From contig JACAVV010000015.1 in NCBI GenBank assembly GCA_024648695.1, positions 62,001 to 126,000 on the forward strand: a DNA stretch of 64,000 nt, written 5' to 3'. This stretch comes from Nitrospina sp. GTDB lineage: Bacteria > Nitrospinota > Nitrospinia > Nitrospinales > JACRGP01. Position numbers and translations under genes: made by a program. The notes below the pieces were generated by a model that searched no databases, was not told the origin of the DNA, and saw only the letters and a program-made list of their open reading frames with translations. The first letter of the stretch is position 1. Every line of letters starts with the position of its first letter. Shown here in pieces: positions 1 to 64,000 of the stretch.

Positions 1-2
1 TG

Positions 3-380
3 AATGACGGTGTCGAGGGCAATACCAGCAACGATTTCACGCATGCACTGGGTTACAGCTATAGCGAAGATCCCCATTTCATGTATTGCGCCGAAGATAT
101 GACCACCGAAGGATCCGACAATTGGTGGCTACCCAGTTGCGGCCTTTCCGGCGGATCTTCCGGCGGTGCCTGGGTGCAACCGATGAACACGGGAACGGGA
201 GACGGACCGGTGATTTCTGTAAATTCCTGGGGCTACACCACATCACCCGGAATGGCAGGACCGATACTGGTAGATCCTGCCACTTCGGCCCAATGTCTGT
301 ACAATACGGCAACGAGTGAATCGTTCGGATCCGTGCCTTCAGCAGATGGCGAAGCGGGTGTGATTGACACCTGTTTTTAA
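3..380 (+). CDS. Secreted trypsin-like serine protease, C-terminal part (runs off left edge)
   Basis: The frame is open from the window edge to TAA at 378-380, so only the last 125 residues are seen. They contain the serine-nucleophile loop of a chymotrypsin-fold protease (GGSSGGAW after a cysteine) and the following VNSWGY strand. The segment aligns almost end to end with the C-terminus of the next gene: FTHA.GYS, MYCAEDMTTE, WWLPSC and the final acidic GxVDxCF ending are shared. The two are therefore tandem paralogues. By analogy this is an exported protease. The His and Asp of the triad lie outside the window. Confidence 0.85.
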   Translation, partial: NDGVEGNTSNDFTHALGYSYSEDPHFMYCAEDMTTEGSDNWWLPSCGLSGGSSGGAWVQPMNTGTGDGPVISVNSWGYTTSPGMAGPILVDPATSAQCLYNTATSESFGSVPSADGEAGVIDTCF

Positions 381-390
381 TTAGATACAA

Positions 391-433
391 GCATCCCTGC
401 ACTCGCCATTAAAAGGTGGGTGCAGGGAGATGC
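391..433 (+). terminator. Hairpin after first protease gene
   Basis: GCATCCCTGCAC (391-402) pairs with GTGCAGGG plus ATGC (420-433) around a two-base AG bulge, ten bases after the stop codon. No clear T-run follows, so it may be a weak or factor-assisted terminator or a 3' stabilising stem. Confidence 0.4.
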
Positions 434-535
434 TATTGCCTCTCCTATTCATTCCCTCGGCAACATATTCACGTTATTTCCTAATAACTCCTTGCCTTGT
501 CCCTTCCGTCTAAGTAATTAAAAATCAAGTTTCTA

Positions 536-564
536 TTGACATCCATCAGAAATTGACAGATATT
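536..564 (+). promoter_or_regulatory. Candidate sigma-70 promoter of second protease gene
   Basis: TTGACA at 536-541 is followed, after 17 bases, by GATATT at 559-564. A second TTGACA sits at 553-558 inside the spacer, which is odd. The start codon lies about 60 bases downstream, behind a purine-rich GGAGGGAGAGG ribosome binding site. Prediction by motif only. Confidence 0.4.
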
Positions 565-626
565 CATTATATAAAAACATTAACATTCAAAGTATTATAA
601 GGGGTGAGCAATGGAGGGAGAGGTCC

Positions 627-2135
627 ATGATATACCTTGATTACAGGCGCATGTTTGGTTTAGTGCCATCGATGATTCTTTGTTTGTATTTATTTCCCGG
701 ACCAGCTTATACCCAATCGGGTCCAGATTTTACTCAAATCATGAATCTCGGAAAAGTCCGTACCTTACAACATTGGTCACCGGAACGACAACGTTCTGCG
801 ATTCCCCGGGACCTGCGTGTGGATTCCCGGGGACTGGGCTATCTGGAATTGCCCAGAGGATATCTGCAACCCTATGGGCACAAGGTAGCTATAGAACAAG
901 GGTCCAGTGTACCGGGTTCGCATGGCAATCCATTCAATCCAAAAGATAACGCGGCTCCCCTTATCTTTGATATGGTTCCGGGTCAAAATGAGGATGTCAA
1001 CTTATCCCATACATTTTCCGCGAAGGTTACCGATCTTGAAAGTGGAGTCAAATCTGTATCGTTTACGATTCGTTATCCGGATGGCATCCACAGCCAAAGT
1101 TTCAAAGCCCAACCCCAGGGAAATAATGTATGGAGCCTCACATTGCAAGGGTTGACGCAGGGAAACTGGAGCTGGCAGGTAAACGCCAAAGACCATGCCA
1201 TTCAGGGCGGCAACCCCGGTGCGTCGGCCTGGGTGGACTTTACGGTGGACACGCCGGGAGCCGGTTCCGGAGAAGACGGTGGCACGGTGGTGCATTCTGA
1301 ATGGACGAGGGGAGGTTTGGTGAAAACGGCCGTCGGCCGGATTTTTTTCGAAATGCCTCGCAATCCTCAGAGAGAGGGTCCCTGGCGGGGATTCGTATGT
1401 TCTGGTACCGTGATTGAAGACGATCAACCAGGCAGATCCATCATCCTGACCGCCGCACATTGCATTTTCGATGATGAAAACAAGGCTTTTGCACGCAACG
1501 TACTTTTCATTCCAAATCAGTCGGAAACAACCGGCTCCCGAAGCGACCGGAACTGCGATAACGATCCTTTGGGGTGCTGGGTCCCCTCCTTTGGTGTGGT
1601 GGACGATGATTGGGCGACGCGGGTTTTTCCTGCAAACAAGAGATGGGATTTCGGGTATTATGTCGTTCCCGATGGCGGAGGCCACTCAGGTTCCCATCCC
1701 GCCCTGCAAAGCCTGGACAAAACAGCCGGCGCCATGCCGATTAGTTTTGATCCGCCCCAATTCGACGACGGAGTGGATGGGGGAAGCAGTGATGATTTCA
1801 CACACGCCTTCGGCTATTCGTTCAGTGTGGACCCCAATTTTATGTATTGCGCCGAAGACATGACAACGGAAGACGTTACGTGGTGGTTGCCGAGTTGCGA
1901 TCTTACAGGCGGATCGTCCGGAGGTCCTTGGATTCAACCTTTGGGGACCAACGGAGAAGGACCGGTCATTTCGCTAAATTCATGGGGTTATATAGGCTTG
2001 CCCGGAATGGGGGGACCCATCATGGAAGACCCCGCAACTTCATCAAAATGCTTGTTCGAAACCGCAAAATCCACACCCCCGGGATCTATCCCCCGAGTTG
2101 ATGGCGAAGGGGGTATTGTGGACCCATGTTTTTAG
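627..2135 (+). CDS. Secreted trypsin-like serine protease with Ig-like N-terminal domain
   Basis: The 502-residue protein starts with a probable Sec signal peptide (hydrophobic core around residues 10-27, ending near AYTQS). Residues about 108-208 look like a beta-sandwich Ig/Fn3-type domain (TFSAKVTDLESGVKSVSF...DFTVD). Residues about 225-502 are a chymotrypsin-fold protease with catalytic His in LTAAHC, probable Asp in KRWDFGYY and Ser in GGSSGGPW. The usual GDSGGP reads GSSGGP. Many cysteines suggest disulfides and an extracytoplasmic location. A strong GGAGGGAGAGG precedes the ATG. An out-of-frame ATG at 611 opens a nine-codon frame overlapping the start. The upstream neighbour is a paralogue. 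Substrate unknown. Confidence 0.88.
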   Translation: MIYLDYRRMFGLVPSMILCLYLFPGPAYTQSGPDFTQIMNLGKVRTLQHWSPERQRSAIPRDLRVDSRGLGYLELPRGYLQPYGHKVAIEQGSSVPGSHGNPFNPKDNAAPLIFDMVPGQNEDVNLSHTFSAKVTDLESGVKSVSFTIRYPDGIHSQSFKAQPQGNNVWSLTLQGLTQGNWSWQVNAKDHAIQGGNPGASAWVDFTVDTPGAGSGEDGGTVVHSEWTRGGLVKTAVGRIFFEMPRNPQREGPWRGFVCSGTVIEDDQPGRSIILTAAHCIFDDENKAFARNVLFIPNQSETTGSRSDRNCDNDPLGCWVPSFGVVDDDWATRVFPANKRWDFGYYVVPDGGGHSGSHPALQSLDKTAGAMPISFDPPQFDDGVDGGSSDDFTHAFGYSFSVDPNFMYCAEDMTTEDVTWWLPSCDLTGGSSGGPWIQPLGTNGEGPVISLNSWGYIGLPGMGGPIMEDPATSSKCLFETAKSTPPGSIPRVDGEGGIVDPCF

Positions 2136-2211
2136 ATCGAAGGAATTTGTAAAAATATATTTCCGTGTCATAAACAGCTAAAAAATTTTGTAATAATCTT
2201 AAAAAAACAAT

Positions 2212-2239
2212 TAAAGTCTACCTGAGTTTTTGCCGATAC
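2212..2239 (+). promoter_or_regulatory. Sigma-28 (FliA)-like promoter of the YjfB-type gene
   Basis: TAAAGTCT (2212-2219) and GCCGATAC (2232-2239) are separated by 12 bases. The known FliA consensus is TAAAGTTT-N11-GCCGATAA, so two mismatches and one extra spacer base are seen. It lies 33 bases before the start codon of a gene of a putative motility family, which supports the reading. Confidence 0.55.
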
Positions 2240-2272
2240 CCCTTATAAGCAAGATTTTATCTGGAGTAAGCC

Positions 2273-2464
2273 ATGGTAGACAGCATAGCAAGCGCCGCCA
2301 CCACAGCCAGTAATTTGGCGGTGGCCAATCAAGTGACCACATCAGCGGCGAAGACGGCTCTGGATATTCAAAAACAGGAAGGCGAAGCAATTCTGAATTT
2401 GATTGAAACCGCTTCTTCAGTTTCTTCCGGTAACACGGGCAACATCATCGATATCACCGTCTAG
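2273..2464 (+). CDS. YjfB-family putative motility protein
   Basis: This small 63-residue protein has the layout of the YjfB_motility family: a short N-terminal segment rich in Ala/Ser, a helical middle (AAKTALDIQKQEGEAILNLIE) and a C-terminal NIIDITV ending like the family's NLDIxV tail. The family is found in flagellated bacteria and its exact role is not established. CTGGAGTAAG provides the ribosome binding site. A FliA-like promoter is directly upstream. It converges on the NERD gene with three bases between stop codons. Confidence 0.75.
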   Translation: MVDSIASAATTASNLAVANQVTTSAAKTALDIQKQEGEAILNLIETASSVSSGNTGNIIDITV

Positions 2465-2467
2465 GCC

Positions 2468-3052
2468 TCAAACAAAATTTTCTCTGCCCTTCCCCTGCCT
2501 TTCCTTTAAACTCGATTCGATGTATTCCAATTGTTTGTCATTCAATTTAACCTCAGAATGCTCGCGAATCTTTTTGATAAATTCACGGTTTGATATTACT
2601 TTCCATTTGGCATCGCCTTGAATGTTGGCGTTTCCGGTAAGGACGAAGGAGCCATACGGAAAAGGCCCCAGGTATGCTTCCAATGCATTGGTGTGAGAAC
2701 GGATTCTCCATAGCGGATTGTAAATTGTCTCGCCGGATTTCAAAGTCCATTCGCGATCATTGACATTGCCTTCGATTTTCCCCGCCACTTCAATCTGGCT
2801 GACCACAAAAACTCCGTAGGGAGAGGTAATGACGGTATCGATTTCATTCATTCCGCGTTCCCCCTTCAGGCAAATGTCGTTGAAAATTTTATATTCGTTT
2901 CCCAATCCTTTGAACGCGTTTGTCACCAGAGGTGGCGGTTGGCTTTTTGAGAATAATTTCTTTAACAGGATAAAGACTCCTGTCATGAGAATCAGAGTAA
3001 ACCAGGGGTACGTTGTCACCCAATGTTTTATTTGGAGAAGGTATGTGTTCAT
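2468..3052 (-). CDS. Membrane-anchored NERD-domain protein
   Basis: A single N-terminal transmembrane helix (WFTLILMTGVFILLKKLF, about residues 17-34) is followed by a NERD (nuclease-related) domain at about residues 50-160: GLGNEYKIFNDI, then EIDTVITSPYGVFVVSQIEVAGKIEG, W-T, NPLWRIRSH and an ALEAYLG helix. In the canonical family the IDHV...VIExK segment carries the nuclease-like D and ExK. Here the ExK is QIEVAGK, so catalytic competence is doubtful. It follows the DJ-1-like gene on the same strand with 41 bases between them and may be cotranscribed. Function unknown. Confidence 0.8.
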   Translation of the reverse strand: MNTYLLQIKHWVTTYPWFTLILMTGVFILLKKLFSKSQPPPLVTNAFKGLGNEYKIFNDICLKGERGMNEIDTVITSPYGVFVVSQIEVAGKIEGNVNDREWTLKSGETIYNPLWRIRSHTNALEAYLGPFPYGSFVLTGNANIQGDAKWKVISNREFIKKIREHSEVKLNDKQLEYIESSLKERQGKGRENFV

Positions 3053-3093
3053 GTGATGAGTTTTGTGGTTACCTTAGTTCGCGGGGCCATAGT

Positions 3094-3633
3094 TTATAGT
3101 AACAAATTGACAACTTTCCGGGCAAACTCTTGAGAAACCTGACCACCCGCTCCCGTCACAAATGTTTCAAAAGCTTCAACAGGATGGTCTGAAAATGAAA
3201 CGTTTAAAGCTTGCAAGGCCTCACACGCCGCATCATCTTCGGGACGTGCGGCATCCCCATTCAAAAGGCCCGCTTTGGCCAACACGACAATGGATGAGCC
3301 TAAAGCGCCTATCACCTTTCCGGCACGAAAGTGGTCTGTTAAAATTTGCGGAAGAATGGGATCGTCCCAAAGCGATTTACGGGCCCCTTTACCTCCTATT
3401 AAAACGATGGCGGGGTACCATTTGGGCACACCCTCCTGCTTATCCCAATCCACCAGCATGCCGTCGGGCTGAAAGCGATTCTTGTCCATTCCTCTGGCTT
3501 CCTGCCCGGACCTGGAAAGGACGATGGTTCTGACCGCGGCGCTTTTAAAAACCTCCAGCACCCCAAACAACTCTTGCTCGCAGAACTGGCTTTTAGGAAT
3601 AACGATTAAAACGGTTTTTTCTAGTGAAGACAT
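3094..3633 (-). CDS. DJ-1/PfpI-family protein lacking the nucleophilic cysteine
   Basis: The 179-residue protein has the class I glutamine-amidotransferase-like fold of DJ-1/PfpI: VLIVIPKSQFCEQEL with the conserved early Glu, IVLIGGKGARKSLWDDP, then VIGALGSSIVVLAKAGLLNG at the nucleophile elbow. Family members usually have AxCxGPxxLA here. The Cys position reads Gly, so the typical Cys-Glu chemistry (glyoxalase, deglycase or protease-like) is probably absent. The C-terminal VTGAGG and helix fit the family. A role as a stress or binding protein is inference. Confidence 0.8.
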   Translation of the reverse strand: MSSLEKTVLIVIPKSQFCEQELFGVLEVFKSAAVRTIVLSRSGQEARGMDKNRFQPDGMLVDWDKQEGVPKWYPAIVLIGGKGARKSLWDDPILPQILTDHFRAGKVIGALGSSIVVLAKAGLLNGDAARPEDDAACEALQALNVSFSDHPVEAFETFVTGAGGQVSQEFARKVVNLLL

Positions 3634-3674
3634 AGAGGTATTGTATCAAAAATTCCTTCAATATATATTCGGAC

Positions 3675-3734
3675 AAAAAAAGAACCGGGACCCGCATCCC
3701 CTGATTCGAAAATCAGGGAATGGAATCCCGGCCC
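3675..3734 (-). terminator. Rho-independent terminator of the cytochrome operon
   Basis: On the minus strand, GCCGGGA...TCCCGG encloses an inner CCTGATT/AATCAGG stem. It is followed by a TTCTTTTTTT tract (3675-3681 on the plus strand are A). It lies 29 bases beyond the cytochrome stop codon and ahead of the DJ-1-like gene. Confidence 0.85.
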
Positions 3735-3762
3735 ACTAAATCGATGCTATACAGGAATCAAA

Positions 3763-5190
3763 TCAATTTGACTGGTTCCGGATATATTTAATCAACTGCC
3801 AGATTTCCTTATCCTTTAAAGTTTTGAAAGCCATCATTCCCGTTCCTGCAGATCCGTTTTTAATGATCCAGAACATCTGACCATCGGAAATGTCCTTCAT
3901 CATGGGAGCGCAGGTGAAATTTCTCGGTTTCGGTTTAAGAGCTTTTCCAAGAGGTCCGGTACCATCTGCATTTTTCCCATGGCAATTCATGCAAGCTAGC
4001 GGTTTGGCTTTTTTCATGAATAACGCTTTGCCTGCCGCAATGTGCGAATCAGAGTCGGACAAAGGATTTTTCTTTGATTGAAAACTCACCGGCGCCGATT
4101 TTGTTTTTCGCGGCTGTGGACATGTACCCGATCCTTTGCTGGCAACCTTTGTCACCGCTTCAGCTTTTGGAGCTTCCTCACCCTTGAAATTGCTTCTTAA
4201 GAAAGCGATCAAATCAGCAAAGTCCTGAGTCGGAATGGTCAAACCCCAGTCTGGCATATTTGGGGATTTGCCAACACTTTTACCGCCATAAAAAAGTAAA
4301 TTGTAAAGATAATCTTCCGGCATGTCGCTCAAGGCCATTTCCGCATGCACCGCAGGTTTTGGATCCAGGCCCTGAGCCCCCGGTCCATCGCCTTTGCCTT
4401 CCATACCGTGACATTGCGTACAATAGGTTTTGTAAACCTTGGCGCCGTTTTTGGCATCGGACTTTTTAAAAGCATCGCTCTTCCAGGGTTCATAATACTT
4501 ATAATCATCGACTCCAAGAGTCATGAGATACCCCACCAGATAGCGCACGCCCAAACCACTGAGGTCCGCCAGGTATTCACCACTGTGTGGAGTGAAATCC
4601 TGCGGGTTGAGCGCAAAGCGATAGACCCAATCGACGTTATAACGATTGCCAGAATCGAATAAATTGGCGCTAATAGGACCCCCAATGGTTTTTCCATCTT
4701 CTTTGATCTGATGACATCCGAGGCATGAAAACTGTTTATAAATTTCCGCACCAAATTGCGATTCCCGCTCGGTGAATTCGGAAAGATCGATAGCGTTCTT
4801 CTTGACTCTGGAGTCCAAAAGTTTCGCCTCAAAATAATCCGCCACCGCAATTGAATCAACTTTTGAAAGCGCCGGGTGTTTGAATCCTTTGGACGGGCTA
4901 TCCCAGCGGTAGCCATTTGGATAAAGAAGCTCTTCCTTCCCCTGCAACCAGCGTAACAACCAGGGACGCTGGTATTTATTCCCGCCCCACATCAGATCGG
5001 GGCCCTTTAAATTGAATTTGGATTCGGGAGAGCCCTCAAATTTATGGCAGGCACTACACTGGTTTTTCACAATGCTCTCACCTTTACTCAAGTCGGCGGC
5101 CAATGCGTTGGAAGTGATCAACAAAAAGCTGAAAACAGTCGCGAGAGCCCAAAAAGTTTTGGGCTCTCTCATTTTTGATTTAGATAGCAT
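3763..5190 (-). CDS. Tetraheme c-type cytochrome, exported
   Basis: The 475-residue protein has a Sec signal peptide (FWALATVFSFLLITSNALA) and four CxxCH heme-c motifs: CSACH near residue 45, CLGCH near 155, CTQCH near 258 and CMNCH near 400. Each sits in a class I cytochrome c-like module with downstream Met ligands such as NMPDW and GTGMMAF. The third and fourth modules carry GKGDGPG and DGTGPLGK spacers typical of small periplasmic cytochromes. It probably moves electrons in the periplasm between respiratory complexes, but the partner is not visible. GAGGAGG precedes the ATG. It is second in an operon with a DUF2892 protein (34-base gap) and ends at a strong terminator. Confidence 0.9.
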   Translation of the reverse strand: MLSKSKMREPKTFWALATVFSFLLITSNALAADLSKGESIVKNQCSACHKFEGSPESKFNLKGPDLMWGGNKYQRPWLLRWLQGKEELLYPNGYRWDSPSKGFKHPALSKVDSIAVADYFEAKLLDSRVKKNAIDLSEFTERESQFGAEIYKQFSCLGCHQIKEDGKTIGGPISANLFDSGNRYNVDWVYRFALNPQDFTPHSGEYLADLSGLGVRYLVGYLMTLGVDDYKYYEPWKSDAFKKSDAKNGAKVYKTYCTQCHGMEGKGDGPGAQGLDPKPAVHAEMALSDMPEDYLYNLLFYGGKSVGKSPNMPDWGLTIPTQDFADLIAFLRSNFKGEEAPKAEAVTKVASKGSGTCPQPRKTKSAPVSFQSKKNPLSDSDSHIAAGKALFMKKAKPLACMNCHGKNADGTGPLGKALKPKPRNFTCAPMMKDISDGQMFWIIKNGSAGTGMMAFKTLKDKEIWQLIKYIRNQSN

Positions 5191-5224
5191 GAATTCCTCC
5201 TCAGTTTTTAATGTCCCGAACCTA

Positions 5225-5434
5225 TTAATGATGACCTTTAGGATGACATCTGTCTATATGAAAAAGGGTATAGGCCGGACAATTTCCGGAAACTCCGGAA
5301 AGAAGAGGAATTAAACCGATAACACCCATAGCGATTCCTGCGGAGCCAGAAACAACAAACGCTCCGACGATTAAAGCGATTCCAAGAACAACTCTCAAAC
5401 CACGTTCTTTTTTTCCAATATTACAAGTCAACAT
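5225..5434 (-). CDS. DUF2892 (YgaP-type) small membrane protein
   Basis: The 69-residue protein has two hydrophobic stretches (LRVVLGIALIVGAFVV and IAMGVIGLIPLLSGV) flanked by an N-terminal CNIGKKERG and a C-terminal NCPAYTLFHID motif. This is the pattern of the DUF2892 inner-membrane family, often found as the membrane tail of rhodanese YgaP or alone. AAAGGAGG precedes the ATG. It leads the cytochrome gene in the same operon, so a membrane or sulfur/redox-related role is possible but unproven. The His-rich tail (HPKGHH) is unusual. Confidence 0.75.
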   Translation of the reverse strand: MLTCNIGKKERGLRVVLGIALIVGAFVVSGSAGIAMGVIGLIPLLSGVSGNCPAYTLFHIDRCHPKGHH

Positions 5435-5554
5435 GATGGGCCTCCTTTAGTTGGGGTAACAAAAACTTAATCTTATAGAACATAATATAAGGCTTGGCAC
5501 CGGATTTTTAAATCGTATAAAAAGTAAAAAAGTGGAGGTTGGAAGCCCCAGGAA

Positions 5555-5576
5555 CCTGTAGTAGGCCTACTACAGG
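5555..5576. repeat. Perfect 22-bp palindrome upstream of tRNA-Ala
   Basis: CCTGTAGTAGG and its exact reverse complement abut with no loop, centred on 5565/5566. It sits 13 bases before the -35 box of the tRNA promoter and between that promoter and the divergent DUF2892-cytochrome operon. A loopless dyad suggests a protein binding site rather than a terminator. Confidence 0.7.
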
Positions 5577-5588
5577 ATTAAGAAAGGA

Positions 5589-5616
5589 TTGACAGCAAAA
5601 ATAAATAGAGTAATAT
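5589..5616 (+). promoter_or_regulatory. Sigma-70 promoter of tRNA-Ala
   Basis: TTGACA (5589-5594) and TAATAT (5611-5616) are 16 bases apart, in AT-rich sequence about 40 bases before the tRNA. A near-consensus promoter is expected for a tRNA gene. Confidence 0.65.
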
Positions 5617-5657
5617 AACCTTCCCTGAAAACTGGAAAGTTTATATAATAAAAACAA

Positions 5658-6142
<485 letters not shown>

Positions 6143-6285
6143 TTACTTAACCTTCAATTTTCTCATCCATAACCCTCAATAAAATAAAGCGTTAGCTATT
6201 CTCCTACCTGAGCGGTTTCCCTTTGGTAGCGGGGCAGGCGATGACTTGCCTTTGCTTCCTTGACCACACTATCCGGGGAAACCCC

Positions 6286-7479
6286 ATGCCGCTTTTCAAC
6301 TGGTTTCAAAAAGTAAGCGCAACCGTTCGGACGATGAGCCTCTATCTCCCTCTCAATCAGGGATGGACGGGGACGCGCAACTACGAAAAAATGGCCCGTG
6401 AGGGCTACACTCAAAACAGCGTCCTCTATGCGTGCATTCGCGAATTGGCCGAAGCTTCGGCTTCCGTGCCCTGGACTCTGTTTCGAAAACGAGCCGACGG
6501 CCAGCGCGAAGAGCTCCGCGACCACGCCCTCCTCAAACTCATCGAACGGCCCAACCCGATTCAGGGTCGATTCGAATTCGTGGAATCTTCCCTGGCCTAT
6601 TTGTACTTGTCCGGCAACCTGTATATCGAAGCGGTCGGACCCGGCGAAGGGGATGCTGGAGTTTCGGCGCAACCGCGCGAACTCTATCCACTGCGCCCCG
6701 ACCGAATGACCATCCTGCCCGATCCGGTACATCTCATCGGCGGCTATGAGTATCAGGCCGCAGGCGAAACGGTGCGTTTCAGCAAAGACCGCATCTTTCA
6801 CCTCAAACTGTTCAATCCGCTCGACGACTGGTACGGTCTCTCGCCGGTGCAGGTTGCCGCTCTCGCTATCGACAAAATGAACGTCGGGGACCAATGGAAC
6901 GCCGCTCTTTTGCAAAACGCCGCAGTTCCTTCCGGGGCGCTGATTTCTAAACAACGTCTCACCGACGACCAGTTCCACCGACTGGAACAGGAGATGCGAG
7001 ACAACTATCAGGGCGCTCTCAATGCCCGCAAGCCCCTCCTTCTGGAAGGCGACCTAGACTGGAAAGAATTATCCGTTTCTCCAAAGGACATGGATTGGGT
7101 GGAAGGACTCAAACTCAGCGCCATGCAAATCGCGCAAATCTATAACGTCCCGCCGGAACTCATCGGACTTCAAACCGCCACGTTTCAAAACCGTAAAGAA
7201 GCGCGCAAAGCGCTGTACACAGAAGTCGTCCTACCGGCCCTCAAACGCTTGCGCGACGGATTCAACAACTGGTTGACGCCACGGTTTGGACGCGACCTCT
7301 TGCTGGATCTGGACACCGACCGTGTGGAAGCCTTGTCTGAAGACCGCGAACTGGTCTGGAGGCGTGCGCGCGAAAGCCATTTCTTGACGCTCAATGAAAA
7401 ACGCCAATTGGTGGGATACGGCCCGGTGCCTGGAGGAGACGCGCTGATTCCGCCCGATACACGAGGTGATAATGAATAA
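6286..7479 (+). CDS. Phage portal protein, HK97 family
   Basis: Portal proteins form the dodecameric DNA gate at one capsid vertex. Family signatures visible are NSVLYACIRELAEASASVPW, the HALLKLIERPNP loop, the YLYLSGNLYIE segment, ELYPLRPDRM, DWYGLSPVQVA, a GLKLSAMQIAQIYNVPPELIG helix and a C-terminal LTLNEKRQLVGYGPVPGGD. The 397-residue length is normal. I start at ATG 6286 (MPLFNWFQK) behind CCGGGGAA; codons upstream of it look non-coding. No terminase gene precedes it, which is atypical because terminase normally sits directly upstream. The frame is intact. Confidence 0.92.
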   Translation: MPLFNWFQKVSATVRTMSLYLPLNQGWTGTRNYEKMAREGYTQNSVLYACIRELAEASASVPWTLFRKRADGQREELRDHALLKLIERPNPIQGRFEFVESSLAYLYLSGNLYIEAVGPGEGDAGVSAQPRELYPLRPDRMTILPDPVHLIGGYEYQAAGETVRFSKDRIFHLKLFNPLDDWYGLSPVQVAALAIDKMNVGDQWNAALLQNAAVPSGALISKQRLTDDQFHRLEQEMRDNYQGALNARKPLLLEGDLDWKELSVSPKDMDWVEGLKLSAMQIAQIYNVPPELIGLQTATFQNRKEARKALYTEVVLPALKRLRDGFNNWLTPRFGRDLLLDLDTDRVEALSEDRELVWRRARESHFLTLNEKRQLVGYGPVPGGDALIPPDTRGDNE

Positions 7480-8128
7480 AGAATTTAAGTCATTCCCTTT
7501 CAAGATCCGCGATGTGGAAGCCACTGGGGAATTCCGTGGTTATGCTTCGACGTTCGGAAACGTGGACCATGCCCATGATGTCATCCTGCCGGGTGCCTTT
7601 AAAAAAACCTTGAAGGAAAACAATGGCGGCAAGGTGCCGATTCTCGACCACCACGACTCTACCCGCCAGATCGGCTGGAACCTGGAAGCACGTGAGGATA
7701 AACACGGATTGTGGGTACGAGGTCAACTCGATCTCAATGTCCAGCTTGCCCGCGAACGGCACAGCCTGATGCAAATGGCCTCCCGTGTAGGTGCCCGAAC
7801 GGGTTTGTCAATAGGATTCCAGACGGTACGTGCCGAATCGCCAGGCAAAGCCGCTGGTGTGCGCAATTTGAAAGAATTGAAACTGTTCGAATACAGCATC
7901 GTGGTGTTTCCAATGAACCCGGAAGCGGGCGTGACTACGGTACGTGGCCGTGATGAATGGGTGTCCCAGTTCTTGCGCAAGGAAATGGGCCTCGATGCCG
8001 AGCGCACACGCAAGGCCCGCCATTTTATTCAACACCTGCTCGACCCCAATTTTAATTGTCCCGAAGAGGCCGCTCTGGAACCGGTGGTTCAATCAATGAA
8101 ACAGGTTATCGATACGATCCATTCCTGA
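7472..8128 (+). CDS. Prohead protease, HK97 family (peptidase U35)
   Basis: This maturation protease cleaves the capsid delta domain during head assembly. The 218-residue protein shows GEFRGYASTFGNVDHAHDVILPGAF, catalytic His in LDHHD (about residue 60), Ser in TGLSIGF (about 113) and the Glu of LFEYSIVVFPMNPEA (about 140). I choose ATG 7472, which has GAGGTG just before it and overlaps the portal stop by eight bases. Portal-protease-capsid is the usual order. The C-terminal 60 residues are a helical tail of unknown role. Confidence 0.92.
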   Translation: MNKEFKSFPFKIRDVEATGEFRGYASTFGNVDHAHDVILPGAFKKTLKENNGGKVPILDHHDSTRQIGWNLEAREDKHGLWVRGQLDLNVQLARERHSLMQMASRVGARTGLSIGFQTVRAESPGKAAGVRNLKELKLFEYSIVVFPMNPEAGVTTVRGRDEWVSQFLRKEMGLDAERTRKARHFIQHLLDPNFNCPEEAALEPVVQSMKQVIDTIHS

Positions 8129-8158
8129 ACTTACCTATCCCTTTCCCAAGGAGGAACC

Positions 8159-9346
8159 ATGGAAATTGCAGAAGTCAAAGACACCGTTGAGTCGCTGGGC
8201 CACGCGGTCCAGGAACTCAAACAAAAAAATGACCAGCGCTGGAAAGAAATCCAGGCGAAGGGCAGTGCCGATCCCCTGCTGGAACAGCAGGTCGACCGCT
8301 TGAGCGCCGAGGTTCAGCGTCTTACGGAAATGAAAGAGCGGCTCGAATACGTGGAAACGCGTTTGCAACGACCTGCTTTTCAAAACTCCGGAGATGCCAA
8401 CAACCCGGCAACTGATGAAAAACAGAAAGCGCTTGGCAAATACCTGCGCACCGGCGATTTCAGCGAATGCAAATTGCTGTCTGTGGACGGCGACCCGCAA
8501 GGTGGGTATTGGGTGCATTCAGAAACATCCAACACGGTCATTCGAAAAATCAACGAAACGTCACCCATGCGCGACGTGGCGATGATCGAAACGATCTCTA
8601 CCGACGCTTTGGAAATTCCGGAAGATGTCAATGAAGCCGATGCGGGATGGACCCGCGAGCGGGTTTCTCCTGTGGATACGGCCACACCTAACATCGGCGT
8701 CCGGCGCATTCCGGTGCACGAACTGTATGCCATGCCGAAAGCAACCCAGACGCTTCTGGACGACGCGCGGGTCAATGTGGAGGAATGGCTCGCAGGGAAA
8801 ATTGCAGAAAAAATTTCGCGTCTGGAAAATGATTCCTTCATCAAAGGAGACGGCGTTGGCCAACCGCGCGGAATTCTAACTTACCCAGACGGAACTGGAA
8901 ACCCTGGCGAAATCGAACAAGTGCCTTCGGGTTCTGCAGGTGCGGTGACAGCCGACGGATTGCGCACCTTGTTCTATCGCCTAAAAAGTCCCTACCTCAA
9001 CAATGCGGTATGGTTGATGAAGCGATCGACTCTGGAAGAAATCTCGAAGTTGAAAGATTCCAACAACCAGTACCTCTGGGAACCGGGCCTTGCCCTGGGC
9101 GAACCCCAAACACTCCTGGGTCACCCCATCGGCCGAATGGAAGACATGCCTGCGGTGGCGAACGATTCTCTGTCGATCGCGTTTGGCAATTTCAAACAGG
9201 CTTACACGATTGTGGATCGCGCCGGGTTCCGTGTCTTGCGAGACCCTTACAGCGCCAAACCTTTCGTTTTGTTCTATACCACCAAACGTACCGGAGGCGA
9301 TGTTTCCAATTTCGAAGCCATGGTCCTCCAAAAAATGTCCGCCTAG
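8159..9346 (+). CDS. Major capsid protein, HK97 fold
   Basis: Residues 1-75 form a charged coiled coil (VESLGHAVQELKQKNDQRWKE...), the scaffolding delta domain expected to be removed by the prohead protease. The rest follows the HK97 capsid pattern: GGYWVHSE, MRDVAMIE, GWTRERVSPVDT, KATQTLLDDARVNVEEWLAGKIAEKIS, DSFIKGDGVGQPRGIL, AVWLMKRSTLEEISKLKD, LLGHPI and SIAFGNFKQAYTIVDR. The 395-residue length is typical. AAGGAGGAACC gives an excellent ribosome binding site, as expected for the most abundant virion protein. The frame is intact. Confidence 0.95.
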   Translation: MEIAEVKDTVESLGHAVQELKQKNDQRWKEIQAKGSADPLLEQQVDRLSAEVQRLTEMKERLEYVETRLQRPAFQNSGDANNPATDEKQKALGKYLRTGDFSECKLLSVDGDPQGGYWVHSETSNTVIRKINETSPMRDVAMIETISTDALEIPEDVNEADAGWTRERVSPVDTATPNIGVRRIPVHELYAMPKATQTLLDDARVNVEEWLAGKIAEKISRLENDSFIKGDGVGQPRGILTYPDGTGNPGEIEQVPSGSAGAVTADGLRTLFYRLKSPYLNNAVWLMKRSTLEEISKLKDSNNQYLWEPGLALGEPQTLLGHPIGRMEDMPAVANDSLSIAFGNFKQAYTIVDRAGFRVLRDPYSAKPFVLFYTTKRTGGDVSNFEAMVLQKMSA

Positions 9347-9471
9347 GCAACGCGGCATTTCCATATAAATATTTTTAGGGAGATCCAGGGGGAATAATAA
9401 GTCCAAAGTCCAATCCCATATTCTTCCCCTCATAAATAATGTTGAACTCTTATCAACCGGAGTAAATAAAT

Positions 9472-9849
9472 ATGCGAGATCTAAAAAACAATATCGACTT
9501 GGCTCCGTCCATAGCACCGGCAACGTACAACGCAGACGCCGATGGTACAGGCGTGGACCTGAAAGGATTCATGGCCGCAGTGATAGCCTTCCATCCGGGA
9601 ACCATTACCGATGGAACGCACGCACCCAAAATCCAGGAATCGGATGACGATGTCACTTACACCGATGTCCCTGCAGACGATCAGGAGGGCACCCTGTCCA
9701 ACCTGGCTACCGATACTCTCCAGCGTGTCGGCTACAAAGGAGGAAAACGTTATGTGAAAGCTTTTGTCACCGTTACCCCCGGAGTGACCGGTGGTATCTA
9801 CGCGGCAGAAGTGATCCGTGGGTTGCCGGCCTCTGCACCGGTGGCCTGA
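9472..9849 (+). CDS. Phage head-associated small protein (decoration-like)
   Basis: The 125-residue protein sits between capsid and connector genes. It resembles small proteins known at this position in HK97-type prophages: an N-terminal RDLKNNIDLAPSIAP motif, GTGVDLKGF, IQESDDDVTYTDV, TLQRVGYKGGKRYVKAFVTV and an A/P-rich tail. It is predicted to be mostly beta. A capsid decoration or cement role is inferred from position; no catalytic motif is present. ACCGGAGTAAATAA contains a weak ribosome binding site. Confidence 0.7.
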   Translation: MRDLKNNIDLAPSIAPATYNADADGTGVDLKGFMAAVIAFHPGTITDGTHAPKIQESDDDVTYTDVPADDQEGTLSNLATDTLQRVGYKGGKRYVKAFVTVTPGVTGGIYAAEVIRGLPASAPVA

Positions 9850-9913
9850 CGCTCTGCAATGGAATCAGCCGGGATGCTTTCATCCCGGCTCCACCTATTT
9901 AAGGTATACATTT

Positions 9914-10561
9914 ATGTCCCTGAATTTAAAAACCGCACCGGCCAGCGAGCCTCTGACACTTTCAGAAGTGAAAGACTATCTGCGCATCCAGGACACCCAG
10001 GATGATGCCTTGCTCACGGCTTTGATCACAGCCTCGCGCGAACGGGCCGAAGCTTTCACACGGCGGGTTTGGATCACTCAAACCTGGACGCTTTGGCTGG
10101 ACCGGTTTCCCAAAGAAAAAGCTTCAAGGAAGGGGTGGGAGAGTAACGCGCAATGGATTTCGATCCCCAAACCGCCTTTGCAGTCGGTGGCTTTCCTCAA
10201 AACATATGATGCGACAAATACGGCTACGGAATTCAACCCAGCCCGATACCTGGTGGATAATATTTCTGTTCCCGGCCGCATCGCCTTGAACGAGAGTGAA
10301 ACCTGGCCCGTCGATTTGCGTCCCGTACAATCCATCGAAATCGAATTCACTGCAGGCTACGGTTTGGCAAGCGACGTTCCGGAACCGGTCAGGCAAGGCA
10401 TGCTCCTTTGGATCAAACTGGCCTATGCCAGTAAAGCCCGATTGTTTGAAAAAGATTCCGGAGGGGATTTGCTGGCGATGCATCAACAAATCCTGCCGCC
10501 TATCGTTTGCGATTTGTGGCATGCCTTCGTCGTGCATCCGGCACAGGGAGCGATGGTATGA
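9914..10561 (+). CDS. Head-tail connector protein, phiE125 gp8/HK97 gp6-like
   Basis: The N-terminus LTLSEVKDYLRIQDTQDDALLTALITASRERAEAFTRRVWITQTWTLWLD is the hallmark of the phiE125 gp8 adaptor family, whose ring sits under the portal and connects head to tail. The second half, FTAGYGLASDVPEPVRQGMLLWIKLAY, also fits. I start at ATG 9914; the open frame extends upstream without support. It overlaps the next gene by ATGA at 10558-10561, implying translational coupling. Confidence 0.85.
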   Translation: MSLNLKTAPASEPLTLSEVKDYLRIQDTQDDALLTALITASRERAEAFTRRVWITQTWTLWLDRFPKEKASRKGWESNAQWISIPKPPLQSVAFLKTYDATNTATEFNPARYLVDNISVPGRIALNESETWPVDLRPVQSIEIEFTAGYGLASDVPEPVRQGMLLWIKLAYASKARLFEKDSGGDLLAMHQQILPPIVCDLWHAFVVHPAQGAMV

Positions 10562-11040
10562 GCGATTACTCCGTTGTGGGAAACGCCGTCCGCAATACCT
10601 TGCTGGCGGACAGTTGGATCGCCGATCCGGCCAATGTCAAAACCGTCGAAACCTATTCGCGGGGATATTCCCTGAGGGAATCTGAAGAGAGTCAATACTT
10701 TGGTCCCGAGGAAGCTCCTGCTATCGCCGTCATTCCAAATCCTGCTTCCCGCAAGGGACATGCCATTTCTGCGTCCCGATTGCTGGAACAAGTCAACGTA
10801 GAAGTGGTTGCAGTGACTTTTCATCGGGAGGCCCAGACAGGCATGGCTGTTCAGCACCAGTTTGTAGGCAATATAGAACGGGTCCTGGAAAATCAAAAAA
10901 CCGCTGGCAAGGACCTTGGAATCGGGGCTTTTGTCGATGGATTAGGCACTGCCGACCGAACAACCAAGAACGGCGAGCTGTTTTGTCTGGTGTCCACCAT
11001 CAGGTTTCAGATCGAGCAGGTCATTTCTATTCACGACTAG
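10558..11040 (+). CDS. Phage head-tail joining/tail-terminator-like protein
   Basis: This 160-residue product starts at ATG 10558, overlapping the connector stop. Its position matches stopper or tail-terminator genes, and its size fits a terminator (alpha/beta, TLLADSWIADPANVKTVE...VNVEVVAVTFHREAQTG...TIRFQIEQVISI). The local pattern of an N-terminal helix followed by a central and C-terminal strand is typical of such proteins, but I do not recognise a specific family. The assignment rests mainly on synteny. Confidence 0.55.
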   Translation: MSDYSVVGNAVRNTLLADSWIADPANVKTVETYSRGYSLRESEESQYFGPEEAPAIAVIPNPASRKGHAISASRLLEQVNVEVVAVTFHREAQTGMAVQHQFVGNIERVLENQKTAGKDLGIGAFVDGLGTADRTTKNGELFCLVSTIRFQIEQVISIHD

Positions 11041-11082
11041 TTATGAATTCAGTCACCCAATTTATCGGATCAAATATCAACC

Positions 11083-12129
11083 ATGACCATTAAACGAATC
11101 GCCAAGAGCTGGCGCGGATTTTCCCTGAGTAAAGAACCTTCCTACGGCTCTCCTCAAACCGTCGATACTGCTCTGGATTTTCAGGGTCCTCTGACAACAG
11201 TATCTGGAGCTGAAACCAGTTCCGACCGATCAACGATCTCCGGTTTGTCGGGAGCGGCATCGGAAGAAGTATTGCACTGGCAAGTCGATGGACACCATCG
11301 TCACTTCGCCGATACGCATAATGTGGCGTTGTTTGGAGCATTGGTGTTGGGAAAAGTAGTGAGCCAGCAACCCGATCCGGTCAACGACCCCAATTGGTAT
11401 CGCCACTACATAGAACACAAGATGGAGACCCATGAGCTTCCATCAGTAACTCTTGTGGAATCCGATGGCGCGAATGCAAAGAAGTTTCCTGGCATATTCG
11501 GAAAATCACTCAAAGTTACCGGATGCGCGGGAGAAACCTTGCAAATGGAGGCTCATTTTGGCGGCAGGGGCACGGAGTCTCCCAGCGCCATAGCCTCCCC
11601 ACCGGGAGTTTCTGAATCCCCGTTGAGGTTTGCTGATGTGGATCTGCAACTGGGTGGAACCCTGACAGGTAGCGTGAATTTTGGTGATTTGGTTTTAAGC
11701 GGCTCGCCTTTAATTTTGCGGGATACTCTGGCCGGATTTGATTTCACCCTGAGTAACGAGTCACGCACCATCTATGAAATGGGCGATACCAGCGGAACGG
11801 TCAGCCGGGTCGAACGTGGTGACCGATGGAATACGGAATTGAAAATTTTGTTTAACCGGATCGATACCAGTCATGAAGACCGTTTTCTGAGCGGGGCGGT
11901 CAATCCGTTATTGTTGACAGCAGTCGGTTCCCCCCTTCCCGGAAGCACTGGAACACCTCGTTACCAAATAAAAATATACTTTCCCAAAACCATCTATAGG
12001 GAAACAGTTATAGGCCTGAACGGGCAAATTATTCGGGTGGAAGCGAATCTCGGGATATTGGAAGATCCCGGTTATGGCTCGGTCATTGTCGAAATCCACA
12101 ACAATATCCCTTCTTATCCCGGATTGTAG
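11083..12129 (+). CDS. Probable tail tube protein
   Basis: The 348-residue protein is rich in beta-prone sequence. It starts with GFSLSKEPSYGSPQTVDTALDF, which resembles the N-terminus of siphophage tube proteins of the Phage_tube_2 type. The middle (KVTGCAGETLQMEAHFGGRGTES) and RFADVDLQLGG...FDFTLSNESRTIYEMGD segments also fit tube-like double-barrel proteins. It lies at the tube gene position after the tail-terminator slot. If correct, its multimers form the tail lumen. Confidence is moderate because no single diagnostic motif is visible. Confidence 0.6.
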   Translation: MTIKRIAKSWRGFSLSKEPSYGSPQTVDTALDFQGPLTTVSGAETSSDRSTISGLSGAASEEVLHWQVDGHHRHFADTHNVALFGALVLGKVVSQQPDPVNDPNWYRHYIEHKMETHELPSVTLVESDGANAKKFPGIFGKSLKVTGCAGETLQMEAHFGGRGTESPSAIASPPGVSESPLRFADVDLQLGGTLTGSVNFGDLVLSGSPLILRDTLAGFDFTLSNESRTIYEMGDTSGTVSRVERGDRWNTELKILFNRIDTSHEDRFLSGAVNPLLLTAVGSPLPGSTGTPRYQIKIYFPKTIYRETVIGLNGQIIRVEANLGILEDPGYGSVIVEIHNNIPSYPGL

Positions 12130-12176
12130 GAAGAAAATATTCGGGACCAACTTTTGAATTAAAAGGAATTCGCCTT

Positions 12177-12557
12177 ATGGGAGTAGAGTTTTATTTTCCG
12201 ACAGTCGCGGCACCCTCGGTGCAATGGATCCCGCTAAAACAACCCGAATATCCGGCGCAGGAGCCCGTGGATTACCCAGGGCAACTGATCGCCGAAACAG
12301 CTTCCGGACGCATTTACGTCCAGGACAAGGGACAGCGCGCAGAGCGGTTCATACTAACCTTTGACCGCATTTCCCAGGCGGATCGCAACAATGCCCTGAC
12401 CCTGTTCAATACTGTTAAAAAAGCGGCCAATACTTTCGAGTACCTGGATCGCGACCAGAACCTGCACACCGTCCGCTGGTTGAATGGTTTTGATTTTCAA
12501 TTGGTCATTCTCGATCGCTGGTCCGGCAGTATTGAATTGTTAAAAGAGAATGCCTGA
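12177..12557 (+). CDS. Small phage tail protein (distal-tail-like)
   Basis: The 126-residue protein follows an AAAGGAATTC ribosome binding site. Seen are FPTVAAPSVQWIPLKQPEYPAQEPVDYPGQLIAETASGRIYVQDKG, FILTFDRISQADRNNALTLFNTVKKAANTFEYLDRD and VRWLNGFDFQ. The ASGRxYVQxKG...F.L.F motif is typical of small tail proteins encoded ahead of the hub in lambdoid and Mu-like phages. A structural role between tube and tip is inferred. The frame is intact. Confidence 0.6.
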   Translation: MGVEFYFPTVAAPSVQWIPLKQPEYPAQEPVDYPGQLIAETASGRIYVQDKGQRAERFILTFDRISQADRNNALTLFNTVKKAANTFEYLDRDQNLHTVRWLNGFDFQLVILDRWSGSIELLKENA

Positions 12558-12616
12558 GAGGTTTTTAAAAATCACATCCAGAATCAGTCAAAGAGTCCAT
12601 TAAACGGAGGAGAACC

Positions 12617-12931
12617 ATGATCGACTGGGAACAAATCAAACCGCAGGACCTCAGTTTCAGCTTATGCGGCGACGAAATTTACAGCCATCGGGAAACCGTG
12701 TTCATTCCGGTGAATGTATTGCATCCCGATTGCACCGTGTTGTTCAAGCACGTGGTTGCCTTGAAAGCCACGTTCTATCAGGAATTGCGGCAACTACCCG
12801 ATTGGAGCCAACAGTTAAACAGTATATGCCGGGCGCGTCTGCTGGAAATCATTCGCCTGAAAACCAGGGAACCTCAAATCCCGGTGCAGGACAAAATGGA
12901 ATTGTTTCATGAGGCGCCGAAACGGTTTTGA
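12617..12931 (+). CDS. Hypothetical phage protein (tail chaperone position)
   Basis: The 104-residue protein has GGAGGAGAACC before its ATG. It contains SFSLCGDEIYSHRETVFIPVNVLHPDC and a helical C-terminal half (ATFYQELRQLPDWSQQLNSICRARLLEIIRL). The slot just before the tail tip usually holds tail assembly chaperones, followed by a tape-measure gene. Here the large hub-like gene follows directly. I do not recognise the family and do not assign a function. Confidence 0.55.
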   Translation: MIDWEQIKPQDLSFSLCGDEIYSHRETVFIPVNVLHPDCTVLFKHVVALKATFYQELRQLPDWSQQLNSICRARLLEIIRLKTREPQIPVQDKMELFHEAPKRF

Positions 12932-12989
12932 GTTTTTCCATAACTCGGGTTCCATAATATTTTTTTATCTAATTTGAAATGTTCAATTT

Positions 12990-15900
12990 ATGAGAACTGA
13001 TTTCACGACAGCATTTCAGCAGGCCAAAAATCAAACAGAGCAGGAACCGGTAAACCTGCTAAAAGTCGAATGGCCTGAAATCCGAGGTCTGCCAGCCAAG
13101 ACCCTGCGCCTTTCCGACCGCGCAATCACTGCGGCGGGACAGGACTGGCTGAATTTGATCGATTCCTGGGGAAACCTGGCTTTGGTGGGAAACCGGTTTG
13201 CGTCGCAAAGCGGAACCCCGGTTCGTTGGACCCTGAGCGTTCTCAATGGGGACGCGGATTTGGGAGGGGTGCAGGAGCAAAGTTTCAGTGACCTGTTCAA
13301 TGATTATCCGCCGGAAGCGGCAACTTTTACTTTGTACCAATGGTTTGAAGGAGTGGGATTGGTTGAAGCGGATCTGGCGGCGGTTTTTGTAGGCGCCCCG
13401 GTGGAAGCGGTGGATTACGATGAGGCGTCCTGCCAAATTACGTTGTCCCCTCTGTCTGGTGCTCTTGGCGAAACGGTGATCGGACGCCTTGTCAATACGA
13501 TTGACTACCCAAATGCTCCTAACGTCACTTTGGGCAAAACATTGCCTGTCGTATTGGGTGAAGTGGAAAATTGCCCCGGCCTTCCCGTGCGAATCGCTGA
13601 AGAAACGGAGATCGCGTCAGTGGCCATTCCGGGCGATACTGTATTGAAGGTTCTATCGACCGATGGCTTTCCCTCAGCGGGACAATTGAGCATCGATAAC
13701 AACTTCATATCTTATACCGGAAAAACCTCCACAAGTTTCACGGGATGCCAGACCCTTGGCGAAGGTCCGGATGGATTGGCGCGCACCCACTATAACGGTG
13801 AACGGGTATTGCAAAAGATAAGCGATCATCGCTACGTGTTTTGCGATCCGGCTTACCCCATAGCAAACATCTCCAATGTCCGCATCGCAGGAGATCCCGC
13901 CGACTCCAATGAATACACAGTGGATATTGCCAGCGGCGAAGTGACTTTCAACAATCGTCCGAAAAAAGTGGTGTCCAATGACTCACGTTTCCTGGAAATG
14001 CAGTTTGATGCCGTAGGGGGCCAAAACACCGCAATCAATGCCTCGGCGGCATTCGATCCGGAAGCGGTGACCAGTCACGCCACCATCAACCAGAACAACC
14101 CCAAACTGCAATTGGTGCAGACCAATGATCTGGCGGATCGCGGCGAAATTTTCCGGGTGTTTCTGGCGGTAGAACATTATGAAGAAGAGAAACTGCCCAA
14201 CGATACCCTGGTGGTGTCGCTTCCGGCTGTTGGCGTGTTGGGTGAATTGTCCCGGCCCAATGCCGATGATGCAATCAATGTGGGCGGTACCGTGGACATC
14301 GAACACAATCATCTGGAAACCATCGGTGGCCTGATCGATATCGAACACGAAACCGGCGACACCATTGAGGGCGATACCGATATCGACCATCCTCACACCG
14401 AAGATCTGGATTTCCCACTGATCGACCAGGACCACGTTCATCAAATCACCAGTGACGGGGAAGTGTCGGAAATTCAAAAAGCATCCAGCGGCGTCGATGC
14501 CGAACGCAGTGTCAATCTGGACCGGCCCTTGACACTGATTTTTCCTTCTTTCACCGGGACCGCTTTGCGGGCGGAATACATCATCCAGTTCGATGTGGAT
14601 TTATCCAGCGGACTGGGTTCGATCACTCTGGAAGGAGAAGATATTTACAAGATTCACACGCGCGGCCGGGTGAGAGAGTTTATCAATCAGGTGACGGTTG
14701 AGGACAATCAGGGTACCTCGGCGACAATCAGACGTGCAGGAGGGCTTTCCGCAGGATCGATCACCGTAAAATCCTGCACCCGGCGTTTGATCTTTGAAGC
14801 CCAAACAACCGGCACCGCCGAGTTTACCGGAACATCGACACAGAAAACGGGTGAAGTGTCCGAATTGAATGATGTCAATCGGCCAATGAACAAATCAGGT
14901 GGTGTGAACACCATTCCAGTAGGAACCCAACGCAATCTGGCACGTTCGGGACAGATCAACTCCTATCAGGGCAACCACAACCTGAACACAGGCACCCTGG
15001 AAAAGTCGAGTCGCGCCGTGATCGAGTACTTCGACGTGACCCCTCACGTTTCGGGCTGGGACTGGTTTCAGAATCAGGTCGTGGAAGTGGAGTATGCCGG
15101 AAGTGTCGATGGCCGTTCGAGCTATATCAATCACGTTTTCTTCGAAGTGGAATTTGCTGTCCCGCGTTACCAATACACCGATGAAATCACAGCAGACATC
15201 CAAGGTGTCAAAGACGATTCGCTGGGAACCATAACGGGCACTCCCGACGCACTCATTGAACGTCCGGACCATGTGTTCCACTGGAGCCTGGCGGTTTTAC
15301 TTAACCTGCCCCCAACGGCCATAGACACAGCTTCTTTCGCATCGGCCGGGACTGCCTTCTCTAATGCGGTGTCAGGCGGATTCAAATTCGGGGGAACAAT
15401 CCTCGAAAAACGCACTCTCAAAAGCCTGTGGCAGGAATGGGGACGTGAAAGCCGTGCCGCGTTGTCCTGGGACGCTATCGGAAGAGTGCGTCTGCGGTTT
15501 TTGCCCTTGAATGATTCGGAGGGCGTGGTCCCGGACAAGACCATTGATCTCTCAAACATTCGACGTGATCCCCAAACCGGTCGAAGCCGGGTTTCCGTTC
15601 AGCGTTCTTCCTGGAAAGACATCGTCAATCATGTCGACTTACTTTACCGGTACGATGCCGCCATCGATGGATTCCTGGGCTTGTGCTCAGATTCCGATCT
15701 CACCAGTCAGGACGTCTTTGGCCCGCGGGAAAATCCGGCATTATTCCAATTCCGATGGGTGCGTAATGAAGATATGGCCCGCAACCTTGCCGGCTTTTAC
15801 CTGAAAGAGCGAGCCTTTCCTATGGCCCATCTGGAGGTGGAAGTGTTTCTGGATCAGGTGGAACTGGAGTGCGGAGACAATATTGCTATCACGGCTCCTC

Positions 15901-16547
15901 TTGATAATTTGTCCGCGAGTCTTGCCCGCGTTTTGGATGTCGAACGGGTTTTGGGATCAGGGACTGAAGGGGAGATGGATGCCCTGCGTCTACGCTTGCG
16001 ATTGTATCCGCAGATTGTAATTCGCAAATCACTGATGGAAGGTCCGGTAGAAATTTCTGATGTTCTCTTATTCGTCCTGGTTTCCCTGTCTTCGGAAGAT
16101 GCGGACGTCACCGAGACCATGCACTTTGTGTTCGAGTGGCAATCCTCTGAAACCACCCATGTTGTGGAAGCGCTGGACTTGTTACTGAGCCCCTTTACCG
16201 CTGAGGTGATTGAAGGACAGGAATCGGAGCGATCCCTGATGCAACAACAGGTCGGCCATTCTGTAAGCGCCAGGGAATTGAGCCTGGTTCCGGGGCAGAG
16301 CGGAGGCTATGGAATTCAACCCTACGCCGTTTCCGGCTATGGAGGCAAGGAAACGTTACACAATCCTGTTTTTCGGTTCTGGCTGAGAGAGGTCCCGGAA
16401 GCGGCAGAAACAATGGATTTCCGACTGATTTATGAGGAATTGACATCCATTTATGAGTTTGCCTATACAGGCAATGAATTAACGAGCGGTTACGGCTTGC
16501 AGTCTTATGGGGCGTCCGCATACGGAGGAAGGCAGGCACTTGTATGA
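12990..16547 (+). CDS. Large tail-tip/baseplate hub-like phage protein with His-rich insert
   Basis: The 1185-residue protein is the largest of the block. Residues 1-200 resemble tail-tip proteins (VNLLKVEWPEIRGLPAKTLRLSDRAI..., WTLSVLNGD, FDLYQWFEG-like strand). Residues about 437-487 form an acidic His-rich stretch with DIEHNHLE, DIEHETGD, DIDHPHTED and DQDHVHQ. HxH motifs bind iron in some tail fibres, so metal binding is possible. The region after 800 (KSLWQEWGRESRAALSWDAIGRVRLRFLP) is hub-like. The C-terminus has two copies of a GYG-Q-Y-A-S-YGG motif. It overlaps the next gene by ATGA. No tape-measure gene lies before it. Confidence 0.7.
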   Translation: MRTDFTTAFQQAKNQTEQEPVNLLKVEWPEIRGLPAKTLRLSDRAITAAGQDWLNLIDSWGNLALVGNRFASQSGTPVRWTLSVLNGDADLGGVQEQSFSDLFNDYPPEAATFTLYQWFEGVGLVEADLAAVFVGAPVEAVDYDEASCQITLSPLSGALGETVIGRLVNTIDYPNAPNVTLGKTLPVVLGEVENCPGLPVRIAEETEIASVAIPGDTVLKVLSTDGFPSAGQLSIDNNFISYTGKTSTSFTGCQTLGEGPDGLARTHYNGERVLQKISDHRYVFCDPAYPIANISNVRIAGDPADSNEYTVDIASGEVTFNNRPKKVVSNDSRFLEMQFDAVGGQNTAINASAAFDPEAVTSHATINQNNPKLQLVQTNDLADRGEIFRVFLAVEHYEEEKLPNDTLVVSLPAVGVLGELSRPNADDAINVGGTVDIEHNHLETIGGLIDIEHETGDTIEGDTDIDHPHTEDLDFPLIDQDHVHQITSDGEVSEIQKASSGVDAERSVNLDRPLTLIFPSFTGTALRAEYIIQFDVDLSSGLGSITLEGEDIYKIHTRGRVREFINQVTVEDNQGTSATIRRAGGLSAGSITVKSCTRRLIFEAQTTGTAEFTGTSTQKTGEVSELNDVNRPMNKSGGVNTIPVGTQRNLARSGQINSYQGNHNLNTGTLEKSSRAVIEYFDVTPHVSGWDWFQNQVVEVEYAGSVDGRSSYINHVFFEVEFAVPRYQYTDEITADIQGVKDDSLGTITGTPDALIERPDHVFHWSLAVLLNLPPTAIDTASFASAGTAFSNAVSGGFKFGGTILEKRTLKSLWQEWGRESRAALSWDAIGRVRLRFLPLNDSEGVVPDKTIDLSNIRRDPQTGRSRVSVQRSSWKDIVNHVDLLYRYDAAIDGFLGLCSDSDLTSQDVFGPRENPALFQFRWVRNEDMARNLAGFYLKERAFPMAHLEVEVFLDQVELECGDNIAITAPLDNLSASLARVLDVERVLGSGTEGEMDALRLRLRLYPQIVIRKSLMEGPVEISDVLLFVLVSLSSEDADVTETMHFVFEWQSSETTHVVEALDLLLSPFTAEVIEGQESERSLMQQQVGHSVSARELSLVPGQSGGYGIQPYAVSGYGGKETLHNPVFRFWLREVPEAAETMDFRLIYEELTSIYEFAYTGNELTSGYGLQSYGASAYGGRQALV

Positions 16548-16726
16548 ACCCAACAACCCAACCCCGCCGGGGACCTTTGACACAAGAAAAAATCATCATC
16601 GTTTTGCGTGCTCCCGATGGAAGTGTCAGGGAGCGCGAAGAAATTTTAACTTATAAACATCCGGGAGTGCGCGGCATCAAAACCGTGTATCCCCTGAACA
16701 GGAAGGAGAAAAACCATGATCGTTGA
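16544..16726 (+). CDS. Small phage protein of unknown function
   Basis: The 60-residue product starts with ATG overlapping the hub stop (16544-16547) and ends inside the next gene's first codons (16716-16726), so it is tightly coupled on both sides. Visible are LTQEKIIIVLRAPDGSVREREEIL and a basic C-terminus. No family recognised. The coupling argues it is real. Confidence 0.55.
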   Translation: MNPTTQPRRGPLTQEKIIIVLRAPDGSVREREEILTYKHPGVRGIKTVYPLNRKEKNHDR

Positions 16727-17072
16727 TCCGGGACTGGACCACATTGCCGATCAAATGTCCGCGCAGGTACAACCGGTGATGAGCCATATGGCCATAGGCA
16801 CCGGCACCACCGTCGAAGCGGCCGCCAACACGACTTTGGAATCGGAGGACTTTCGCAAGGCCTTCACGTCCAAAACAAGAACGGGTAGCAAGGTCACCTA
16901 CGTGACCAGTTTCGGCGCCAGTGAGGGGTCCGGAGACATCACCGAACTGGGAATCTTCAATGCCGCGGCCGGAGGAACCATGCTGAGCAGGATCGTGTTT
17001 TCGGCCAAGAATAAAGGGGTGAATGACACCTTGGAGTTCACGGTCGAGCATACCTACCAACGTGCGTCCTGA
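16716..17072 (+). CDS. Phage tail-tip/fibre-associated protein
   Basis: The 118-residue protein resembles a family common downstream of tail hubs in prophages: an N-terminal VDPGLDHIADQMS, MSHMAIGTGTT, AANTTLESEDFRKAFTSKTRTGSKVTYV, then GDITELGIFNAAAGGTMLSR and a C-terminal strand. These are thought to be tail-appendage components. The ribosome binding site GGAAGGAGAAAAACC lies inside the preceding small gene. Confidence 0.6.
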   Translation: MIVDPGLDHIADQMSAQVQPVMSHMAIGTGTTVEAAANTTLESEDFRKAFTSKTRTGSKVTYVTSFGASEGSGDITELGIFNAAAGGTMLSRIVFSAKNKGVNDTLEFTVEHTYQRAS

Positions 17073-17083
17073 GGAGGTGAACG

Positions 17084-17530
17084 ATGCCGACTCAAACAAC
17101 GCGTTTGAATATAGAAAAACAGGATTCCGGAGACACCGACTGGAAGGGCGCCGAGGACAGCTTCAAGGACAAGATGGATGCCGTGTCGGCGAGCTATTTC
17201 AATGTACAGGTCTCCGGCGTGGCCGAGGATGAAGCGGTGGTGCTGGACGGGTTCAAGTTCGATGAGGATGTCGACATTTCGGGCGTGACCCTGTTCGCTC
17301 GTGTTGCCCCTGCCGGTGCCGACCTCACTGTCGATTTTCTGCTAAACGCTACCGAGCAAACGAAAGTGGCGACTCTTGAGGATGGTTCGCAAAAGCAGTA
17401 CACGGCCATTTCCGGCCTGTCCTACACGAGCCTGCAGGAACTGGGGTTGAAAATCAAGTCCGTGGGTTCTACGGAGGCAGGATCGGAAGTGTCGATTGTG
17501 ATTCATTATCACGTATCACCGATTCCGTAA
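17084..17530 (+). CDS. Hypothetical phage tail-appendage protein
   Basis: This 148-residue, acidic, beta-rich protein has a strong GAGGAGGTGAACG ribosome binding site and lies 11 bases after its neighbour. It contains VQVSGVAEDEAVVLDGFKFDEDVDISGV and LTVDFLLNATEQTKVATLEDGS, like small beta-sandwich fibre domains. No specific family recognised; the role is inferred from location. Confidence 0.5.
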   Translation: MPTQTTRLNIEKQDSGDTDWKGAEDSFKDKMDAVSASYFNVQVSGVAEDEAVVLDGFKFDEDVDISGVTLFARVAPAGADLTVDFLLNATEQTKVATLEDGSQKQYTAISGLSYTSLQELGLKIKSVGSTEAGSEVSIVIHYHVSPIP

Positions 17531-17554
17531 TCTTTCAAGCAATAAGGAGATGCT

Positions 17555-17920
17555 ATGAGTATCAGACGTTTTGTGAACAAGGTGATCGATACCAGTCTGG
17601 CTGTGGATACAAACTGGTTCGGCGCGGATGTGGGGAAAACCCTGGGACCTCACCTGGGAAATTTTGGAACCACGGATCCTGAAAAACACACCCTCATGAT
17701 GGTTCTGGACAGTCCGGCTGTGGTGGTCGTGAAATACAAGATGGATGGTCAAACTGTGGAAATGTCGTTGAACGCCGGGCAAACCCTGACGGCAGGTGCT
17801 GTGTATATGTTCGATTTGCTGGTGCCTGAAGGGGCGAGTTACAACATTCAATACACGGGAATCGCCGGACCTCAAAACCTGACGGCGATCATCTCGGCCA
17901 GCGATTCTATCAATGTTTGA
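17555..17920 (+). CDS. Hypothetical phage tail-appendage protein
   Basis: The 121-residue protein follows TAAGGAGATGCT. It reads RRFVNKVIDTSLAVDTNWFGADVGKTLGP, then VVVVKYKMDGQTVEMSLNAGQTLTAGAVYMFDLLVPEGASYNIQY and a hydrophobic end, consistent with a small beta-sandwich. Such genes cluster with fibre genes in tailed phages. Function unknown. Confidence 0.5.
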   Translation: MSIRRFVNKVIDTSLAVDTNWFGADVGKTLGPHLGNFGTTDPEKHTLMMVLDSPAVVVVKYKMDGQTVEMSLNAGQTLTAGAVYMFDLLVPEGASYNIQYTGIAGPQNLTAIISASDSINV

Positions 17921-17937
17921 TAGAAAGGGAGGACGTC

Positions 17938-18183
17938 ATGGCTAAACCGCAAGGCTGGGTGGGCAGGCCCTATTACGATTTTTATGTAGACAACAAAAAT
18001 GGCGACGACGGCAATTCGGGTACGAGTCCGGAGCAGGCCTGGAAATCACTGGCCCCGGTAAATGGAGGATCGTTCCCAGCCGGGACACGCATCGGGTTGA
18101 AGTCGGGGTGTCGGTGGCGCGAAACGCTGACTCCTCCAAGCTCCGGAACCAGCGCGAACCCCATCCTCTTTGGACCCTACTAG
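17938..18183 (+). pseudogene. Right-handed beta-helix (pectate-lyase-type) protein, truncated
   Basis: GGGAGGACGTC precedes ATG 17938. The 81 codons match only the entry motif of secreted or tail-spike beta-helix proteins: YYDFYVDNKNGDDGNSGTSPEQAWKSL, PAGTRIGLKSGCRWRETLTPPSSGTSANPILFGPY. Intact relatives continue with several hundred residues of helix coils. Here TAG at 18181-18183 ends the frame and the sequence after it does not continue as beta-helix. It is probably the remnant of a tail spike or depolymerase. A short functional cap is possible but less likely. Confidence 0.65.
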
Positions 18184-18326
18184 CAGGGGACGCCTGGAAG
18201 AGGCATCGATGGGTTTTTGAGTTTACTCTCTCATGTCGTTAACAGGAGTTTTGGGTAAAACGCTTTTAACAATTCTTATCCATTACTCCGTTTACCTATT
18301 CCTGAATTGGATTTTGGAGATACAAA

Positions 18327-19481
18327 ATGAAATTGAAACTTTTGATAATTTGGATGGTTTTGATTCCAACGTGTCTGTTACCACAACACGCGTTTGCTAT
18401 CAGTTATAAAGGAAGTACGGTTGAAGCGACTTCCGACTTTATTGGTCCTGTTGGGCAAACGTCGCCGAATCTGGTGACGGGAACTACTGTGGACGCTACG
18501 GAAGCCCTTTCCCTGGCGGGAACGGAAGCCGTGCGCGGTTGGAAAAATTTTGCTCTCAATGGGAATTTCCGGTTTTGGCATAAAGGCGATTCTCATACGG
18601 ATACCACCAATGATGTGCAATACAAAGGGCCCGATGTGTGGGCTACGGTGCATGCCGGATCCAGCGCCGGACAATCGACGATTTCAAAACAAACGTTCAC
18701 TCTGGGTCAAACCGATGTTCCCGGAGAGCCGGAGTTTTTCTACCGCCACGACCAAACCGTTGGAACCAATGTGGGCTCCCATCCAAAACTTCTTCATCGA
18801 GTGGAAAATGTGCGTGTCTGTGCAGGACAAACCTGTACCATCAGTTTCTACGCCAAGGCAAATGCCTCTTTCTCAATAGATACCGCTCTGGATCAGTATT
18901 TTGGGACCGGCGGATCAGGGACTGTGGATGGCAGTCATAAGACGCATAATTTGAGCACTTCCTGGCAACGCTACACGCACACAGTAACCCCGCCGGGAAT
19001 AACGGGAAAAACTACTGGTCCCAAAAGTTATCTGGAAATTGATTTTGAATTTCCAGACAATGCCACCTTCACCGTCGACATTGCAGGGGTGCAATTGGAA
19101 GCCGGCTCCGTTGCGACAGCCAGGGAGCAACGGCCCTATGCCCTGGAAAAAACCTTGATCGAACGTTTTTTCTGGCGAATTGATTTCGAACTGAAACAAT
19201 TCTTTTTAGTGGGTCAGGCCGTTGGTGCCGGGGATGTGAGGTTTTTTCATTTCTTCTCAACGGAAATGGCTTGTGTCCCAAGTTTGAATTTCAATGGCAA
19301 CTTTAAAATCACCAACACCACCTGGTCGACTGAAACCTCGGGGCCTCTGGAATTGTGGGGCGCGAATACGCGCTTTGCATTCATCAGGGTGCTTGCCGGG
19401 TCGGCAGGCTTGTCGGCTGGGGATGCATCGACCCTGCTTGCTGATGCGGGGTCTTATTTCGAATACGACTGTCAGCTTTAA
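18327..19481 (+). CDS. Tail-fibre-like carbohydrate-binding protein with signal peptide
   Basis: Residues 1-25 are a clear Sec signal peptide (KLKLLIIWMVLIPTCLLPQHAFA). The rest resembles C-terminal modules of phage tail fibres: ALNGNFRFWHKGDSHTD, GPDVWATVHAG, ISFYAKANASFSIDTALDQYFGTGG, STSWQRYTHTVT, TVDIAGVQLEAGSVATAREQRPYALEKTLIERFF. That jelly-roll module usually binds sugars. A signal peptide is unexpected on a virion fibre, which is assembled in the cytoplasm, so this may be a domesticated, secreted version. GGAGATACAAA precedes the ATG. Confidence 0.7.
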   Translation: MKLKLLIIWMVLIPTCLLPQHAFAISYKGSTVEATSDFIGPVGQTSPNLVTGTTVDATEALSLAGTEAVRGWKNFALNGNFRFWHKGDSHTDTTNDVQYKGPDVWATVHAGSSAGQSTISKQTFTLGQTDVPGEPEFFYRHDQTVGTNVGSHPKLLHRVENVRVCAGQTCTISFYAKANASFSIDTALDQYFGTGGSGTVDGSHKTHNLSTSWQRYTHTVTPPGITGKTTGPKSYLEIDFEFPDNATFTVDIAGVQLEAGSVATAREQRPYALEKTLIERFFWRIDFELKQFFLVGQAVGAGDVRFFHFFSTEMACVPSLNFNGNFKITNTTWSTETSGPLELWGANTRFAFIRVLAGSAGLSAGDASTLLADAGSYFEYDCQL

Positions 19482-19509
19482 TAATCCGGATTCGGTATTC
19501 GCCTTCAGG

Positions 19510-19899
19510 TTAACCGGATGCAGGGAAAAATGATTCAATGGTGGAAAAAACAGACGACATGTCCAAGGGTTTGGAGAGGAACCCATTCATACCCGCTTGA
19601 AAGCAAGCTTCCTTATCTTCGGCGTCATCGTTGGCGCTCATGGCGATAATGCAAGCGGGCTTTGATTTGGAAGGCATTGAGTTGACTTGTTCCAGTTCCC
19701 GGATTTCTTTGCAGGCAGTGATGCCATCCAAAACCGGCATTTGCAGGTCCATGAGGATTAAATCAAAACGCTGGTTTTGAAACTGGTTCACCGCTTCGGC
19801 CCCATTTTCGGCTTTGATAACGGTGTGCCCGCGACGTTCCAATAATCGGGCTACAAGTTGCAAGTTTATGGAAGTGTCGTCAACGACAAGAATATTCAT
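19510..19899 (-). CDS. CheY-like response regulator, receiver domain only
   Basis: The 129-residue protein is a lone receiver domain with the acidic pair in LVVDDTSIN, the phospho-acceptor Asp in LILMDLQMP, Ser in the AMSAND position and Lys in FLSKPL. Such proteins pass a phosphate signal through protein contact rather than DNA binding. I start at ATG 19899, since the open frame upstream lacks domain homology; AGGAAGC precedes it. It lies downstream of the repressor gene on the same strand (82-base gap) and converges on the fibre-like gene. No histidine kinase is nearby. Confidence 0.88.
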   Translation of the reverse strand: MNILVVDDTSINLQLVARLLERRGHTVIKAENGAEAVNQFQNQRFDLILMDLQMPVLDGITACKEIRELEQVNSMPSKSKPACIIAMSANDDAEDKEACFQAGMNGFLSKPLDMSSVFSTIESFFPASG

Positions 19900-19981
19900 T
19901 GCTTCCTGAAAGATGATTATGGTTTGGGTTGTTCGAAAGTCAGTATAAATCCGGATTTGAAAATAGAAAAGGTTTTTCACC

Positions 19982-20878
19982 TTACAATTCTTTCCAGGCC
20001 CCAATGATGCGTCCGACTACTGGGTCCGGGTGTTCTTCCATGTCAAGAATTTGAATTTGGGAGGTGGGATTGATTGGACGCAGAATCATGAGCTTTTTTT
20101 GTATTTCCACATATTTTGCGGTGAGTCCCTGCTCATGAAAGATTGCGTACATTTTGTTTTTCTGAATACGTTTGTCATCGCGGTCGATAACCACGATGTC
20201 GCCGGAGTGGAGCATGGGTTCCATGGAATCGCCGTCCACTCTGCTGGCTACAAGGTTATTGCGTTTGCCTGCGGAACGTACATGAAGCAGGACATAGTCT
20301 TTTACCGAATCATCCTGAATGATGGGTTCGCCAGCGGCAATGTTGGAATCGGTGAGCGGTATCGACACATAATCCTGGTTATGTAAAGTGTCCGGTTTGT
20401 GGATGCTATGGGGCACGACGATTTTAAATTCGGGAATGGAAGTTGTCGGGGCCTCCCCATTATTGAACAAATCAGAAACGGGAATGCCCAATGTGGTGGC
20501 GGCTTTGTGCAGGCATTCTTGAGACAGGGCGAGGGTGCCGTTTTCGAATTGTTTCAGAACCCGTTCTTCAATGGAGAGTTGTTGCGCGAAATCTTTTAAG
20601 GACCAGCCCTTCCTTTTTCGAAATAATTTGAGTCTGCGGACCCAGGATTTTATCCATGTGGAGGGTGGAAACTCTCCTGTTACAAGCCATAAAAAGTCTA
20701 CCTGAAAATGCTGGGCGATCTTTAACATGGACTCGCTATCGGGGAGCGATTTTCGGTGTTTCCACTTTTTTACGGTTTCGTATTTGAGCCCAATAGTCGA
20801 GCAAAAATCTGTCAAATCCTCCTGATCCCGAAGGAAGGCGATCCGATCTAAAGCATTGATTAATTGGATATTTTTCAT
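19982..20878 (-). CDS. LexA/CI-type repressor with two HTH domains and S24 peptidase
   Basis: Residues about 5-68 form a CI-repressor-type HTH (LTDFCSTIGLKYETVKKWKHRKSLPDSESMLKIAQHF). Residues about 82-138 form a second, XRE-type HTH (FRKRKGWSLKDFAQQLSIEERVLKQFENG). Residues about 170-298 are an S24 self-cleavage domain with Ser218 in DGDSMEP, Lys255 in LTAKYVE and an Ala-Gly cleavage bond at about 182-183. Such repressors hold lysogeny and are inactivated by RecA-stimulated self-cleavage. Two HTH domains in one chain are unusual. It is transcribed away from the SMC-like gene, across an intergenic region with palindromic operator candidates. Confidence 0.88.
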   Translation of the reverse strand: MKNIQLINALDRIAFLRDQEDLTDFCSTIGLKYETVKKWKHRKSLPDSESMLKIAQHFQVDFLWLVTGEFPPSTWIKSWVRRLKLFRKRKGWSLKDFAQQLSIEERVLKQFENGTLALSQECLHKAATTLGIPVSDLFNNGEAPTTSIPEFKIVVPHSIHKPDTLHNQDYVSIPLTDSNIAAGEPIIQDDSVKDYVLLHVRSAGKRNNLVASRVDGDSMEPMLHSGDIVVIDRDDKRIQKNKMYAIFHEQGLTAKYVEIQKKLMILRPINPTSQIQILDMEEHPDPVVGRIIGAWKEL

Positions 20879-20916
20879 GGTATGCCAAAAATAATCAAAA
20901 TATTATCGGAAGTCCA

Positions 20917-20973
20917 TTGACAAAATGGGAAATTTATCCCATAATAAATTTGAATTGGGGAAAATTTTACCAA
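20917..20973 (+). promoter_or_regulatory. Promoter with two operator-like palindromes facing the SMC-like gene
   Basis: TTGACA (20917-20922) and CATAAT (20940-20945) are 17 bases apart. Inside the spacer sits TGGGAAATTTATCCCA (20926-20941), with 5-bp perfect arms. A second, near-perfect dyad, TTGGGGAAAATTTTACCAA, spans 20955-20973. The shared GGGAAAATTT(A)CC core suggests two sites for one repressor, most simply the adjacent CI-type protein. Binding at the first site would block the promoter. Confidence 0.6.
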
Positions 20974-21073
20974 TCTGGTTTGGTTTTGCGCTTCTTTATT
21001 CAGGATGAATTGGCTGTTCATAAACAGTTATTATATAGGTATTAGGCAATAAACTGAAGGGAAAGGCAGTTGT

Positions 21074-23329
21074 ATGATCAAACAATTGATTAATAAAGGT
21101 TTTAAAGATCTGGACCAGAAGATAATACTCACTGGTCTGGATTTATTCACATCGGCAAACAAGAATGGGGTTGGAAAATCGGCTGTGCTTGAGTCTTTTA
21201 AGCTCGCTTTAATAGGTGATTTGCCGGGAACTGCATATCGGGTTGAGGATATTCTGGAATTCACCTCCCGGGAAGAGTTTTCTATTGCCTTACTGGCAGA
21301 TATCGGTGGTAAGGAATACCGATTTGAAAGGCGGTTTGTTAAAAGCGCCCCTCAAGGGGACAAACGGCCAATTATTGTGGATGGCTTGTCAAAAAAATTC
21401 GAGGAGGGAAGCCGCTGGATACGGAATACCTTTGGCGCTTTGTCCTTAAGCTTCGATCCTGGAGAGTTTCTCAATTTAACCGATTCCAAAAAAAGAGCCT
21501 GGATACTTTCTAATTCTCCGGAAACCTGCGAATTGTCCCGGGATGCGTTGTATACCCTTTTATTGGCGCGAATCACTGAGGCTCAGTTCGGCCCGGGACT
21601 GGTCACGTCTATTTTAAACCGGAATGGAATGGAATTCACTGCCGATCTTTTGCAAGGGACTACCAAGTTTTCCCCGACCTCCGTCTTCAGCGATTTAATC
21701 ATTAGTCTGGAGCAACAGGATTATAAGTTTTTAGACAGAATTCAAAAACTATTGACTGACTTATTTGCCTTATGGCGGGAAGGCGAACCCCCGGTGAGCA
21801 ATCTCTCTGCCCTGACTACCTATCTTAAATCCCGCGGTCTCGAATTGAAAGCCCGATTACGCGAACAGGAAGCGGCGCTTTCGTTTGTGACTCATTCGGA
21901 TTTTGGGGAAATGGAATCGCAACAGGCTGTTCGCGGCCTGCAGGAGCGCCTGGACCGGGTCCATCAACGGGAGCAGGAGCTAAGGTTTCTTAAGGATACC
22001 AGTGATTACCGAAATCAGCAAAGGCTCTCCTGTCAGAAATTGATGGTATCGACGGATAGCGCGATCAAGGAGTGTGAAGATATTTTGAAGATGCTTGATC
22101 CGCAGGCTTTGAAAAATCAGATTGACGGCTTGATCCATGATCTACAGGATTTGGATCCACTTGAAAGCAGGCTGGAAAATTTGAGAGAGGCCCTTAATAG
22201 ACAATCAGAACCTGGAACTCAACTGGAAAAGGAAAACCTGCGTCTGCAATCGGAACAACAATGGAAAGCAAGGGGTATCCGCTCTTTGCAACAATCTGCA
22301 TCCAAGTGTCCGCTGTCGATTGATGTTCCCTGTGCAACGGATTGGACGCTTTATAAGGATAAATTGCAAGAAGGCCTTCAGCAGGAATCGCAGGAACAAA
22401 TAAAAATTCAAGAAGACCTGAAAGCGAATCGTCGACACCTTTGGAAAATCGGCGGCGAAATAAAAGTGGCGCAGAAAAAACTTAAATCGGCTCGTCTTGC
22501 GAATGAAACCATCCATAACCAAATAAGCCAGTTGACCCATCAATGGATGGAAGAGAAAACACGAAAGGAGGAGGTGGAATCCAGGTTGAAATCCCAGCAA
22601 CAATCTCTGCAGGAGGCCCAAGCCAATTTGGGCAATGACCCCTGTCCCGGTCCTGTAAACGATGATTCAATGATCACAACACAATTGAATCAATTAGCCG
22701 AAGAAAAATCGCGGATTCAAGCCGAATTGAATGAGGCTTTAAAATATCAGGGAAAACTGGAGGCCGCAAAACTGTGGTTGCGTGAAAATGAGGCGCTCAA
22801 GGAAGACATCCGTTGGGTACAGTTCCTGGAATCGGAATTGGGTCCCGATGGTATTCAGGAAGAGGTGGCCGAAAGGGTGGGTCGCGAGATTTCCCGGGAA
22901 GTGAACCGGCTCTTGCAGTGGATTCAACCGGATCTTGAATTCACTCTGGATTTAAGGTGCAAAGGGTTCCTCATGGGTTGGCTTCGGGACGGCAAAATGA
23001 TTCCGTTTTCCACCATGAATTCCGCTCATTTTATTTTGTTTGTGGTGCCATTTCTGACCGCATTGCTCAATCGTTTGGCCCGGTATCGCAAAGGTCTTGG
23101 ACTGAAAACGCTTCGAGCCCTGTGTGTGGAAGCGGAAACTCTGACTGTGCCCAATTTGGCGGCATTGTTGAAAGGTCTGGCCCGGATGAAAGCGGAAGGT
23201 TATCTGGACAATGTGTTGGTGGCTCATTATATGTCACTGGGTGAGACGCGTTTGTTATCCGGGTTTCAGGAGCATGTTCTGCTTTCGCAAACCCCTGATG
23301 CGGAACCTTTGGAAACGGTCCTGGCCTGA
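21074..23329 (+). CDS. SMC/SbcC-like coiled-coil ATPase with degenerate motifs
   Basis: This 751-residue protein has an N-terminal nucleotide-binding half (residues 1-150, Walker A as ANKNGVGKSA with the first Gly replaced), long coiled coils from about 260 to 590 interrupted near 410 by SKCPLSIDVPC (zinc-hook-like cysteines), and a C-terminal half. The signature motif expected as LSGGE reads FSTMNSAHF and the Walker B region reads LRALCVEAETL, lacking the usual Asp-Glu. It resembles RecN/SbcC-type ATPases found in some prophages, for DNA-end or recombination functions. Activity is uncertain. GAAGGGAAAGG precedes the ATG. It is probably the first early gene under the divergent repressor. Confidence 0.75.
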   Translation: MIKQLINKGFKDLDQKIILTGLDLFTSANKNGVGKSAVLESFKLALIGDLPGTAYRVEDILEFTSREEFSIALLADIGGKEYRFERRFVKSAPQGDKRPIIVDGLSKKFEEGSRWIRNTFGALSLSFDPGEFLNLTDSKKRAWILSNSPETCELSRDALYTLLLARITEAQFGPGLVTSILNRNGMEFTADLLQGTTKFSPTSVFSDLIISLEQQDYKFLDRIQKLLTDLFALWREGEPPVSNLSALTTYLKSRGLELKARLREQEAALSFVTHSDFGEMESQQAVRGLQERLDRVHQREQELRFLKDTSDYRNQQRLSCQKLMVSTDSAIKECEDILKMLDPQALKNQIDGLIHDLQDLDPLESRLENLREALNRQSEPGTQLEKENLRLQSEQQWKARGIRSLQQSASKCPLSIDVPCATDWTLYKDKLQEGLQQESQEQIKIQEDLKANRRHLWKIGGEIKVAQKKLKSARLANETIHNQISQLTHQWMEEKTRKEEVESRLKSQQQSLQEAQANLGNDPCPGPVNDDSMITTQLNQLAEEKSRIQAELNEALKYQGKLEAAKLWLRENEALKEDIRWVQFLESELGPDGIQEEVAERVGREISREVNRLLQWIQPDLEFTLDLRCKGFLMGWLRDGKMIPFSTMNSAHFILFVVPFLTALLNRLARYRKGLGLKTLRALCVEAETLTVPNLAALLKGLARMKAEGYLDNVLVAHYMSLGETRLLSGFQEHVLLSQTPDAEPLETVLA

Positions 23330-23779
23330 TTGAAAACTGGAAAGAAATTGAAAGTCACCAAACGGCCTCCCTCCTCTTCGGGAAAACCCTTTGCAGGCAA
23401 ACTGCAATTTTGTCCGGAGACAGGTATAACTCTGGAAAGTGGAGAAATTCTGCAACGTGGATGCGGCCTCAGAGGAATGGTGGTAAACGAGACCGGGTGG
23501 CGCTGTTTTTATTGTGGTAACTATGTGTATCACACCTCCTCGAATTTTAGCGCATTGTGGTTCCATTTTAAAACCGGCCGCGACTATTGGCGATTTGGCC
23601 ATGCCGGGGGCCGCGATTTTATTAATGGCGTGCCGGTTTCGGGTTCGGTTGAGGAGTTGCCGCCTGAATGGTTGTCGGACCTGAAGGAAATTCAGCCGCC
23701 ACAATGGTTTTTTCATTATTTACAGAAGGGCGAAGAAGAGTTCGGAAACTTGCTGGATTCCCATTACAAAAACTCTTGA
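23330..23779 (+). CDS. Cysteine-rich (zinc-ribbon-like) hypothetical protein
   Basis: The frame abuts the ATPase stop codon, starting at TTG 23330 or TTG 23348; no ATG start is available before codon 47, so the start is uncertain. The product has cysteines in QFCPETG, RGCGLRG and RCFYCGNYVYH, consistent with a zinc-binding fold, followed by aromatic-rich SALWFHFKTGRDYWRFG. No family recognised. Tight coupling to the SMC-like ATPase suggests they work together. Confidence 0.6.
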   Translation: MKTGKKLKVTKRPPSSSGKPFAGKLQFCPETGITLESGEILQRGCGLRGMVVNETGWRCFYCGNYVYHTSSNFSALWFHFKTGRDYWRFGHAGGRDFINGVPVSGSVEELPPEWLSDLKEIQPPQWFFHYLQKGEEEFGNLLDSHYKNS

Positions 23780-23844
23780 GGGGAAAGCCCCAATGGGCTC
23801 ATCAATAAAATACTTGAAAATAGTTACATGCCCCGACCTTGCGC

Positions 23845-23915
23845 AGGCGTCCGACAGAGCTCATCACTCTGTCCTGCCTTACACCGGGCGGAAGGTGATG
23901 TCCTTCCGCCCCGGT
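23845..23915 (+). other. Two strong intergenic hairpins (possible structured RNA)
   Basis: GACAGAG (23853-23859) pairs with CTCTGTC (23867-23873), extended by AGGC/GCCT. ACCGGGCGGAAGG (23883-23895) pairs with 23902-23915 with one bulged C around loop TGATGT. The 181-base gap holding them separates the zinc-ribbon-like gene from the sigma-like gene. No T-run follows either stem, so they look like leader, processing or regulatory structures rather than simple terminators. Confidence 0.5.
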
Positions 23916-23960
23916 CCCGCCTTCGCCGTGAAACCTTTGGGTCATTAGCCGGGAGATTTT

Positions 23961-24314
23961 ATGAAAGATAAAGGCCGGGAAGACTGGAAATCCATTTGCC
24001 CGGAAGAACCGCCTGTCGATCCGCGGCTGGTGTACATCCCTGCAGAAAAACTGGAGCCTTTGCAAAACCGGACAACTCGCGAGAGTTCTCATGCGGGTTA
24101 TGGCACGTTGAAACAGTACCGCTATTTGCGCAAACAGCAAATCCAGTTGGAATCCTTGCCCCTGACAGACAAACAACTGATCGCTTTAAGCCTGGTGTTC
24201 TACGGCGGCATTCAGAAAAAACGGGCCGCCCGCGCGATGAATATTTCCAGCCAGGCACTGGATGACCACATCAAGGCAGGATTGAAAAAGGTTCGGGAAA
24301 GTTTTTTGAAGTAG
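23961..24314 (+). CDS. Sigma-region-4-like HTH protein
   Basis: The 117-residue protein ends with LPLTDKQLIALSLVFYGGIQKKRAARAMNISSQALDDHIKAGLKKVRESF, the pattern of a sigma-70 region 4 or LuxR-type HTH (PLTxxQ...ALxxGxxxxxAAxxMxIS...VxxxLxxAxxKL). The N-terminal half (KDWxSICPEEPPVDPRLVYIP) is unrecognised. In phages such proteins switch on late genes. Its place at the end of the early-type cluster fits. CCGGGAGATTTT precedes the ATG. Confidence 0.65.
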   Translation: MKDKGREDWKSICPEEPPVDPRLVYIPAEKLEPLQNRTTRESSHAGYGTLKQYRYLRKQQIQLESLPLTDKQLIALSLVFYGGIQKKRAARAMNISSQALDDHIKAGLKKVRESFLK

Positions 24315-24469
24315 GCGGGTTGATAAACAGCCTTTTTATAGATTGGCCACGAATCCGAATGAAACTTCTGGAATCTCGCAAAAAATTCAGTACACTTATA
24401 TAGACACGCAACTTCGCAAAATGGGAATCTGGGGAATCGCCAACCGGATAATACAATCAGGAATTTGTC

Positions 24470-25255
24470 ATGGCAAAAAAGACAGTAGTATATTTCACCT
24501 TATTGGGCGTATTGATTTTTGGGTCTGCCGCTGAAGCAGGTTTTTTAGACGGAATACTGGATAAATTGAGAACGAAAGAGGATAACGGACAAACCAGCGA
24601 AGAATCCTTTCGTCCCGGATTTCTAAAGCCCCTGAGCTATGGCAAATCGATTGGTGATATTGCTTCAGGCTTGAAAGAAGCCTTGACGGTCGGAATCACC
24701 GAAGCGGTTTCCAAAGTATCGGTTATGGATGGCTATTATAGTAATGACCGGATTCGCATTCCCATGCCTGATCAACTGTCCAAAGTGAAGTCATTATTGG
24801 GTAAATTCGGCCAGGAGCATCTCGTTACCCAGTTCGAAAGAAGTATGAACCACGCCGCCGAGGCGGCCGCACCTATGGCCAGGGATATATTCTTCACATC
24901 CATCCGGGAGATGACCTTCGACGATGCCCGCAGAATTCTCAACGGCGACGATACCGAGGGCACCGATTATTTGAAGGATAAAACCTATTCCAAAATCTAT
25001 GACAAATTTCAACCGGTCGTCTCTTCGACGATGGACAAAACTTTTGTGACGCGGAACTTCAAACAGATGGTCAACAATTTCAAAACGCTTCCTTTTGTTT
25101 CCGAGATGGTGCAACCGGTGGAACTGGACGAGTTTGTGACCGGGAAAGCTCTGGATGGCCTTTTTGTGATGGTTGGTGATGAAGAAAGAAAAATTCGTGA
25201 AGACCCGGGAGCCCGTGTCACCACTTTACTTCAGGATGTTTTTGGCAAGAAGTAG
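24470..25255 (+). CDS. DUF4197 exported protein
   Basis: The 261-residue protein has a Sec signal peptide (TVVYFTLLGVLIFGSAAEAG) and the DUF4197 body: LKEALTVGITEAVSKVSVMDGYYSNDRIRIPMPDQLSKVKSLLGKFGQ, FERSMNHAAEAAAPMARDIFFTSIREMTFDDARRILNGDDTEGTDYLKDKTY and a C-terminal GLFVMVGDEERKIREDPGARVTTLLQDVFG. The family is periplasmic and of unknown function. It marks the return to core-type genes. It converges on purM with seven bases between stops. Confidence 0.9.
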   Translation: MAKKTVVYFTLLGVLIFGSAAEAGFLDGILDKLRTKEDNGQTSEESFRPGFLKPLSYGKSIGDIASGLKEALTVGITEAVSKVSVMDGYYSNDRIRIPMPDQLSKVKSLLGKFGQEHLVTQFERSMNHAAEAAAPMARDIFFTSIREMTFDDARRILNGDDTEGTDYLKDKTYSKIYDKFQPVVSSTMDKTFVTRNFKQMVNNFKTLPFVSEMVQPVELDEFVTGKALDGLFVMVGDEERKIREDPGARVTTLLQDVFGKK

Positions 25256-25262
25256 AACCCCT

Positions 25263-26360
25263 CTATACCGGAATAAACTTTTTATCCCGGCAGACCAGCC
25301 CCTGTTTCGGCAAGGTAACTTCTTTACCCTGGCACGCTTCTACAAATCCGATGGCTTCGGCGGGAACCTGGTGTTTTTTGGCGATGGCTAAAACCGATTC
25401 CGCATCGCTGGCGTTTTCGACCATCAGGCAAAAGCCGACACCCATATTGAACACCTCAAACATTTCTGCATCCTCAATCTCACCATAATCCTGAATCAAT
25501 GAAAACACAGGAGGAATGTCTTCCGGAAAGCGGTCCAGCACCATGCGGATATTTTCGGCTTCCATGCGGAGCAGGTTGCCCATTCCCCCTCCGGTGATGT
25601 GCGCCAGGCCCTGGATTCTTATATCCGCTTCCAGCATTTCCATGACAGGTTCGACATAAATTCGTGTGGGTTCGAGCAGTTCCTCACCCAGGGAGCGGTT
25701 TAAATCGTGAGAGAATTCGTTGATTTTGTTTTTCTGCTGGTCGATGGTTTCCCCCAGCAACACCTTACGGGCCAGAGTGAGGCCATTGGAATGGATGCCG
25801 CTCGATGCGAGACCGATGATAATATTACCGGGGCGGACGTTTTTCCCCGTATTGATTTTATCGATGGCAACATGCCCGATGCAGGCCCCGATGAGGTCGA
25901 TGCCCTGAATGATTTCGCGGATTTGTGAAATTTCACCACCCACAATACTGATACCACTTTGCCGGGCGCCTTCCGCTAACCCCTCACCGAGGGCGCTGAA
26001 AATGTTTGGGTCTGTGTGAGAGCATGCGATGTAATCGACCATGCTCACTGGGCGGGCTCCGACACAGATCACATCATTGACATTCATCGCGATGCAGTCG
26101 ATGCCAATGGTATCGTATCGTCCCAGCATCTCGGCGACAATGATTTTGGTACCCACACCATCGGTGCAAAAGGCGACACCTTGTCCCTGGCCGAAGTCCA
26201 CGACGTTGGCGTAATGGGCCGAGTCGATTTTACAGGGATAGGCCGGGTTTAAGGTACGTGTGGGAAGGATGTGGCGGACCAGCCCCTGCAAGGCATCTTC
26301 GGCGCCTTGACCGCTCACTCCGCTTTGAGCGTATTGGGAGTCGTCGGATGTATTTGTCAT
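25263..26360 (-). CDS. purM: Phosphoribosylformylglycinamidine cyclo-ligase
   Basis: PurM converts FGAM to AIR with ATP, the fifth step of purine synthesis, in the cytoplasm. The 365-residue protein shows YAQSGVSGQGAEDAL at the N-terminus, FCTDGVGTKIIVAEMLGRYDTIGIDCIAMNVNDVICVGARPVSMVDYIA, the LAEGARQSGISIVGGEISQIRE ATP-binding region and HITGGGMGNLLRM. Length and motifs are complete. It stands alone with no other pur gene in the window. Confidence 0.97.
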   Translation of the reverse strand: MTNTSDDSQYAQSGVSGQGAEDALQGLVRHILPTRTLNPAYPCKIDSAHYANVVDFGQGQGVAFCTDGVGTKIIVAEMLGRYDTIGIDCIAMNVNDVICVGARPVSMVDYIACSHTDPNIFSALGEGLAEGARQSGISIVGGEISQIREIIQGIDLIGACIGHVAIDKINTGKNVRPGNIIIGLASSGIHSNGLTLARKVLLGETIDQQKNKINEFSHDLNRSLGEELLEPTRIYVEPVMEMLEADIRIQGLAHITGGGMGNLLRMEAENIRMVLDRFPEDIPPVFSLIQDYGEIEDAEMFEVFNMGVGFCLMVENASDAESVLAIAKKHQVPAEAIGFVEACQGKEVTLPKQGLVCRDKKFIPV

Positions 26361-26442
26361 GAAAATTCCTGAAGGATTGAGATTAATTTTGGCGATATCA
26401 TAGCATCAAAGTGCGCTGGAATCATCGGTAGAGTTTACTGAA

Positions 26443-28323
26443 TTACCGATGGCCGCGCTCTTCCTCTCTGGCCTGGAGCAGAGCCCGGTTGTAGGCCTCA
26501 AACACCGTTCCTGCGTAAAGGATTCCCAGCATTTTTCCGTTTTCCGGGTCATCCACTACCGGGATGCTGATGCCTACAAAGTCAGCGAGCAAGTCCATGG
26601 CCTCCAGCATATTCATGTCCGCATGCAGAATCAGGCTGGGTGGGTGAGCGATGGACTGTGCCGTAAAGGCGTTGGTGCCTTTTCCTTGCTTGGCCAACAG
26701 CAAGTCGGACATATGAATCTTGCCTTTGATGCGTTTCTCTTCGTCGAGGACATATGCGTCCTGATTGTTCAACTTGCGCTGTTCTGAAGTTCCTTCAAAC
26801 TTTCGCCGATCATTGGAGGGCGAGAATTTGAGAGGAGGCGGGTCTTTGGATTGGCCCCTACGTTCGGTATCGGAACGCATTTGGTTTTCCACCTCTTCAA
26901 GCGTATCGTCCTCTGAAACAAAATTGTACCAGGGACACACCAGTCGCCTGACTTTAAGAGATTTCAAAATTTGCACTTCCCGGCCTTCATCGGGATTGAT
27001 CCCCATCAGTTCCAGTTGACGCAAAAAGAAGGACCGCGTGAACAATCGTGTCGAAATTAAATTGGCGATGACCACGCTGATCATTACGGCGGTGGTTAAG
27101 GATTGGCTACTGGTCATTTCGAAAACGATGAGGATGGTGGTGATCGGGCTTCCCATGACGCAACTGACCACCCCTCCCATTCCGACCAGCACGTAAACTT
27201 CTACGGAGGACACCACTTCCGGTAGAAGCTCGTCGAAACAATTTCCAGATGCGGCTCCCAGCATGGCGCCCAGAAACAGGGCCGGACCAAAAATTCCGCC
27301 GCCATAGCCCATTCCCAGACTGAAGGAAGTGGCGAAGATTTTTATGGGAATCAATGCAAAAAATAACCAAAGGACAAATTCATTGTCGATGGCTTTTTGA
27401 ATACTTTCATTCCCCATTCCAAGAATTTGCGGAAACTTCATGGCAAGGACGCCAAGGACGAATCCGCCTAAAGTTGTCCTCACCCAGATCGGCCATTCCA
27501 GCTTTTTGGCTTGTTGGTTGGAAAACAAAACCGATTTCATAAACACAATGGCCAAGCCTGCCGACAAAACACCCATTAAGGCAAACAGTGGATACTCCAG
27601 AATATGGTTAATTTCGATATCCTCCACCGGAAAAGGAAACAGGTCTGTCAGGTGAAAACGGATGATCGCCGTTCCCACCACCGAGGCCAGGGTGATGGGG
27701 GCAAACGAGGCTAAGGCGTAATGGCCCAGCATGACTTCATGAGCGAAGATCACACCGGCAATCGGAGCGTTGAAGGTTGAAGCAATGGCAGAGGCGACCC
27801 CGCATCCCAATAGGGTGATGGTTTGAGTCCGGGTGAGGCCAAACTGGCGAGCGAGTGAGGAACCGAGGCAGGCTCCCAGGTGGACGATAGGACTGTAAAC
27901 CCCGGTCGATCCCCCTATTCCCACAGAGGCGGCACTGACCATAGCGGAACCTGCACCGTTACGTAAGGAAAGTTTACCTCCCGAGGTTTTGACCGCTCGC
28001 AACACATCCACCGCTCCCTGCGGGGCGCTATTGGATAAAAACCGATACAGAATCGAGCCAAGAAACAGGCCTCCCAGCGTGGTTGCCAGCAGAATGTGCC
28101 ATCCGGGCAATTGGGAAACACCGGAATACACCTGTTCATGAAAAAAACCGAAGGTTAAATTTTGAACCGAATCCAGAATGTATCGAAAAGCCAGTGCTCC
28201 ATAAGCGGCGACACCCCCGGCCAAGATGGCAAGCAGAGATATCTTTAAATATTCGGTCCGGGCCAATAAGGTGTCGGACGTGACTTCAGCTATTGAAGAA
28301 TCGGGTTGTTCGCTTTGGCTCAT
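26443..28323 (-). CDS. ClC-family chloride channel/transporter with C-terminal CBS domains
   Basis: The 626-residue protein has about ten hydrophobic segments in residues 25-440 of ClC type: the FNAPIAGVIFAHEVML helix, GMGYGGGIFGPALFLGAMLGA (GGIFxP anion motif) and SPITTILIVFEMT. The usual GREGP loop reads GVYSP, so the external gating glutamate of exchangers is replaced by Tyr, and the internal proton glutamate aligns with Val. This favours a channel or uncoupled transporter. Residues about 460-615 contain a CBS pair interrupted by a charged linker. It lies in the inner membrane. A stand-alone gene. Confidence 0.9.
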   Translation of the reverse strand: MSQSEQPDSSIAEVTSDTLLARTEYLKISLLAILAGGVAAYGALAFRYILDSVQNLTFGFFHEQVYSGVSQLPGWHILLATTLGGLFLGSILYRFLSNSAPQGAVDVLRAVKTSGGKLSLRNGAGSAMVSAASVGIGGSTGVYSPIVHLGACLGSSLARQFGLTRTQTITLLGCGVASAIASTFNAPIAGVIFAHEVMLGHYALASFAPITLASVVGTAIIRFHLTDLFPFPVEDIEINHILEYPLFALMGVLSAGLAIVFMKSVLFSNQQAKKLEWPIWVRTTLGGFVLGVLAMKFPQILGMGNESIQKAIDNEFVLWLFFALIPIKIFATSFSLGMGYGGGIFGPALFLGAMLGAASGNCFDELLPEVVSSVEVYVLVGMGGVVSCVMGSPITTILIVFEMTSSQSLTTAVMISVVIANLISTRLFTRSFFLRQLELMGINPDEGREVQILKSLKVRRLVCPWYNFVSEDDTLEEVENQMRSDTERRGQSKDPPPLKFSPSNDRRKFEGTSEQRKLNNQDAYVLDEEKRIKGKIHMSDLLLAKQGKGTNAFTAQSIAHPPSLILHADMNMLEAMDLLADFVGISIPVVDDPENGKMLGILYAGTVFEAYNRALLQAREEERGHR

Positions 28324-28512
28324 TGTTCCTTTAATTATAACGTTTGGCTCAGTATATACCTTTCAATGGTAGTTATTAAGTGGATACATCCTGCCATTGC
28401 CCAATATTTTTCCTCCTCCCGGGTCTGGCATATTGAACGGATTTTGGCTACTATATAGGCTGTTTATACCAACCTTTGTTTACCAACACTTTTTATAAAG
28501 ACCACACCCCAG

Positions 28513-31014
28513 ATGCAATCTTACGATTTTAAATCCATCGAAGCCAAGTGGCAGGACTATTGGGAACGCAATAAATCATTCAAAGTGGAGAAGGATTCCT
28601 CCCGGGAAAAGTATTACCTGCTGGAAATGTTTCCTTACCCCTCAGGCAAAATCCATATGGGCCATGTCCGAAACTATTCCATCGGCGACGCGTTGGCGCG
28701 ATTTAAAATGATGCAGGGGTTTAACGTGCTCCACCCAATTGGTTGGGATGCCTTTGGCATGCCGGCCGAAAACGCGGCGATCAAAAACCAGTCGCATCCT
28801 GCCAAATGGACTTACGAAAATATAGACACCATGCGCGAGCAGTTTAAAAAGCTGGGACTCAGTTATGACTGGGACCGCGAGATCGCCACCTGCCATCCCG
28901 GATATTACCGCTGGAACCAATGGTGCTTTTTGAAATTCTATGAGCGTGGTCTGGTCTACCGAAAAAACTCCACTGTCAACTGGTGCGAGCCCTGTCAAAC
29001 GGTTCTGGCCAACGAGCAGGTGGTTGACGGCGGATGCTGGCGTTGTGATGAACCGGTGCAACAAAAACAGCAACAAGGCTGGTTTTTCAAGATCACCGAT
29101 TATGCCGACCGTTTGCTGGAAGGCTGTGATTTTCTCAAGGGAAGTTGGCCCGACCAGGTCCTGGCAATGCAAACCAACTGGATCGGCAAAAGTTTTGGCG
29201 CGGAAGTGGACTTTAAAGTTAAGGACAGCGAGGAGACGATTCGCGTGTTCACCACGAGGCCCGACACCTTGTTCGGTTCGACCTTCATGGTGTTGGCTCC
29301 GGAACACCCGATGACGCACGGCTTGTCTCGGGGTACCGGGCGGGAGTCTGCGGTAGATGCCTTTATTCAAAAGGTGAAAGGGGAGGATAAAATTTCCCGC
29401 ACCAGTGAAGGGGGCGAAAAGGAAGGTGTGTTCACAGGAGCATATGCGATCAATCCCATGACGGGCCAACCGATTCCCGTGTGGACGGCGAATTTTGTTT
29501 TAATGGATTATGGTACCGGGGCGATTATGTCTGTGCCTGCCCACGATCAACGCGATCTTGATTTTGCCCGAAAATATCAATTGCCGGTGAAAGTGGTCAT
29601 TCAGCCTAAAGACGGCGACCTGGATGAAACCAGTATGACTGAAGCCTTCACCACCGACGGTACTATGACCGGCTCCGGCCAATTCGATGGTTTGTTTGGC
29701 GCTGATGGCCGCCGCAAAATTTCGGAGTACCTGGAGGCGCAGGGGCTTGGCAAGCGCACCGTCAATTACCGCCTGCGCGACTGGGGCGTGTCGCGCCAGC
29801 GATATTGGGGCACACCGGTACCGATTATATTTTGCGACGCCTGCGGTACGGTTCCGGTGCCCCTGGACCAATTGCCGGTGGAATTACCTCTGGATGCCCA
29901 GTTAGGCGAGCGAGGGCAATCACCTCTCAAAACCTTAAACGAATTTATAGAGACCCCCTGTCCGAAATGCGGCGAAGCGGCGCAAAGGGAAACGGATACT
30001 CTGGACACCTTCATTTGCTCATCCTGGTATTTCGATCGCTACACGTCGCCCCGCGATGAAGCGGCGGCGTTCAATAAGTCCAGTATCGATTACTGGATGC
30101 CAGTGGACCAGTACATCGGCGGAATCGAACACGCGATCCTTCACTTGCTGTATTCCCGGTTTTTTCATCTGGTGTTCCGGGATTTGGGATTGATCGAATC
30201 GAAGGAGCCGTTTCAATGTTTATTGACGCAGGGAATGGTGATCAAGGACGGCGCGAAAATGTCGAAGTCGAAAGGCAATGTGGTGGACCCCGACGAGATC
30301 ATTTCCCGTTACGGTGCGGACACGGCGCGATTGTTCATCCTGTTCGCCGCACCTCCCGTGAAAGATCTGGAATGGAGCGACCAGGGTGTGGAGGGCTGTT
30401 TCCGCTTTTTGAAGCGGGTGTGGGTGATCGTTAACGAATTGTTGGACGAGATCAATGGTATGTCCGGTGCGTCTGCCTCGGATATCGAACTGAAGGAACC
30501 TTTAAATAATCTCCGTCGGCAAACTCATGTCACCATCAAAAGGGTAACGGAGGACATACAGAATCGTATGCAGTTCAATACAGCCATTGCCGCTTGCATG
30601 GAATTCGTGAATCACCTGTATACCTTCAGGGAATGGTGGAATGCGCAAAAGGATCTGAGTGAAAATGACCGTCGCGTTTTGCGCGAGGCTTTGGAATCGC
30701 TGGTTCTGCTGTTGTCTGCTTTCGGTCCACATATCGCCGAAGAATTGTGGTCTGCTTTGGGGCATTCCCAAACCACCGATAAAACATCCTGGCCGAGGTT
30801 TAACGAGGAATGGATTCGGTCCGATGAGGTGTTGATCGTGATTCAGGTTAATGGCAAGGTGCGCCACAAAATTACCGTTAGCGAAAACGCCGATGAAGAT
30901 GTGTTAAAAGCCAAGGTTCAAGATGAGCCTAAAGTGAAGGAATGGATTGAGGGCAAGCAGATTAAAAAAATCATCGTCGTTCCAAATAAACTTGTCAATC
31001 TGGTGGCAGTATGA
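28513..31014 (+). CDS. leuS: Leucyl-tRNA synthetase
   Basis: LeuRS charges tRNA-Leu with leucine. The 833-residue protein has PYPSGKIHMGHVRNYSIGD (HIGH motif), a zinc-like CEPCQTVLANEQVVDGGCWRCD module, the CP1 editing domain with TTRPDTLFGSTFMVLAPEH, a second CDACG/CPKCG pair, and KMSKSKGNVVDPD (KMSKS). The anticodon-binding and C-terminal domains end with QVNGKVRHKITV and KKIIVVPNKLVNLVA. Full length. Its stop overlaps the lptE start (ATGA), the first of a coupled leuS-lptE-holA set. Confidence 0.98.
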   Translation: MQSYDFKSIEAKWQDYWERNKSFKVEKDSSREKYYLLEMFPYPSGKIHMGHVRNYSIGDALARFKMMQGFNVLHPIGWDAFGMPAENAAIKNQSHPAKWTYENIDTMREQFKKLGLSYDWDREIATCHPGYYRWNQWCFLKFYERGLVYRKNSTVNWCEPCQTVLANEQVVDGGCWRCDEPVQQKQQQGWFFKITDYADRLLEGCDFLKGSWPDQVLAMQTNWIGKSFGAEVDFKVKDSEETIRVFTTRPDTLFGSTFMVLAPEHPMTHGLSRGTGRESAVDAFIQKVKGEDKISRTSEGGEKEGVFTGAYAINPMTGQPIPVWTANFVLMDYGTGAIMSVPAHDQRDLDFARKYQLPVKVVIQPKDGDLDETSMTEAFTTDGTMTGSGQFDGLFGADGRRKISEYLEAQGLGKRTVNYRLRDWGVSRQRYWGTPVPIIFCDACGTVPVPLDQLPVELPLDAQLGERGQSPLKTLNEFIETPCPKCGEAAQRETDTLDTFICSSWYFDRYTSPRDEAAAFNKSSIDYWMPVDQYIGGIEHAILHLLYSRFFHLVFRDLGLIESKEPFQCLLTQGMVIKDGAKMSKSKGNVVDPDEIISRYGADTARLFILFAAPPVKDLEWSDQGVEGCFRFLKRVWVIVNELLDEINGMSGASASDIELKEPLNNLRRQTHVTIKRVTEDIQNRMQFNTAIAACMEFVNHLYTFREWWNAQKDLSENDRRVLREALESLVLLLSAFGPHIAEELWSALGHSQTTDKTSWPRFNEEWIRSDEVLIVIQVNGKVRHKITVSENADEDVLKAKVQDEPKVKEWIEGKQIKKIIVVPNKLVNLVAV

Positions 31015-31562
31015 AATGTGAAATAACGAATCCCTTAAAATTGCGCCCTCAGGTATTGATAGTGACTCTTACCTTGGCGGCGTTGTTTCTTCTTCCCGCC
31101 TGCGGTTACCATTTGGTCGGTACGGGAAGCAGTTTGCCGTCGCATGTGAAAACCCTGGCTATTCCGGTATTTAAAAACACGTCTTCCGAACCCCAACTCC
31201 AGCGAGACCTGACCAATGCGGTGCGGCAAGCCTTTATTTCAGATGGCCGTTTGAAAGTGGTTTCCAAAAACAAGCAAGGACACTTGTTGATGAAGGGCAC
31301 TTTGGAAAGTTATGAACTGCGGCCCGTATCCTTCAACTCCGACGATGTTGCTATTGAGAACTGGGTTATCCTGGGCGTGAAAATCCTGGTGGAAGATCAG
31401 GTGAAAGAGCAAAAATATTTGAACCAGAAATTCATCACCAAATGGGATTACCTGGCGCCGGAGAATGTCACTCTGGCCGAGGCCAATCGCCGGGAGGCTT
31501 TGCAGGAAGCCTATCGCGATTTTGCCATTCGTCTGGTGAGCGCTGTCATCGATAAGTTTTGA
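31011..31562 (+). CDS. lptE: LPS-assembly lipoprotein LptE
   Basis: LptE plugs the LptD barrel and helps insert lipopolysaccharide into the outer membrane. The 183-residue protein has a lipoprotein signal with lipobox LLPAC followed by GYHLVGTGSSLPSHVKTLAIPVFKNTSSEPQLQRDLTNAVRQAF, the family's diagnostic start. Ordered beta strands and a C-terminal helix (FAIRLVSAVIDKF) complete it. The ATG overlaps leuS and the stop abuts holA, a conserved bacterial gene order. Confidence 0.93.
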   Translation: MKCEITNPLKLRPQVLIVTLTLAALFLLPACGYHLVGTGSSLPSHVKTLAIPVFKNTSSEPQLQRDLTNAVRQAFISDGRLKVVSKNKQGHLLMKGTLESYELRPVSFNSDDVAIENWVILGVKILVEDQVKEQKYLNQKFITKWDYLAPENVTLAEANRREALQEAYRDFAIRLVSAVIDKF

Positions 31563-31573
31563 TCCCAGTCACC

Positions 31574-32569
31574 ATGACCGCTGAAGAATTTTTACAAAAC
31601 CCGCCAACTGAGACGGTTCCCGTCTATTTCCTTTTCGGTGAAGAACGTTTTTTTCAAATGGAGATGCTGAAGGTTTTCACAGCACGCTGGATCAACGACG
31701 ACAACCGGGATTTCAATTTCGAATCCTATGACGCCAAAGATTCTGCGGTGGGCGATTGGTTAGGCGCGTGCCAGACCCTTTCCTTCTTTGGCGGCACAAA
31801 ACTGGTGACCGTCCGCAACCTGCACGAAGCCAAACTTTCTGATGCCGGGACCAAAAGCCTGCTGGACTATCTGGAACAACCGATCGCAGACGCTTGCCTG
31901 GTATTGACCGCGGACTCTGCGGATAGAAAACGGAAACTGTTCAAAAAGTTAACCACGATTTCCGGAGCGGTTTCCTGTAGCGCACCCAAAGAAGGCGCTT
32001 TAGTATCCTGGTTGAAAAAAAGGGCACAATCGCTGAAATCGTCTCTGGCAGACGATGCGGCGAAACGTTTGGTGGGGCGGGTGGGGGCCAAACCGGGAAT
32101 GCTGGCCAGCGAACTGGAAAAATTAATTACGTATGCGGGAAAGAAAAGCAAAATCACCGAAGCCGATGTGGAAGCTTTGGTTGGGGACATTCGTTTGGAG
32201 AATGTTTTCGCGTTAACAGACTCGTTAAAATCGAAAAACCGTGAGAAGGCTTTAAGCTTGCTGGACAATCAACTTAAACATAACGAAGAGCCTTTGAAAA
32301 TTCTGGGCACCATCGCCTGGCAGTTTCGATTGATCTGGGAAGTCAAATATTATCAATCGAAAAAAATGCCGTCAGGAAAAATCGCACAAGCCATGGGCTC
32401 GCGCCCCTTCATGATCGAGCAGGCGGCGCGGTATACGTCAAACTTCAGCACACAACAGTTGTATCGGAATTATAAAGCCCTGGTGCAGGCCGATCGTGAA
32501 CTCAAATCAACCGGAAGAGATCCCAGAATAATCATGGAATCTTTAATTCTGAATTTATGCTCCGGCTGA
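31574..32569 (+). CDS. holA: DNA polymerase III delta subunit
   Basis: HolA opens the beta clamp in the clamp loader. The product shows PVYFLFGEERFFQMEMLKVF at the N-terminus, LSFFGGTKLVTVRNL, LVLTADSADRKRKLFKKL, KPGMLASELEKLITYAGKKSKITEADVEALVGDIRLENVFALTDSL and the C-terminal collar helices. I give ATG 31574; a TTG at 31559 that overlaps the lptE stop is also possible. The 3' end overlaps the convergent rpsT gene by 15 bases. Confidence 0.92.
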   Translation: MTAEEFLQNPPTETVPVYFLFGEERFFQMEMLKVFTARWINDDNRDFNFESYDAKDSAVGDWLGACQTLSFFGGTKLVTVRNLHEAKLSDAGTKSLLDYLEQPIADACLVLTADSADRKRKLFKKLTTISGAVSCSAPKEGALVSWLKKRAQSLKSSLADDAAKRLVGRVGAKPGMLASELEKLITYAGKKSKITEADVEALVGDIRLENVFALTDSLKSKNREKALSLLDNQLKHNEEPLKILGTIAWQFRLIWEVKYYQSKKMPSGKIAQAMGSRPFMIEQAARYTSNFSTQQLYRNYKALVQADRELKSTGRDPRIIMESLILNLCSG

Positions 32570-32833
32570 TTGAAGCAGGCTGTTGACTTTTCGGGTGAGA
32601 CCAGAAATTTTTCGGGCGGCGGCATTTTTGTGGATCACCCCTTTACTGGCCACCTTGGAAATGATCTGGATCGCGTGTTCCAGGGATTCCTGAGCGTGTT
32701 CGGTTTCCTTATCTTCCACATCCAAAAGTACATTTTTGGTAGCGTTTTTAACCTGTGTTCGAAAAGCGGAATTCCTTTGGTTTTTTGTGATGTTTTGCCG
32801 TATTCGCTTGATCGCGGATTTATGGTTTGCCAA
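32555..32833 (-). CDS. rpsT: Ribosomal protein S20
   Basis: S20 binds 16S rRNA early in 30S assembly. The 92-residue basic protein begins with MANHKSAIKRIRQNITKNQRNSAFRTQVKNATK and ends with GVIHKNAAARKISGLTRKVNSLLQSA, the full family pattern. AGGAGGATTG precedes the ATG. It is monocistronic and converges on holA with overlapping 3' ends. Confidence 0.98.
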   Translation of the reverse strand: MANHKSAIKRIRQNITKNQRNSAFRTQVKNATKNVLLDVEDKETEHAQESLEHAIQIISKVASKGVIHKNAAARKISGLTRKVNSLLQSAGA

Positions 32834-32905
32834 TCAATCCTCCTGAGATTAGTGCAATTATTGTTATTTTGAATTGTCCTTTATACTTCAATTTTTAACA
32901 TCTTG

Positions 32906-34459
32906 TCAAGGTATTCCTGAAGGTGATTGAACCAGAATTTTCAAACTCAGGATTTGAAACAGGAATAGGCACCCCGCCGGAAATAATGTTATATAAAACG
33001 GGTATCCCAGAATCCACATATACAGCCACCAGAAATTGGGAGCGTTTACGGCGAGGCCTTTGTCTAAAATTTCCCTGGGCTCGGCTCCCATAAATGATTT
33101 CCGGGAACGTGCGTTATCGGCGAGACTTTTTAAAATGTCCGCGTTCCCCAAATGGCCAAATACCTCTATCACTTCACCGGGCCGACCGAGTAGCGGCGAG
33201 TGCCCGGGGGAATGAAGAAGCAGTTCGTGGTAACGCTCTCCATATTCCGCCTTCATGTGGTAGTAATAGCGAGACATGTTGACGGAAACACCCATCACCT
33301 GGATCGCAAATCCAATCGCACATAATGCAAAGATTGGCTTTTGGAAACGGAGTGGGTCAACAATCCATAAATAGCCAACCGGTAAAACCAAAAATGGCAA
33401 CACAGGCACCATAAATCTGGGTCCCCAGGTGATGCCGCCGTGCCAGTTCCCCCAAAAGGAATATAGAATCAGGTTCGAAATAATCAGGTACGCACACAAA
33501 GCCGCAAGAGGTCGATTTTTTAAAAAAAGGTAACGAAACTTCAGGCAACTGATGATGATTACCGGACAATAAAGAAATAAAGATTTCCCCGGTGAAATCA
33601 ACAATCCGTAAATCCCCACCAACATATTGCCATTGAAACCCTGTTCGTATCCTGTTTCTAAGGGGCCTCCGAACCGTATAAAATTGTAGTAAAGGATCAC
33701 AAGCAGGAAGACAATCATTGGACCGCCTAATAAGGTTCCATTTTTAATGATTGAATTCAAATTGCGTTTGGGCGCGGTTTGCTTCAAGACCAAATACAGA
33801 AAAAAACCGGGAATCAGGACCAGTGTTGCCAGCCGGGTCAACAGGGCCATTCCCAGCAGGCTCCCTACGATCAATAACAAACGATTCGAAGTCATGCTTT
33901 TTGTGGAACTGATTCCATACACGGCGGCTGTCAGCAGAAGCGAGGTTATGGGTTCGCTCATGAAATCCTGCGAATAGACCCAGACCGTTGTCGTCAAGCC
34001 GTAAGCCAGGGAAAGGATGAACGAAGCCTGCATTCCAAGCTGGAGACGATCCCGGCCAATGAGGAACACAAACATACAGGTGAGGGCGCTCACTACGGCA
34101 TTCATCATGGTCACGGTAAACGCCGTGCCCAGTTTGGGGTCCATGCCGAGTACCTCGGAGGCTCCTTTCCCCGCCAGATAAAAAGGAATCGCCCAAAGGG
34201 ACAGGCCCCATCCGTATTTGGAATAGTGACGTCCCGGTTCTCCGGGCACTTCCGTTTTTGGGTCCAGCGCAATATCTGTAACGAAACTCAGGCGGTTTTC
34301 TTCGACCATGCTCTGAGTGAGCAGGTACATCAATTTCCCATCGGTGGATTGTATGGTGCCTTGATTGGTGAAAACGAATACGGAAAGAAAAAACAGGAAG
34401 GCCAGAAGCGGCGAAGGCAAGCGGGAAAGGAGAGAGTTCACTTTAGCCTGTATAGGCAT
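32906..34459 (-). CDS. Polytopic membrane protein, GT-C glycosyltransferase-like
   Basis: This 517-residue protein has roughly eleven hydrophobic segments. The first extracytoplasmic loop contains STDGKLMYLLTQSMVEENRLSFVTD...RHYSKYGWGLSLWAIPFYL, the layout of PMT/ArnT-like glycosyltransferases, where an early Asp acts as catalyst. YGLTTTVWVYSQDFMSEPITSLLL matches the second conserved region. A C-terminal soluble part (GHSPLLGRPGEVIEVFGHLG) precedes a last helix. It probably uses a polyprenyl-linked sugar at the periplasmic face; donor and acceptor unknown. Assignment by layout only. Confidence 0.7.
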   Translation of the reverse strand: MPIQAKVNSLLSRLPSPLLAFLFFLSVFVFTNQGTIQSTDGKLMYLLTQSMVEENRLSFVTDIALDPKTEVPGEPGRHYSKYGWGLSLWAIPFYLAGKGASEVLGMDPKLGTAFTVTMMNAVVSALTCMFVFLIGRDRLQLGMQASFILSLAYGLTTTVWVYSQDFMSEPITSLLLTAAVYGISSTKSMTSNRLLLIVGSLLGMALLTRLATLVLIPGFFLYLVLKQTAPKRNLNSIIKNGTLLGGPMIVFLLVILYYNFIRFGGPLETGYEQGFNGNMLVGIYGLLISPGKSLFLYCPVIIISCLKFRYLFLKNRPLAALCAYLIISNLILYSFWGNWHGGITWGPRFMVPVLPFLVLPVGYLWIVDPLRFQKPIFALCAIGFAIQVMGVSVNMSRYYYHMKAEYGERYHELLLHSPGHSPLLGRPGEVIEVFGHLGNADILKSLADNARSRKSFMGAEPREILDKGLAVNAPNFWWLYMWILGYPFYITLFPAGCLFLFQILSLKILVQSPSGIP

Positions 34460-34494
34460 ATAAATTCAACCGGGAGCCCGGTGGATTCAGGGTG

Positions 34495-34878
34495 TCAGGA
34501 GACAGGGTAATACAGGAGTTCGATTTCATATTTGTCGGGATCCTCCGTAAACAGAAAACGTGTCCCTTTGCTGGATTGATGAGGGCCGTCGGTGATAGGC
34601 AGTCCCAATTCGTTCAATCGGGTAATGCAAGCATCCATATCTTCGACTTCGAACGCAAGATGCACCAAATCTTCGGGGACTTCCACCAAACCGCTGTCGG
34701 GGAAGGAACACAATTCGATTTCGCTGTCGGTTCCCGGGGCTTCCAGGTACACCAACCGGGAACCTCTCGGCGAAGTGGAGCTTTCGGTGATTTTTAATCC
34801 CAAAACCTGCGTGTAAAACTCTACCGATTTGTCCATATCGGAAACACGCAATCGGGTGTGAAGGTATTTTTTAATCAT
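34495..34878 (-). CDS. Lactoylglutathione lyase-like (glyoxalase I) protein
   Basis: The 127-residue VOC-fold protein begins with KYLHTRLRVSDMDKSVEFYTQVLGLKI and has LVYLEAPGTDSEIELCSF, DLVHLAFEVEDMDACITRLNELGLPI and FLFTEDPDKYEIELLYYP. These contain the metal ligands typical of glyoxalase I (early His, Glu of the EIEL strand, His of VHLAF, Glu of YEIEL). The substrate would be methylglyoxal hemithioacetal. Its start abuts the phosphomannomutase stop, suggesting one transcript. Confidence 0.85.
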   Translation of the reverse strand: MIKKYLHTRLRVSDMDKSVEFYTQVLGLKITESSTSPRGSRLVYLEAPGTDSEIELCSFPDSGLVEVPEDLVHLAFEVEDMDACITRLNELGLPITDGPHQSSKGTRFLFTEDPDKYEIELLYYPVS

Positions 34879-34879
34879 C

Positions 34880-36244
34880 TCAGATGTCCAGATCCTTGAG
34901 AGGCGCGTACTGGACCAGGTGATCTTTTACTGTGGACTTGATACTTTCCAGCGTTTCCGCGCTTTGGGCTTCAAAGCGAAACACGAGTACCGGTTGTGTG
35001 TTAGAGGCACGGATCAGGCCCCAGCCCTCGTCAAAAATAATGCGGACACCATCGATATCCACCACTTCATTCAATTTGCGAAAGTGTTCCGTGACTTGCT
35101 TGACGATTTCGAATTTTTGATCGTCCGGACAATCCACCCGGATTTCCGGAGTGGAATACGTTTTGGGCACGTTGGCCAGCATTTCGGACACCGGCTGATC
35201 ACTATTGGCCACGATTTCCAATATGCGGGCCGCCGCGTAAAGCGAGTCGTCAAAACCGTAATACCTGTCCTTGAAGCAGATATGCCCACTCATCTCGCCT
35301 GCCAACAGCGCATTGGTTTCGCGCATTTTTTTCTTGATGAGGGAATGTCCCGCCGGAGCCATCTGGGGATTGCCTCCATTCAATTTGATATCGTCAAACA
35401 GGGTCTGCGAACACTTGACTTCCCCGACGATGGCGGCGCCTGGATGCGATTTCAAAACGTCTCGTGCAAACAGGATCAGGAGTTGGTCTCCCCAGAGCAA
35501 ATTTCCTTTCTCGTCCACCACGCCAATGCGGTCGGCATCGCCATCAAAACCGATCCCCAATTCGGCCTGCTCGGACTTGACTTTATCCATCAAGCCCTGC
35601 ATGTATTTGGGAATGGTGGGATCGGGGTGATGATTGGGAAAGGTTCCGTCGGGTTCACAAAAAATCTCGATAGGAGATTGCCCCATCTTTTTCAGCAATT
35701 GCGGTCCTGTGATCCCAAAGCACCCGTTGCCGCCATCAACAACCACTTTAACCGGGCGTGAAATTTTGACCGATTCCGCGATTTTTTCCATATAGGCTTC
35801 CAGAACGGCTTCTTCCCTTACTACCCCGTTCCCCGAGTCGAAATCCTTTGCCTGAATCATCTTCAACAGTTCCTGGATTTTTTCGCCATAGAGGCTGTGG
35901 ATACCGTCGCTGATTTTGAATCCATTGAATTCGGGAGGATTGTGGCTTCCTGTAATCATCACGCCCCCGTCCGAATTAAAATGGTGCAGGGAAAAGTAAG
36001 CCACCGGCGTGGGTACCAGGCCAATGTCGATGACATTGATACCGGTGGAACAAAGCGCTTTCGCTAAAATATCACGAAACTCGATGGAGCTTGCGCGAAC
36101 ATCCCGGCCCAGGGTAATGATTTGGCCGCCTTTTCGGACCAGATAGGTTCCGACGGCTTTACCGATCAGTTCAACCGTTTCTGGAGTTAAATCCTCACCA
36201 ACGATTCCTCGAATATCGTACTCTCTGAAAATTTGCGGATTCAT
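34880..36244 (-). CDS. Phosphomannomutase/phosphoglucomutase
   Basis: The 454-residue alpha-D-phosphohexomutase interconverts mannose or glucose 6- and 1-phosphates for surface polysaccharide precursors. It shows FREYDIRGIVGEDLTPETVELIGKAVGTYL, the phosphoserine loop VMITGSHNPPEFNGFKI, the metal loop GFDGDADRIGVVDEKG, the sugar loop GEMSGHICF and C-terminal RASNTQPVLVFRFEA. I start at ATG 36244 with AAAGG before it; the open frame continues 55 codons upstream without homology. It precedes the glyoxalase gene by one base. Confidence 0.93.
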   Translation of the reverse strand: MNPQIFREYDIRGIVGEDLTPETVELIGKAVGTYLVRKGGQIITLGRDVRASSIEFRDILAKALCSTGINVIDIGLVPTPVAYFSLHHFNSDGGVMITGSHNPPEFNGFKISDGIHSLYGEKIQELLKMIQAKDFDSGNGVVREEAVLEAYMEKIAESVKISRPVKVVVDGGNGCFGITGPQLLKKMGQSPIEIFCEPDGTFPNHHPDPTIPKYMQGLMDKVKSEQAELGIGFDGDADRIGVVDEKGNLLWGDQLLILFARDVLKSHPGAAIVGEVKCSQTLFDDIKLNGGNPQMAPAGHSLIKKKMRETNALLAGEMSGHICFKDRYYGFDDSLYAAARILEIVANSDQPVSEMLANVPKTYSTPEIRVDCPDDQKFEIVKQVTEHFRKLNEVVDIDGVRIIFDEGWGLIRASNTQPVLVFRFEAQSAETLESIKSTVKDHLVQYAPLKDLDI

Positions 36245-36332
36245 AGATGCCTTTAAAGTAATTTGGGTACAATGGGTTTGTATTGAGTTCGTATAATTAT
36301 AAAAGAGAAGACAGCGCGGTAAAAGCCGAATT

Positions 36333-37613
36333 TCACTCGTCTTCCACTTCAACTGCCATTGCCGGTTTGTTTTCAAGCTGGCTGGTGATCTCCTCCATTT
36401 TCCCGTCACGAAACAAGGTCAGGCCGATCTCCTGTCCGGGAACCATACCCAACAATTTACGCCGAAAATGGAGGAAGCTTTCGATGGGATTCCCGTTTAC
36501 CTCGATAATGATGTCTTTCACTTGCAGACCGGATTTGCTGGCGGGGCTGTTGGTCTCTATTTCGGTCACCACCACACCTTCCTGATCCGTGAGGTCCGCT
36601 TCTGCAATATCCGCAATGGTGAGGGGCCGGGCGGTGGCTCCGAACCAGCCGCGTTCGGTTTTACGTAAAACGAGCAGGGGCATCACCTCTTTGACGATGT
36701 TGATGGGAATGGCAAACCCGATCAGTTGCGCCTCCGAAATGATGGCGGTGTTCACGCCCACCACTTCCCCGTACATGTTGAGCAAAGGTCCTCCACTGCT
36801 TCCCGGATTGATGGCCGAATCGGTTTGAATGAAGTCCAGGACCTGATTTTTCAAACGCGGGACGATTCGATCCTTGGCGCTGACCAGACCGGAAGTGACC
36901 GAATGGGTGAGCCCCAGAGGGTTGCCCATGGCGATGACGATTTCGCCCATCAACAAGGCGTCCGAATCGCCCAGAGGCAAAACGGTCAGATCGATATCGG
37001 GATCAATCTTAATCAGGGCCGTGTCGGTTAAAGGATCGTTACCGATGATGGTGGCCGGGTATTCCTTTTTCCCTCCTGATAACACCACACGAATATCCGT
37101 GGCATTATGAATGACGTGGGAGTTGGTTAAAATAAATCCTTGCGGATTGATGATGAAACCGGATCCCAGACTGATCCCTTCGGCTTTAAATGGAACGGGC
37201 ACCTGAAACGGAACGACCTCCAGCAAAGAAGACAGAATAGGGATGCGGAACGGGAGCAGGGAATTGGGCGCAATGCCAAATTTAGCATCGCGTTCCTCAA
37301 TACGCAGAGTGTATATATTGACCACACCATCTTTAATCGAGTCGGTGATGTCAGCAAAGGTCTTGTTGTTGACAAGGATGCTTTCACGGTCTACAGGGCT
37401 TTCCCCCTCGGTCCAGAATTGGTCCAGGTTGATATCGGCCATTTTGATTTCGCTGAACCGCTTGTCAAAAATCGGATTGTCTTCCGACACCAAAACCTTT
37501 TCCGGGTCTTTAGGTAGGGGTGAAACGGTACAACCCATCAACCCGGTGATGCTGATGCAGACCATGAATGCCAACAGGGTAAGCAAGTAGAATTTCGAAA
37601 TTTTAGAAAGCAT
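36333..37613 (-). CDS. HtrA/DegP-type serine protease, lipoprotein, with one PDZ domain
   Basis: The 426-residue protein starts with a lipoprotein signal (LTLLAFMVCISITGLMGC), so it is probably anchored to a membrane in the periplasm. Residues about 140-310 form a trypsin-like HtrA domain: ILTNSHV (His), DPLTDTALIKID (Asp) and SAINPGSSGGPLLN (Ser). A single PDZ domain follows (GVVVTEIETNSPASKSGLQVKDIIIEVNGNPI). HtrA proteases degrade misfolded envelope proteins. Lipid anchoring and a 90-residue insert ahead of the protease domain are atypical. Confidence 0.93.
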   Translation of the reverse strand: MLSKISKFYLLTLLAFMVCISITGLMGCTVSPLPKDPEKVLVSEDNPIFDKRFSEIKMADINLDQFWTEGESPVDRESILVNNKTFADITDSIKDGVVNIYTLRIEERDAKFGIAPNSLLPFRIPILSSLLEVVPFQVPVPFKAEGISLGSGFIINPQGFILTNSHVIHNATDIRVVLSGGKKEYPATIIGNDPLTDTALIKIDPDIDLTVLPLGDSDALLMGEIVIAMGNPLGLTHSVTSGLVSAKDRIVPRLKNQVLDFIQTDSAINPGSSGGPLLNMYGEVVGVNTAIISEAQLIGFAIPINIVKEVMPLLVLRKTERGWFGATARPLTIADIAEADLTDQEGVVVTEIETNSPASKSGLQVKDIIIEVNGNPIESFLHFRRKLLGMVPGQEIGLTLFRDGKMEEITSQLENKPAMAVEVEDE

Positions 37614-37701
37614 GATTTTTGGTTGAATCCTATTTAGTCAAAGGACTCGATTTTAGCGGAGGCCGGAAAAAATTACCATCATTTAATAAACCTTTAATCC
37701 T

Positions 37702-38496
37702 TCAGGAACCTCGTGTGAGGCCGCCATCGACTGTAAAATTGGTTCCGGTGACCCAGCTTGCATGATCGGAAGCGAGGAACTGAACGATGCCAGTCACATC
37801 CTCAGGCAAACCCATTCTTTTCAATAAAACCGTTTGCCCGGTGCCTTCCTTGATTTGATGGATTGTATCCTCCAGTGTCGCTCCGGATTTCTTCGCCGCT
37901 TGCTCCGCTTCCTGCTCCCAGGATCGGCTCCAGACAGGGCCCGGCGAAACGGTGTTGACCAGGATTTTGTCATTTGCCAGGGTTTGAGATAGAGAGAGGG
38001 TCAGATTGGACAATCCCGCCTTCATGGCGCTGTAGTGGGGGAACACTTCCGTGGGCCGGTCTGCCGCAATGGATGAAATGTTGATGATGCGAGCTTGCCG
38101 GGATTGTTTCAAATGGGGAATCCAGAAACGAATCATACGTACCGCAGACATTAAATTGATTTGAAACGATTGCTCCCAATCGTCATCATTCAGCGCGTGA
38201 AAATCGGCCAGCTTGTGAATGGAGCCGACATTGTTGATCAACACATCCAGTCCGCCAAAAGCTTGCAAAACTTTTTCGTTGAAAGATCGGGCAGACTCCG
38301 AATTGGATAAATCCGCAGGGAAGAAGCAATGGTCATCTCCCTGGATTTCACTGGTAATTCGGTCGAGTCCTGCCTGATTCCGGGAGCACCCCGCGATGCG
38401 GGCACCCGATTTGGCAAACGCCAGTGCCATCGAACGGCCAATGCCTTCCGAAACCCCCGTGATTAATACGTTGCGGTTTTTAAAGTTTAAATCCAT
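37702..38496 (-). CDS. Short-chain dehydrogenase/reductase (SDR)
   Basis: The 264-residue protein has the NAD(P)-binding TGVSEGIG (residues 13-20), the GGLDVLINNVGS motif and a catalytic Ser-Tyr-Lys set in ISSIAADRPTEVFPHYSAMKAGL. The ending VTGTNFTVDGGLTRG is typical of 3-oxoacyl-ACP reductase-like SDRs. The true substrate cannot be told. I start at ATG 38496; a longer open frame would overlap the neighbouring lyase gene. It follows the ammonia-lyase by 43 bases on the same strand. Confidence 0.9.
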   Translation of the reverse strand: MDLNFKNRNVLITGVSEGIGRSMALAFAKSGARIAGCSRNQAGLDRITSEIQGDDHCFFPADLSNSESARSFNEKVLQAFGGLDVLINNVGSIHKLADFHALNDDDWEQSFQINLMSAVRMIRFWIPHLKQSRQARIINISSIAADRPTEVFPHYSAMKAGLSNLTLSLSQTLANDKILVNTVSPGPVWSRSWEQEAEQAAKKSGATLEDTIHQIKEGTGQTVLLKRMGLPEDVTGIVQFLASDHASWVTGTNFTVDGGLTRGS

Positions 38497-38539
38497 AGAT
38501 ATTTCCGTTCTTTCTAAAAAGGTATGCTTGAAAAATAGA

Positions 38540-40066
38540 TCATTCCAGTTTTCCGGCGGCGCGTTCCACATTTTTCAAAAGTGAATCGTCATTCATCACC
38601 TTCACCATGGTGGCAATGTCGGGTGCCATTTCGCGGTCTTCTTTAAGATGCTTGATGTGCCTGCGAATGCCGCGATAAGCGGCCAGGGTTCCGCGACCGG
38701 GTTTCAAATTTGTAAATAAATCCAAAGCCTGGGTGGCGCATAGTAACTCAATGGCAACTACATGTTTCAGATTTTCCAATATCTCTTTTGCCTTGCGCGC
38801 GGCGATGGTTCCCATGCTGACATGGTCTTCCTTGTTGCCCGAGGTGGGAATGGAATCCACTGAAGCCGGATGCGCCAGGACCTTGTTCTCCGACACTAAG
38901 GCCGCGGCGGTGTATTGGGTAATCATGAATCCTGAGTTCAGGCCGCCGTTTTCTATCAGGAACGAAGGCAAGCCGCTCAGTTGAGGATTGACCATGCGTT
39001 CGATGCGCCGCTCGGAGATGTTTCCCAATTCGGCCAGCGCGATGCCTAAAGAGTCCATAGCCAAAGCCAGAGGCTGGCCGTGAAAGTTGCCTCCTGACAT
39101 TATGTCTCCGTCCGGGAATATGAGAGGGTTCTCCGTGGCGGAATTCATTTCCCGTTCCACCACAGATTTTACCTGATCGAACACGTCGCGACTGGCCCCA
39201 TGCACCTGGGGCGAACAGCGTAAGGAATAGGCGTCCTGAATCCGTTCGCAATCCTTGTGCGAAGAAATGATCTCGCTCCCTGCAGTGATTTTGCGCATAT
39301 TGGCCGCAGAACGAATTTGACCGGGATGCGGTCGAAGAGCGTGAATCTTTTCGTCGAATTGCGTATTGGTTCCGAGCAGAACTTCCAGGCTCATGCAGGC
39401 GGAGATATCGATCCACTTTGCCAGGCGTTGCGCCTCGTACAGGGTCCAGCAGGCTATGGCATTCATCACCTGAGTGCCGTTGATCAGGCCAAGGCCTTCC
39501 CCTTCCGCCAATTCAATGGCCTGCAATCCTGCTTTCTTTAAAGCTAATGATCCACTCATCCATTTGCCGTTGAATTTGGCGCGGCCTTTGCCGATCAATA
39601 CCAGTGATAAATGCGCTAAAGGCGCGAGGTCTCCGCTGGCGCCCACCGAACCTTTTTCCGGCACTTGTGGGATCACCCGGCCCTGATACAGTTTCAATAA
39701 ACTCTGGACCGTTGACAAGCGAATCCCCGAATAACCTTTAGCTTTACTGTTGAGGATGAGCAAAAGAGTCAAACGGACAATATCGTCCGGGAGCGGTTTT
39801 CCCACGCCTGCGGCATGACTCATCAATATATTCTTTTGCAAACGTTTGCCATCGGCACGCGAGATGGGAACATTACTGAGGACGCCGAATCCTGTGGTGA
39901 TCCCGTAAACCGCCCGTTTGTCTTGCAACGCCGATTCAATTACAGAGCGGGCGCGTTGAATACGCTTTTTGGATTCGGATGCAATACTGAGGCGCATGGC
40001 GTGATTCAAAGCGGATATCGCTTTTTCCAGGGTCAACGATTCGCCATCCAGAATCAGTGTTTTCAT
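38540..40066 (-). CDS. hutH: Histidine/phenylalanine ammonia-lyase family enzyme (probable histidine ammonia-lyase)
   Basis: The MIO cofactor forms autocatalytically from the Ala-Ser-Gly in GSVGASGDLAPLAH (near residue 143). Also visible are YGITTGFG near the N-terminus, GTNTQFDEKIHALRPHPGQI, QDAYSLRCSPQVHG and ENGGLNSGFMITQYTAAALVSENK, which fit HutH well. It would deaminate histidine to urocanate. No hutU, hutI or hutG is nearby, so another substrate or a biosynthetic role is possible. The 508-residue length is normal. Confidence 0.88.
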   Translation of the reverse strand: MKTLILDGESLTLEKAISALNHAMRLSIASESKKRIQRARSVIESALQDKRAVYGITTGFGVLSNVPISRADGKRLQKNILMSHAAGVGKPLPDDIVRLTLLLILNSKAKGYSGIRLSTVQSLLKLYQGRVIPQVPEKGSVGASGDLAPLAHLSLVLIGKGRAKFNGKWMSGSLALKKAGLQAIELAEGEGLGLINGTQVMNAIACWTLYEAQRLAKWIDISACMSLEVLLGTNTQFDEKIHALRPHPGQIRSAANMRKITAGSEIISSHKDCERIQDAYSLRCSPQVHGASRDVFDQVKSVVEREMNSATENPLIFPDGDIMSGGNFHGQPLALAMDSLGIALAELGNISERRIERMVNPQLSGLPSFLIENGGLNSGFMITQYTAAALVSENKVLAHPASVDSIPTSGNKEDHVSMGTIAARKAKEILENLKHVVAIELLCATQALDLFTNLKPGRGTLAAYRGIRRHIKHLKEDREMAPDIATMVKVMNDDSLLKNVERAAGKLE

Positions 40067-40106
40067 GGGTGGAACGTCCTTTATGACAGGATGTCCGGAA
40101 GATTCA

Positions 40107-40487
40107 TCATTTCCAATTCCAAACCGCTCGGCCTAAAAAGTAGAAAGCGATGATAATACAGGGAAGGGTGTAGATAACGGCTTCGAAAGCTTCGCCCCGA
40201 ATCAACTGGAGCGTGGAAAGGCCGATTCGGACACCATAAATAACCGCCATCACCAGAGTGAACTTTCTGCGTCCTCCATGAATCATCCAGGTGAACCAGG
40301 CAAAAAGGGCCACATAAACTCCAACCATCCCTAATGTGGAAGCATCCATATGAAAGGAAGGCAGGAAAATAAAAAACACCACCAAATAAAGCAGGTTCAT
40401 CGCCAGAAAAACATAGGCGGCGATACGGTATTTGGCGATATCAATAACAGGGGTTTCCTTTTCGGTTGCGGGTGTTGGCGAATCCAT
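40107..40487 (-). CDS. Small membrane protein, four predicted helices
   Basis: The 126-residue protein has hydrophobic stretches around IAAYVFLAMNLLYLVVFFIFL, LGMVGVYVALFAWFTWMI, FTLVMAVIYGVRIGLSTL and AVIYTLPCIIIAFYFLGRAVW, suggesting four helices in the inner membrane. No motif or family is recognised. It follows upstream of the ammonia-lyase on the same strand and is divergent from tyrS. Confidence 0.65.
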   Translation of the reverse strand: MDSPTPATEKETPVIDIAKYRIAAYVFLAMNLLYLVVFFIFLPSFHMDASTLGMVGVYVALFAWFTWMIHGGRRKFTLVMAVIYGVRIGLSTLQLIRGEAFEAVIYTLPCIIIAFYFLGRAVWNWK

Positions 40488-40597
40488 AGTTTATTTTAGC
40501 TCCTTCCTGATTTGACCGGAAAGTGGGGAATCCAATTGAAGTTTTGAATGTGGTGTGCTAATTTCCAAGCTTTTCAATCCTTTTCCAACACACGCCC

Positions 40598-41812
40598 ATG
40601 ACCCCTGTGGAAGAACAGATAGCCGCCATCAAACGCGGCACCAGCGAAATCATCGACGAATCGGAACTGGCCGATCGCCTGAAAGAATCCATTAAAACAG
40701 GCAAACCGCTGAGAGTCAAGGCAGGCTTCGATCCGACAGCCCCGGACCTGCATCTAGGCCACACGGTGCTCTTGCAGAAGATGAAGCAGTTTCAGGAATT
40801 GGGACACGAGGTTATCTTCCTGATCGGAGATTTTACCGGTATGATCGGTGACCCGACCGGGAAATCGGAAACGCGCAAAAACCTGTCTGAAAGCGAAGTG
40901 CAGGAAAACGCGAAAACCTATCTGGAGCAGGTTTACAAGATCCTCGATAAAGAAAAAACCACCATTGAGTACAATAGCAAATGGATGAAGGAATTGACTT
41001 CGGCCAACATGATCGAGTTGGCGGGCAAATACACCGTTGCACGCATGCTGGAACGCGATGATTTCGACAAGCGTTTCAAAAACAACCAACCGATTTCCAT
41101 TCACGAGTTGATGTACCCTCTGGTGCAGGGTTACGATTCGGTGGCCTTGCAATCGGACATCGAATTGGGGGGAACGGACCAGAAATTCAATTTGCTTGTA
41201 GGACGTGATTTACAGCGTGCTTATGGGTATCGGCCGCAGATGATTCTCACCATGCCTTTGCTGGAAGGCACCGATGGGGTTCAGAAAATGAGCAAAAGCC
41301 TGGACAATTATATTGGCATCACCGACTCGCCGAAGGACATGTTTGGTAAAACGCTTTCGATCTCCGACGAGTTGATGTGGCGATATTACGAACTGTTGAG
41401 CGATCTGTCTCTAAAAGACATTAAAGATTTGAAAAACTCCGTAAGCTCCGGAGAGCTTCACCCCAAGGTGTGCAAGGTGCGTTTGGCCAAAGAGTTGGTA
41501 GCGCGCTATCACTCCCCTGCAGATGCTGATTCCGCCGAAGCGGAATTCGAAAACGTGTTCAAGAACAAAAACCTGCCTGACGACATTCCCACCATCCCCT
41601 CCTGGGACGGAGATCCGCAATGGATCTGTAAATTGTTGGCCGATGCCAAACTGACCAAAAGCACCTCTGAAGCCAGGCGCCTCATTCAACAAGGTGCAGT
41701 ATCTTTGGATGGAGAAAAGGTTGCAGATGTCGACCTGCAATTGAATTCCGGGCAGGAATACCTGATAAAAGTCGGAAAAAAACGCTTCCTGAAAATACTT
41801 GCCGAAGTTTAA
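40598..41812 (+). CDS. tyrS: Tyrosyl-tRNA synthetase
   Basis: TyrRS charges tRNA-Tyr. The 404-residue class I synthetase has [50 protein letters not shown] (HIGH variant HLGH), a [14 protein letters not shown] tyrosine pocket and [14 protein letters not shown] (KMSKS). The C-terminal S4 domain ([20 protein letters not shown]) binds tRNA. The motif spelling matches the TyrRS group sometimes called TyrZ-like. No T-box-like leader is seen in the short upstream region. Confidence 0.97.
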
Positions 41813-42238
41813 CGCTTATTCCCCACTTTTAGCAAAAACATGGGGTTCCCTGTTTGTTGAGGAAGAAACTTTTTTGTGATTTTCGCAGGAGCATACAAAT
41901 CAGAAGCTACTGCTGAAAAAGGCACAGAGTGTCAACCTGAATGCAATGAAGAATCTCTGGTGAGCTATTTTTTTCAGGTTTAACGGTTCTATTGCCAGGA
42001 AAGATTATCTTTTGGGGGTAACAAGGGTTCAACCCAATCAAGGAGAATCTAATCATTCTCTATGCCCATTCATTTGGCAAGTTTAAGGTGATTTAAAAAC
42101 CTTGAAAGACAGTGTAAATATAATCCGATAAACGAGCCCGGTTTGCCGGATCCGTTGAAATTTTCCTTCATGGAGTTTATATTTTCCTAAATATGCCGTT
42201 AAGAAGGGTAAACTCCTTAAAATTTAAGGAATAGGATT
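41813..42238 (+). other. Intergenic region after tyrS
   Basis: No credible gene or RNA is visible in these 426 bases. Short motifs only: a weak sigma-28-like pair at 42104-42131, and a CCGG-TTTG-CCGG mini-hairpin just after it. No clear tyrS terminator with T-run is present. Confidence 0.5.
42104..42131 (+). promoter_or_regulatory. Weak sigma-28-like promoter candidate
   Basis: GAAAGACA and TCCGATAA are separated by 12 bases, the same unusual spacing as the stronger FliA-like site at 2212-2239. The start codon of the following unknown gene is about 107 bases downstream. Two or three mismatches in each box make this tentative. Confidence 0.25.
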
Positions 42239-42763
42239 ATGTTGGAACCCTTGGAAAACATTAATAAGGTATTGCAGAAAAAAGAGGTTGGGCTTTCGGG
42301 ATCGCCAAACGCCAAAGTGCCCAAAGAAAGCAAAGCCGCTTCTTCCGCTGACTCGGTTTCGGACAATGTCGATATCCACCCCGCATTTGTCGTGGATACT
42401 GTGAAGGGTCAAACGCAACAGGTGAAGGACGAATTGCCGGAATTGATTATCGCCGCTCTAACCGCAGAGGAGGGAGATGAACAAGCACAGCAGGCTCCTT
42501 TCGAGTTGATTCAGAACCGCTTGACTGATCCGTTGATATCCATTTCCGATCAGGTGCTGGGTCAGGAAGATGGGGTAGAGCTGGTGAACGGTTTTGTTGA
42601 GGAACTTTCCCGTTTTCGCTCAGAGATTTTAGCATTCCGCGACAACGCCTTGTTAGCCCCCATCGCTCAGCAAACTGCCGAGAGCAATCCTCTCAACAAT
42701 CTGCTGTTCGCCCTCAATGATAAAATAGATGGAGTGATCCAATTGTTGCGAGAAAAGATTTAG
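42239..42763 (+). CDS. Hypothetical acidic protein
   Basis: The 174-residue acidic protein has a low-complexity Ser/Lys/Ala start (KVPKESKAASSADSVSDNVDIHP) and a helical C-terminal half (QVLGQEDGVELVNGFVEELSRFRSEILAFRDNALLAPIAQQTAESNPLNNLLFALNDKIDGVIQLLREK). No signal peptide or membrane segment. The disordered-then-helical pattern is reminiscent of small flagellar regulators or filament accessory proteins, but I do not recognise a family. It converges on the FG-GAP gene with 11 bases between. Confidence 0.6.
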   Translation: MLEPLENINKVLQKKEVGLSGSPNAKVPKESKAASSADSVSDNVDIHPAFVVDTVKGQTQQVKDELPELIIAALTAEEGDEQAQQAPFELIQNRLTDPLISISDQVLGQEDGVELVNGFVEELSRFRSEILAFRDNALLAPIAQQTAESNPLNNLLFALNDKIDGVIQLLREKI

Positions 42764-42774
42764 GCTTTTTCTCT

Positions 42775-45700
42775 TCAATTGAGTCCGGCAAATACTCCGG
42801 GCGACACCGGGCTGATCGCCTTTGAATCTGCAAAGTCTCCGATAAACTCCATCGCGAATCCGCTGGTCGTTCCGATAGCTACAACCGCGCCCCAGTAGGC
42901 CAGTTGGTTTATATCGGGATACCCTCCGTCTTTTAACTGATTGGGATCGGACAAGGGAGTGAAAGAGACCTGCCCCAGTTCCACCAAGTCTCCGCCGGTA
43001 ATGATAACCGCTTCCGAAAGAGTGGGATTGTTCACGTTAATATTTGGATGGTTGCTACTCACCAGGAAAATGCGTTTACTTTCCCCAGCACCAATTGTGA
43101 ATTCTTCGCTTGAATAAATGGAGCTATCGTTTTCTATACTGGTGATCCGGACACCCATTTGGGTACTCATTCCGCTTAAGCTGGGATGCACCACGGAAAG
43201 AAATGTGTAGGTATCACTATCCTGTTGCCAATAGGGAGAGATCACACGGGATCCGTTTGTTTTGAAAGGATCGTCAAAAGGCGCATCATCATCCAGAATG
43301 GTATAGGTGTGGGTTGAGTTGGAATCCAGCTTCAGGTTGGCCGATGGATTCGATAAAGTGATTTCAATCGTTTGGTTATTTTCTTTCAGGGCATCATCAA
43401 CAATGCTTAAAGAAATGGTTTCCTGGGAATCGTTAGGGTCAAAGTTCAGGGTTCCGTTGACCAAAGTGTAATCTCTTGCCCCGCCTGTGGCTGTGCCTCC
43501 TGTGACCGAATAATCCACCGAAACCGCTTCATCGATTGGAGGGGAAACGGATACCGCCAAATTAACGCTGGTTACTGATTCCACGCCGGAAGAGCTTGCG
43601 GAATCGAATTCCACCTTGATCGATGGAGCGAACGGACTAAAAAACAGGGAAGCCCCACCTTCGCTGGTTTGGACCAGGGTTCTGAAGGGCGCCCCAACGA
43701 TGAAATCAGAATTCCCATCGTTATTGAAATCTCCGGCTGACGAAACGGATGTGCCGAAGCGGCTCAAACTGGTAAGGCCGTCCAGAATGATCTCGGCATC
43801 GGTATCGGCCCTTTTGTTTCCTGAAATACCTCCCAGGAATACAAAAGCTCTGCCGGTTGTCACGCCATTAGTATTGTTGTCCCCGGTGGCCCCTATAATG
43901 ACATCGTCCATACCGTCGCCATTAATATCTCCTGCAGATGCTACTGAAATGCCAAAGCCGTCGTTTTCGCTTTGGCCGTCCAGAATAATGTCGGCGTCTG
44001 CATCGGCGCGTTTGGTGCCAGTGGATCCACCAAAGAAGATAAACACACTGCCGGAACTGCTTTCACTATTGTTGTCGTCACCAAAGGCACCGACGATCAC
44101 ATCATCGGTGTCATCGCCATTAAAATCCCCGGCAGAAGCGACAGCGGCACCAAAGAAATCATTTTGGCTTTGACCGTTCAGAATCACATCCGCATCGGTA
44201 TCGGCGCGTTTGGTACCAGTAATGCCACCAAAAAAGATAAAGGCACTTCCCGAATTGGTTTCTCCATTATTGTCGTCATCTGGGGCACCCACGATCACAT
44301 CGTCCTTGCCATCGCCATTGAAATCCCCGGCAGAAGCGACCGGATCGCCAAACAGGTCACCTGCACTTTGTCCATCCAGAGTTACGTTCGCATCGGCATC
44401 GGCGCGTTTGGTGCCAGTAATGCCACCAAAAAAGATAAAGGCGCTTCCGGAATCGGTTTCCCCGTTATTGTCATCATTACGAGCGCCAACAATCACATCG
44501 TCTTTCTCATCGCCATCAAAATCCCCGGCAGAGGCTACAGACCAACCAAACTGATCACCTGCACTTTGCCCATCGAGAATCACGTCTGCGTCAGCATCGG
44601 CACGTTTGGTTCCGGTGATTCCACCGAAAAAGATGAAAGCGCTTCCTGAATTACTTTCCCCATTATTATCATCGTTAGGGGCTCCTACGATCACATCGTC
44701 TTTGCCGTCTCCATTCAAATCGCCTGCAGAGGCTACCGACCAGCCGAAACGGTCATCAGCGCTTTGCCCGTCGAGGATCACGTCTGCATCCGTGTCCGGT
44801 TGTTTCTCTCCGCCTTCTCCACCAAAAAAGATAAAGGCACTTCCGGAAGAGATTTCGCCATTATTGCTGTCAAATGGAGAGCCGACAATGACATCGCCTA
44901 TTCCATCGCCATTGAAGTCGCCTGCCGAAGCGACGGAGTTTCCCAACAATTCATTAGCGCCCTGGCCAAGGATTCGCACATTGGCTTGATCACTGAGCAG
45001 TAGGGTGGGGTCCGCCCAGATGGGAAAGGAAATGTTCTTTTTCAGATTTAATGTTAAAGCGAGGGTATCCCCTTCACCCCCAGGGGGCAGAGCCGTGTTG
45101 TTTTTTAACACGCGGTATTCAATCGGTTCACTAAACGATTTTCCCTCGCTATTCAGATACACCGGAGGCGGAATAACAAACAGTCGCTCTTTTGGCTTTG
45201 AATGATTGGATCGGTTGCGCATGAAGCGGTTGATACGATGTTCCATAGCAACATCGTTGGCGATCTGACTAATTTTAAAGTCATCATGATATTCTCTTAA
45301 AATCGAAACTCCGCCGTCTGCTTCCATGCATAAAGCTCCACCTTCAAACCGCCAGCGAATGGCTATCCCGGATTTGTCCAGACGGGCAGAATCGGATAAA
45401 TAAACAAACTCACGCAACTGCTTGCTTTCTGCATCAAAACGGTAAAGGATGGATTTTGTTTCTCCCTGATAAACGAGGTAACGGCCCATCAGTTTGGCCT
45501 GGTACGTTCCAGGCTCATCAAGGTATTGCAGGACAGGTTTTCCAGGGGTGAATACTTTGATCGCATGGTTCTTATTCAATCTCGTTGGAAACTCTATTGT
45601 TTGACCTGAAGGTAATTTAAGCGTGAGTGTATTCAATCTCCTGGAATTATAGGAAAACGGTGAATTCTGGTTCCAATCGGGATCGAACTGGAACAGTTTG

Positions 45701-45831
45701 TCAGCCAAAGTTCCGGCGTTATCGGCATTTCCGAAAAAAGCTTCGACCCATGCGGAATTCATTAAAAGGATTCCGGTGAACCCTATAGCGAGCAACTGTA
45801 TCTTGAAAATTTTTGAGGTGCCAAAAAACAT
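42775..45831 (-). CDS. Secreted FG-GAP repeat protein with Calx-beta domain
   Basis: The 1018-residue protein has a Sec signal peptide (IQLLAIGFTGILLMNSAWVEA), a unique 250-residue N-terminal part, then seven FG-GAP/integrin-type repeats (FGxSVASAGDFNGDGxDDVIVGAPxDDNN) of about 60 residues with calcium-binding DxNxDGxxD loops. A Calx-beta domain follows (SVNLAVSVSPPIDEAVSVDYSVTGGTATGGARDYTL...ITLSNPS). The C-terminus carries a separate beta region. Such proteins sit at the surface and bind calcium, sugars or host/matrix molecules. The repeats form near-identical tandem DNA repeats of about 180 bases. A CRP-type site lies upstream. Confidence 0.9.
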   Translation of the reverse strand: MFFGTSKIFKIQLLAIGFTGILLMNSAWVEAFFGNADNAGTLADKLFQFDPDWNQNSPFSYNSRRLNTLTLKLPSGQTIEFPTRLNKNHAIKVFTPGKPVLQYLDEPGTYQAKLMGRYLVYQGETKSILYRFDAESKQLREFVYLSDSARLDKSGIAIRWRFEGGALCMEADGGVSILREYHDDFKISQIANDVAMEHRINRFMRNRSNHSKPKERLFVIPPPVYLNSEGKSFSEPIEYRVLKNNTALPPGGEGDTLALTLNLKKNISFPIWADPTLLLSDQANVRILGQGANELLGNSVASAGDFNGDGIGDVIVGSPFDSNNGEISSGSAFIFFGGEGGEKQPDTDADVILDGQSADDRFGWSVASAGDLNGDGKDDVIVGAPNDDNNGESNSGSAFIFFGGITGTKRADADADVILDGQSAGDQFGWSVASAGDFDGDEKDDVIVGARNDDNNGETDSGSAFIFFGGITGTKRADADANVTLDGQSAGDLFGDPVASAGDFNGDGKDDVIVGAPDDDNNGETNSGSAFIFFGGITGTKRADTDADVILNGQSQNDFFGAAVASAGDFNGDDTDDVIVGAFGDDNNSESSSGSVFIFFGGSTGTKRADADADIILDGQSENDGFGISVASAGDINGDGMDDVIIGATGDNNTNGVTTGRAFVFLGGISGNKRADTDAEIILDGLTSLSRFGTSVSSAGDFNNDGNSDFIVGAPFRTLVQTSEGGASLFFSPFAPSIKVEFDSASSSGVESVTSVNLAVSVSPPIDEAVSVDYSVTGGTATGGARDYTLVNGTLNFDPNDSQETISLSIVDDALKENNQTIEITLSNPSANLKLDSNSTHTYTILDDDAPFDDPFKTNGSRVISPYWQQDSDTYTFLSVVHPSLSGMSTQMGVRITSIENDSSIYSSEEFTIGAGESKRIFLVSSNHPNINVNNPTLSEAVIITGGDLVELGQVSFTPLSDPNQLKDGGYPDINQLAYWGAVVAIGTTSGFAMEFIGDFADSKAISPVSPGVFAGLN

Positions 45832-45882
45832 GTTTTTGCCTCCAAACCTGAAATCTTAAGATTGAATACTCCTGAGCCTTTT

Positions 45883-45917
45883 GCCAGTCTATTTCATTTA
45901 TTGTAGACTGGCTTTTT
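45883..45917 (+). terminator. Hairpin plus T-run in the FG-GAP 5' region
   Basis: GCCAGTCTA (45883-45891) pairs with TAGACTGGC (45904-45912), followed on the plus strand by TTTTT. No plus-strand gene ends here. For the minus-strand FG-GAP gene the stem would lie in its 5' untranslated region. It could end an antisense transcript or act as a leader structure. Confidence 0.45.
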
Positions 45918-45950
45918 ATGGAAATGGTACTTTTTTTTTCTCAAGGTTTC

Positions 45951-45966
45951 TGTGATCCAGATCACA
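45951..45966 (-). promoter_or_regulatory. CRP-type binding site
   Basis: TGTGATCCAGATCACA matches the known CRP consensus TGTGA-N6-TCACA exactly and is itself a near-perfect dyad. It lies about 120 bases before the FG-GAP start, at a plausible activator distance. Confidence 0.65.
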
Positions 45967-45996
45967 ATCTGGTTTTTTGGCAAGGCGGGTTGAATA

Positions 45997-46016
45997 ACTC
46001 AGGCTTAAGCCTGAGT
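45997..46016. repeat. Perfect 20-bp palindrome
   Basis: ACTCAGGCTTAAGCCTGAGT reads the same on both strands, centred at 46006/46007. It lies between the hldE stop and the CRP-type site. It could be an operator or part of an hldE transcript end; no T-run follows on either strand. Confidence 0.6.
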
Positions 46017-46077
46017 AAGGCTTTGGAAATAAAATGATAAATGCGAAAGTGAGGAAATCACCCTGGCTGAAATTTCT

Positions 46078-47547
46078 CTAGGTTTCGTTGTTGGACCGGA
46101 TTTTATCTACCGTATTACTCGTCGATAACCCTTCCACTATAGGGACCAGCTCGACGCGGGCTCCGTAGCCTTCGACGATGTCGCGGCCGACGACTTCTTC
46201 GATGGTATAATCGTTGCCTTTCACCAATATGTCCGGGCGTATGTTGCGGATGAGTTCTTCTGGGGTGAGTTCGTTGAAGATGGTGATGTAATCTACGTAT
46301 TTGATTGCGGATAATATACTCGACCGTTCTGTCTCGTTTTTGATGGGGCGGCCTTCGCCTTTTAGGGTGCGGACCGAATCGTCGCTGTTCATGCCTACAA
46401 TTAAAATGTCGCCCAGGGCCTTGGCGCGTTGCAGGAATTCAATGTGCCCGCCGTGAATGAGGTCGAAACAACCGTTGGTGAATACGATGGATTTGTTATT
46501 GCTTTTGGCGTGACTGATGATCTGCTTCAACTCGCTGAGATCCAGGATATTGTTCGAGGTGCGCATCATCTCTTCCTGCAGGAATTTATTGATCTCCTTA
46601 AGTGTAACCACAGCGGTCCCGATTTTACCGACGACAATCCCCGCGGCCATGTTGGCGAGGCTGGCGGACTCCTGATAGTCGAACTGGCTGAACAGAGACA
46701 TGCCAAACACACTGATTACTGTATCCCCCGCCCCAGTCACATCAAAAACTTCCTGGGCTACGGTTGGGATCTCGACCGGTTTTTCCTGGTTTTGAAACAA
46801 GGTCATCCCCTCTTTACCCCGCGTGACCAGCAGGCAATCGGCTTTGGTGAGTGACATCAAATACTCCGCCGCGCGTTCCAGGTCTTCGTCGGTCGTGATC
46901 TTGATAGGAACCGCCGCCTGCAATTCTTTCAGGTTGGGCGTGATGACCGTGGCGCCTTTGTAATCCGAAAAGTCCTGGCTCTTGGGGTCGACGATCACCG
47001 GCTTCTTGAAATTTTGTGCACGACTGATGATGGCATTGAGAATCCTGGGTGTCAGTAGTCCTTTTTGGTAGTCCGAGCAGATCACTCCATCCATTTGCGG
47101 GATGATTTGGTTGATATGGTCGATGAAGTTTTTCTCATTTTTTTCGGGGACAGGACGATTGTCTTCTTTGTCGATTCTCATGATCTGCTGATGGTTGGCC
47201 AGAATGCGAATCTTGGACGTGGTCGGCCGATGAATGAACCGGTACACTCCGTCGGAATTGATACCGCGGTCGCGAATCAGTTGAATGAGCTTTTGGCCTT
47301 TTTCGTCCTGGCCGATCCCACCCACCAGATAAACCTCGCAACCGAGCGCGACCAGGTTATTGGCCACATTGGCGGCACCGCCCAGAGCCAGGTTTTCGGA
47401 ACGCGATTCGAGAATCGGTACCGGCGCTTCAGGGGAAATGCGACTGACATTGCCCCAAATGTATTCGTCCAGAATCAGATCGCCCACCACCAGCACTTTG
47501 GGATGGTGATCGCTGTCCAGGAATAATTTAAACTTCTTTTGCATCAT
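46078..47547 (-). CDS. hldE: Bifunctional heptose-7-phosphate kinase/heptose-1-phosphate adenylyltransferase
   Basis: HldE makes ADP-heptose for the lipopolysaccharide inner core. Residues 1-325 are a PfkB-type kinase (ILESRSENLALGGAANVANNLVALG, VVDPKSQDFSDYKGATVITPN, FDVTGAGDTVISVFG). Residues about 345-489 are the nucleotidyltransferase (FTNGCFDLIHGGHIEFLQRAKALGDILIVGMNSDDSVRTLKGEGRP). Both halves look complete. It is the last gene of the co-directional def-fmt-uxs-radC-hldE run and lies 16 bases after radC. Confidence 0.97.
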   Translation of the reverse strand: MMQKKFKLFLDSDHHPKVLVVGDLILDEYIWGNVSRISPEAPVPILESRSENLALGGAANVANNLVALGCEVYLVGGIGQDEKGQKLIQLIRDRGINSDGVYRFIHRPTTSKIRILANHQQIMRIDKEDNRPVPEKNEKNFIDHINQIIPQMDGVICSDYQKGLLTPRILNAIISRAQNFKKPVIVDPKSQDFSDYKGATVITPNLKELQAAVPIKITTDEDLERAAEYLMSLTKADCLLVTRGKEGMTLFQNQEKPVEIPTVAQEVFDVTGAGDTVISVFGMSLFSQFDYQESASLANMAAGIVVGKIGTAVVTLKEINKFLQEEMMRTSNNILDLSELKQIISHAKSNNKSIVFTNGCFDLIHGGHIEFLQRAKALGDILIVGMNSDDSVRTLKGEGRPIKNETERSSILSAIKYVDYITIFNELTPEELIRNIRPDILVKGNDYTIEEVVGRDIVEGYGARVELVPIVEGLSTSNTVDKIRSNNET

Positions 47548-47563
47548 AACTAAAAAACCTTTT

Positions 47564-48274
47564 TTAAGCGGGTGGTCGAATCAGGCCCTGGTCTGCAAAA
47601 CTATAATGTTGATTGTCTCCAATGATAATATGATCGAGCAGACGGATGCCAATGATTTCGCCGGTTTGTGTCACGCGGTGGGTGATTTCGATATCGGATT
47701 TGCTGGGTGTGGGATCGCCGCTCGGATGGTTGTGGATCAAAACGATGGAAGCCGCCGATTCCTTGATAGCGGGGATCATGACTTCACGGGGGTGAACAAT
47801 ACTGGCGTTCAGGCTTCCTTCGGAAATATTGATGTCTTTTATGACCTTTAATTTGGGATTCAGTAAAACGATTTTGACGACTTCCTTTTTGAGGTTACGA
47901 AGGAAGGGACCGTAATGGTTGACAAAATCCTTGCTGGAGCGCATCACCAGATCCTTTGTGACCCGTTGGCTGGCCATTCTTTTGCCCAACTCGAAAGCCG
48001 CCTTGATGAGGGCCGCTTTGGCTTCTCCAATCCCGGGAATGGTACACAATTCGGTGACCGAGGCCGAGTCCAGGCTATGAAAGTCACCAAAGGTTTGCAG
48101 GAGTTCCCGGCTCAGGTCGATGGCATTTTTTTGCGACCGACGATCTCCAGAGCCTATCAGGATCCCGAGCAAATGCGCATCCGGCAAGGCACTGCCGCCA
48201 TATCGGATCAGCCTCTCGCGCGGCCGTTCATCCTCCGGCCAATGTTTGATGGAGAAGGCCTTGTCTTTGTCCAT
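47564..48274 (-). CDS. radC: RadC/JAB-domain protein
   Basis: The 236-residue protein has an N-terminal helix-hairpin-helix-like segment (SASVTELCTIPGIGEAKAALIKAAFELGKR) and a C-terminal JAB/MPN domain with HNHPSGDPTPSKSDIEIT (metal-binding HxH...D). RadC was once linked to DNA repair; the metal-protease-like fold is clear but the true function is unsettled. 17 bases separate it from the preceding uxs gene, so cotranscription is likely. Confidence 0.93.
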   Translation of the reverse strand: MDKDKAFSIKHWPEDERPRERLIRYGGSALPDAHLLGILIGSGDRRSQKNAIDLSRELLQTFGDFHSLDSASVTELCTIPGIGEAKAALIKAAFELGKRMASQRVTKDLVMRSSKDFVNHYGPFLRNLKKEVVKIVLLNPKLKVIKDINISEGSLNASIVHPREVMIPAIKESAASIVLIHNHPSGDPTPSKSDIEITHRVTQTGEIIGIRLLDHIIIGDNQHYSFADQGLIRPPA

Positions 48275-48291
48275 AAAACCCTTCGGGACGA

Positions 48292-49227
48292 TTAAAGTGA
48301 GAGCGTTTCCTTAAAGTATTTTATGGTCTCCGTCAATCCGTCGTCCAGGGACACCACAGGTTCCCATTTCAATACCGCCTTGGCTTTGGTGATATCGGGC
48401 TGGCGGATTTTTGGGTCGTCTTTAGGCAAATCTTCATAGATGATTTTACTGGAGCTTCCCGTTTCCTTGAGGATCTTTTCCGCCATCTCAAGGATCGTCA
48501 ACTCACGCGGATTGCCGATATTGGTGGGGTCATTTTCGTCGGACATCAAAAGCCGGCAAATACCTTCCACCAGATCGGAGCAAAAACAAAAACTACGGGT
48601 TTGACTGCCGTCACCATAAACTGTGATGTCTTCCCCTTTGAGCGCCTGCCTCAGGAAATTGGGAATCGCGCGTCCATCTTCCAAGCGCATTCGAGGTCCG
48701 TAGGTGTTGAAGATACGGACGATTTTGGTGTTAACACCGTGATAACGGTGGTAAGCCATGGTGATGGCTTCCGCAAAGCGCTTGGCTTCATCGTACACAC
48801 CGCGCGGACCGACGGGATTCACGTTGCCCCAGTACTCTTCCTTTTGGGGATGCACCTGAGGGTCGCCGTAGACTTCTGAAGTGGAGGCCAGCAAAAAAGT
48901 GGCTCCCTTGGCTTTAGCGAGACCCAAGGCTTTATGAGTTCCCAAAGATCCCACTTTCAGTGTTTGAATGGGCAGTTCCAGATAATCGATAGGACTGGCA
49001 GGGGAGGCGAAGTGCAGGATGTAATCGAGAGGGCCATCAATCACAATGTAGTTGGTAACATCGTGGTGGATGAATTCGAACTTCTGGTTTTTGATATGAG
49101 CGATATTTTTGGTATTTCCGGTGATCAGATTGTCCATACAAATCACTTCATGGCCCTTGTCCAAAAGGTAATCGCACAAATGCGATCCCAAAAACCCGGC
49201 CCCTCCTGTTATCAATGTCCTTGGCAT
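48292..49227 (-). CDS. UDP-glucuronate decarboxylase (UDP-xylose synthase)
   Basis: The 311-residue extended SDR has [33 protein letters not shown] (NAD binding), [34 protein letters not shown], a STSEVYGDP catalytic Ser/Thr region and [10 protein letters not shown] (YxxxK). The ASPASPxxY and NPxGPRGxYDExKR motifs are specific to UDP-xylose synthases, which decarboxylate UDP-glucuronate for surface sugars. It is next to radC and hldE, consistent with envelope sugar metabolism. Confidence 0.93.
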
Positions 49228-49303
49228 AAGATTTGTCTTCTCCCCGAAAATAAAAAATTAAAAACTATTGGAAACTTGAACAAAAAAAATCAAACGACAC
49301 AAC

Positions 49304-50251
49304 TTAATCCTGCAAATCCGGTGTTTCAAAAGCTTGCCCCACTTTCAACGCATTGCCTTGCAAGAAATTTTTGACAGGCATGCGCTTTTTGCCTTCCGGT
49401 TGCAGTTCGGTGATCAACACGCGGCCTTCTGAGGTTCCCACTTCAACCCCGTAATCTGAGATACGGGCAATGGTACCAGGTATATCCTTCGGCTCCCCCT
49501 GGCAAATTTCTACACGGCATACCCGGATGCGCTTCGAATTCAAAAAAGTGAAAGCACCCGGCCAGGGTTCGAATCCGCGCACCAGATTTCTGATTTCCAT
49601 TGCCGATCGATTCCATTGAATCAACCCGTCCTGTTTTTTTAACTTGGGGGCGTAAGTGGCTTCCACGTCATTTTGTGGGATTGGAGTCAACTTGCCCGCT
49701 TCGAGCAAATTCACCGTTTCCTTGATGACTTCCGCTCCCACCCTGGACAAGGTATCGTGAAGCGTTTGCGCATTATCGTTTTCGCCAATACCCACCTTGC
49801 GAATCAGCAGGATATCGCCCGTGTCCATCCCGGCATCCATTCTCATGGAGGTAACGCCGGTTTCCTTTTCCCCGTTGACCAACACCCAGTTCAAAGGAGC
49901 GGCACCCCGGTATTTGGGAAGAACCGAAGCGTGCAGGTTGATCGAATAATACTTGGGTATATCCAGGACTTCCTGACTGAGGATCTGGCCGAACGCGATG
50001 ACGATGGTGACATCGGGTTCCAGCTTTCTTAATTCTTCGACGACCTCTTTCTTTTTGACTTTGGGAGGTTGCAAAACCGGAATGCCATGCGTTTCCGCAT
50101 ACACCTTGACCGGCGAGGGTAAAACCGTCTGCCCCCGACCTTTTGGTTTATCCGGTTGCGTCACCACGCTGACAATTTCGTGTCCGGCTTCGTGAAGGAT
50201 TTGGAGAGTGGGAACGGAGAACTCCGGGGTTCCCATGAACAATATTTTCAC
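49304..50251 (-). CDS. fmt: Methionyl-tRNA formyltransferase
   Basis: Fmt formylates initiator Met-tRNA using 10-formyl-THF. The 315-residue protein shows ILFMGTPEFSVPTLQILHEAGHEIVSVVTQPDKPKGRGQ, the catalytic INLHASVLPKYRGAAPLNWVLVNGEKETGVT and MDAGMDTGDIL. The C-terminal tRNA-binding domain is present (YAPKLKKQDGLIQWN). Its ATG overlaps the def stop by four bases (ATGA), the standard coupled pair. Confidence 0.97.
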   Translation of the reverse strand: MKILFMGTPEFSVPTLQILHEAGHEIVSVVTQPDKPKGRGQTVLPSPVKVYAETHGIPVLQPPKVKKKEVVEELRKLEPDVTIVIAFGQILSQEVLDIPKYYSINLHASVLPKYRGAAPLNWVLVNGEKETGVTSMRMDAGMDTGDILLIRKVGIGENDNAQTLHDTLSRVGAEVIKETVNLLEAGKLTPIPQNDVEATYAPKLKKQDGLIQWNRSAMEIRNLVRGFEPWPGAFTFLNSKRIRVCRVEICQGEPKDIPGTIARISDYGVEVGTSEGRVLITELQPEGKKRMPVKNFLQGNALKVGQAFETPDLQD

Positions 50252-50760
50252 GATGCGGTTTCTTTCAGTTTCTTTTTAAATTTACGTCGTAACATATCAC
50301 GTTTCATTTTTCCCAGAAAATCCCAGAACAGAATGCCCTCCAGATGATCCAGTTCGTGTTGAAAGGCACGGGCCAGGTAATCTTCTACTTCAAGTTTAAT
50401 ATCCTTGCCCTGAAGATCGACCCCTTTGACTTCGATTTTTTGAGCCCGCTTGACCTCCGCGAAGACATCCGGAATGCTCAGGCATCCTTCTTCCGCAATG
50501 ACTTCACCTTCGCTGGCTGTGATTATTGGATTGATGATGGTTGTTGGTTTCGTATTGTCGGTTCCCAGTCCGAGGTCAACCACAATCATTTTTTGCGATA
50601 CGCCCACCTGGTTGGCCGCAAGGCCGGCTCCGGGAGCATGGAACATCGTATCGATCATGTCCTCGGACAATTGAACAAGATCGTCGTCTATATTTTCAAT
50701 GGTTGAGCATTTTTTGCGCAGAACGGGGTCGAAACAGTTGTAAATCGTAAGTAAGGACAT
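50248..50760 (-). CDS. def: Peptide deformylase
   Basis: Def removes the formyl group from nascent proteins. The 170-residue metalloenzyme has all three motifs: GAGLAANQVG, EEGCLSIPD with the Cys ligand, and QHELDHLEG with the HExxH ligands. Fmt follows in an overlapping frame. The intergenic region upstream is AT-rich and probably holds the operon promoter. Confidence 0.97.
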   Translation of the reverse strand: MSLLTIYNCFDPVLRKKCSTIENIDDDLVQLSEDMIDTMFHAPGAGLAANQVGVSQKMIVVDLGLGTDNTKPTTIINPIITASEGEVIAEEGCLSIPDVFAEVKRAQKIEVKGVDLQGKDIKLEVEDYLARAFQHELDHLEGILFWDFLGKMKRDMLRRKFKKKLKETAS

Positions 50761-51099
50761 GATTATGAATCGTTAGTGATTAAGTTCCCACCTCGAGGCC
50801 AAACCCTTTAAAGTAAGACTTCGAGGCAAATTCCCCTGTTCAGAAACCGTGGCATTTTAACATAATATTGAAAAAAGATATCGGGTAACTAAAAAAACAA
50901 CAAGAAATGGTAACGAAAAACCTATACTATCAAGAAATGAAAAATTAAATATGACCCAGTTATGGATAAAATTATCCCCCATTTGTTACATAGCCGCGGT
51001 TATATAAACAATTTAATTTTTAACCTGTGCCAAACGACAAATGCCCCCGGAGGCTATCCTCCGGGGGCATTTGATTATTACTAATCTGTAATTGCTACA
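50761..51099. other. Intergenic region between def and the acidic repeat protein
   Basis: These 339 bases hold one strong terminator hairpin (51039-51072) and otherwise AT-rich sequence without a convincing gene. The stretch near 50870-50960 is very A-rich and is the likely def promoter area. Confidence 0.5.
51039..51072 (-). terminator. Terminator of the acidic repeat protein gene
   Basis: AAATGCCCCCGGAGG and its exact complement form a 15-bp stem with a four-base loop, 27 bases after the gene's stop. The minus-strand transcript continues ATTTGTCGTTT, a broken T-run. The symmetric stem may also stop plus-strand transcription. Confidence 0.8.
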
Positions 51100-53514
51100 T
51101 CAGGAAAAGATGGCCTTAAACAATCCGGCGATCCACTTGAAAATAGCTACAAAGAAGCCTTCGATCATATCGAGGAAACCTTTTTCTTCTTTGGTGGGTT
51201 TCTTGACTTCTTTTTTGACCGGTTTCTGAGGCTCTTCTGCTTTCTCTTCTACCGGTGAGGCTGAAGCCACATCCGCCACTTCTTCCGCGGACTCTTCATC
51301 ACCTTCTTCTTCTTCAGCTGGTTCTGCATCTCCTGATTCGGCTTCTGCGGTTTCGGCTTCGGTGCTTTTTTCAGCCGGCGGCGCTTCAGCAGTTGCTTCG
51401 GAGCTTCCTCCACCTGTTTCGTCATGCTCAATCGTCAATGCCTGTTCTTCTTCAGGTGACAACTCTTTAACAGGCTCGTCTGGAACGACAGGTTGCTCGT
51501 CTTCAGGCAACAGGACTTCATAAACCCATTCAGGTGAAATCACTCCTTTAGGTCGCGGATCCAAACGATTCGGCCGTGCTGGCTCGGATAGCTCAGGTGC
51601 TGTTACCCTGAAAAATACAGGGACATGGCCGTCATCATCGGATCCTGCCGACACTTCACCTTTTTCCGGAGTTTCCATGGTTGCTTTGTCGGAAGTATCA
51701 GTGAATGTGAAGGGACCTGGTTTTTCCCCTTTAAAGACGGATACAGCCGGTGCTTCTTCTGATTCCGCGGGAGCTTCGGATTCCCCGGATTCTTCAGCAG
51801 GAGCCTCTGCGCTTTTCGCGGCCGGCGCCTCATCAGAGTCCTCATCATCGCCTTCGTCCTCATCGTCCTCTTTAGCCTCTTCAGGAGTTTTGGTTACTTT
51901 GGCTACGGCTTCGGATTTTGCTGACGCCTCATCAGAGTCCTCATCATCGCCTTCATCCTCATCGTCCTCTTTAGCTTCTTCCGGAGCTTTCGCCACCTCG
52001 GCTACGGCCTCTGGTTCTGCAGATTCTTCTGCCGGCGCCTTTTCTACTGGCGCTGATTTTTTTGCAGTTGCAACCGCGCCTTGAGGAGTTTCCCTGGTCG
52101 CTTTAGCTTCCTCTTCAGGAGTGAGTTCGGGTTCCGGTTCTACTTTCACGGGAGCCGCACTGGGATCCACAGTTTCATAAACGGCGGGTTCCTGCCTTTT
52201 TGTGGAGGGAGGATCCAATCGTTCCGGTTTAGAAGGTTCAGTTATCCCAGGCTCCAGAGACCTGAAAAACTTCGGTTTTACGGCAACTTCTTCTGTTGTG
52301 ACAACATCTCCCGGTTCTGCGACTTCTTTTACTGGAGATCCTTCAGTCGATGCGTCAGGCACCTCTGCTTGAGCTTCCTTAGTTTCTCCTTCTTCAGGAG
52401 CAGAGGCAGAAGCAGATTCTTCAGCCACTTCACCCGAATCCGAGGTACCTATTTCGCTTTGCGGTATTTCAATGGTTGCCTGAGCCTCTTGTTCGGGAGT
52501 CAGTTCCGGTTCAGGTTCAACCTGAATTTCCTCCTCGATCACATTTTCATAAACGAACGCTTTTTGACGCTCGGTTGAAGTTGGATCCAATCGATCAGGT
52601 CGAGACGGCTCGGTAATTTCAGGTTCCAAGGAACGGAAAAATTTTGGAGTTGCGGCCACTTCTGCCATTTGGACAGTCGCGCCGGTCTCTGCTGTTTCTT
52701 TCGTCGGAGCGGACCCACTCTCTGTAGCGGGCGCTTCAGCAACCGTTTCTTCAGCGGGAGCCTCAGCATGTTCTTCAGCCGGAGCCTCTTCGGTTGCCTT
52801 CTCCGTCGCTTCAGCGGATTCCTCAACTGGTGCCTCATCTGCAGGCGCTTCTTCTGTCGCTTCAGCTGTTTCCTCTGCAGGAGCCACTTCCTCAGATTCT
52901 TCAGCCTCAGCAGATGCTTCTGTGGTTTCTTCTCCCTCCTCGGCTTCCGCAGACTCTTCATCATCTTCAGCTTCCTCAGTCTCTGCAGGGGCCTCAGCAG
53001 ATTCCTCAGTCTCTGCAGGTTCCTCTGCGGAGTCTTCACTTTCAGCTTCCGGTTCTTCTGCCACCGGTTCCGGCTCTGCTTCATCTGCTTCGGGTTCCGG
53101 GCTTGATTCTTCTGTGACTTCGGCTACTTGAGCTTGTTGGCCACCATCAGAACCTGCACCTCCACCTCCCCAGGGCCAATGGCCATGAGTGTGTTTGTAG
53201 GCATAACTGGAAAACCCTGCGATGAAAACCAGAAATATGGCCAATACCGCATAATTCGGTTTTTCCTGAACTTTGGGTGCAAGGGGTGAAGGACGCGAAA
53301 TCGCTTTAGCCTCGCCTTCCCCTGAACCAGCATCAGAAGCGGTTTTCACTTCTCCGGAAGCAGTCGGTGTTCCTTGACCAGTTTCCGAAGATGATGATTG
53401 GGCCTCTTCAGCCTTTTTTTTCTGATCCCCCTCCGGTTTCTTTTCCTCAGGAGCGGATCCAGATTTATCCTGCGTTTTTTTTGACTTTTTGTCTGATTTT
53501 TTTTTCTTGGTCAT
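51100..53514 (-). CDS. Novel acidic repeat membrane protein (804 aa)
   Basis: The N-terminus is lysine-rich (MTKKKKSDKKSKK). One transmembrane helix lies at about residues 87-108 (YAVLAIFLVFIAGFSSYAY), so the bulk is probably periplasmic. Residues about 130-290 are almost pure Glu/Ala/Pro/Ser. Three copies of a roughly 75-residue unit follow near 291, 410 and 630: FFRSLEPxITEPSRPDRLDP, then VYE, then EPEPELTPEEEAxAT. A tandem acidic PEEAKEDDEDEGDDEDSDEA pair lies near 510-565. The last 25 residues form an amphipathic or membrane-active helix (FLDMIEGFFVAIFKWIAGLFKAIF). No family recognised. It could be an envelope spacer or scaffold. Confidence 0.85.
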   Translation of the reverse strand: MTKKKKSDKKSKKTQDKSGSAPEEKKPEGDQKKKAEEAQSSSSETGQGTPTASGEVKTASDAGSGEGEAKAISRPSPLAPKVQEKPNYAVLAIFLVFIAGFSSYAYKHTHGHWPWGGGGAGSDGGQQAQVAEVTEESSPEPEADEAEPEPVAEEPEAESEDSAEEPAETEESAEAPAETEEAEDDEESAEAEEGEETTEASAEAEESEEVAPAEETAEATEEAPADEAPVEESAEATEKATEEAPAEEHAEAPAEETVAEAPATESGSAPTKETAETGATVQMAEVAATPKFFRSLEPEITEPSRPDRLDPTSTERQKAFVYENVIEEEIQVEPEPELTPEQEAQATIEIPQSEIGTSDSGEVAEESASASAPEEGETKEAQAEVPDASTEGSPVKEVAEPGDVVTTEEVAVKPKFFRSLEPGITEPSKPERLDPPSTKRQEPAVYETVDPSAAPVKVEPEPELTPEEEAKATRETPQGAVATAKKSAPVEKAPAEESAEPEAVAEVAKAPEEAKEDDEDEGDDEDSDEASAKSEAVAKVTKTPEEAKEDDEDEGDDEDSDEAPAAKSAEAPAEESGESEAPAESEEAPAVSVFKGEKPGPFTFTDTSDKATMETPEKGEVSAGSDDDGHVPVFFRVTAPELSEPARPNRLDPRPKGVISPEWVYEVLLPEDEQPVVPDEPVKELSPEEEQALTIEHDETGGGSSEATAEAPPAEKSTEAETAEAESGDAEPAEEEEGDEESAEEVADVASASPVEEKAEEPQKPVKKEVKKPTKEEKGFLDMIEGFFVAIFKWIAGLFKAIFS

Positions 53515-53541
53515 GGTCTTGTAGGAAACTGAAAGAAACGG

Positions 53542-54420
53542 TTAATAAATAATTTTATTTAGAGGATACTCGACGATGTCCCGAGCCCCTGCCTTTTTAA
53601 GGTCCGGAACCACTTCCCGGACAAACTTCTCATCCAAAATCAAGTTCACATCGACCCAGGCCGGGTCGCTCAACTCGGCAATGGTGGGTTTCATTTCAGG
53701 CGGAAATACTTTGAGAACGGTTTGCACGTTCTCCTTTTCCACATTCATCATCAAACCCACTTTACCATTAGCGGCCATCGCCCCCTTAAGCATGAGCACC
53801 AGACGATTGACCTTATCCATTTTCCATTCATCCTGAGATGATTCTTTATTCATGATGAATTTCGTGTTGGATTCCATAATCGTGTCAACGATTCTTAAAT
53901 TGTTGGCTCTGAGTGAACTGCCGGTTTCGGTGATTTCGACAATGGCGTCCACCAGTTTGGGAGCTTTCACTTCGGTGGCTCCCCAGGAAAATTCAACGTT
54001 CGCGGTGACTCCATGTTTTTTCAGGTAGTCGACGGTCATGTTCACCGCCTCTGTCGCGATCCGTTTTCCCTGTAAATCTTTAATAGTTTTTATATCTGAA
54101 TCATTGGGCACCGCAAGCACCCAGCGTATCGGACGAGAGGATTGTTTGGAATATACCAGATCCGCCACCTCCAAAACATCTGCCCGGTTTTCCTGAACCC
54201 AGTCTTTACCTGTGAGCCCCGCATCCAAAACGCCATCTCCGACGTAACGTGCGATTTCCTGCGCTCGAATCAACATGCATTCTATGGAATCGTCATCAAT
54301 TGTCGGGAAATAAGACCGGCTTTTAATGACCACTTTATAACCGGCTTTAGCGAATAAATTGACCGTTGCTTCTTCCAGACTTCCTTTGGGAATTCCCAAT
54401 TTTAAAACATTACCGCCCAT
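53542..54420 (-). CDS. hisG: ATP phosphoribosyltransferase, long form
   Basis: HisG starts histidine synthesis by joining ATP and PRPP. The 292-residue protein shows [25 protein letters not shown], the [24 protein letters not shown] strand-turn, a PRPP-type [16 protein letters not shown] and [20 protein letters not shown]. The extra C-terminal ACT-like domain ([25 protein letters not shown]) makes it the long, histidine-inhibited form, which needs no HisZ. It follows hisI by 42 bases. Confidence 0.95.
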
Positions 54421-54462
54421 TAATTAACCTCTTGTTTGAATTCTATCAGCTTTAAATGACAA

Positions 54463-54834
54463 TTATTTTTTATAGACTTTTTTGGGATCGAAAACCTGCT
54501 CCTCGACCACCGATACGTCGCCATTCAGTTTTCTGAAAAAGCAACTGACGTAGCCTTTATGGCAGGCGGCTGACCCCACCTGCTCGACTTTTAAAAGGAC
54601 GGTATCATCGTCGCAATCCACGTAAACTTCTTTAACAACCTGGACATTGCCGCTTTCTTCCCCTTTCATCCATTGCTTGTCACGGGACCGGCTGTAAAAC
54701 CAGGCTTTTCCGGTTTCGAGGGTTTTCTCCCAGGCAATCTGGTTCATATAGGCCAACATCAACACTTTGTTGGTAGCGGCATCCTGGATAATGGCAGGAA
54801 CCAGTCCTCCCATCTTTTCAAAATCTAGTTGCAT
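54463..54834 (-). CDS. hisI: Phosphoribosyl-AMP cyclohydrolase
   Basis: HisI opens the adenine ring in the third step of histidine synthesis. The 123-residue protein has [53 protein letters not shown] and the metal ligands of [29 protein letters not shown]. It lacks the HisE pyrophosphohydrolase fusion seen in some species. hisG follows in the same direction. Confidence 0.96.
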
Positions 54835-55000
54835 CTGTAATCTCCCGGTAAGGTCGAAAATGTAAAATATTATTGATTTTCTGTCAACATTATAATAGCC
54901 TGTAAACTCTGATAAACATTAACCTTAAACCACCTAATCCCAATAAATTCAATCCCCAATAGGGTTTCGGGGGTTACACAAATAAGTTGCCGCAGAGCGG

Positions 55001-55090
55001 TTTGATCCTGTAGCCCAGGCACACAGGATCAAAGTCCCTGAAATCTTGCTAATTTTTTGAAGCAAGATACGGGTATAACCCACTTGTGGG
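55001..55090 (+). promoter_or_regulatory. Structured leader of the LRR gene
   Basis: Three stems lie before the start codon. TTTGATCCTGT (55001-55011) pairs exactly with 55023-55033, and TCTTGCT (55044-55050) with 55061-55067. Last is a competing pair: GGGT-ATA-ACCC (55071-55081) and CCCAC-GTGGG (55079-55090) share bases 55079-55081. The last ends eight bases before the AGGAGGGAGG ribosome binding site. Mutually exclusive hairpins next to a ribosome binding site are typical of translational switches. Confidence 0.45.
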
Positions 55091-55109
55091 ATTAATAAGG
55101 AGGGAGGCT

Positions 55110-55736
55110 ATGCCTTCATTAGCGAATTACAGGATATACGATGTTGCCGAACCATGCAATTACCAAGGTGAAAAACTGGTCGAGGCGATGAAAAAAGTTA
55201 TCGATGAAAAACTTTCCGGCAATGGCAGGGAGTTCAATCTGCATGGTTGCTGTGTAGGCCCTGCCGGACTGGCCTGCATTCTGGAAAACTGGTCCGATCA
55301 GTTAGTCAAAATTAAACGCCTGAATCTGGGCGGGAATAAAATTGGAGATGAGGGCGCCGCCCTGTTGGCGCAGTCGGAATGTTTCTCCAAACTGCAATGG
55401 CTGGAATTGGGTGGCAACGATATCAATGCTGAAGGGATCAAGGCATTGATCAAATCTCCCGTTCTGAAAAAACTGAAGACTCTGAACTTGTATCGCAATT
55501 GGTTGAAAGATGAGGGAGCCAAATTTATCGCCAGCGAAAACGAGTTGGAAAAACTGGAAGAGATGGACCTGGCTCAAAATGAGATTTGTGATGAAGGGGT
55601 AATCGCCTTATCGGTTTCGAAGAAGTTGCCGAATATTGTGGCGATGACGCTGGATAATAATTTTTTCACGCGGGAAGGAAGGGAAGAAGCTCGCCTGGGT
55701 TCTACTTTCAAACGATTAAAAGCGCTTAACCTCTAG
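55110..55736 (+). CDS. Leucine-rich repeat protein (RNase-inhibitor type)
   Basis: The product (208 residues from ATG 55110, which has AGGAGGGAGG before it) contains five LRR units of the RI type: IKRLNLGGNKIGDEGAALLA, LQWLELGGNDINAEGIKALI, LKTLNLYRNWLKDEGAKFIA, LEEMDLAQNEICDEGVIALS and IVAMTLDNNFFTREGREEA. There is no signal peptide, so it is probably cytoplasmic and binds another protein. This subtype is commoner in eukaryotes. It could be an internal scaffold or inhibitor; the target is unknown. Confidence 0.85.
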   Translation: MPSLANYRIYDVAEPCNYQGEKLVEAMKKVIDEKLSGNGREFNLHGCCVGPAGLACILENWSDQLVKIKRLNLGGNKIGDEGAALLAQSECFSKLQWLELGGNDINAEGIKALIKSPVLKKLKTLNLYRNWLKDEGAKFIASENELEKLEEMDLAQNEICDEGVIALSVSKKLPNIVAMTLDNNFFTREGREEARLGSTFKRLKALNL

Positions 55737-55793
55737 TTGTTTATAGTTGCGTATCATTCACCAATCACCCTATTACCGAACGGTTTGGCTTCC

Positions 55794-56363
55794 ATGGATC
55801 AAAATCAAGAATACGGCAAAGGCTACTTTTTAATCGCGAATCCTATCCTCCCCGATCCCAATTTTTCCCGTACCGTGGTTTTGCTATGCAACCACAATGA
55901 GGAAGGTTCCTTTGGTCTGGTTATGAATCGATCTGCGGACCTTTCCATTTCGGAGGTCTTTGCCAATTACGAGGAGTTGAAAGCTTATAAAGGCAAAGTC
56001 TTCGTAGGGGGTCCGGTTTCTCAGGGCCAGGTGTTTTATTTGTGTCAGTCCAAAGAGCCTTTGCCGGGTATGGAGTGGGTCTGTGAGGATATCTACCTGG
56101 GCATGAATTGGGAAGCGCTTGAGGAGATCCTGGGAATTCTGAATGAACCCGAAAAATATATGCGGTTCTATCTGGGATACTCCGGCTGGGGATCAGGCCA
56201 ATTGGCTAACGAGATGGAACACCGTAGCTGGTTGACCTGCCTGGCGTCGAACGATTTTGTTTTCTCCGATTCCACCGATCAACTGTGGGCGCGGGTGGTT
56301 CGGTCAATGGGTAGCGAATATGAATACCTGGTGAACGCCCCCAAGAATCCGCAGTGGAATTGA
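55794..56363 (+). CDS. YqgE/AlgH family protein
   Basis: The 189-residue product (start ATG 55794) has GKGYFLIANPILPDPNFSRTVVLLCNHNEEGSFGLVMNRSADLSISEVF, KVFVGGPVSQGQVFYLCQ and MRFYLGYSGWGSGQLANEMEHRSWL, diagnostic of YqgE/AlgH. The family's role is poorly defined. No strong ribosome binding site precedes this ATG; an upstream TTG at 55737 is possible. It leads a plus-strand run of RNA-modification genes. Confidence 0.93.
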   Translation: MDQNQEYGKGYFLIANPILPDPNFSRTVVLLCNHNEEGSFGLVMNRSADLSISEVFANYEELKAYKGKVFVGGPVSQGQVFYLCQSKEPLPGMEWVCEDIYLGMNWEALEEILGILNEPEKYMRFYLGYSGWGSGQLANEMEHRSWLTCLASNDFVFSDSTDQLWARVVRSMGSEYEYLVNAPKNPQWN

Positions 56364-56410
56364 GTGTGTCCATCACCCTCTGACTTTCTTTTAAAGCCTC
56401 TCACTCTCTA

Positions 56411-57316
56411 ATGTCGGATTTGCATTATCTGCCTCCAACCGAACAGACCTACAAATCCTATGCGTCGTCGGCTTATTATGGCTTCGCGCTTTCCAGGTAT
56501 TTTGCCCAGCGATTCGATTACCTTTCGGAATCGGAGTGGAAACTAAGAATCCAGTCGGGCATGATCACAGTCAATGGAGAGCAGGTCGAACCTGATTACA
56601 TTATAAAGGCACACGACCTCATCGTCACCCGCATGGGACTGAGGGTGGAACCCCCTGCAAACAGAACGCTGTCCATCCTGTATGAAGACAACGAACTCCG
56701 GGTGTTCAACAAAGGAGCACCCATTCCGGTCCATCCCAGCGGACGCTTTTTCAAAAACAGTTTTACCGAACTGTTGAAAGAAACCTATCCGGAAGAAACC
56801 CCTCGGCCAGTGCAACGATTGGACTCCACAACCACCGGCGTAATCGTTTTTGCCAAAACCCGCGAAGTGGCCTCCGCTTTAATGAAAGAATTTGCTGAGA
56901 ACCGGGTGTACAAAGAATACCTTGCCGTGGTCGATGGAGAACCCGAGGAAAAGGACTTTCATATCGATGCGCCAATAGGTAAAATCAAGGGATCGGCCCG
57001 AGGAATTGGTGAATTGGCTCAAAAGCCGAAACCTGCCAAAACCCGTGTGATTTGGTTGAATACCCTGGAACGGCGGTCTTTGCTTAAGGTCATTCCCCTT
57101 TCGGGAAGGACGAACCAGATCCGGGTCCACCTGGCAAGTGTGGGATGCCCAGTGTACAACGATAAAGTTTACGGTAATGCAGTCCAAGACCTTTGCGATT
57201 ACGGCTTGCACGCTTACCGATTGAAAATATGCCTGTATGGACGAGACCTTGATTTCAAAGCACCATGGCCCAATCATTTCCAACCGTTTATAGATCGAGC
57301 TGAAATTTCCCTATGA
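56411..57316 (+). CDS. RluA-family pseudouridine synthase
   Basis: The 301-residue enzyme isomerises uridines in rRNA or tRNA. An S4-like N-terminal part (SEWKLRIQSGMITVNGEQVEPDYIIKAHDLI) precedes the catalytic domain with PVQRLDSTTTGVIVFAKT (catalytic Asp in RLD), NRVYKEYLAVVDGEP and KVIPLSGRTNQIRVHLASVGCPVYNDKVYG. The exact target site cannot be told. Its stop overlaps the dus start. Confidence 0.93.
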   Translation: MSDLHYLPPTEQTYKSYASSAYYGFALSRYFAQRFDYLSESEWKLRIQSGMITVNGEQVEPDYIIKAHDLIVTRMGLRVEPPANRTLSILYEDNELRVFNKGAPIPVHPSGRFFKNSFTELLKETYPEETPRPVQRLDSTTTGVIVFAKTREVASALMKEFAENRVYKEYLAVVDGEPEEKDFHIDAPIGKIKGSARGIGELAQKPKPAKTRVIWLNTLERRSLLKVIPLSGRTNQIRVHLASVGCPVYNDKVYGNAVQDLCDYGLHAYRLKICLYGRDLDFKAPWPNHFQPFIDRAEISL

Positions 57317-58383
57317 TCTGCGAAACTAACGACAGCCCAAACACAAGCACCGCCCCTACCGCTCCACCTGCGGCTCTATCCGGATTGATCGCCCGTGCGA
57401 GGAATCCTTATTGGATGGCGCCGATGTCAGGAATCACCGATGTCTGTTACCGTCAGTTGATCGACGAGATGGATGCAGGTGTCGTCATCTCCGAATTGAT
57501 TTCGGCGAAAGGCCTGATATATAGCTCCGAACGGACCCGCAGAATGCTTACCATTCACGAGAAACCGGGAACGATTATAGGTATCCAGCTTTTTGGAGAA
57601 ATGGCAGAGGATTTCATCACCGCCAGTCGCATGGTCGAAGAAGCAGGCGCTGATTTTCTGGATATCAATCTGGGTTGCCCGGTGACGAAGGTGACCAAAA
57701 AAGGATGCGGCTCCGCTTTGATGAGGGATCCAGGAAATCTGGAAAAGTTTTTGAGTGAAATCAAAAATGGCATCGGCCTACCGCTGACTGTAAAAATGAG
57801 GACCGGTTGGAACGAGCAGGAATTGACCATTCATGAATGCGTGAAGGCGGCTTACAACGCCGGATGCGAATGGGTGGCCATTCACGGGCGAACCCGGGCG
57901 CAAGCTTATGAAGGCAATGCAGATTGGGATTTGATCAAGAATGTGAAACAAAACGCAAAATTACCCATCATAGGCAATGGCGATATCCGCTCCGCCCAAC
58001 GGGCTCGGGAACGGTTGGAAGAGTCTGGAGTCGATGCGGTAATGATTGGCCGGGGCGCTTTAAGGAATCCCTGGATTTTCAAACAATGCACGGGAAAACT
58101 GGGTGAAGCGATTGACCCGTCTCCCATGAATTTATTGACTTATTACCTGAGCCTGCTGGAAACCCATTATGATTTGCGCCGCACATTGATCCTGCTTCGC
58201 AAATTAGCTGTTTGGCTTGCTTTTGGGTATCCCGGTTCTGCGGCATTTCGCAAGAGCATGTTTCAATTGCATTCCGCAGAGGAAATTCTGAATTGTTCTT
58301 CGACATTTTTCGACGACGTCTCCAAACTTGATAAATCGCCCTTTCAGGAATCCGAAGCCTTTATGATGGGGGGACATGGTTGA
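57313..58383 (+). CDS. tRNA-dihydrouridine synthase (Dus family)
   Basis: Dus reduces uridines in tRNA with FMN and NADPH. The 356-residue protein has WMAPMSGITDVCYRQLIDEM, LFGEMAEDFITASRMVEEAGADFLDINLGCPVTKVTKKGCGSALM (catalytic Cys in GCG), AIHGRTRAQAYEGNADW and IGNGDIRSAQRARERLEESGVDAVMIGRGALRNPW. The spacing is DusB-like. The extra N-terminal PNTSTAPTAPPAA stretch is disordered. Coupled to the pseudouridine synthase by a four-base overlap. Confidence 0.93.
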   Translation: MICETNDSPNTSTAPTAPPAALSGLIARARNPYWMAPMSGITDVCYRQLIDEMDAGVVISELISAKGLIYSSERTRRMLTIHEKPGTIIGIQLFGEMAEDFITASRMVEEAGADFLDINLGCPVTKVTKKGCGSALMRDPGNLEKFLSEIKNGIGLPLTVKMRTGWNEQELTIHECVKAAYNAGCEWVAIHGRTRAQAYEGNADWDLIKNVKQNAKLPIIGNGDIRSAQRARERLEESGVDAVMIGRGALRNPWIFKQCTGKLGEAIDPSPMNLLTYYLSLLETHYDLRRTLILLRKLAVWLAFGYPGSAAFRKSMFQLHSAEEILNCSSTFFDDVSKLDKSPFQESEAFMMGGHG

Positions 58384-58473
58384 TCGGAAAAGGAGGTTCC
58401 CGATTCAAACCATCGAAAAAACTTTTTTCAAACAGGCATAATATCCAAACTTTTCCTGGGGAGGACAAAAGCC

Positions 58474-58887
58474 ATGAAAATTGCAATTCATAATTTTGAT
58501 ATTCGTAAACTGTTTATTTTTTTCGTTATTTTTTGTACTCTGCAGGGGTGTGCCGGAATTTATACGGCTCTGAAAGACGAGGGAAAGGGCAAAACACAAC
58601 GTTTTCTCGCAAACAGGGAAGTCGTGCGGGATGTGATTCCCAGAGCACTTGCTACATTGGGTTTGGAAATCGTCGATGAAGATAAGCGGCAGGGGCTTTT
58701 TTTTGCAGAAGGGAAACCCAATAATGTCAGTTATGGGGAGCGAGTGGTGATCCTGGTTCAGGAAGAAACCGAATCCAGCACCTTGGTAAAGGTGATTTCA
58801 CGCAAGGAATGGGTACACAATTCGCTTGCTACTGATTGGGAAACTCCTGTGCTAAATGCTCTTGATAAGGCTCTTTCCAATCCTTGA
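58474..58887 (+). CDS. Putative lipoprotein of unknown function
   Basis: The 137-residue protein has a lipoprotein signal ending in the lipobox LQGC (LFIFFVIFCTLQGC). The mature part, LANREVVRDVIPRALATLGLEIVDEDKRQGLFFAEGKPN...GERVVILVQEETESSTLVKVISRKEWV, looks like a compact alpha/beta domain seen in small exported proteins of unknown function. CTGGGGAGGA precedes the ATG. Confidence 0.75.
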   Translation: MKIAIHNFDIRKLFIFFVIFCTLQGCAGIYTALKDEGKGKTQRFLANREVVRDVIPRALATLGLEIVDEDKRQGLFFAEGKPNNVSYGERVVILVQEETESSTLVKVISRKEWVHNSLATDWETPVLNALDKALSNP

Positions 58888-58902
58888 CAACTTTTTTATT
58901 AA

Positions 58903-59394
58903 ATGACAATGGATTCTATTACCGAAGAACAAATTGTTGAATTATTTAATAACGTAACTTTTTTTGACGGTCTTAACCTCATGGAAAAGCAATACCTGGC
59001 CTCGGGTGATTGCTCTGTGTTGCGTTTTAATGATGGGGACTCTATCATTCGGCAAGGCGACTGGGAAGATTGCTCTCTTTACATTCTTCTTAAAGGCGGG
59101 GTCAGAGTCACAAAATCCAAAATTCCTGAGGGAGATGATAAAGCTCCCATTTCCGAAATCTTATTGAACCGACTGGACCCCGGATCGGTATTTGGGGAAA
59201 TCGCCCTGGTGTCTCACAGGTCCCGCACCACCAGTGTGTATGCAGAAGGATTGGCCATTGTGTTGAGGCTCGAAGTGGGTCTCCTGGAGGCGCTGGACCC
59301 GGTTGTGTCCGGTAAAATAAAAAGTAAATTGCTTGAGTTGGTCATCAGCCGCCTGGATTCCATGAATGAGCATTTGCTGAAACTGGTTCGTTGA
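58903..59394 (+). CDS. Cyclic nucleotide-binding domain protein without DNA-binding domain
   Basis: The 163-residue protein is a lone CNB (cNMP) beta-roll: LMEKQYLASGDCSVLRFNDGDSIIRQGDWEDCSLYILLKGGVRVT and the phosphate-binding cassette DPGSVFGEIALVSHRSRTTSVYAEG. The FGEIAL motif fits, but the usual following R-[ST]A reads HRSRTTS. No HTH follows, so it is probably a sensor that acts by protein contact. A potential CRP-type operator lies elsewhere in this window, but this protein cannot bind DNA alone. Confidence 0.9.
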   Translation: MTMDSITEEQIVELFNNVTFFDGLNLMEKQYLASGDCSVLRFNDGDSIIRQGDWEDCSLYILLKGGVRVTKSKIPEGDDKAPISEILLNRLDPGSVFGEIALVSHRSRTTSVYAEGLAIVLRLEVGLLEALDPVVSGKIKSKLLELVISRLDSMNEHLLKLVR

Positions 59395-59430
59395 ACCAGG
59401 AAAACTACAGGAAGGATTAAAGAAAACTGT

Positions 59431-60210
59431 TTGAAGATTCCCGAAAGAAAGACCTCCCCCCAACTTAAAAAAACCAGACCTAGACGGGAAGAATTCACCT
59501 TGTACGGGTGGAACTCCTGTAAAGCCTATTTCGCATCCGATCCTCAAGGCCTGTTCAGGTTATTTTTCAGTGCAGAACGATCCAAATCTTTACGCGAAGA
59601 AAAAAAGTGGTGCCAGGTTCACAAAATTCCCTACCGTGAACTGGATGCTAAATCCTTAAACAAGGTTGCCGCCAGTTCCCATCACGAGGGTGTTGTCATG
59701 GTGGTAAAACCCCTGCCAAAGGTTTCTGCGAACCGTCTGGCGCTGTCTGGAAAGTTTGAAGGCTTGCATCTGGCGCTGGACCGTGTGGGTAACCCTCACA
59801 ATGTCGGGGCTATCCTGAGGACGTGCGGTTTTTTCGGAGTGAAGGGTTTGATTCTGGGAAAGGAGGAGCAGGCCCAGATCACGTCCTCCGCCGCTCGCAT
59901 GGCGGAAGGAGCCTGGGGCCAGGTAACGGTCTATGATAGCCAGAACCTGGCTTCTTCTTTGCGGGAAATGCGTCAAAGAGGCATGTTTGTTTTGGGCACA
60001 GATCCCTCAGCCAAAAAAAGTCTTTTTGAGAGTGACATCTCTTTCCCCTGTCTTTTGGTAATAGGAAACGAAAGCGAGGGAATTTCCCCCGCAGTACGTA
60101 AACACTGTGACCTTACGGTCGGGATTCCCGGAAATGGCAACATTCAATCCCTGAACCTTTCCGTATCCGCCGGAATCCTGATCGCTGAAATCTTCCGCCG
60201 CAAGTTGTAA
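59431..60210 (+). CDS. TrmH/SpoU-family RNA 2'-O-methyltransferase
   Basis: The 259-residue SPOUT enzyme has an N-terminal substrate-binding part (TLYGWNSCKAYF...HHEGVVMVV) and the knotted domain with three motifs: ALDRVGNPHNVGAILRTCGFFG, LVIGNESEGISPAV and GIPGNGNIQSLNLSVSAGILIAEI. It methylates ribose in rRNA or tRNA with SAM; the target is unknown. The start is TTG 59431 with AGGAAGG upstream. Confidence 0.9.
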   Translation: MKIPERKTSPQLKKTRPRREEFTLYGWNSCKAYFASDPQGLFRLFFSAERSKSLREEKKWCQVHKIPYRELDAKSLNKVAASSHHEGVVMVVKPLPKVSANRLALSGKFEGLHLALDRVGNPHNVGAILRTCGFFGVKGLILGKEEQAQITSSAARMAEGAWGQVTVYDSQNLASSLREMRQRGMFVLGTDPSAKKSLFESDISFPCLLVIGNESEGISPAVRKHCDLTVGIPGNGNIQSLNLSVSAGILIAEIFRRKL

Positions 60211-60226
60211 AAAATATTATAACCGG

Positions 60227-60445
60227 CTACAAAAATAATTGTGCCTGTTTCTTTTTTTTGGATTCAATTCCCGCTTCCGAAAACACCATGTTTTTTTGCT
60301 GGGTAAACCAGGAAGGCGAAAACCTACCACCCTCTCCTTTGAGGAACAAATCCATTAAAATTTTGATTTTGCCAATCACCACAAGGTCGTTACTCGGAAC
60401 CTCCACCCGGAAATAAAATCCCTGGTGATTTTTCTCCAAAACCAT
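60227..60445 (-). CDS. Hypothetical small protein
   Basis: The start ATG 60445 has a good AAAGGAG ribosome binding site. The 72-residue product starts MVLEKNHQGFYFRVEVPSNDLVVIGKIKILMDLF and ends with a lysine-rich segment (ESKKKKQAQLFL). No signal or membrane segment. No family recognised. Converges on the TrmH gene with 16 bases between. Confidence 0.5.
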   Translation of the reverse strand: MVLEKNHQGFYFRVEVPSNDLVVIGKIKILMDLFLKGEGGRFSPSWFTQQKNMVFSEAGIESKKKKQAQLFL

Positions 60446-60787
60446 TTTAAAACTCCTTTCTATTAATATTTTAAGGCCCAATGGCTTGATTTACCCCTAA
60501 TTTCGGTATAAATTGACTGCGTATTATTTAATTTTGTTCGCATACAGCGTAAAGCGAACTTAGTATTCCTTATAGAATGTTTCCAGCAGGACCGTTAATT
60601 TCTCTATGAATCCGGTAAAGTTTTTCCCGACTTATTATTCGGGAAGGATCACAACTAACTTTATTATAAGGGTTTCACTTGTTAAACCCTATATTTATAT
60701 GGGGTAAGCTATTTATTGTATGACTGTATTTGATGGATAAATAAAGTGTCCTGACAGGAGCTTTTAACTTATACCTAATATTTTATC
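60446..60787. other. AT-rich intergenic region with palindromes before the CI-type gene
   Basis: These 342 bases hold no gene that I can support. AGGGTTT (60669-60675) and AAACCCT (60684-60690) form a perfect inverted repeat. An overlapping 20-base near-palindrome at 60686-60705 (16 of 20 matching) follows. TTCCCGA/TCGGGAA forms a further stem near 60630-60652. These are candidate operators for the HTH protein that follows. Confidence 0.45.
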
Positions 60788-61294
60788 ATGAGTTCCTATA
60801 AATTTATAAATGTTAATTTCAAATCTGCTGTAGATCGGCTTAAAGAGGTGACCGGCATGACTAAAGATGTCGAAGTTGCTTCTGCCCTGGGATTTCATCC
60901 AGTCGCTTTCGCTCAAAGAAAGAAGCGCGCCAGTGTTCCGGTTACAGAAATTGTTAACTTTTGTTATCGAAAGGGGGTCAGGCCGGAGTACATCTTCAAT
61001 GGAACCCATCCCATACGGGCTCTGCCTTCCCATGCACAGAAAGAAATTAAAGGTCTGGAAAACTTTGTCCCTGACTTGGAAGAGTACGAATATGAGGAAA
61101 TTGAAGAACAAATTCAGGAAAAGGGTCCCCAACAATTAAACCATGATATAGAAAGAATCAGGTTTCAGAGCCTGATAAGTTTTATTGAATCCCTGGCTAC
61201 AGAAACGGAACTTCGCGATCTGGATTATCATGTCAATTCTATTCGCCGTTTATACAAGCAAGTTTTAAAACGGAAATTCAATGGCTCAAAGTAA
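60788..61294 (+). CDS. Phage CI-repressor-type HTH regulator
   Basis: Residues about 10-75 form a CI-repressor HTH domain: AVDRLKEVTGMTKDVEVASALGFHPVAFAQRKKRASVPVTEIVNFCYRKGVRPEYIFNG. The family usually carries a C-terminal S24 peptidase; here the rest (about 90 residues) is an acidic helical tail (EEYEYEEIEEQIQEKG...LRDLDYHVNSIRRLYKQVLK), so it cannot self-cleave. It is a host-type regulator or a remnant of a mobile element. Palindromes upstream suggest autoregulation. No strong ribosome binding site. Confidence 0.75.
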   Translation: MSSYKFINVNFKSAVDRLKEVTGMTKDVEVASALGFHPVAFAQRKKRASVPVTEIVNFCYRKGVRPEYIFNGTHPIRALPSHAQKEIKGLENFVPDLEEYEYEEIEEQIQEKGPQQLNHDIERIRFQSLISFIESLATETELRDLDYHVNSIRRLYKQVLKRKFNGSK

Positions 61295-61328
61295 CCGCCT
61301 CTTCGAATAAGCCGAAACACAATTGTAG

Positions 61329-61763
61329 ATGTTTTTTCTAAAACTACACCCACTTCTCGTCCATTTCCCCATTGGCCTGCTGATAACCGGGGTTCTCTTG
61401 CATTTGTACGCATATTTCCAGAAAGAGGATTCGGTTAGAATCGCGGCCCAATTCAATATCCAATTTGGTTTTTATTTTTCCTTGTTTGTCAGCATTGTGG
61501 GTCTGGCGGGCTATTTCTTTTTGGAAATACAACCCAATTTTGAGTCCTTCCTAAATTTGCATTTCGGCTTTGCCATGAGCTCCATCGTCATATTTAGCCT
61601 GGCCTTATTGGTGAAGCGGTTCTGGAGTGGCAAAGGTGGATCTTTTGCCCACACCCTGTTTCTCATAATCGGGCTGGCGGGAATTCTGGCAACAGGATAT
61701 TTTGGGGGAGAGCTTGTTCACCGCTTTGGTGTTTCGACCCTTCACCCGGTGGCCGTTGAATAA
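61329..61763 (+). CDS. DUF2231-family membrane protein
   Basis: The 144-residue protein begins LHPLLVHFPIGLLITGVLLHLYAYF, the DUF2231 signature with paired histidines, and has four hydrophobic segments (FGFYFSLFVSIVGLAGYF, FGFAMSSIVIFSLALLV, TLFLIIGLAGILATGYFGGELVH). Conserved His residues in membrane segments suggest heme or metal binding, as in related cytochrome-b-like proteins. It overlaps the convergent neighbour of the same type by 22 bases. Confidence 0.8.
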   Translation: MFFLKLHPLLVHFPIGLLITGVLLHLYAYFQKEDSVRIAAQFNIQFGFYFSLFVSIVGLAGYFFLEIQPNFESFLNLHFGFAMSSIVIFSLALLVKRFWSGKGGSFAHTLFLIIGLAGILATGYFGGELVHRFGVSTLHPVAVE

Positions 61764-62143
61764 AATACCAACAAATATCCGGAATAAATACTGGCCCCCA
61801 GAGTGATCAAAGTAAGGAAATAAAAAACGTAAGCGCTACGGACATAAGGTTTTGTGTAAGAAAAAATGGTGCAAACCATATAACCGAAAGCCAGCAAAAT
61901 AGAATATCCCTGGTGTCCCTGGACCTCCACTGAGGTTCGCAGGCCAACATCCACAGAAACCATTCCCGTAAACCCGGCAATCAACACACCTAAAAAACCA
62001 ATGCTAAAATTGAGGCAGGCCGCCGCCAATTGTTTTTTGTGATTGTTTTTGTGGGAAAGCCACAAGAGAAAAAATCCTGCCAGAAACAAGGCAGAAGGGA
62101 AATGCGAAAAAAAGGGATGGAGAGTGACGGCGCTGATGGTCAT
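61742..62143 (-). CDS. Second DUF2231-like membrane protein
   Basis: The start of this product (ATG 62143, giving TISAVTLHPFFSHFPSALFLAGFFLLW) mirrors the HPxxxHFPxxL signature of the facing gene. Four helices are predicted (AACLNFSIGFLGVLIAGFTGMV, ILLAFGYMVCTIFSY, FYFLTLITLGASIYSGYLLVFY). A TTG at 62194 would add 17 residues and overlap less well with homology. The two genes converge with overlapping 3' ends, an arrangement of paralogues that is unusual. Confidence 0.7.
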   Translation of the reverse strand: MTISAVTLHPFFSHFPSALFLAGFFLLWLSHKNNHKKQLAAACLNFSIGFLGVLIAGFTGMVSVDVGLRTSVEVQGHQGYSILLAFGYMVCTIFSYTKPYVRSAYVFYFLTLITLGASIYSGYLLVFYSTATG

Positions 62144-62230
62144 CGAATTCAGTCGCCTGGCCGGATCAGGATTAGAAATAACCTGTTGGGCCAAATAGAC
62201 ATGGGCGAAGTACGAAGACTTGCGTCGGAA

Positions 62231-62530
62231 TCAGGGATTCGGTTTATCCTCTTCCCGGGTGGGATCCAGAGGTTCATTCAGGTCCAGGTTGACATCGACA
62301 TCAACCTTTGTGGCCGTAACAACATCCTGCTCCAGTTCGTTAATATTAATAGATTGCTTTAATCCTTCAGCCTCGTCCATGACATCCTGTTTCAGGTCGG
62401 CAAAAGTAGATTGGAATTCATGCCAGCCCCGGCCGACCGCACGGGCCAATTTAGGCAGGTTTTTGGGTCCAATAACGACGGTGGCAATGGCCATAATGAT
62501 TAATAATTCGAAAAACCCAATATCGAACAT
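62231..62530 (-). CDS. tatB: Sec-independent protein translocase TatB
   Basis: The 99-residue protein has the TatB layout: [34 protein letters not shown], i.e. an N-terminal helix, hinge and amphipathic helix, then a variable acidic tail ([14 protein letters not shown]). The FDIGFxELL start is TatB-like rather than TatA-like. It belongs to the twin-arginine export receptor. No tatA or tatC lies next to it in this window. Confidence 0.85.
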
Positions 62531-62969
62531 AAAAGAACTCCAATCTCAAAATAGGAAATGGGGAATACTTTAGAAAGGATACCAAATAAATCCCGTTCCG
62601 GCAATTATCAATCCAGCAGGTCAATTGTTTTAGCCTGAGTCAAAATACAACCACAACCAACCAATCATCCAGGTTCCCGAGAACAGCGGCACTCAAGTGA
62701 TGGTAAAAAACATACATACAATTGAAATGTGTTAATTTGATAGAAACCTGGAACTCGGGCTAATATCAAAATAAATTGCTTAGCGCCTTAATAAATAGAT
62801 GGTATAAATAATGCTTTTCATAGAACCTCTTTCAGTTCAATAATACCAATCTCAAAAAGTGTAATTCGATCTGGCCGAAATAAACCTTTTCCTGGAATTA
62901 GGAAACCTCGTTTTTCGCAGAAGTCTGTTCAAAGCATCCTTTTAAATCCATCGAACACCACGACCGATA
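62531..62969 (+). other. Intergenic region before ribF
   Basis: No gene is supported in these 439 bases. TTGATA at 62737-62742 and TAATAT at 62761-62766, 18 bases apart, could be a promoter about 200 bases before ribF. The sequence is otherwise AT-rich without a strong structure. Confidence 0.4.
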
Positions 62970-63899
62970 ATGAAAATCCTTAGAAACACAAAAGAAATCG
63001 CTCAGCCTCTCCCCTATCCGGTGGTGGCGATTGGAAATTTTGATGGAGTGCACCAGGGGCACCAGACAATTTTTCGGCAAGCGGTCGAATTAGCCAAAGC
63101 CAAAAACGGGCATTCCATTGTGCTTACCTTTGAACCCCATCCACTGTCTGTGATTGATCCGCAAAGGCTCCCTGCCATGCTCACAACCTTTGAAAAGAAA
63201 CTGGCCTTGATTGAAGCAAGTGGAATCGACACCGCCATTTGCGTTGAATTCAATCGGGAGTTTGCCAACCAATCGGCACGCGAATTTGTCGAAACGGTTC
63301 TGGTAAAAGAAATTGGCGCCAAAGAGGTGATCGTCGGGTTCCATTACGCATTTGGACGGGGACGAGAAGGCAGTCCCGAATGCTTGAAAGAACTGGGCAA
63401 TGAATTGGGGTTTCAAACCCATATCGTAGCCCCTGTTACCGCGGGAGAAGAATTGGTCAGCAGTTCCCAAATTCGAAAACTGGTAGAGTCGGGAGATGTT
63501 CAAAAAGCCGGAAGGTTTTTATGCAGATCCTATTCGATTACCGGCCGTGTAGCAAAAGGATTCAACCTGGGTAAAGACCTCGGTTTCCCCACCGCCAATA
63601 TCGAAACCGGCAATCAGCAAATTCCCGGACGAGGCGTTTATGCGGTGGAGATCCTTATAGATGGCAAAGAGTATCAGGGCGTTGCCAATATAGGGACCAA
63701 TCCAACGTTCGAAAGAAAACAATTGAGTATCGAAGTCCACATTTTTGATTTTGATCAGGATCTTTATGGACAGGAAATAGAAACCCTGTTTGTCGAAAAG
63801 ATTCGAGGAGAAGTAAAATTCCCCTCAGCAGAGGCCCTGGTCAAGCAAATTCGCCGGGACATTCAAAGTGCAAAGTCGATTTTGGTGAATTCAAAATAG
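62970..63899 (+). CDS. ribF: Bifunctional riboflavin kinase/FAD synthetase
   Basis: RibF makes FMN and FAD from riboflavin. The 309-residue protein has an N-terminal nucleotidyltransferase domain (VVAIGNFDGVHQGHQTIFRQAV, LTTFEKKLALIEASGIDTAICVEFNREFANQSAREFVETVL, SSSQIRKLVESGDV) and a C-terminal kinase domain (GFNLGKDLGFPTANIE, VYAVEI, GVANIGTNPTF, EVHIFDF). Complete. Its stop overlaps the next start codon by one base. Confidence 0.97.
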   Translation: MKILRNTKEIAQPLPYPVVAIGNFDGVHQGHQTIFRQAVELAKAKNGHSIVLTFEPHPLSVIDPQRLPAMLTTFEKKLALIEASGIDTAICVEFNREFANQSAREFVETVLVKEIGAKEVIVGFHYAFGRGREGSPECLKELGNELGFQTHIVAPVTAGEELVSSSQIRKLVESGDVQKAGRFLCRSYSITGRVAKGFNLGKDLGFPTANIETGNQQIPGRGVYAVEILIDGKEYQGVANIGTNPTFERKQLSIEVHIFDFDQDLYGQEIETLFVEKIRGEVKFPSAEALVKQIRRDIQSAKSILVNSK

Positions 63900-64000
63900 T
63901 GAAAAAATCCAAACACCTCATCATCGGTTTAGCCATCGCTGGAGTGGCCATATATTTCACACTCCGCAACGTGTCCATTCAGGAACTCGTCGACTCCTTT
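63899..64000 (+). CDS. Flippase-like membrane protein, N-terminus (runs off right edge)
   Basis: GTG 63899-63901 shares its first base with the ribF stop. The 34 visible residues (KKSKHLIIGLAIAGVAIYFTLRNVSIQELVDSF) have one hydrophobic helix and the RNVxxxELxxxF motif at the start of UPF0104/lysylphosphatidylglycerol-synthase-like transmembrane proteins. Translational coupling to ribF supports the start. The rest is outside the window. Confidence 0.6.
   Translation, partial: MKKSKHLIIGLAIAGVAIYFTLRNVSIQELVDSF

What the first reader, a model, noticed from the sequence alone, without database searches (positions are those of the whole stretch)
6286..18183. Intact phage head and tail genes without recognisable terminase, tape-measure or lysis genes
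Portal, protease, capsid, connector, tube-like, hub-like and fibre genes run in one direction with coupled starts and open frames. The packaging ATPase, tape-measure and lysis genes normally found with them are not seen, and the only recombinase is a pseudogene. Open frames kept in a non-mobile set suggest selection for a particle: a gene transfer agent, a contractile-free delivery particle or a capsid-like compartment. Simple recent prophage decay is the alternative.
Basis: partly seen in the sequence, partly recalled or inferred. Interest (0 to 1): 0.72.

Follow-up and report, generated by a model that had tools for sequence, protein, structure and literature searches.

The report
Phage-derived DNA-packaging particle in Nitrospinales
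These relatives of marine nitrite-oxidising bacteria carry an old, host-tamed set of virus genes, inherited from parent to offspring since before their families split and kept intact by selection, which most likely builds particles that package and move the cell's own DNA (a gene transfer agent), a kind of system for which no report in this phylum was found.

Summary
The head and tail genes at 6286-18183 are real, but the missing terminase is only a local absence. An intact terminase lies elsewhere in the same genome (contig C28), 2 kb from dnaA. In relatives across the order Nitrospinales the whole cluster (candidate small terminase, large terminase, portal, protease, capsid, connectors, tube, chaperones, short tape measure, hub, self-cleaving repressor) sits beside dnaA; terminase is divergent to dnaA in 26 of 26 genomes where both lie on one stretch. 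The head-gene tree matches the species tree in 16 of 17 splits. Cluster genes are under strong purifying selection (omega 0.07-0.14; RpoB 0.058). The capsid clade is confined to Nitrospinales; its nearest solved relative is the Rhodobacter GTA, but a joint clade is rejected (AU p 0.01). Best reading: an independently domesticated, vertically inherited gene-transfer-agent-like system. In this genome it is split between two loci and has lost tape measure and chaperones; another family has also lost the tail tube from the cluster while keeping head, terminase and hub. Recent prophage decay is refuted for the lineage; late loss of function in this one genome is not excluded. Particles, packaged DNA and transfer are untested.

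The parts
6286..7479 (+). portal protein
   Evidence: PF04860 E 2.6e-81; phmmer to RcGTA portal Rcc01684 E 3e-71
7472..8128 (+). S78 prohead protease
   Evidence: PF04586 E 2.3e-28
8159..9346 (+). HK97-fold major capsid protein
   Evidence: PF05065 E 1.8e-81; order-wide profile hits RcGTA capsid Rcc01687 E 1e-91
9472..9849 (+). small conserved protein between capsid and connector
   Evidence: phrog_5707 E 4.9e-25; 40-68% identity in relatives
9911..10561 (+). head-tail connector (gp6-like adaptor)
   Evidence: PF05135 E 1.4e-6, phrog_442 E 4e-21
10558..11040 (+). tail completion/terminator-like protein (g6; role inferred from position)
   Evidence: no convincing family hit; 36-43% identity in f1/f2 relatives, same position
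11083..12129 (+). tail tube protein (inferred)
   Evidence: weak PF18906 hit (E 0.1); profile A4 finds a full-length copy in 20 genomes
12177..12557 (+). tail-tube/distal-tail fold protein (g8)
   Evidence: AlphaFold model pLDDT 83; Foldseek top matches are phage baseplate and tube proteins, E 2e-3 and weaker
12617..12931 (+). small tail protein before the hub (g9)
   Evidence: 25-35% identity, same place in 17 relatives
12990..16547 (+). tail hub/tip protein, 1185 aa
   Evidence: phrog_22827 E 5e-8; 34-41% identity to hubs in relatives
16716..17072 (+). fibre-base-like protein
   Evidence: phrog_5417 E 9e-20, phrog_4176 tail fibre
17084..17530 (+). conserved post-hub protein (g13)
   Evidence: 31-42% identity in f2/f3 relatives at same place
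17555..17920 (+). small post-hub protein, unknown
   Evidence: open frame only
17941..18183 (+). truncated beta-helix fibre N-terminus, probable pseudogene
   Evidence: only weak hydrolase/baseplate hits; truncation inferred from the sequence
18327..19481 (+). tail/head-spike-fibre-like protein with signal-peptide-like N-terminus
   Evidence: phrog_4492 E 5e-45; NCBIfam GTA_spike_fiber E 5e-7, 30.5 bits, below its cut-off of 36
19510..19956 (-). receiver-domain protein
   Evidence: PF00072 E 1.8e-28; same place in relatives
19982..20878 (-). CI/LexA-type repressor with intact self-cleavage motif
   Evidence: PF00717 E 7e-17 and HTH; Ala-Gly site, Ser and Lys invariant in 9 genomes of three families
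21074..23329 (+). Rad50/SbcC-like protein next to the repressor (possible downstream border)
   Evidence: weak Rad50/RecF hits, phrog_77 SbcC-like; adjacent to the repressor in G022 and G001

Best explanation
This is the structural half of a domesticated, vertically inherited gene-transfer-agent-like system of the order Nitrospinales. A siphovirus related to Azospirillum phage Cd and, more remotely, to the ancestor of the Rhodobacter GTA was fixed beside dnaA before families f1, f2 and f3 split. In this genome the packaging module (candidate small terminase, large terminase) lies beside dnaA, while portal, protease, capsid, connector, tube, hub, fibre and repressor genes lie at the window's locus. 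Proposed mechanism: the S24 repressor is cleaved when RecA is activated by DNA damage; the terminase packs non-specifically chosen chromosomal DNA into small heads; the short tail or hub delivers it to neighbours. Shown here: gene content, intact terminase and repressor motifs, vertical descent, purifying selection, no integrase at the locus. Inferred: repressor target, DNA packaging, release and transfer.
For: Capsid, one clade member per genome at 57-73% identity, in 27 of 61 related genomes, terminase in 30, co-occurring at p 6e-12; repressor co-occurs with terminase at p 4e-9 (the p values ignore relatedness). In all 26 genomes where both could be seen on one stretch, terminase is 0.9-2.2 kb from and divergent to dnaA, including this genome. 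The TerL+portal+protease+capsid tree shares 16/17 splits with RpoB+DnaA and 15/17 with RpoB alone; at most 3 in 1000 label shuffles. Omega 0.07-0.14 for 12 cluster genes; close-pair capsid omega 0.02-0.08 with dS broadly like housekeeping genes. About 98 stops expected in this genome's copy under neutrality, none seen. Nearest solved capsid and portal are RcGTA; one f1 relative has an RcGTA-type hub. Found in Nitrospinales only: 0 of 13 other genomes of the class. Repressor self-cleavage residues invariant.
Against: No experiment on particles, DNA content or transfer exists. This genome lacks tape measure and chaperones, which a normal siphovirus tail needs, and one fibre gene looks truncated. 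Only 15 of 28 high-quality genomes have the capsid, so the system is dispensable. Genomes are mostly drafts. TerL alone gives a poorly resolved tree (11/17 splits, conflicts unsupported). Lysis genes in this genome were not identified.
Confidence: 0.7

Rival explanations
1. In this genome the system is a late-stage remnant: the lineage once had a working GTA-like particle, but after the cluster split and the tape measure and chaperones were lost, the remaining genes are only beginning to decay.
For: Tape measure and chaperones absent genome-wide; truncated beta-helix gene at 17941-18183; G031 keeps only a terminase remnant, G017 has no capsid and a shortened repressor, G033 keeps a lone capsid, so loss happens in the order.
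Against: Every structural gene from portal to hub, both terminase genes at the other locus and the repressor are open; codon positions 1+2 evolve several-fold slower than position 3 on this genome's own branch (capsid 0.177 vs 0.897, portal 0.140 vs 0.784); about 98 stops expected under neutrality, none seen. f3 genomes also lack tape measure, chaperone and tube at the cluster yet keep intact head genes.
Confidence: 0.17
2. A domesticated particle whose job is not DNA transfer: a capsid-like compartment, a killing particle or a defence device.
For: Tail parts are progressively lost while head and hub stay; fibre-like proteins with signal-peptide-like starts suggest an unusual role for some parts; one genome keeps only a capsid.
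Against: The large terminase is retained almost exactly where the capsid is (26 of 27 capsid genomes), with Walker and nuclease motifs in this genome, plus portal and head-tail connector; a cargo or killing particle would not need a DNA-packaging motor.
Confidence: 0.1
3. Ordinary prophage or mobile phage in decay, recently acquired.
For: Gene content is that of a siphovirus head-tail module; a tRNA lies 0.55 kb upstream; related capsids occur in IMG/VR contigs.
Against: Host-congruent tree, fixed site beside dnaA in three families, no integrase at the locus, no tRNA-derived repeat; the IMG/VR contigs inside the clade are short pieces nested among genome copies, those inspected holding the same cluster.
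Confidence: 0.03

Closest known systems
Rhodobacter capsulatus GTA and RcGTA-like elements (Rhodogtaviriformidae)
   Same: Homologous head genes (nearest solved capsid and portal are RcGTA's) in the order terminase, portal, protease, capsid; short tape measure in relatives; one relative (G002) with an NlpC/P60 gene and an RcGTA-type hub; vertical inheritance, genes over more than one locus.
   Different: Different phylum; the capsid clade lies among phages apart from RcGTA, and a joint clade is rejected (AU p 0.01); most members have another tail tip; site beside dnaA; CI/LexA-type repressor at the end of the cluster; tail-reduced forms in two families.
Azospirillum phage Cd and related siphophages
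   Same: Nearest isolated phage by capsid (46% identity), with terminase, portal, protease and capsid in the same order.
   Different: A 62 kb phage genome, not a host-inherited locus.
VSH-1 (Brachyspira), Dd1 (Desulfovibrio), VTA (Methanococcus) GTAs
   Same: GTAs outside Alphaproteobacteria; a divided genome is described for VSH-1 (reference cited in PMC11841831).
   Different: Called genetically distinct from alphaproteobacterial GTAs in that review; no sequence comparison with them was made here.

Membership tests
Gene transfer agent (definition in PMC9662315) | caudoviricete-derived proteins forming caudovirion-like particles | tested here: met
   By protein similarity, which the definition accepts: portal, protease, capsid, terminase; particles not seen
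Gene transfer agent (definition in PMC9662315) | mostly random host DNA inside the particles | not testable with these tools
   needs purified particles
Gene transfer agent (definition in PMC9662315) | genome fully endogenised, often over several loci | tested here: met
   fixed beside dnaA in three families; terminase on another contig from the head genes in this genome and in G003, 6 kb or more apart in G013 and G015
Gene transfer agent (definition in PMC9662315) | genome not or not fully packaged because the head is too small | tested here: inconclusive
   head size unknown; the split over two loci in this genome makes it unlikely that one DNA piece carries the whole set
Gene transfer agent (definition in PMC9662315) | vertical inheritance, host-congruent phylogeny | tested here: met
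   16/17 splits shared over 20 genomes
Gene transfer agent (definition in PMC9662315) | delivery of DNA to other cells | not testable with these tools
   needs a transfer assay
Rhodogtaviriformidae (RcGTA-like) | structural genes share exclusive ancestry with RcGTA | tested here: not met
   capsid only: Nitrospinales lie with phage Cd and viral contigs, joint clade with RcGTA rejected, AU p 0.0102
Temperate prophage | integrase, excision sites and replication genes with the structural genes | tested here: not met
   no integrase hit on contig C3, no tRNA repeat in the window; no replication genes recognised among the cluster's parts

The most novel reading that the evidence does not exclude
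Nitrospinales evolved gene transfer agents independently, anchored beside dnaA, and part of the order has gone on to tail-tube-less, tape-measure-less particles (head plus hub) that still package DNA: a tail-reduced class of GTA, of which this genome is an intermediate with tube but no tape measure.
Probability: 0.4. Interest if true: 0.85.

Novelty: new variant of a known kind. Interest (0 to 1): 0.76.

Why it matters
Experimentally known GTAs are few, and the papers consulted describe RcGTA-like elements only in Alphaproteobacteria. An ancient, order-wide, separately domesticated system in Nitrospinota, a phylum of marine nitrite oxidisers, would show that this kind of siphovirus was tamed more than once, give a route for gene exchange in these hard-to-grow bacteria, and offer a natural series of tail reduction that shows which particle parts selection keeps. 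IMG/VR files fragments of it as viruses, so virus counts for these hosts may be affected. It is directly testable: particle preparations from cultured Nitrospinales can be sequenced.

Tried and rejected
PF03354 terminase search in this genome gave nothing; the terminase was found only with a profile from relatives. Prophage with tRNA att sites: no repeat. Membership in the RcGTA clade: rejected on the capsid. A tape measure elsewhere in the genome: none found. Hub N-terminus structure: model too poor to use (pLDDT 52), not searched. TerL, this hub, the tube profile and the connector had no convincing PDB relative by sequence. Papers linking GTAs with Nitrospina or Nitrospinota: two unrelated hits for the first, none for the second; prophage papers that mention Nitrospina were listed but not read. 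Pairwise dN/dS with f1 relatives has dS near or at saturation, so tree-based omega, codon-position branch lengths and a stop-codon simulation were used instead.
Full report
WHAT IS THERE. The region 6286-18183 holds co-directional open frames for portal, S78 protease, HK97 capsid, a phrog_5707 protein, a gp6-like connector, a completion-like protein, a 348-aa tube-like protein, two small tail proteins, an 1185-aa hub and small fibre genes, followed by a fibre-like protein and, on the other strand, a receiver protein and a CI/LexA-type repressor. No integrase hit lies on contig C3 and the tRNA-Ala 0.55 kb upstream has no repeated 3' end in the window.

THE MISSING GENES. The window is G000:C3:62001-126000 of a 4.2 Mb, 56-contig genome, 97% complete. 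A Pfam terminase model (PF03354) finds nothing in it. But fetching the capsid locus from related genomes showed a ~530-aa gene upstream of portal there; it is a terminase large subunit (phrog_38, E 2.7e-111). A profile of seven of these finds one intact copy in this genome, on another contig, C28:1940-3550(-), E 3.9e-268, phrog_38 E 2.5e-104. It lies 2.0 kb from dnaA, divergent, with gyrB and gyrA beyond, and keeps Walker A (AAPRGHAKST), DDLE and nuclease motifs. Upstream of it lie an open candidate small terminase (L054:3433-3921, 28-41% identical to the gene in the same place in relatives; assigned by position only), a phrog_436 protein and a predicted membrane protein. The tape measure (169-389 aa in relatives, with a tape-measure-like C-terminus) and the tail chaperone are not found in this genome. 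Relatives in some genera also have an M15 endolysin beside dnaA; this genome has one weak PF08291 hit on C38.

ORDER-WIDE CONSERVATION. Record titles in the named collection place the closest relatives in Nitrospinota/Nitrospina. Among 61 genomes of the order, 27 have the capsid, 30 the terminase and 30 the repressor, in nearly the same genomes (p 6e-12 for terminase-capsid and 4e-9 for terminase-repressor, relatedness ignored). Nothing is found in 13 genomes from the rest of the class. In all 26 genomes where terminase and dnaA could be seen on one stretch, they lie 0.9-2.2 kb apart and divergent. This holds in three families (f1, f2, f3). G031 retains only a terminase fragment at the same site, and G017 terminase plus a shortened repressor, so loss explains at least some absences.

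VERTICAL INHERITANCE. Over 20 genomes the concatenated terminase+portal+protease+capsid tree shares 16 of 17 splits with RpoB+DnaA, the one difference having 69% support; 15 of 17 with RpoB alone; label shuffles never exceed 3. Portal+protease+capsid alone also give 16 of 17. Terminase alone gives 11 of 17, with unsupported conflicts.

SELECTION. One-ratio omega is 0.07-0.14 for 12 cluster genes against 0.058 (RpoB) and 0.076 (DnaA). In close pairs capsid omega is 0.02-0.08 and dS is broadly similar to that of housekeeping genes, as expected for equal divergence times. On this genome's own branch codon positions 1+2 evolve about five-fold slower than position 3 for capsid and portal, and three-fold slower for terminase. 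Under neutral evolution about 98 stop codons would be expected in 12 genes; none is present. For genes with few f1 relatives that branch includes older history, so this figure is approximate.

ORIGIN. Capsid and portal hit RcGTA best among solved structures, and one f1 relative (G002) has an RcGTA-type hub (E 2.9e-52) next to an NlpC/P60 gene. In a capsid tree the Nitrospinales form one clade (SH-aLRT 99) whose neighbours are a viral contig and a group with Azospirillum phage Cd; RcGTA lies in another supported group, and a joint clade is rejected (p-AU 0.0102). So the system is like RcGTA but is best read as a separate domestication. IMG/VR contigs that fall inside the clade are short metagenome pieces nested among the genome copies; those inspected carry the same cluster.

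TAIL REDUCTION. Several f2 genomes have the full set. This genome (f1) keeps tube and completion protein but no tape measure or chaperones. In f3 genomes G006 (one contig), G013, G015 and G021 no tube is found genome-wide although terminase and head genes are intact; G009 lacks it at the cluster and has a divergent one on another contig. G006 has one tape-measure-profile hit far from the cluster, inside a 1018-aa frame. The protein at 12177-12557, kept in f3 too, is predicted to have a tail-tube/distal-tail-like fold (pLDDT 83; Foldseek E 2e-3 at best). A very short tail made of this protein and the hub is therefore possible; this is inference.

REGULATION. The repressor has the Ala-Gly cleavage site, Ser and Lys expected of LexA/CI-type self-cleaving repressors (general knowledge of that family), invariant in nine genomes of three families. 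DNA-damage induction is inferred from this, not shown.

VERDICT. A domesticated, vertically inherited phage-derived system is well supported. Of the GTA definition in PMC9662315, three features testable from sequence (protein ancestry, endogenised genome, host-congruent descent) are met; head capacity is inconclusive and the two functional features need experiments. No report of a GTA in Nitrospina or Nitrospinota was found in the held library, which lacks most subscription papers. The main open question for this genome is whether the particle still works without a tape measure.

Noticed in passing
L050:6929-8128 (G033): A lone intact capsid gene of the same clade (57% identity), with no other cluster gene nearby and no terminase found in the genome, close to glycan-type genes.
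   Followed up: partly
L059:10439-11179 (G031): Truncated terminase remnant beside dnaA in a single-contig genome: a footprint of loss.
   Followed up: yes
L029:13280-14008, L035:12433-13203, L031:9774-10160, L033: Small zinc-ribbon-like ORFs on the opposite strand sit inside the cluster, near the tape measure gene, in several f2 genomes.
   Followed up: no
window 18327-19481; L024:16329-18048: Fibre-like or unassigned genes after the hub begin with signal-peptide-like sequences, odd for virion parts.
   Followed up: no
L168-L179, L186: IMG/VR contigs filed as viruses that fall in the Nitrospinales capsid clade or carry the same cluster.
   Followed up: partly
L114-L123: A separate group of alphaproteobacterial MAG capsids (about 45-53% identity) that may be another inherited particle system.
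   Followed up: no
L021 (G002): An f1 relative has an RcGTA-type tail tip (NlpC/P60, RcGTA-like hub) with the same head genes: possible module exchange at the tail.
   Followed up: partly
window 1-2135: Apparent tandem trypsin-like secreted proteases, with a further copy just upstream of the window (L052:16849-18000); not checked against a family library.
   Followed up: no
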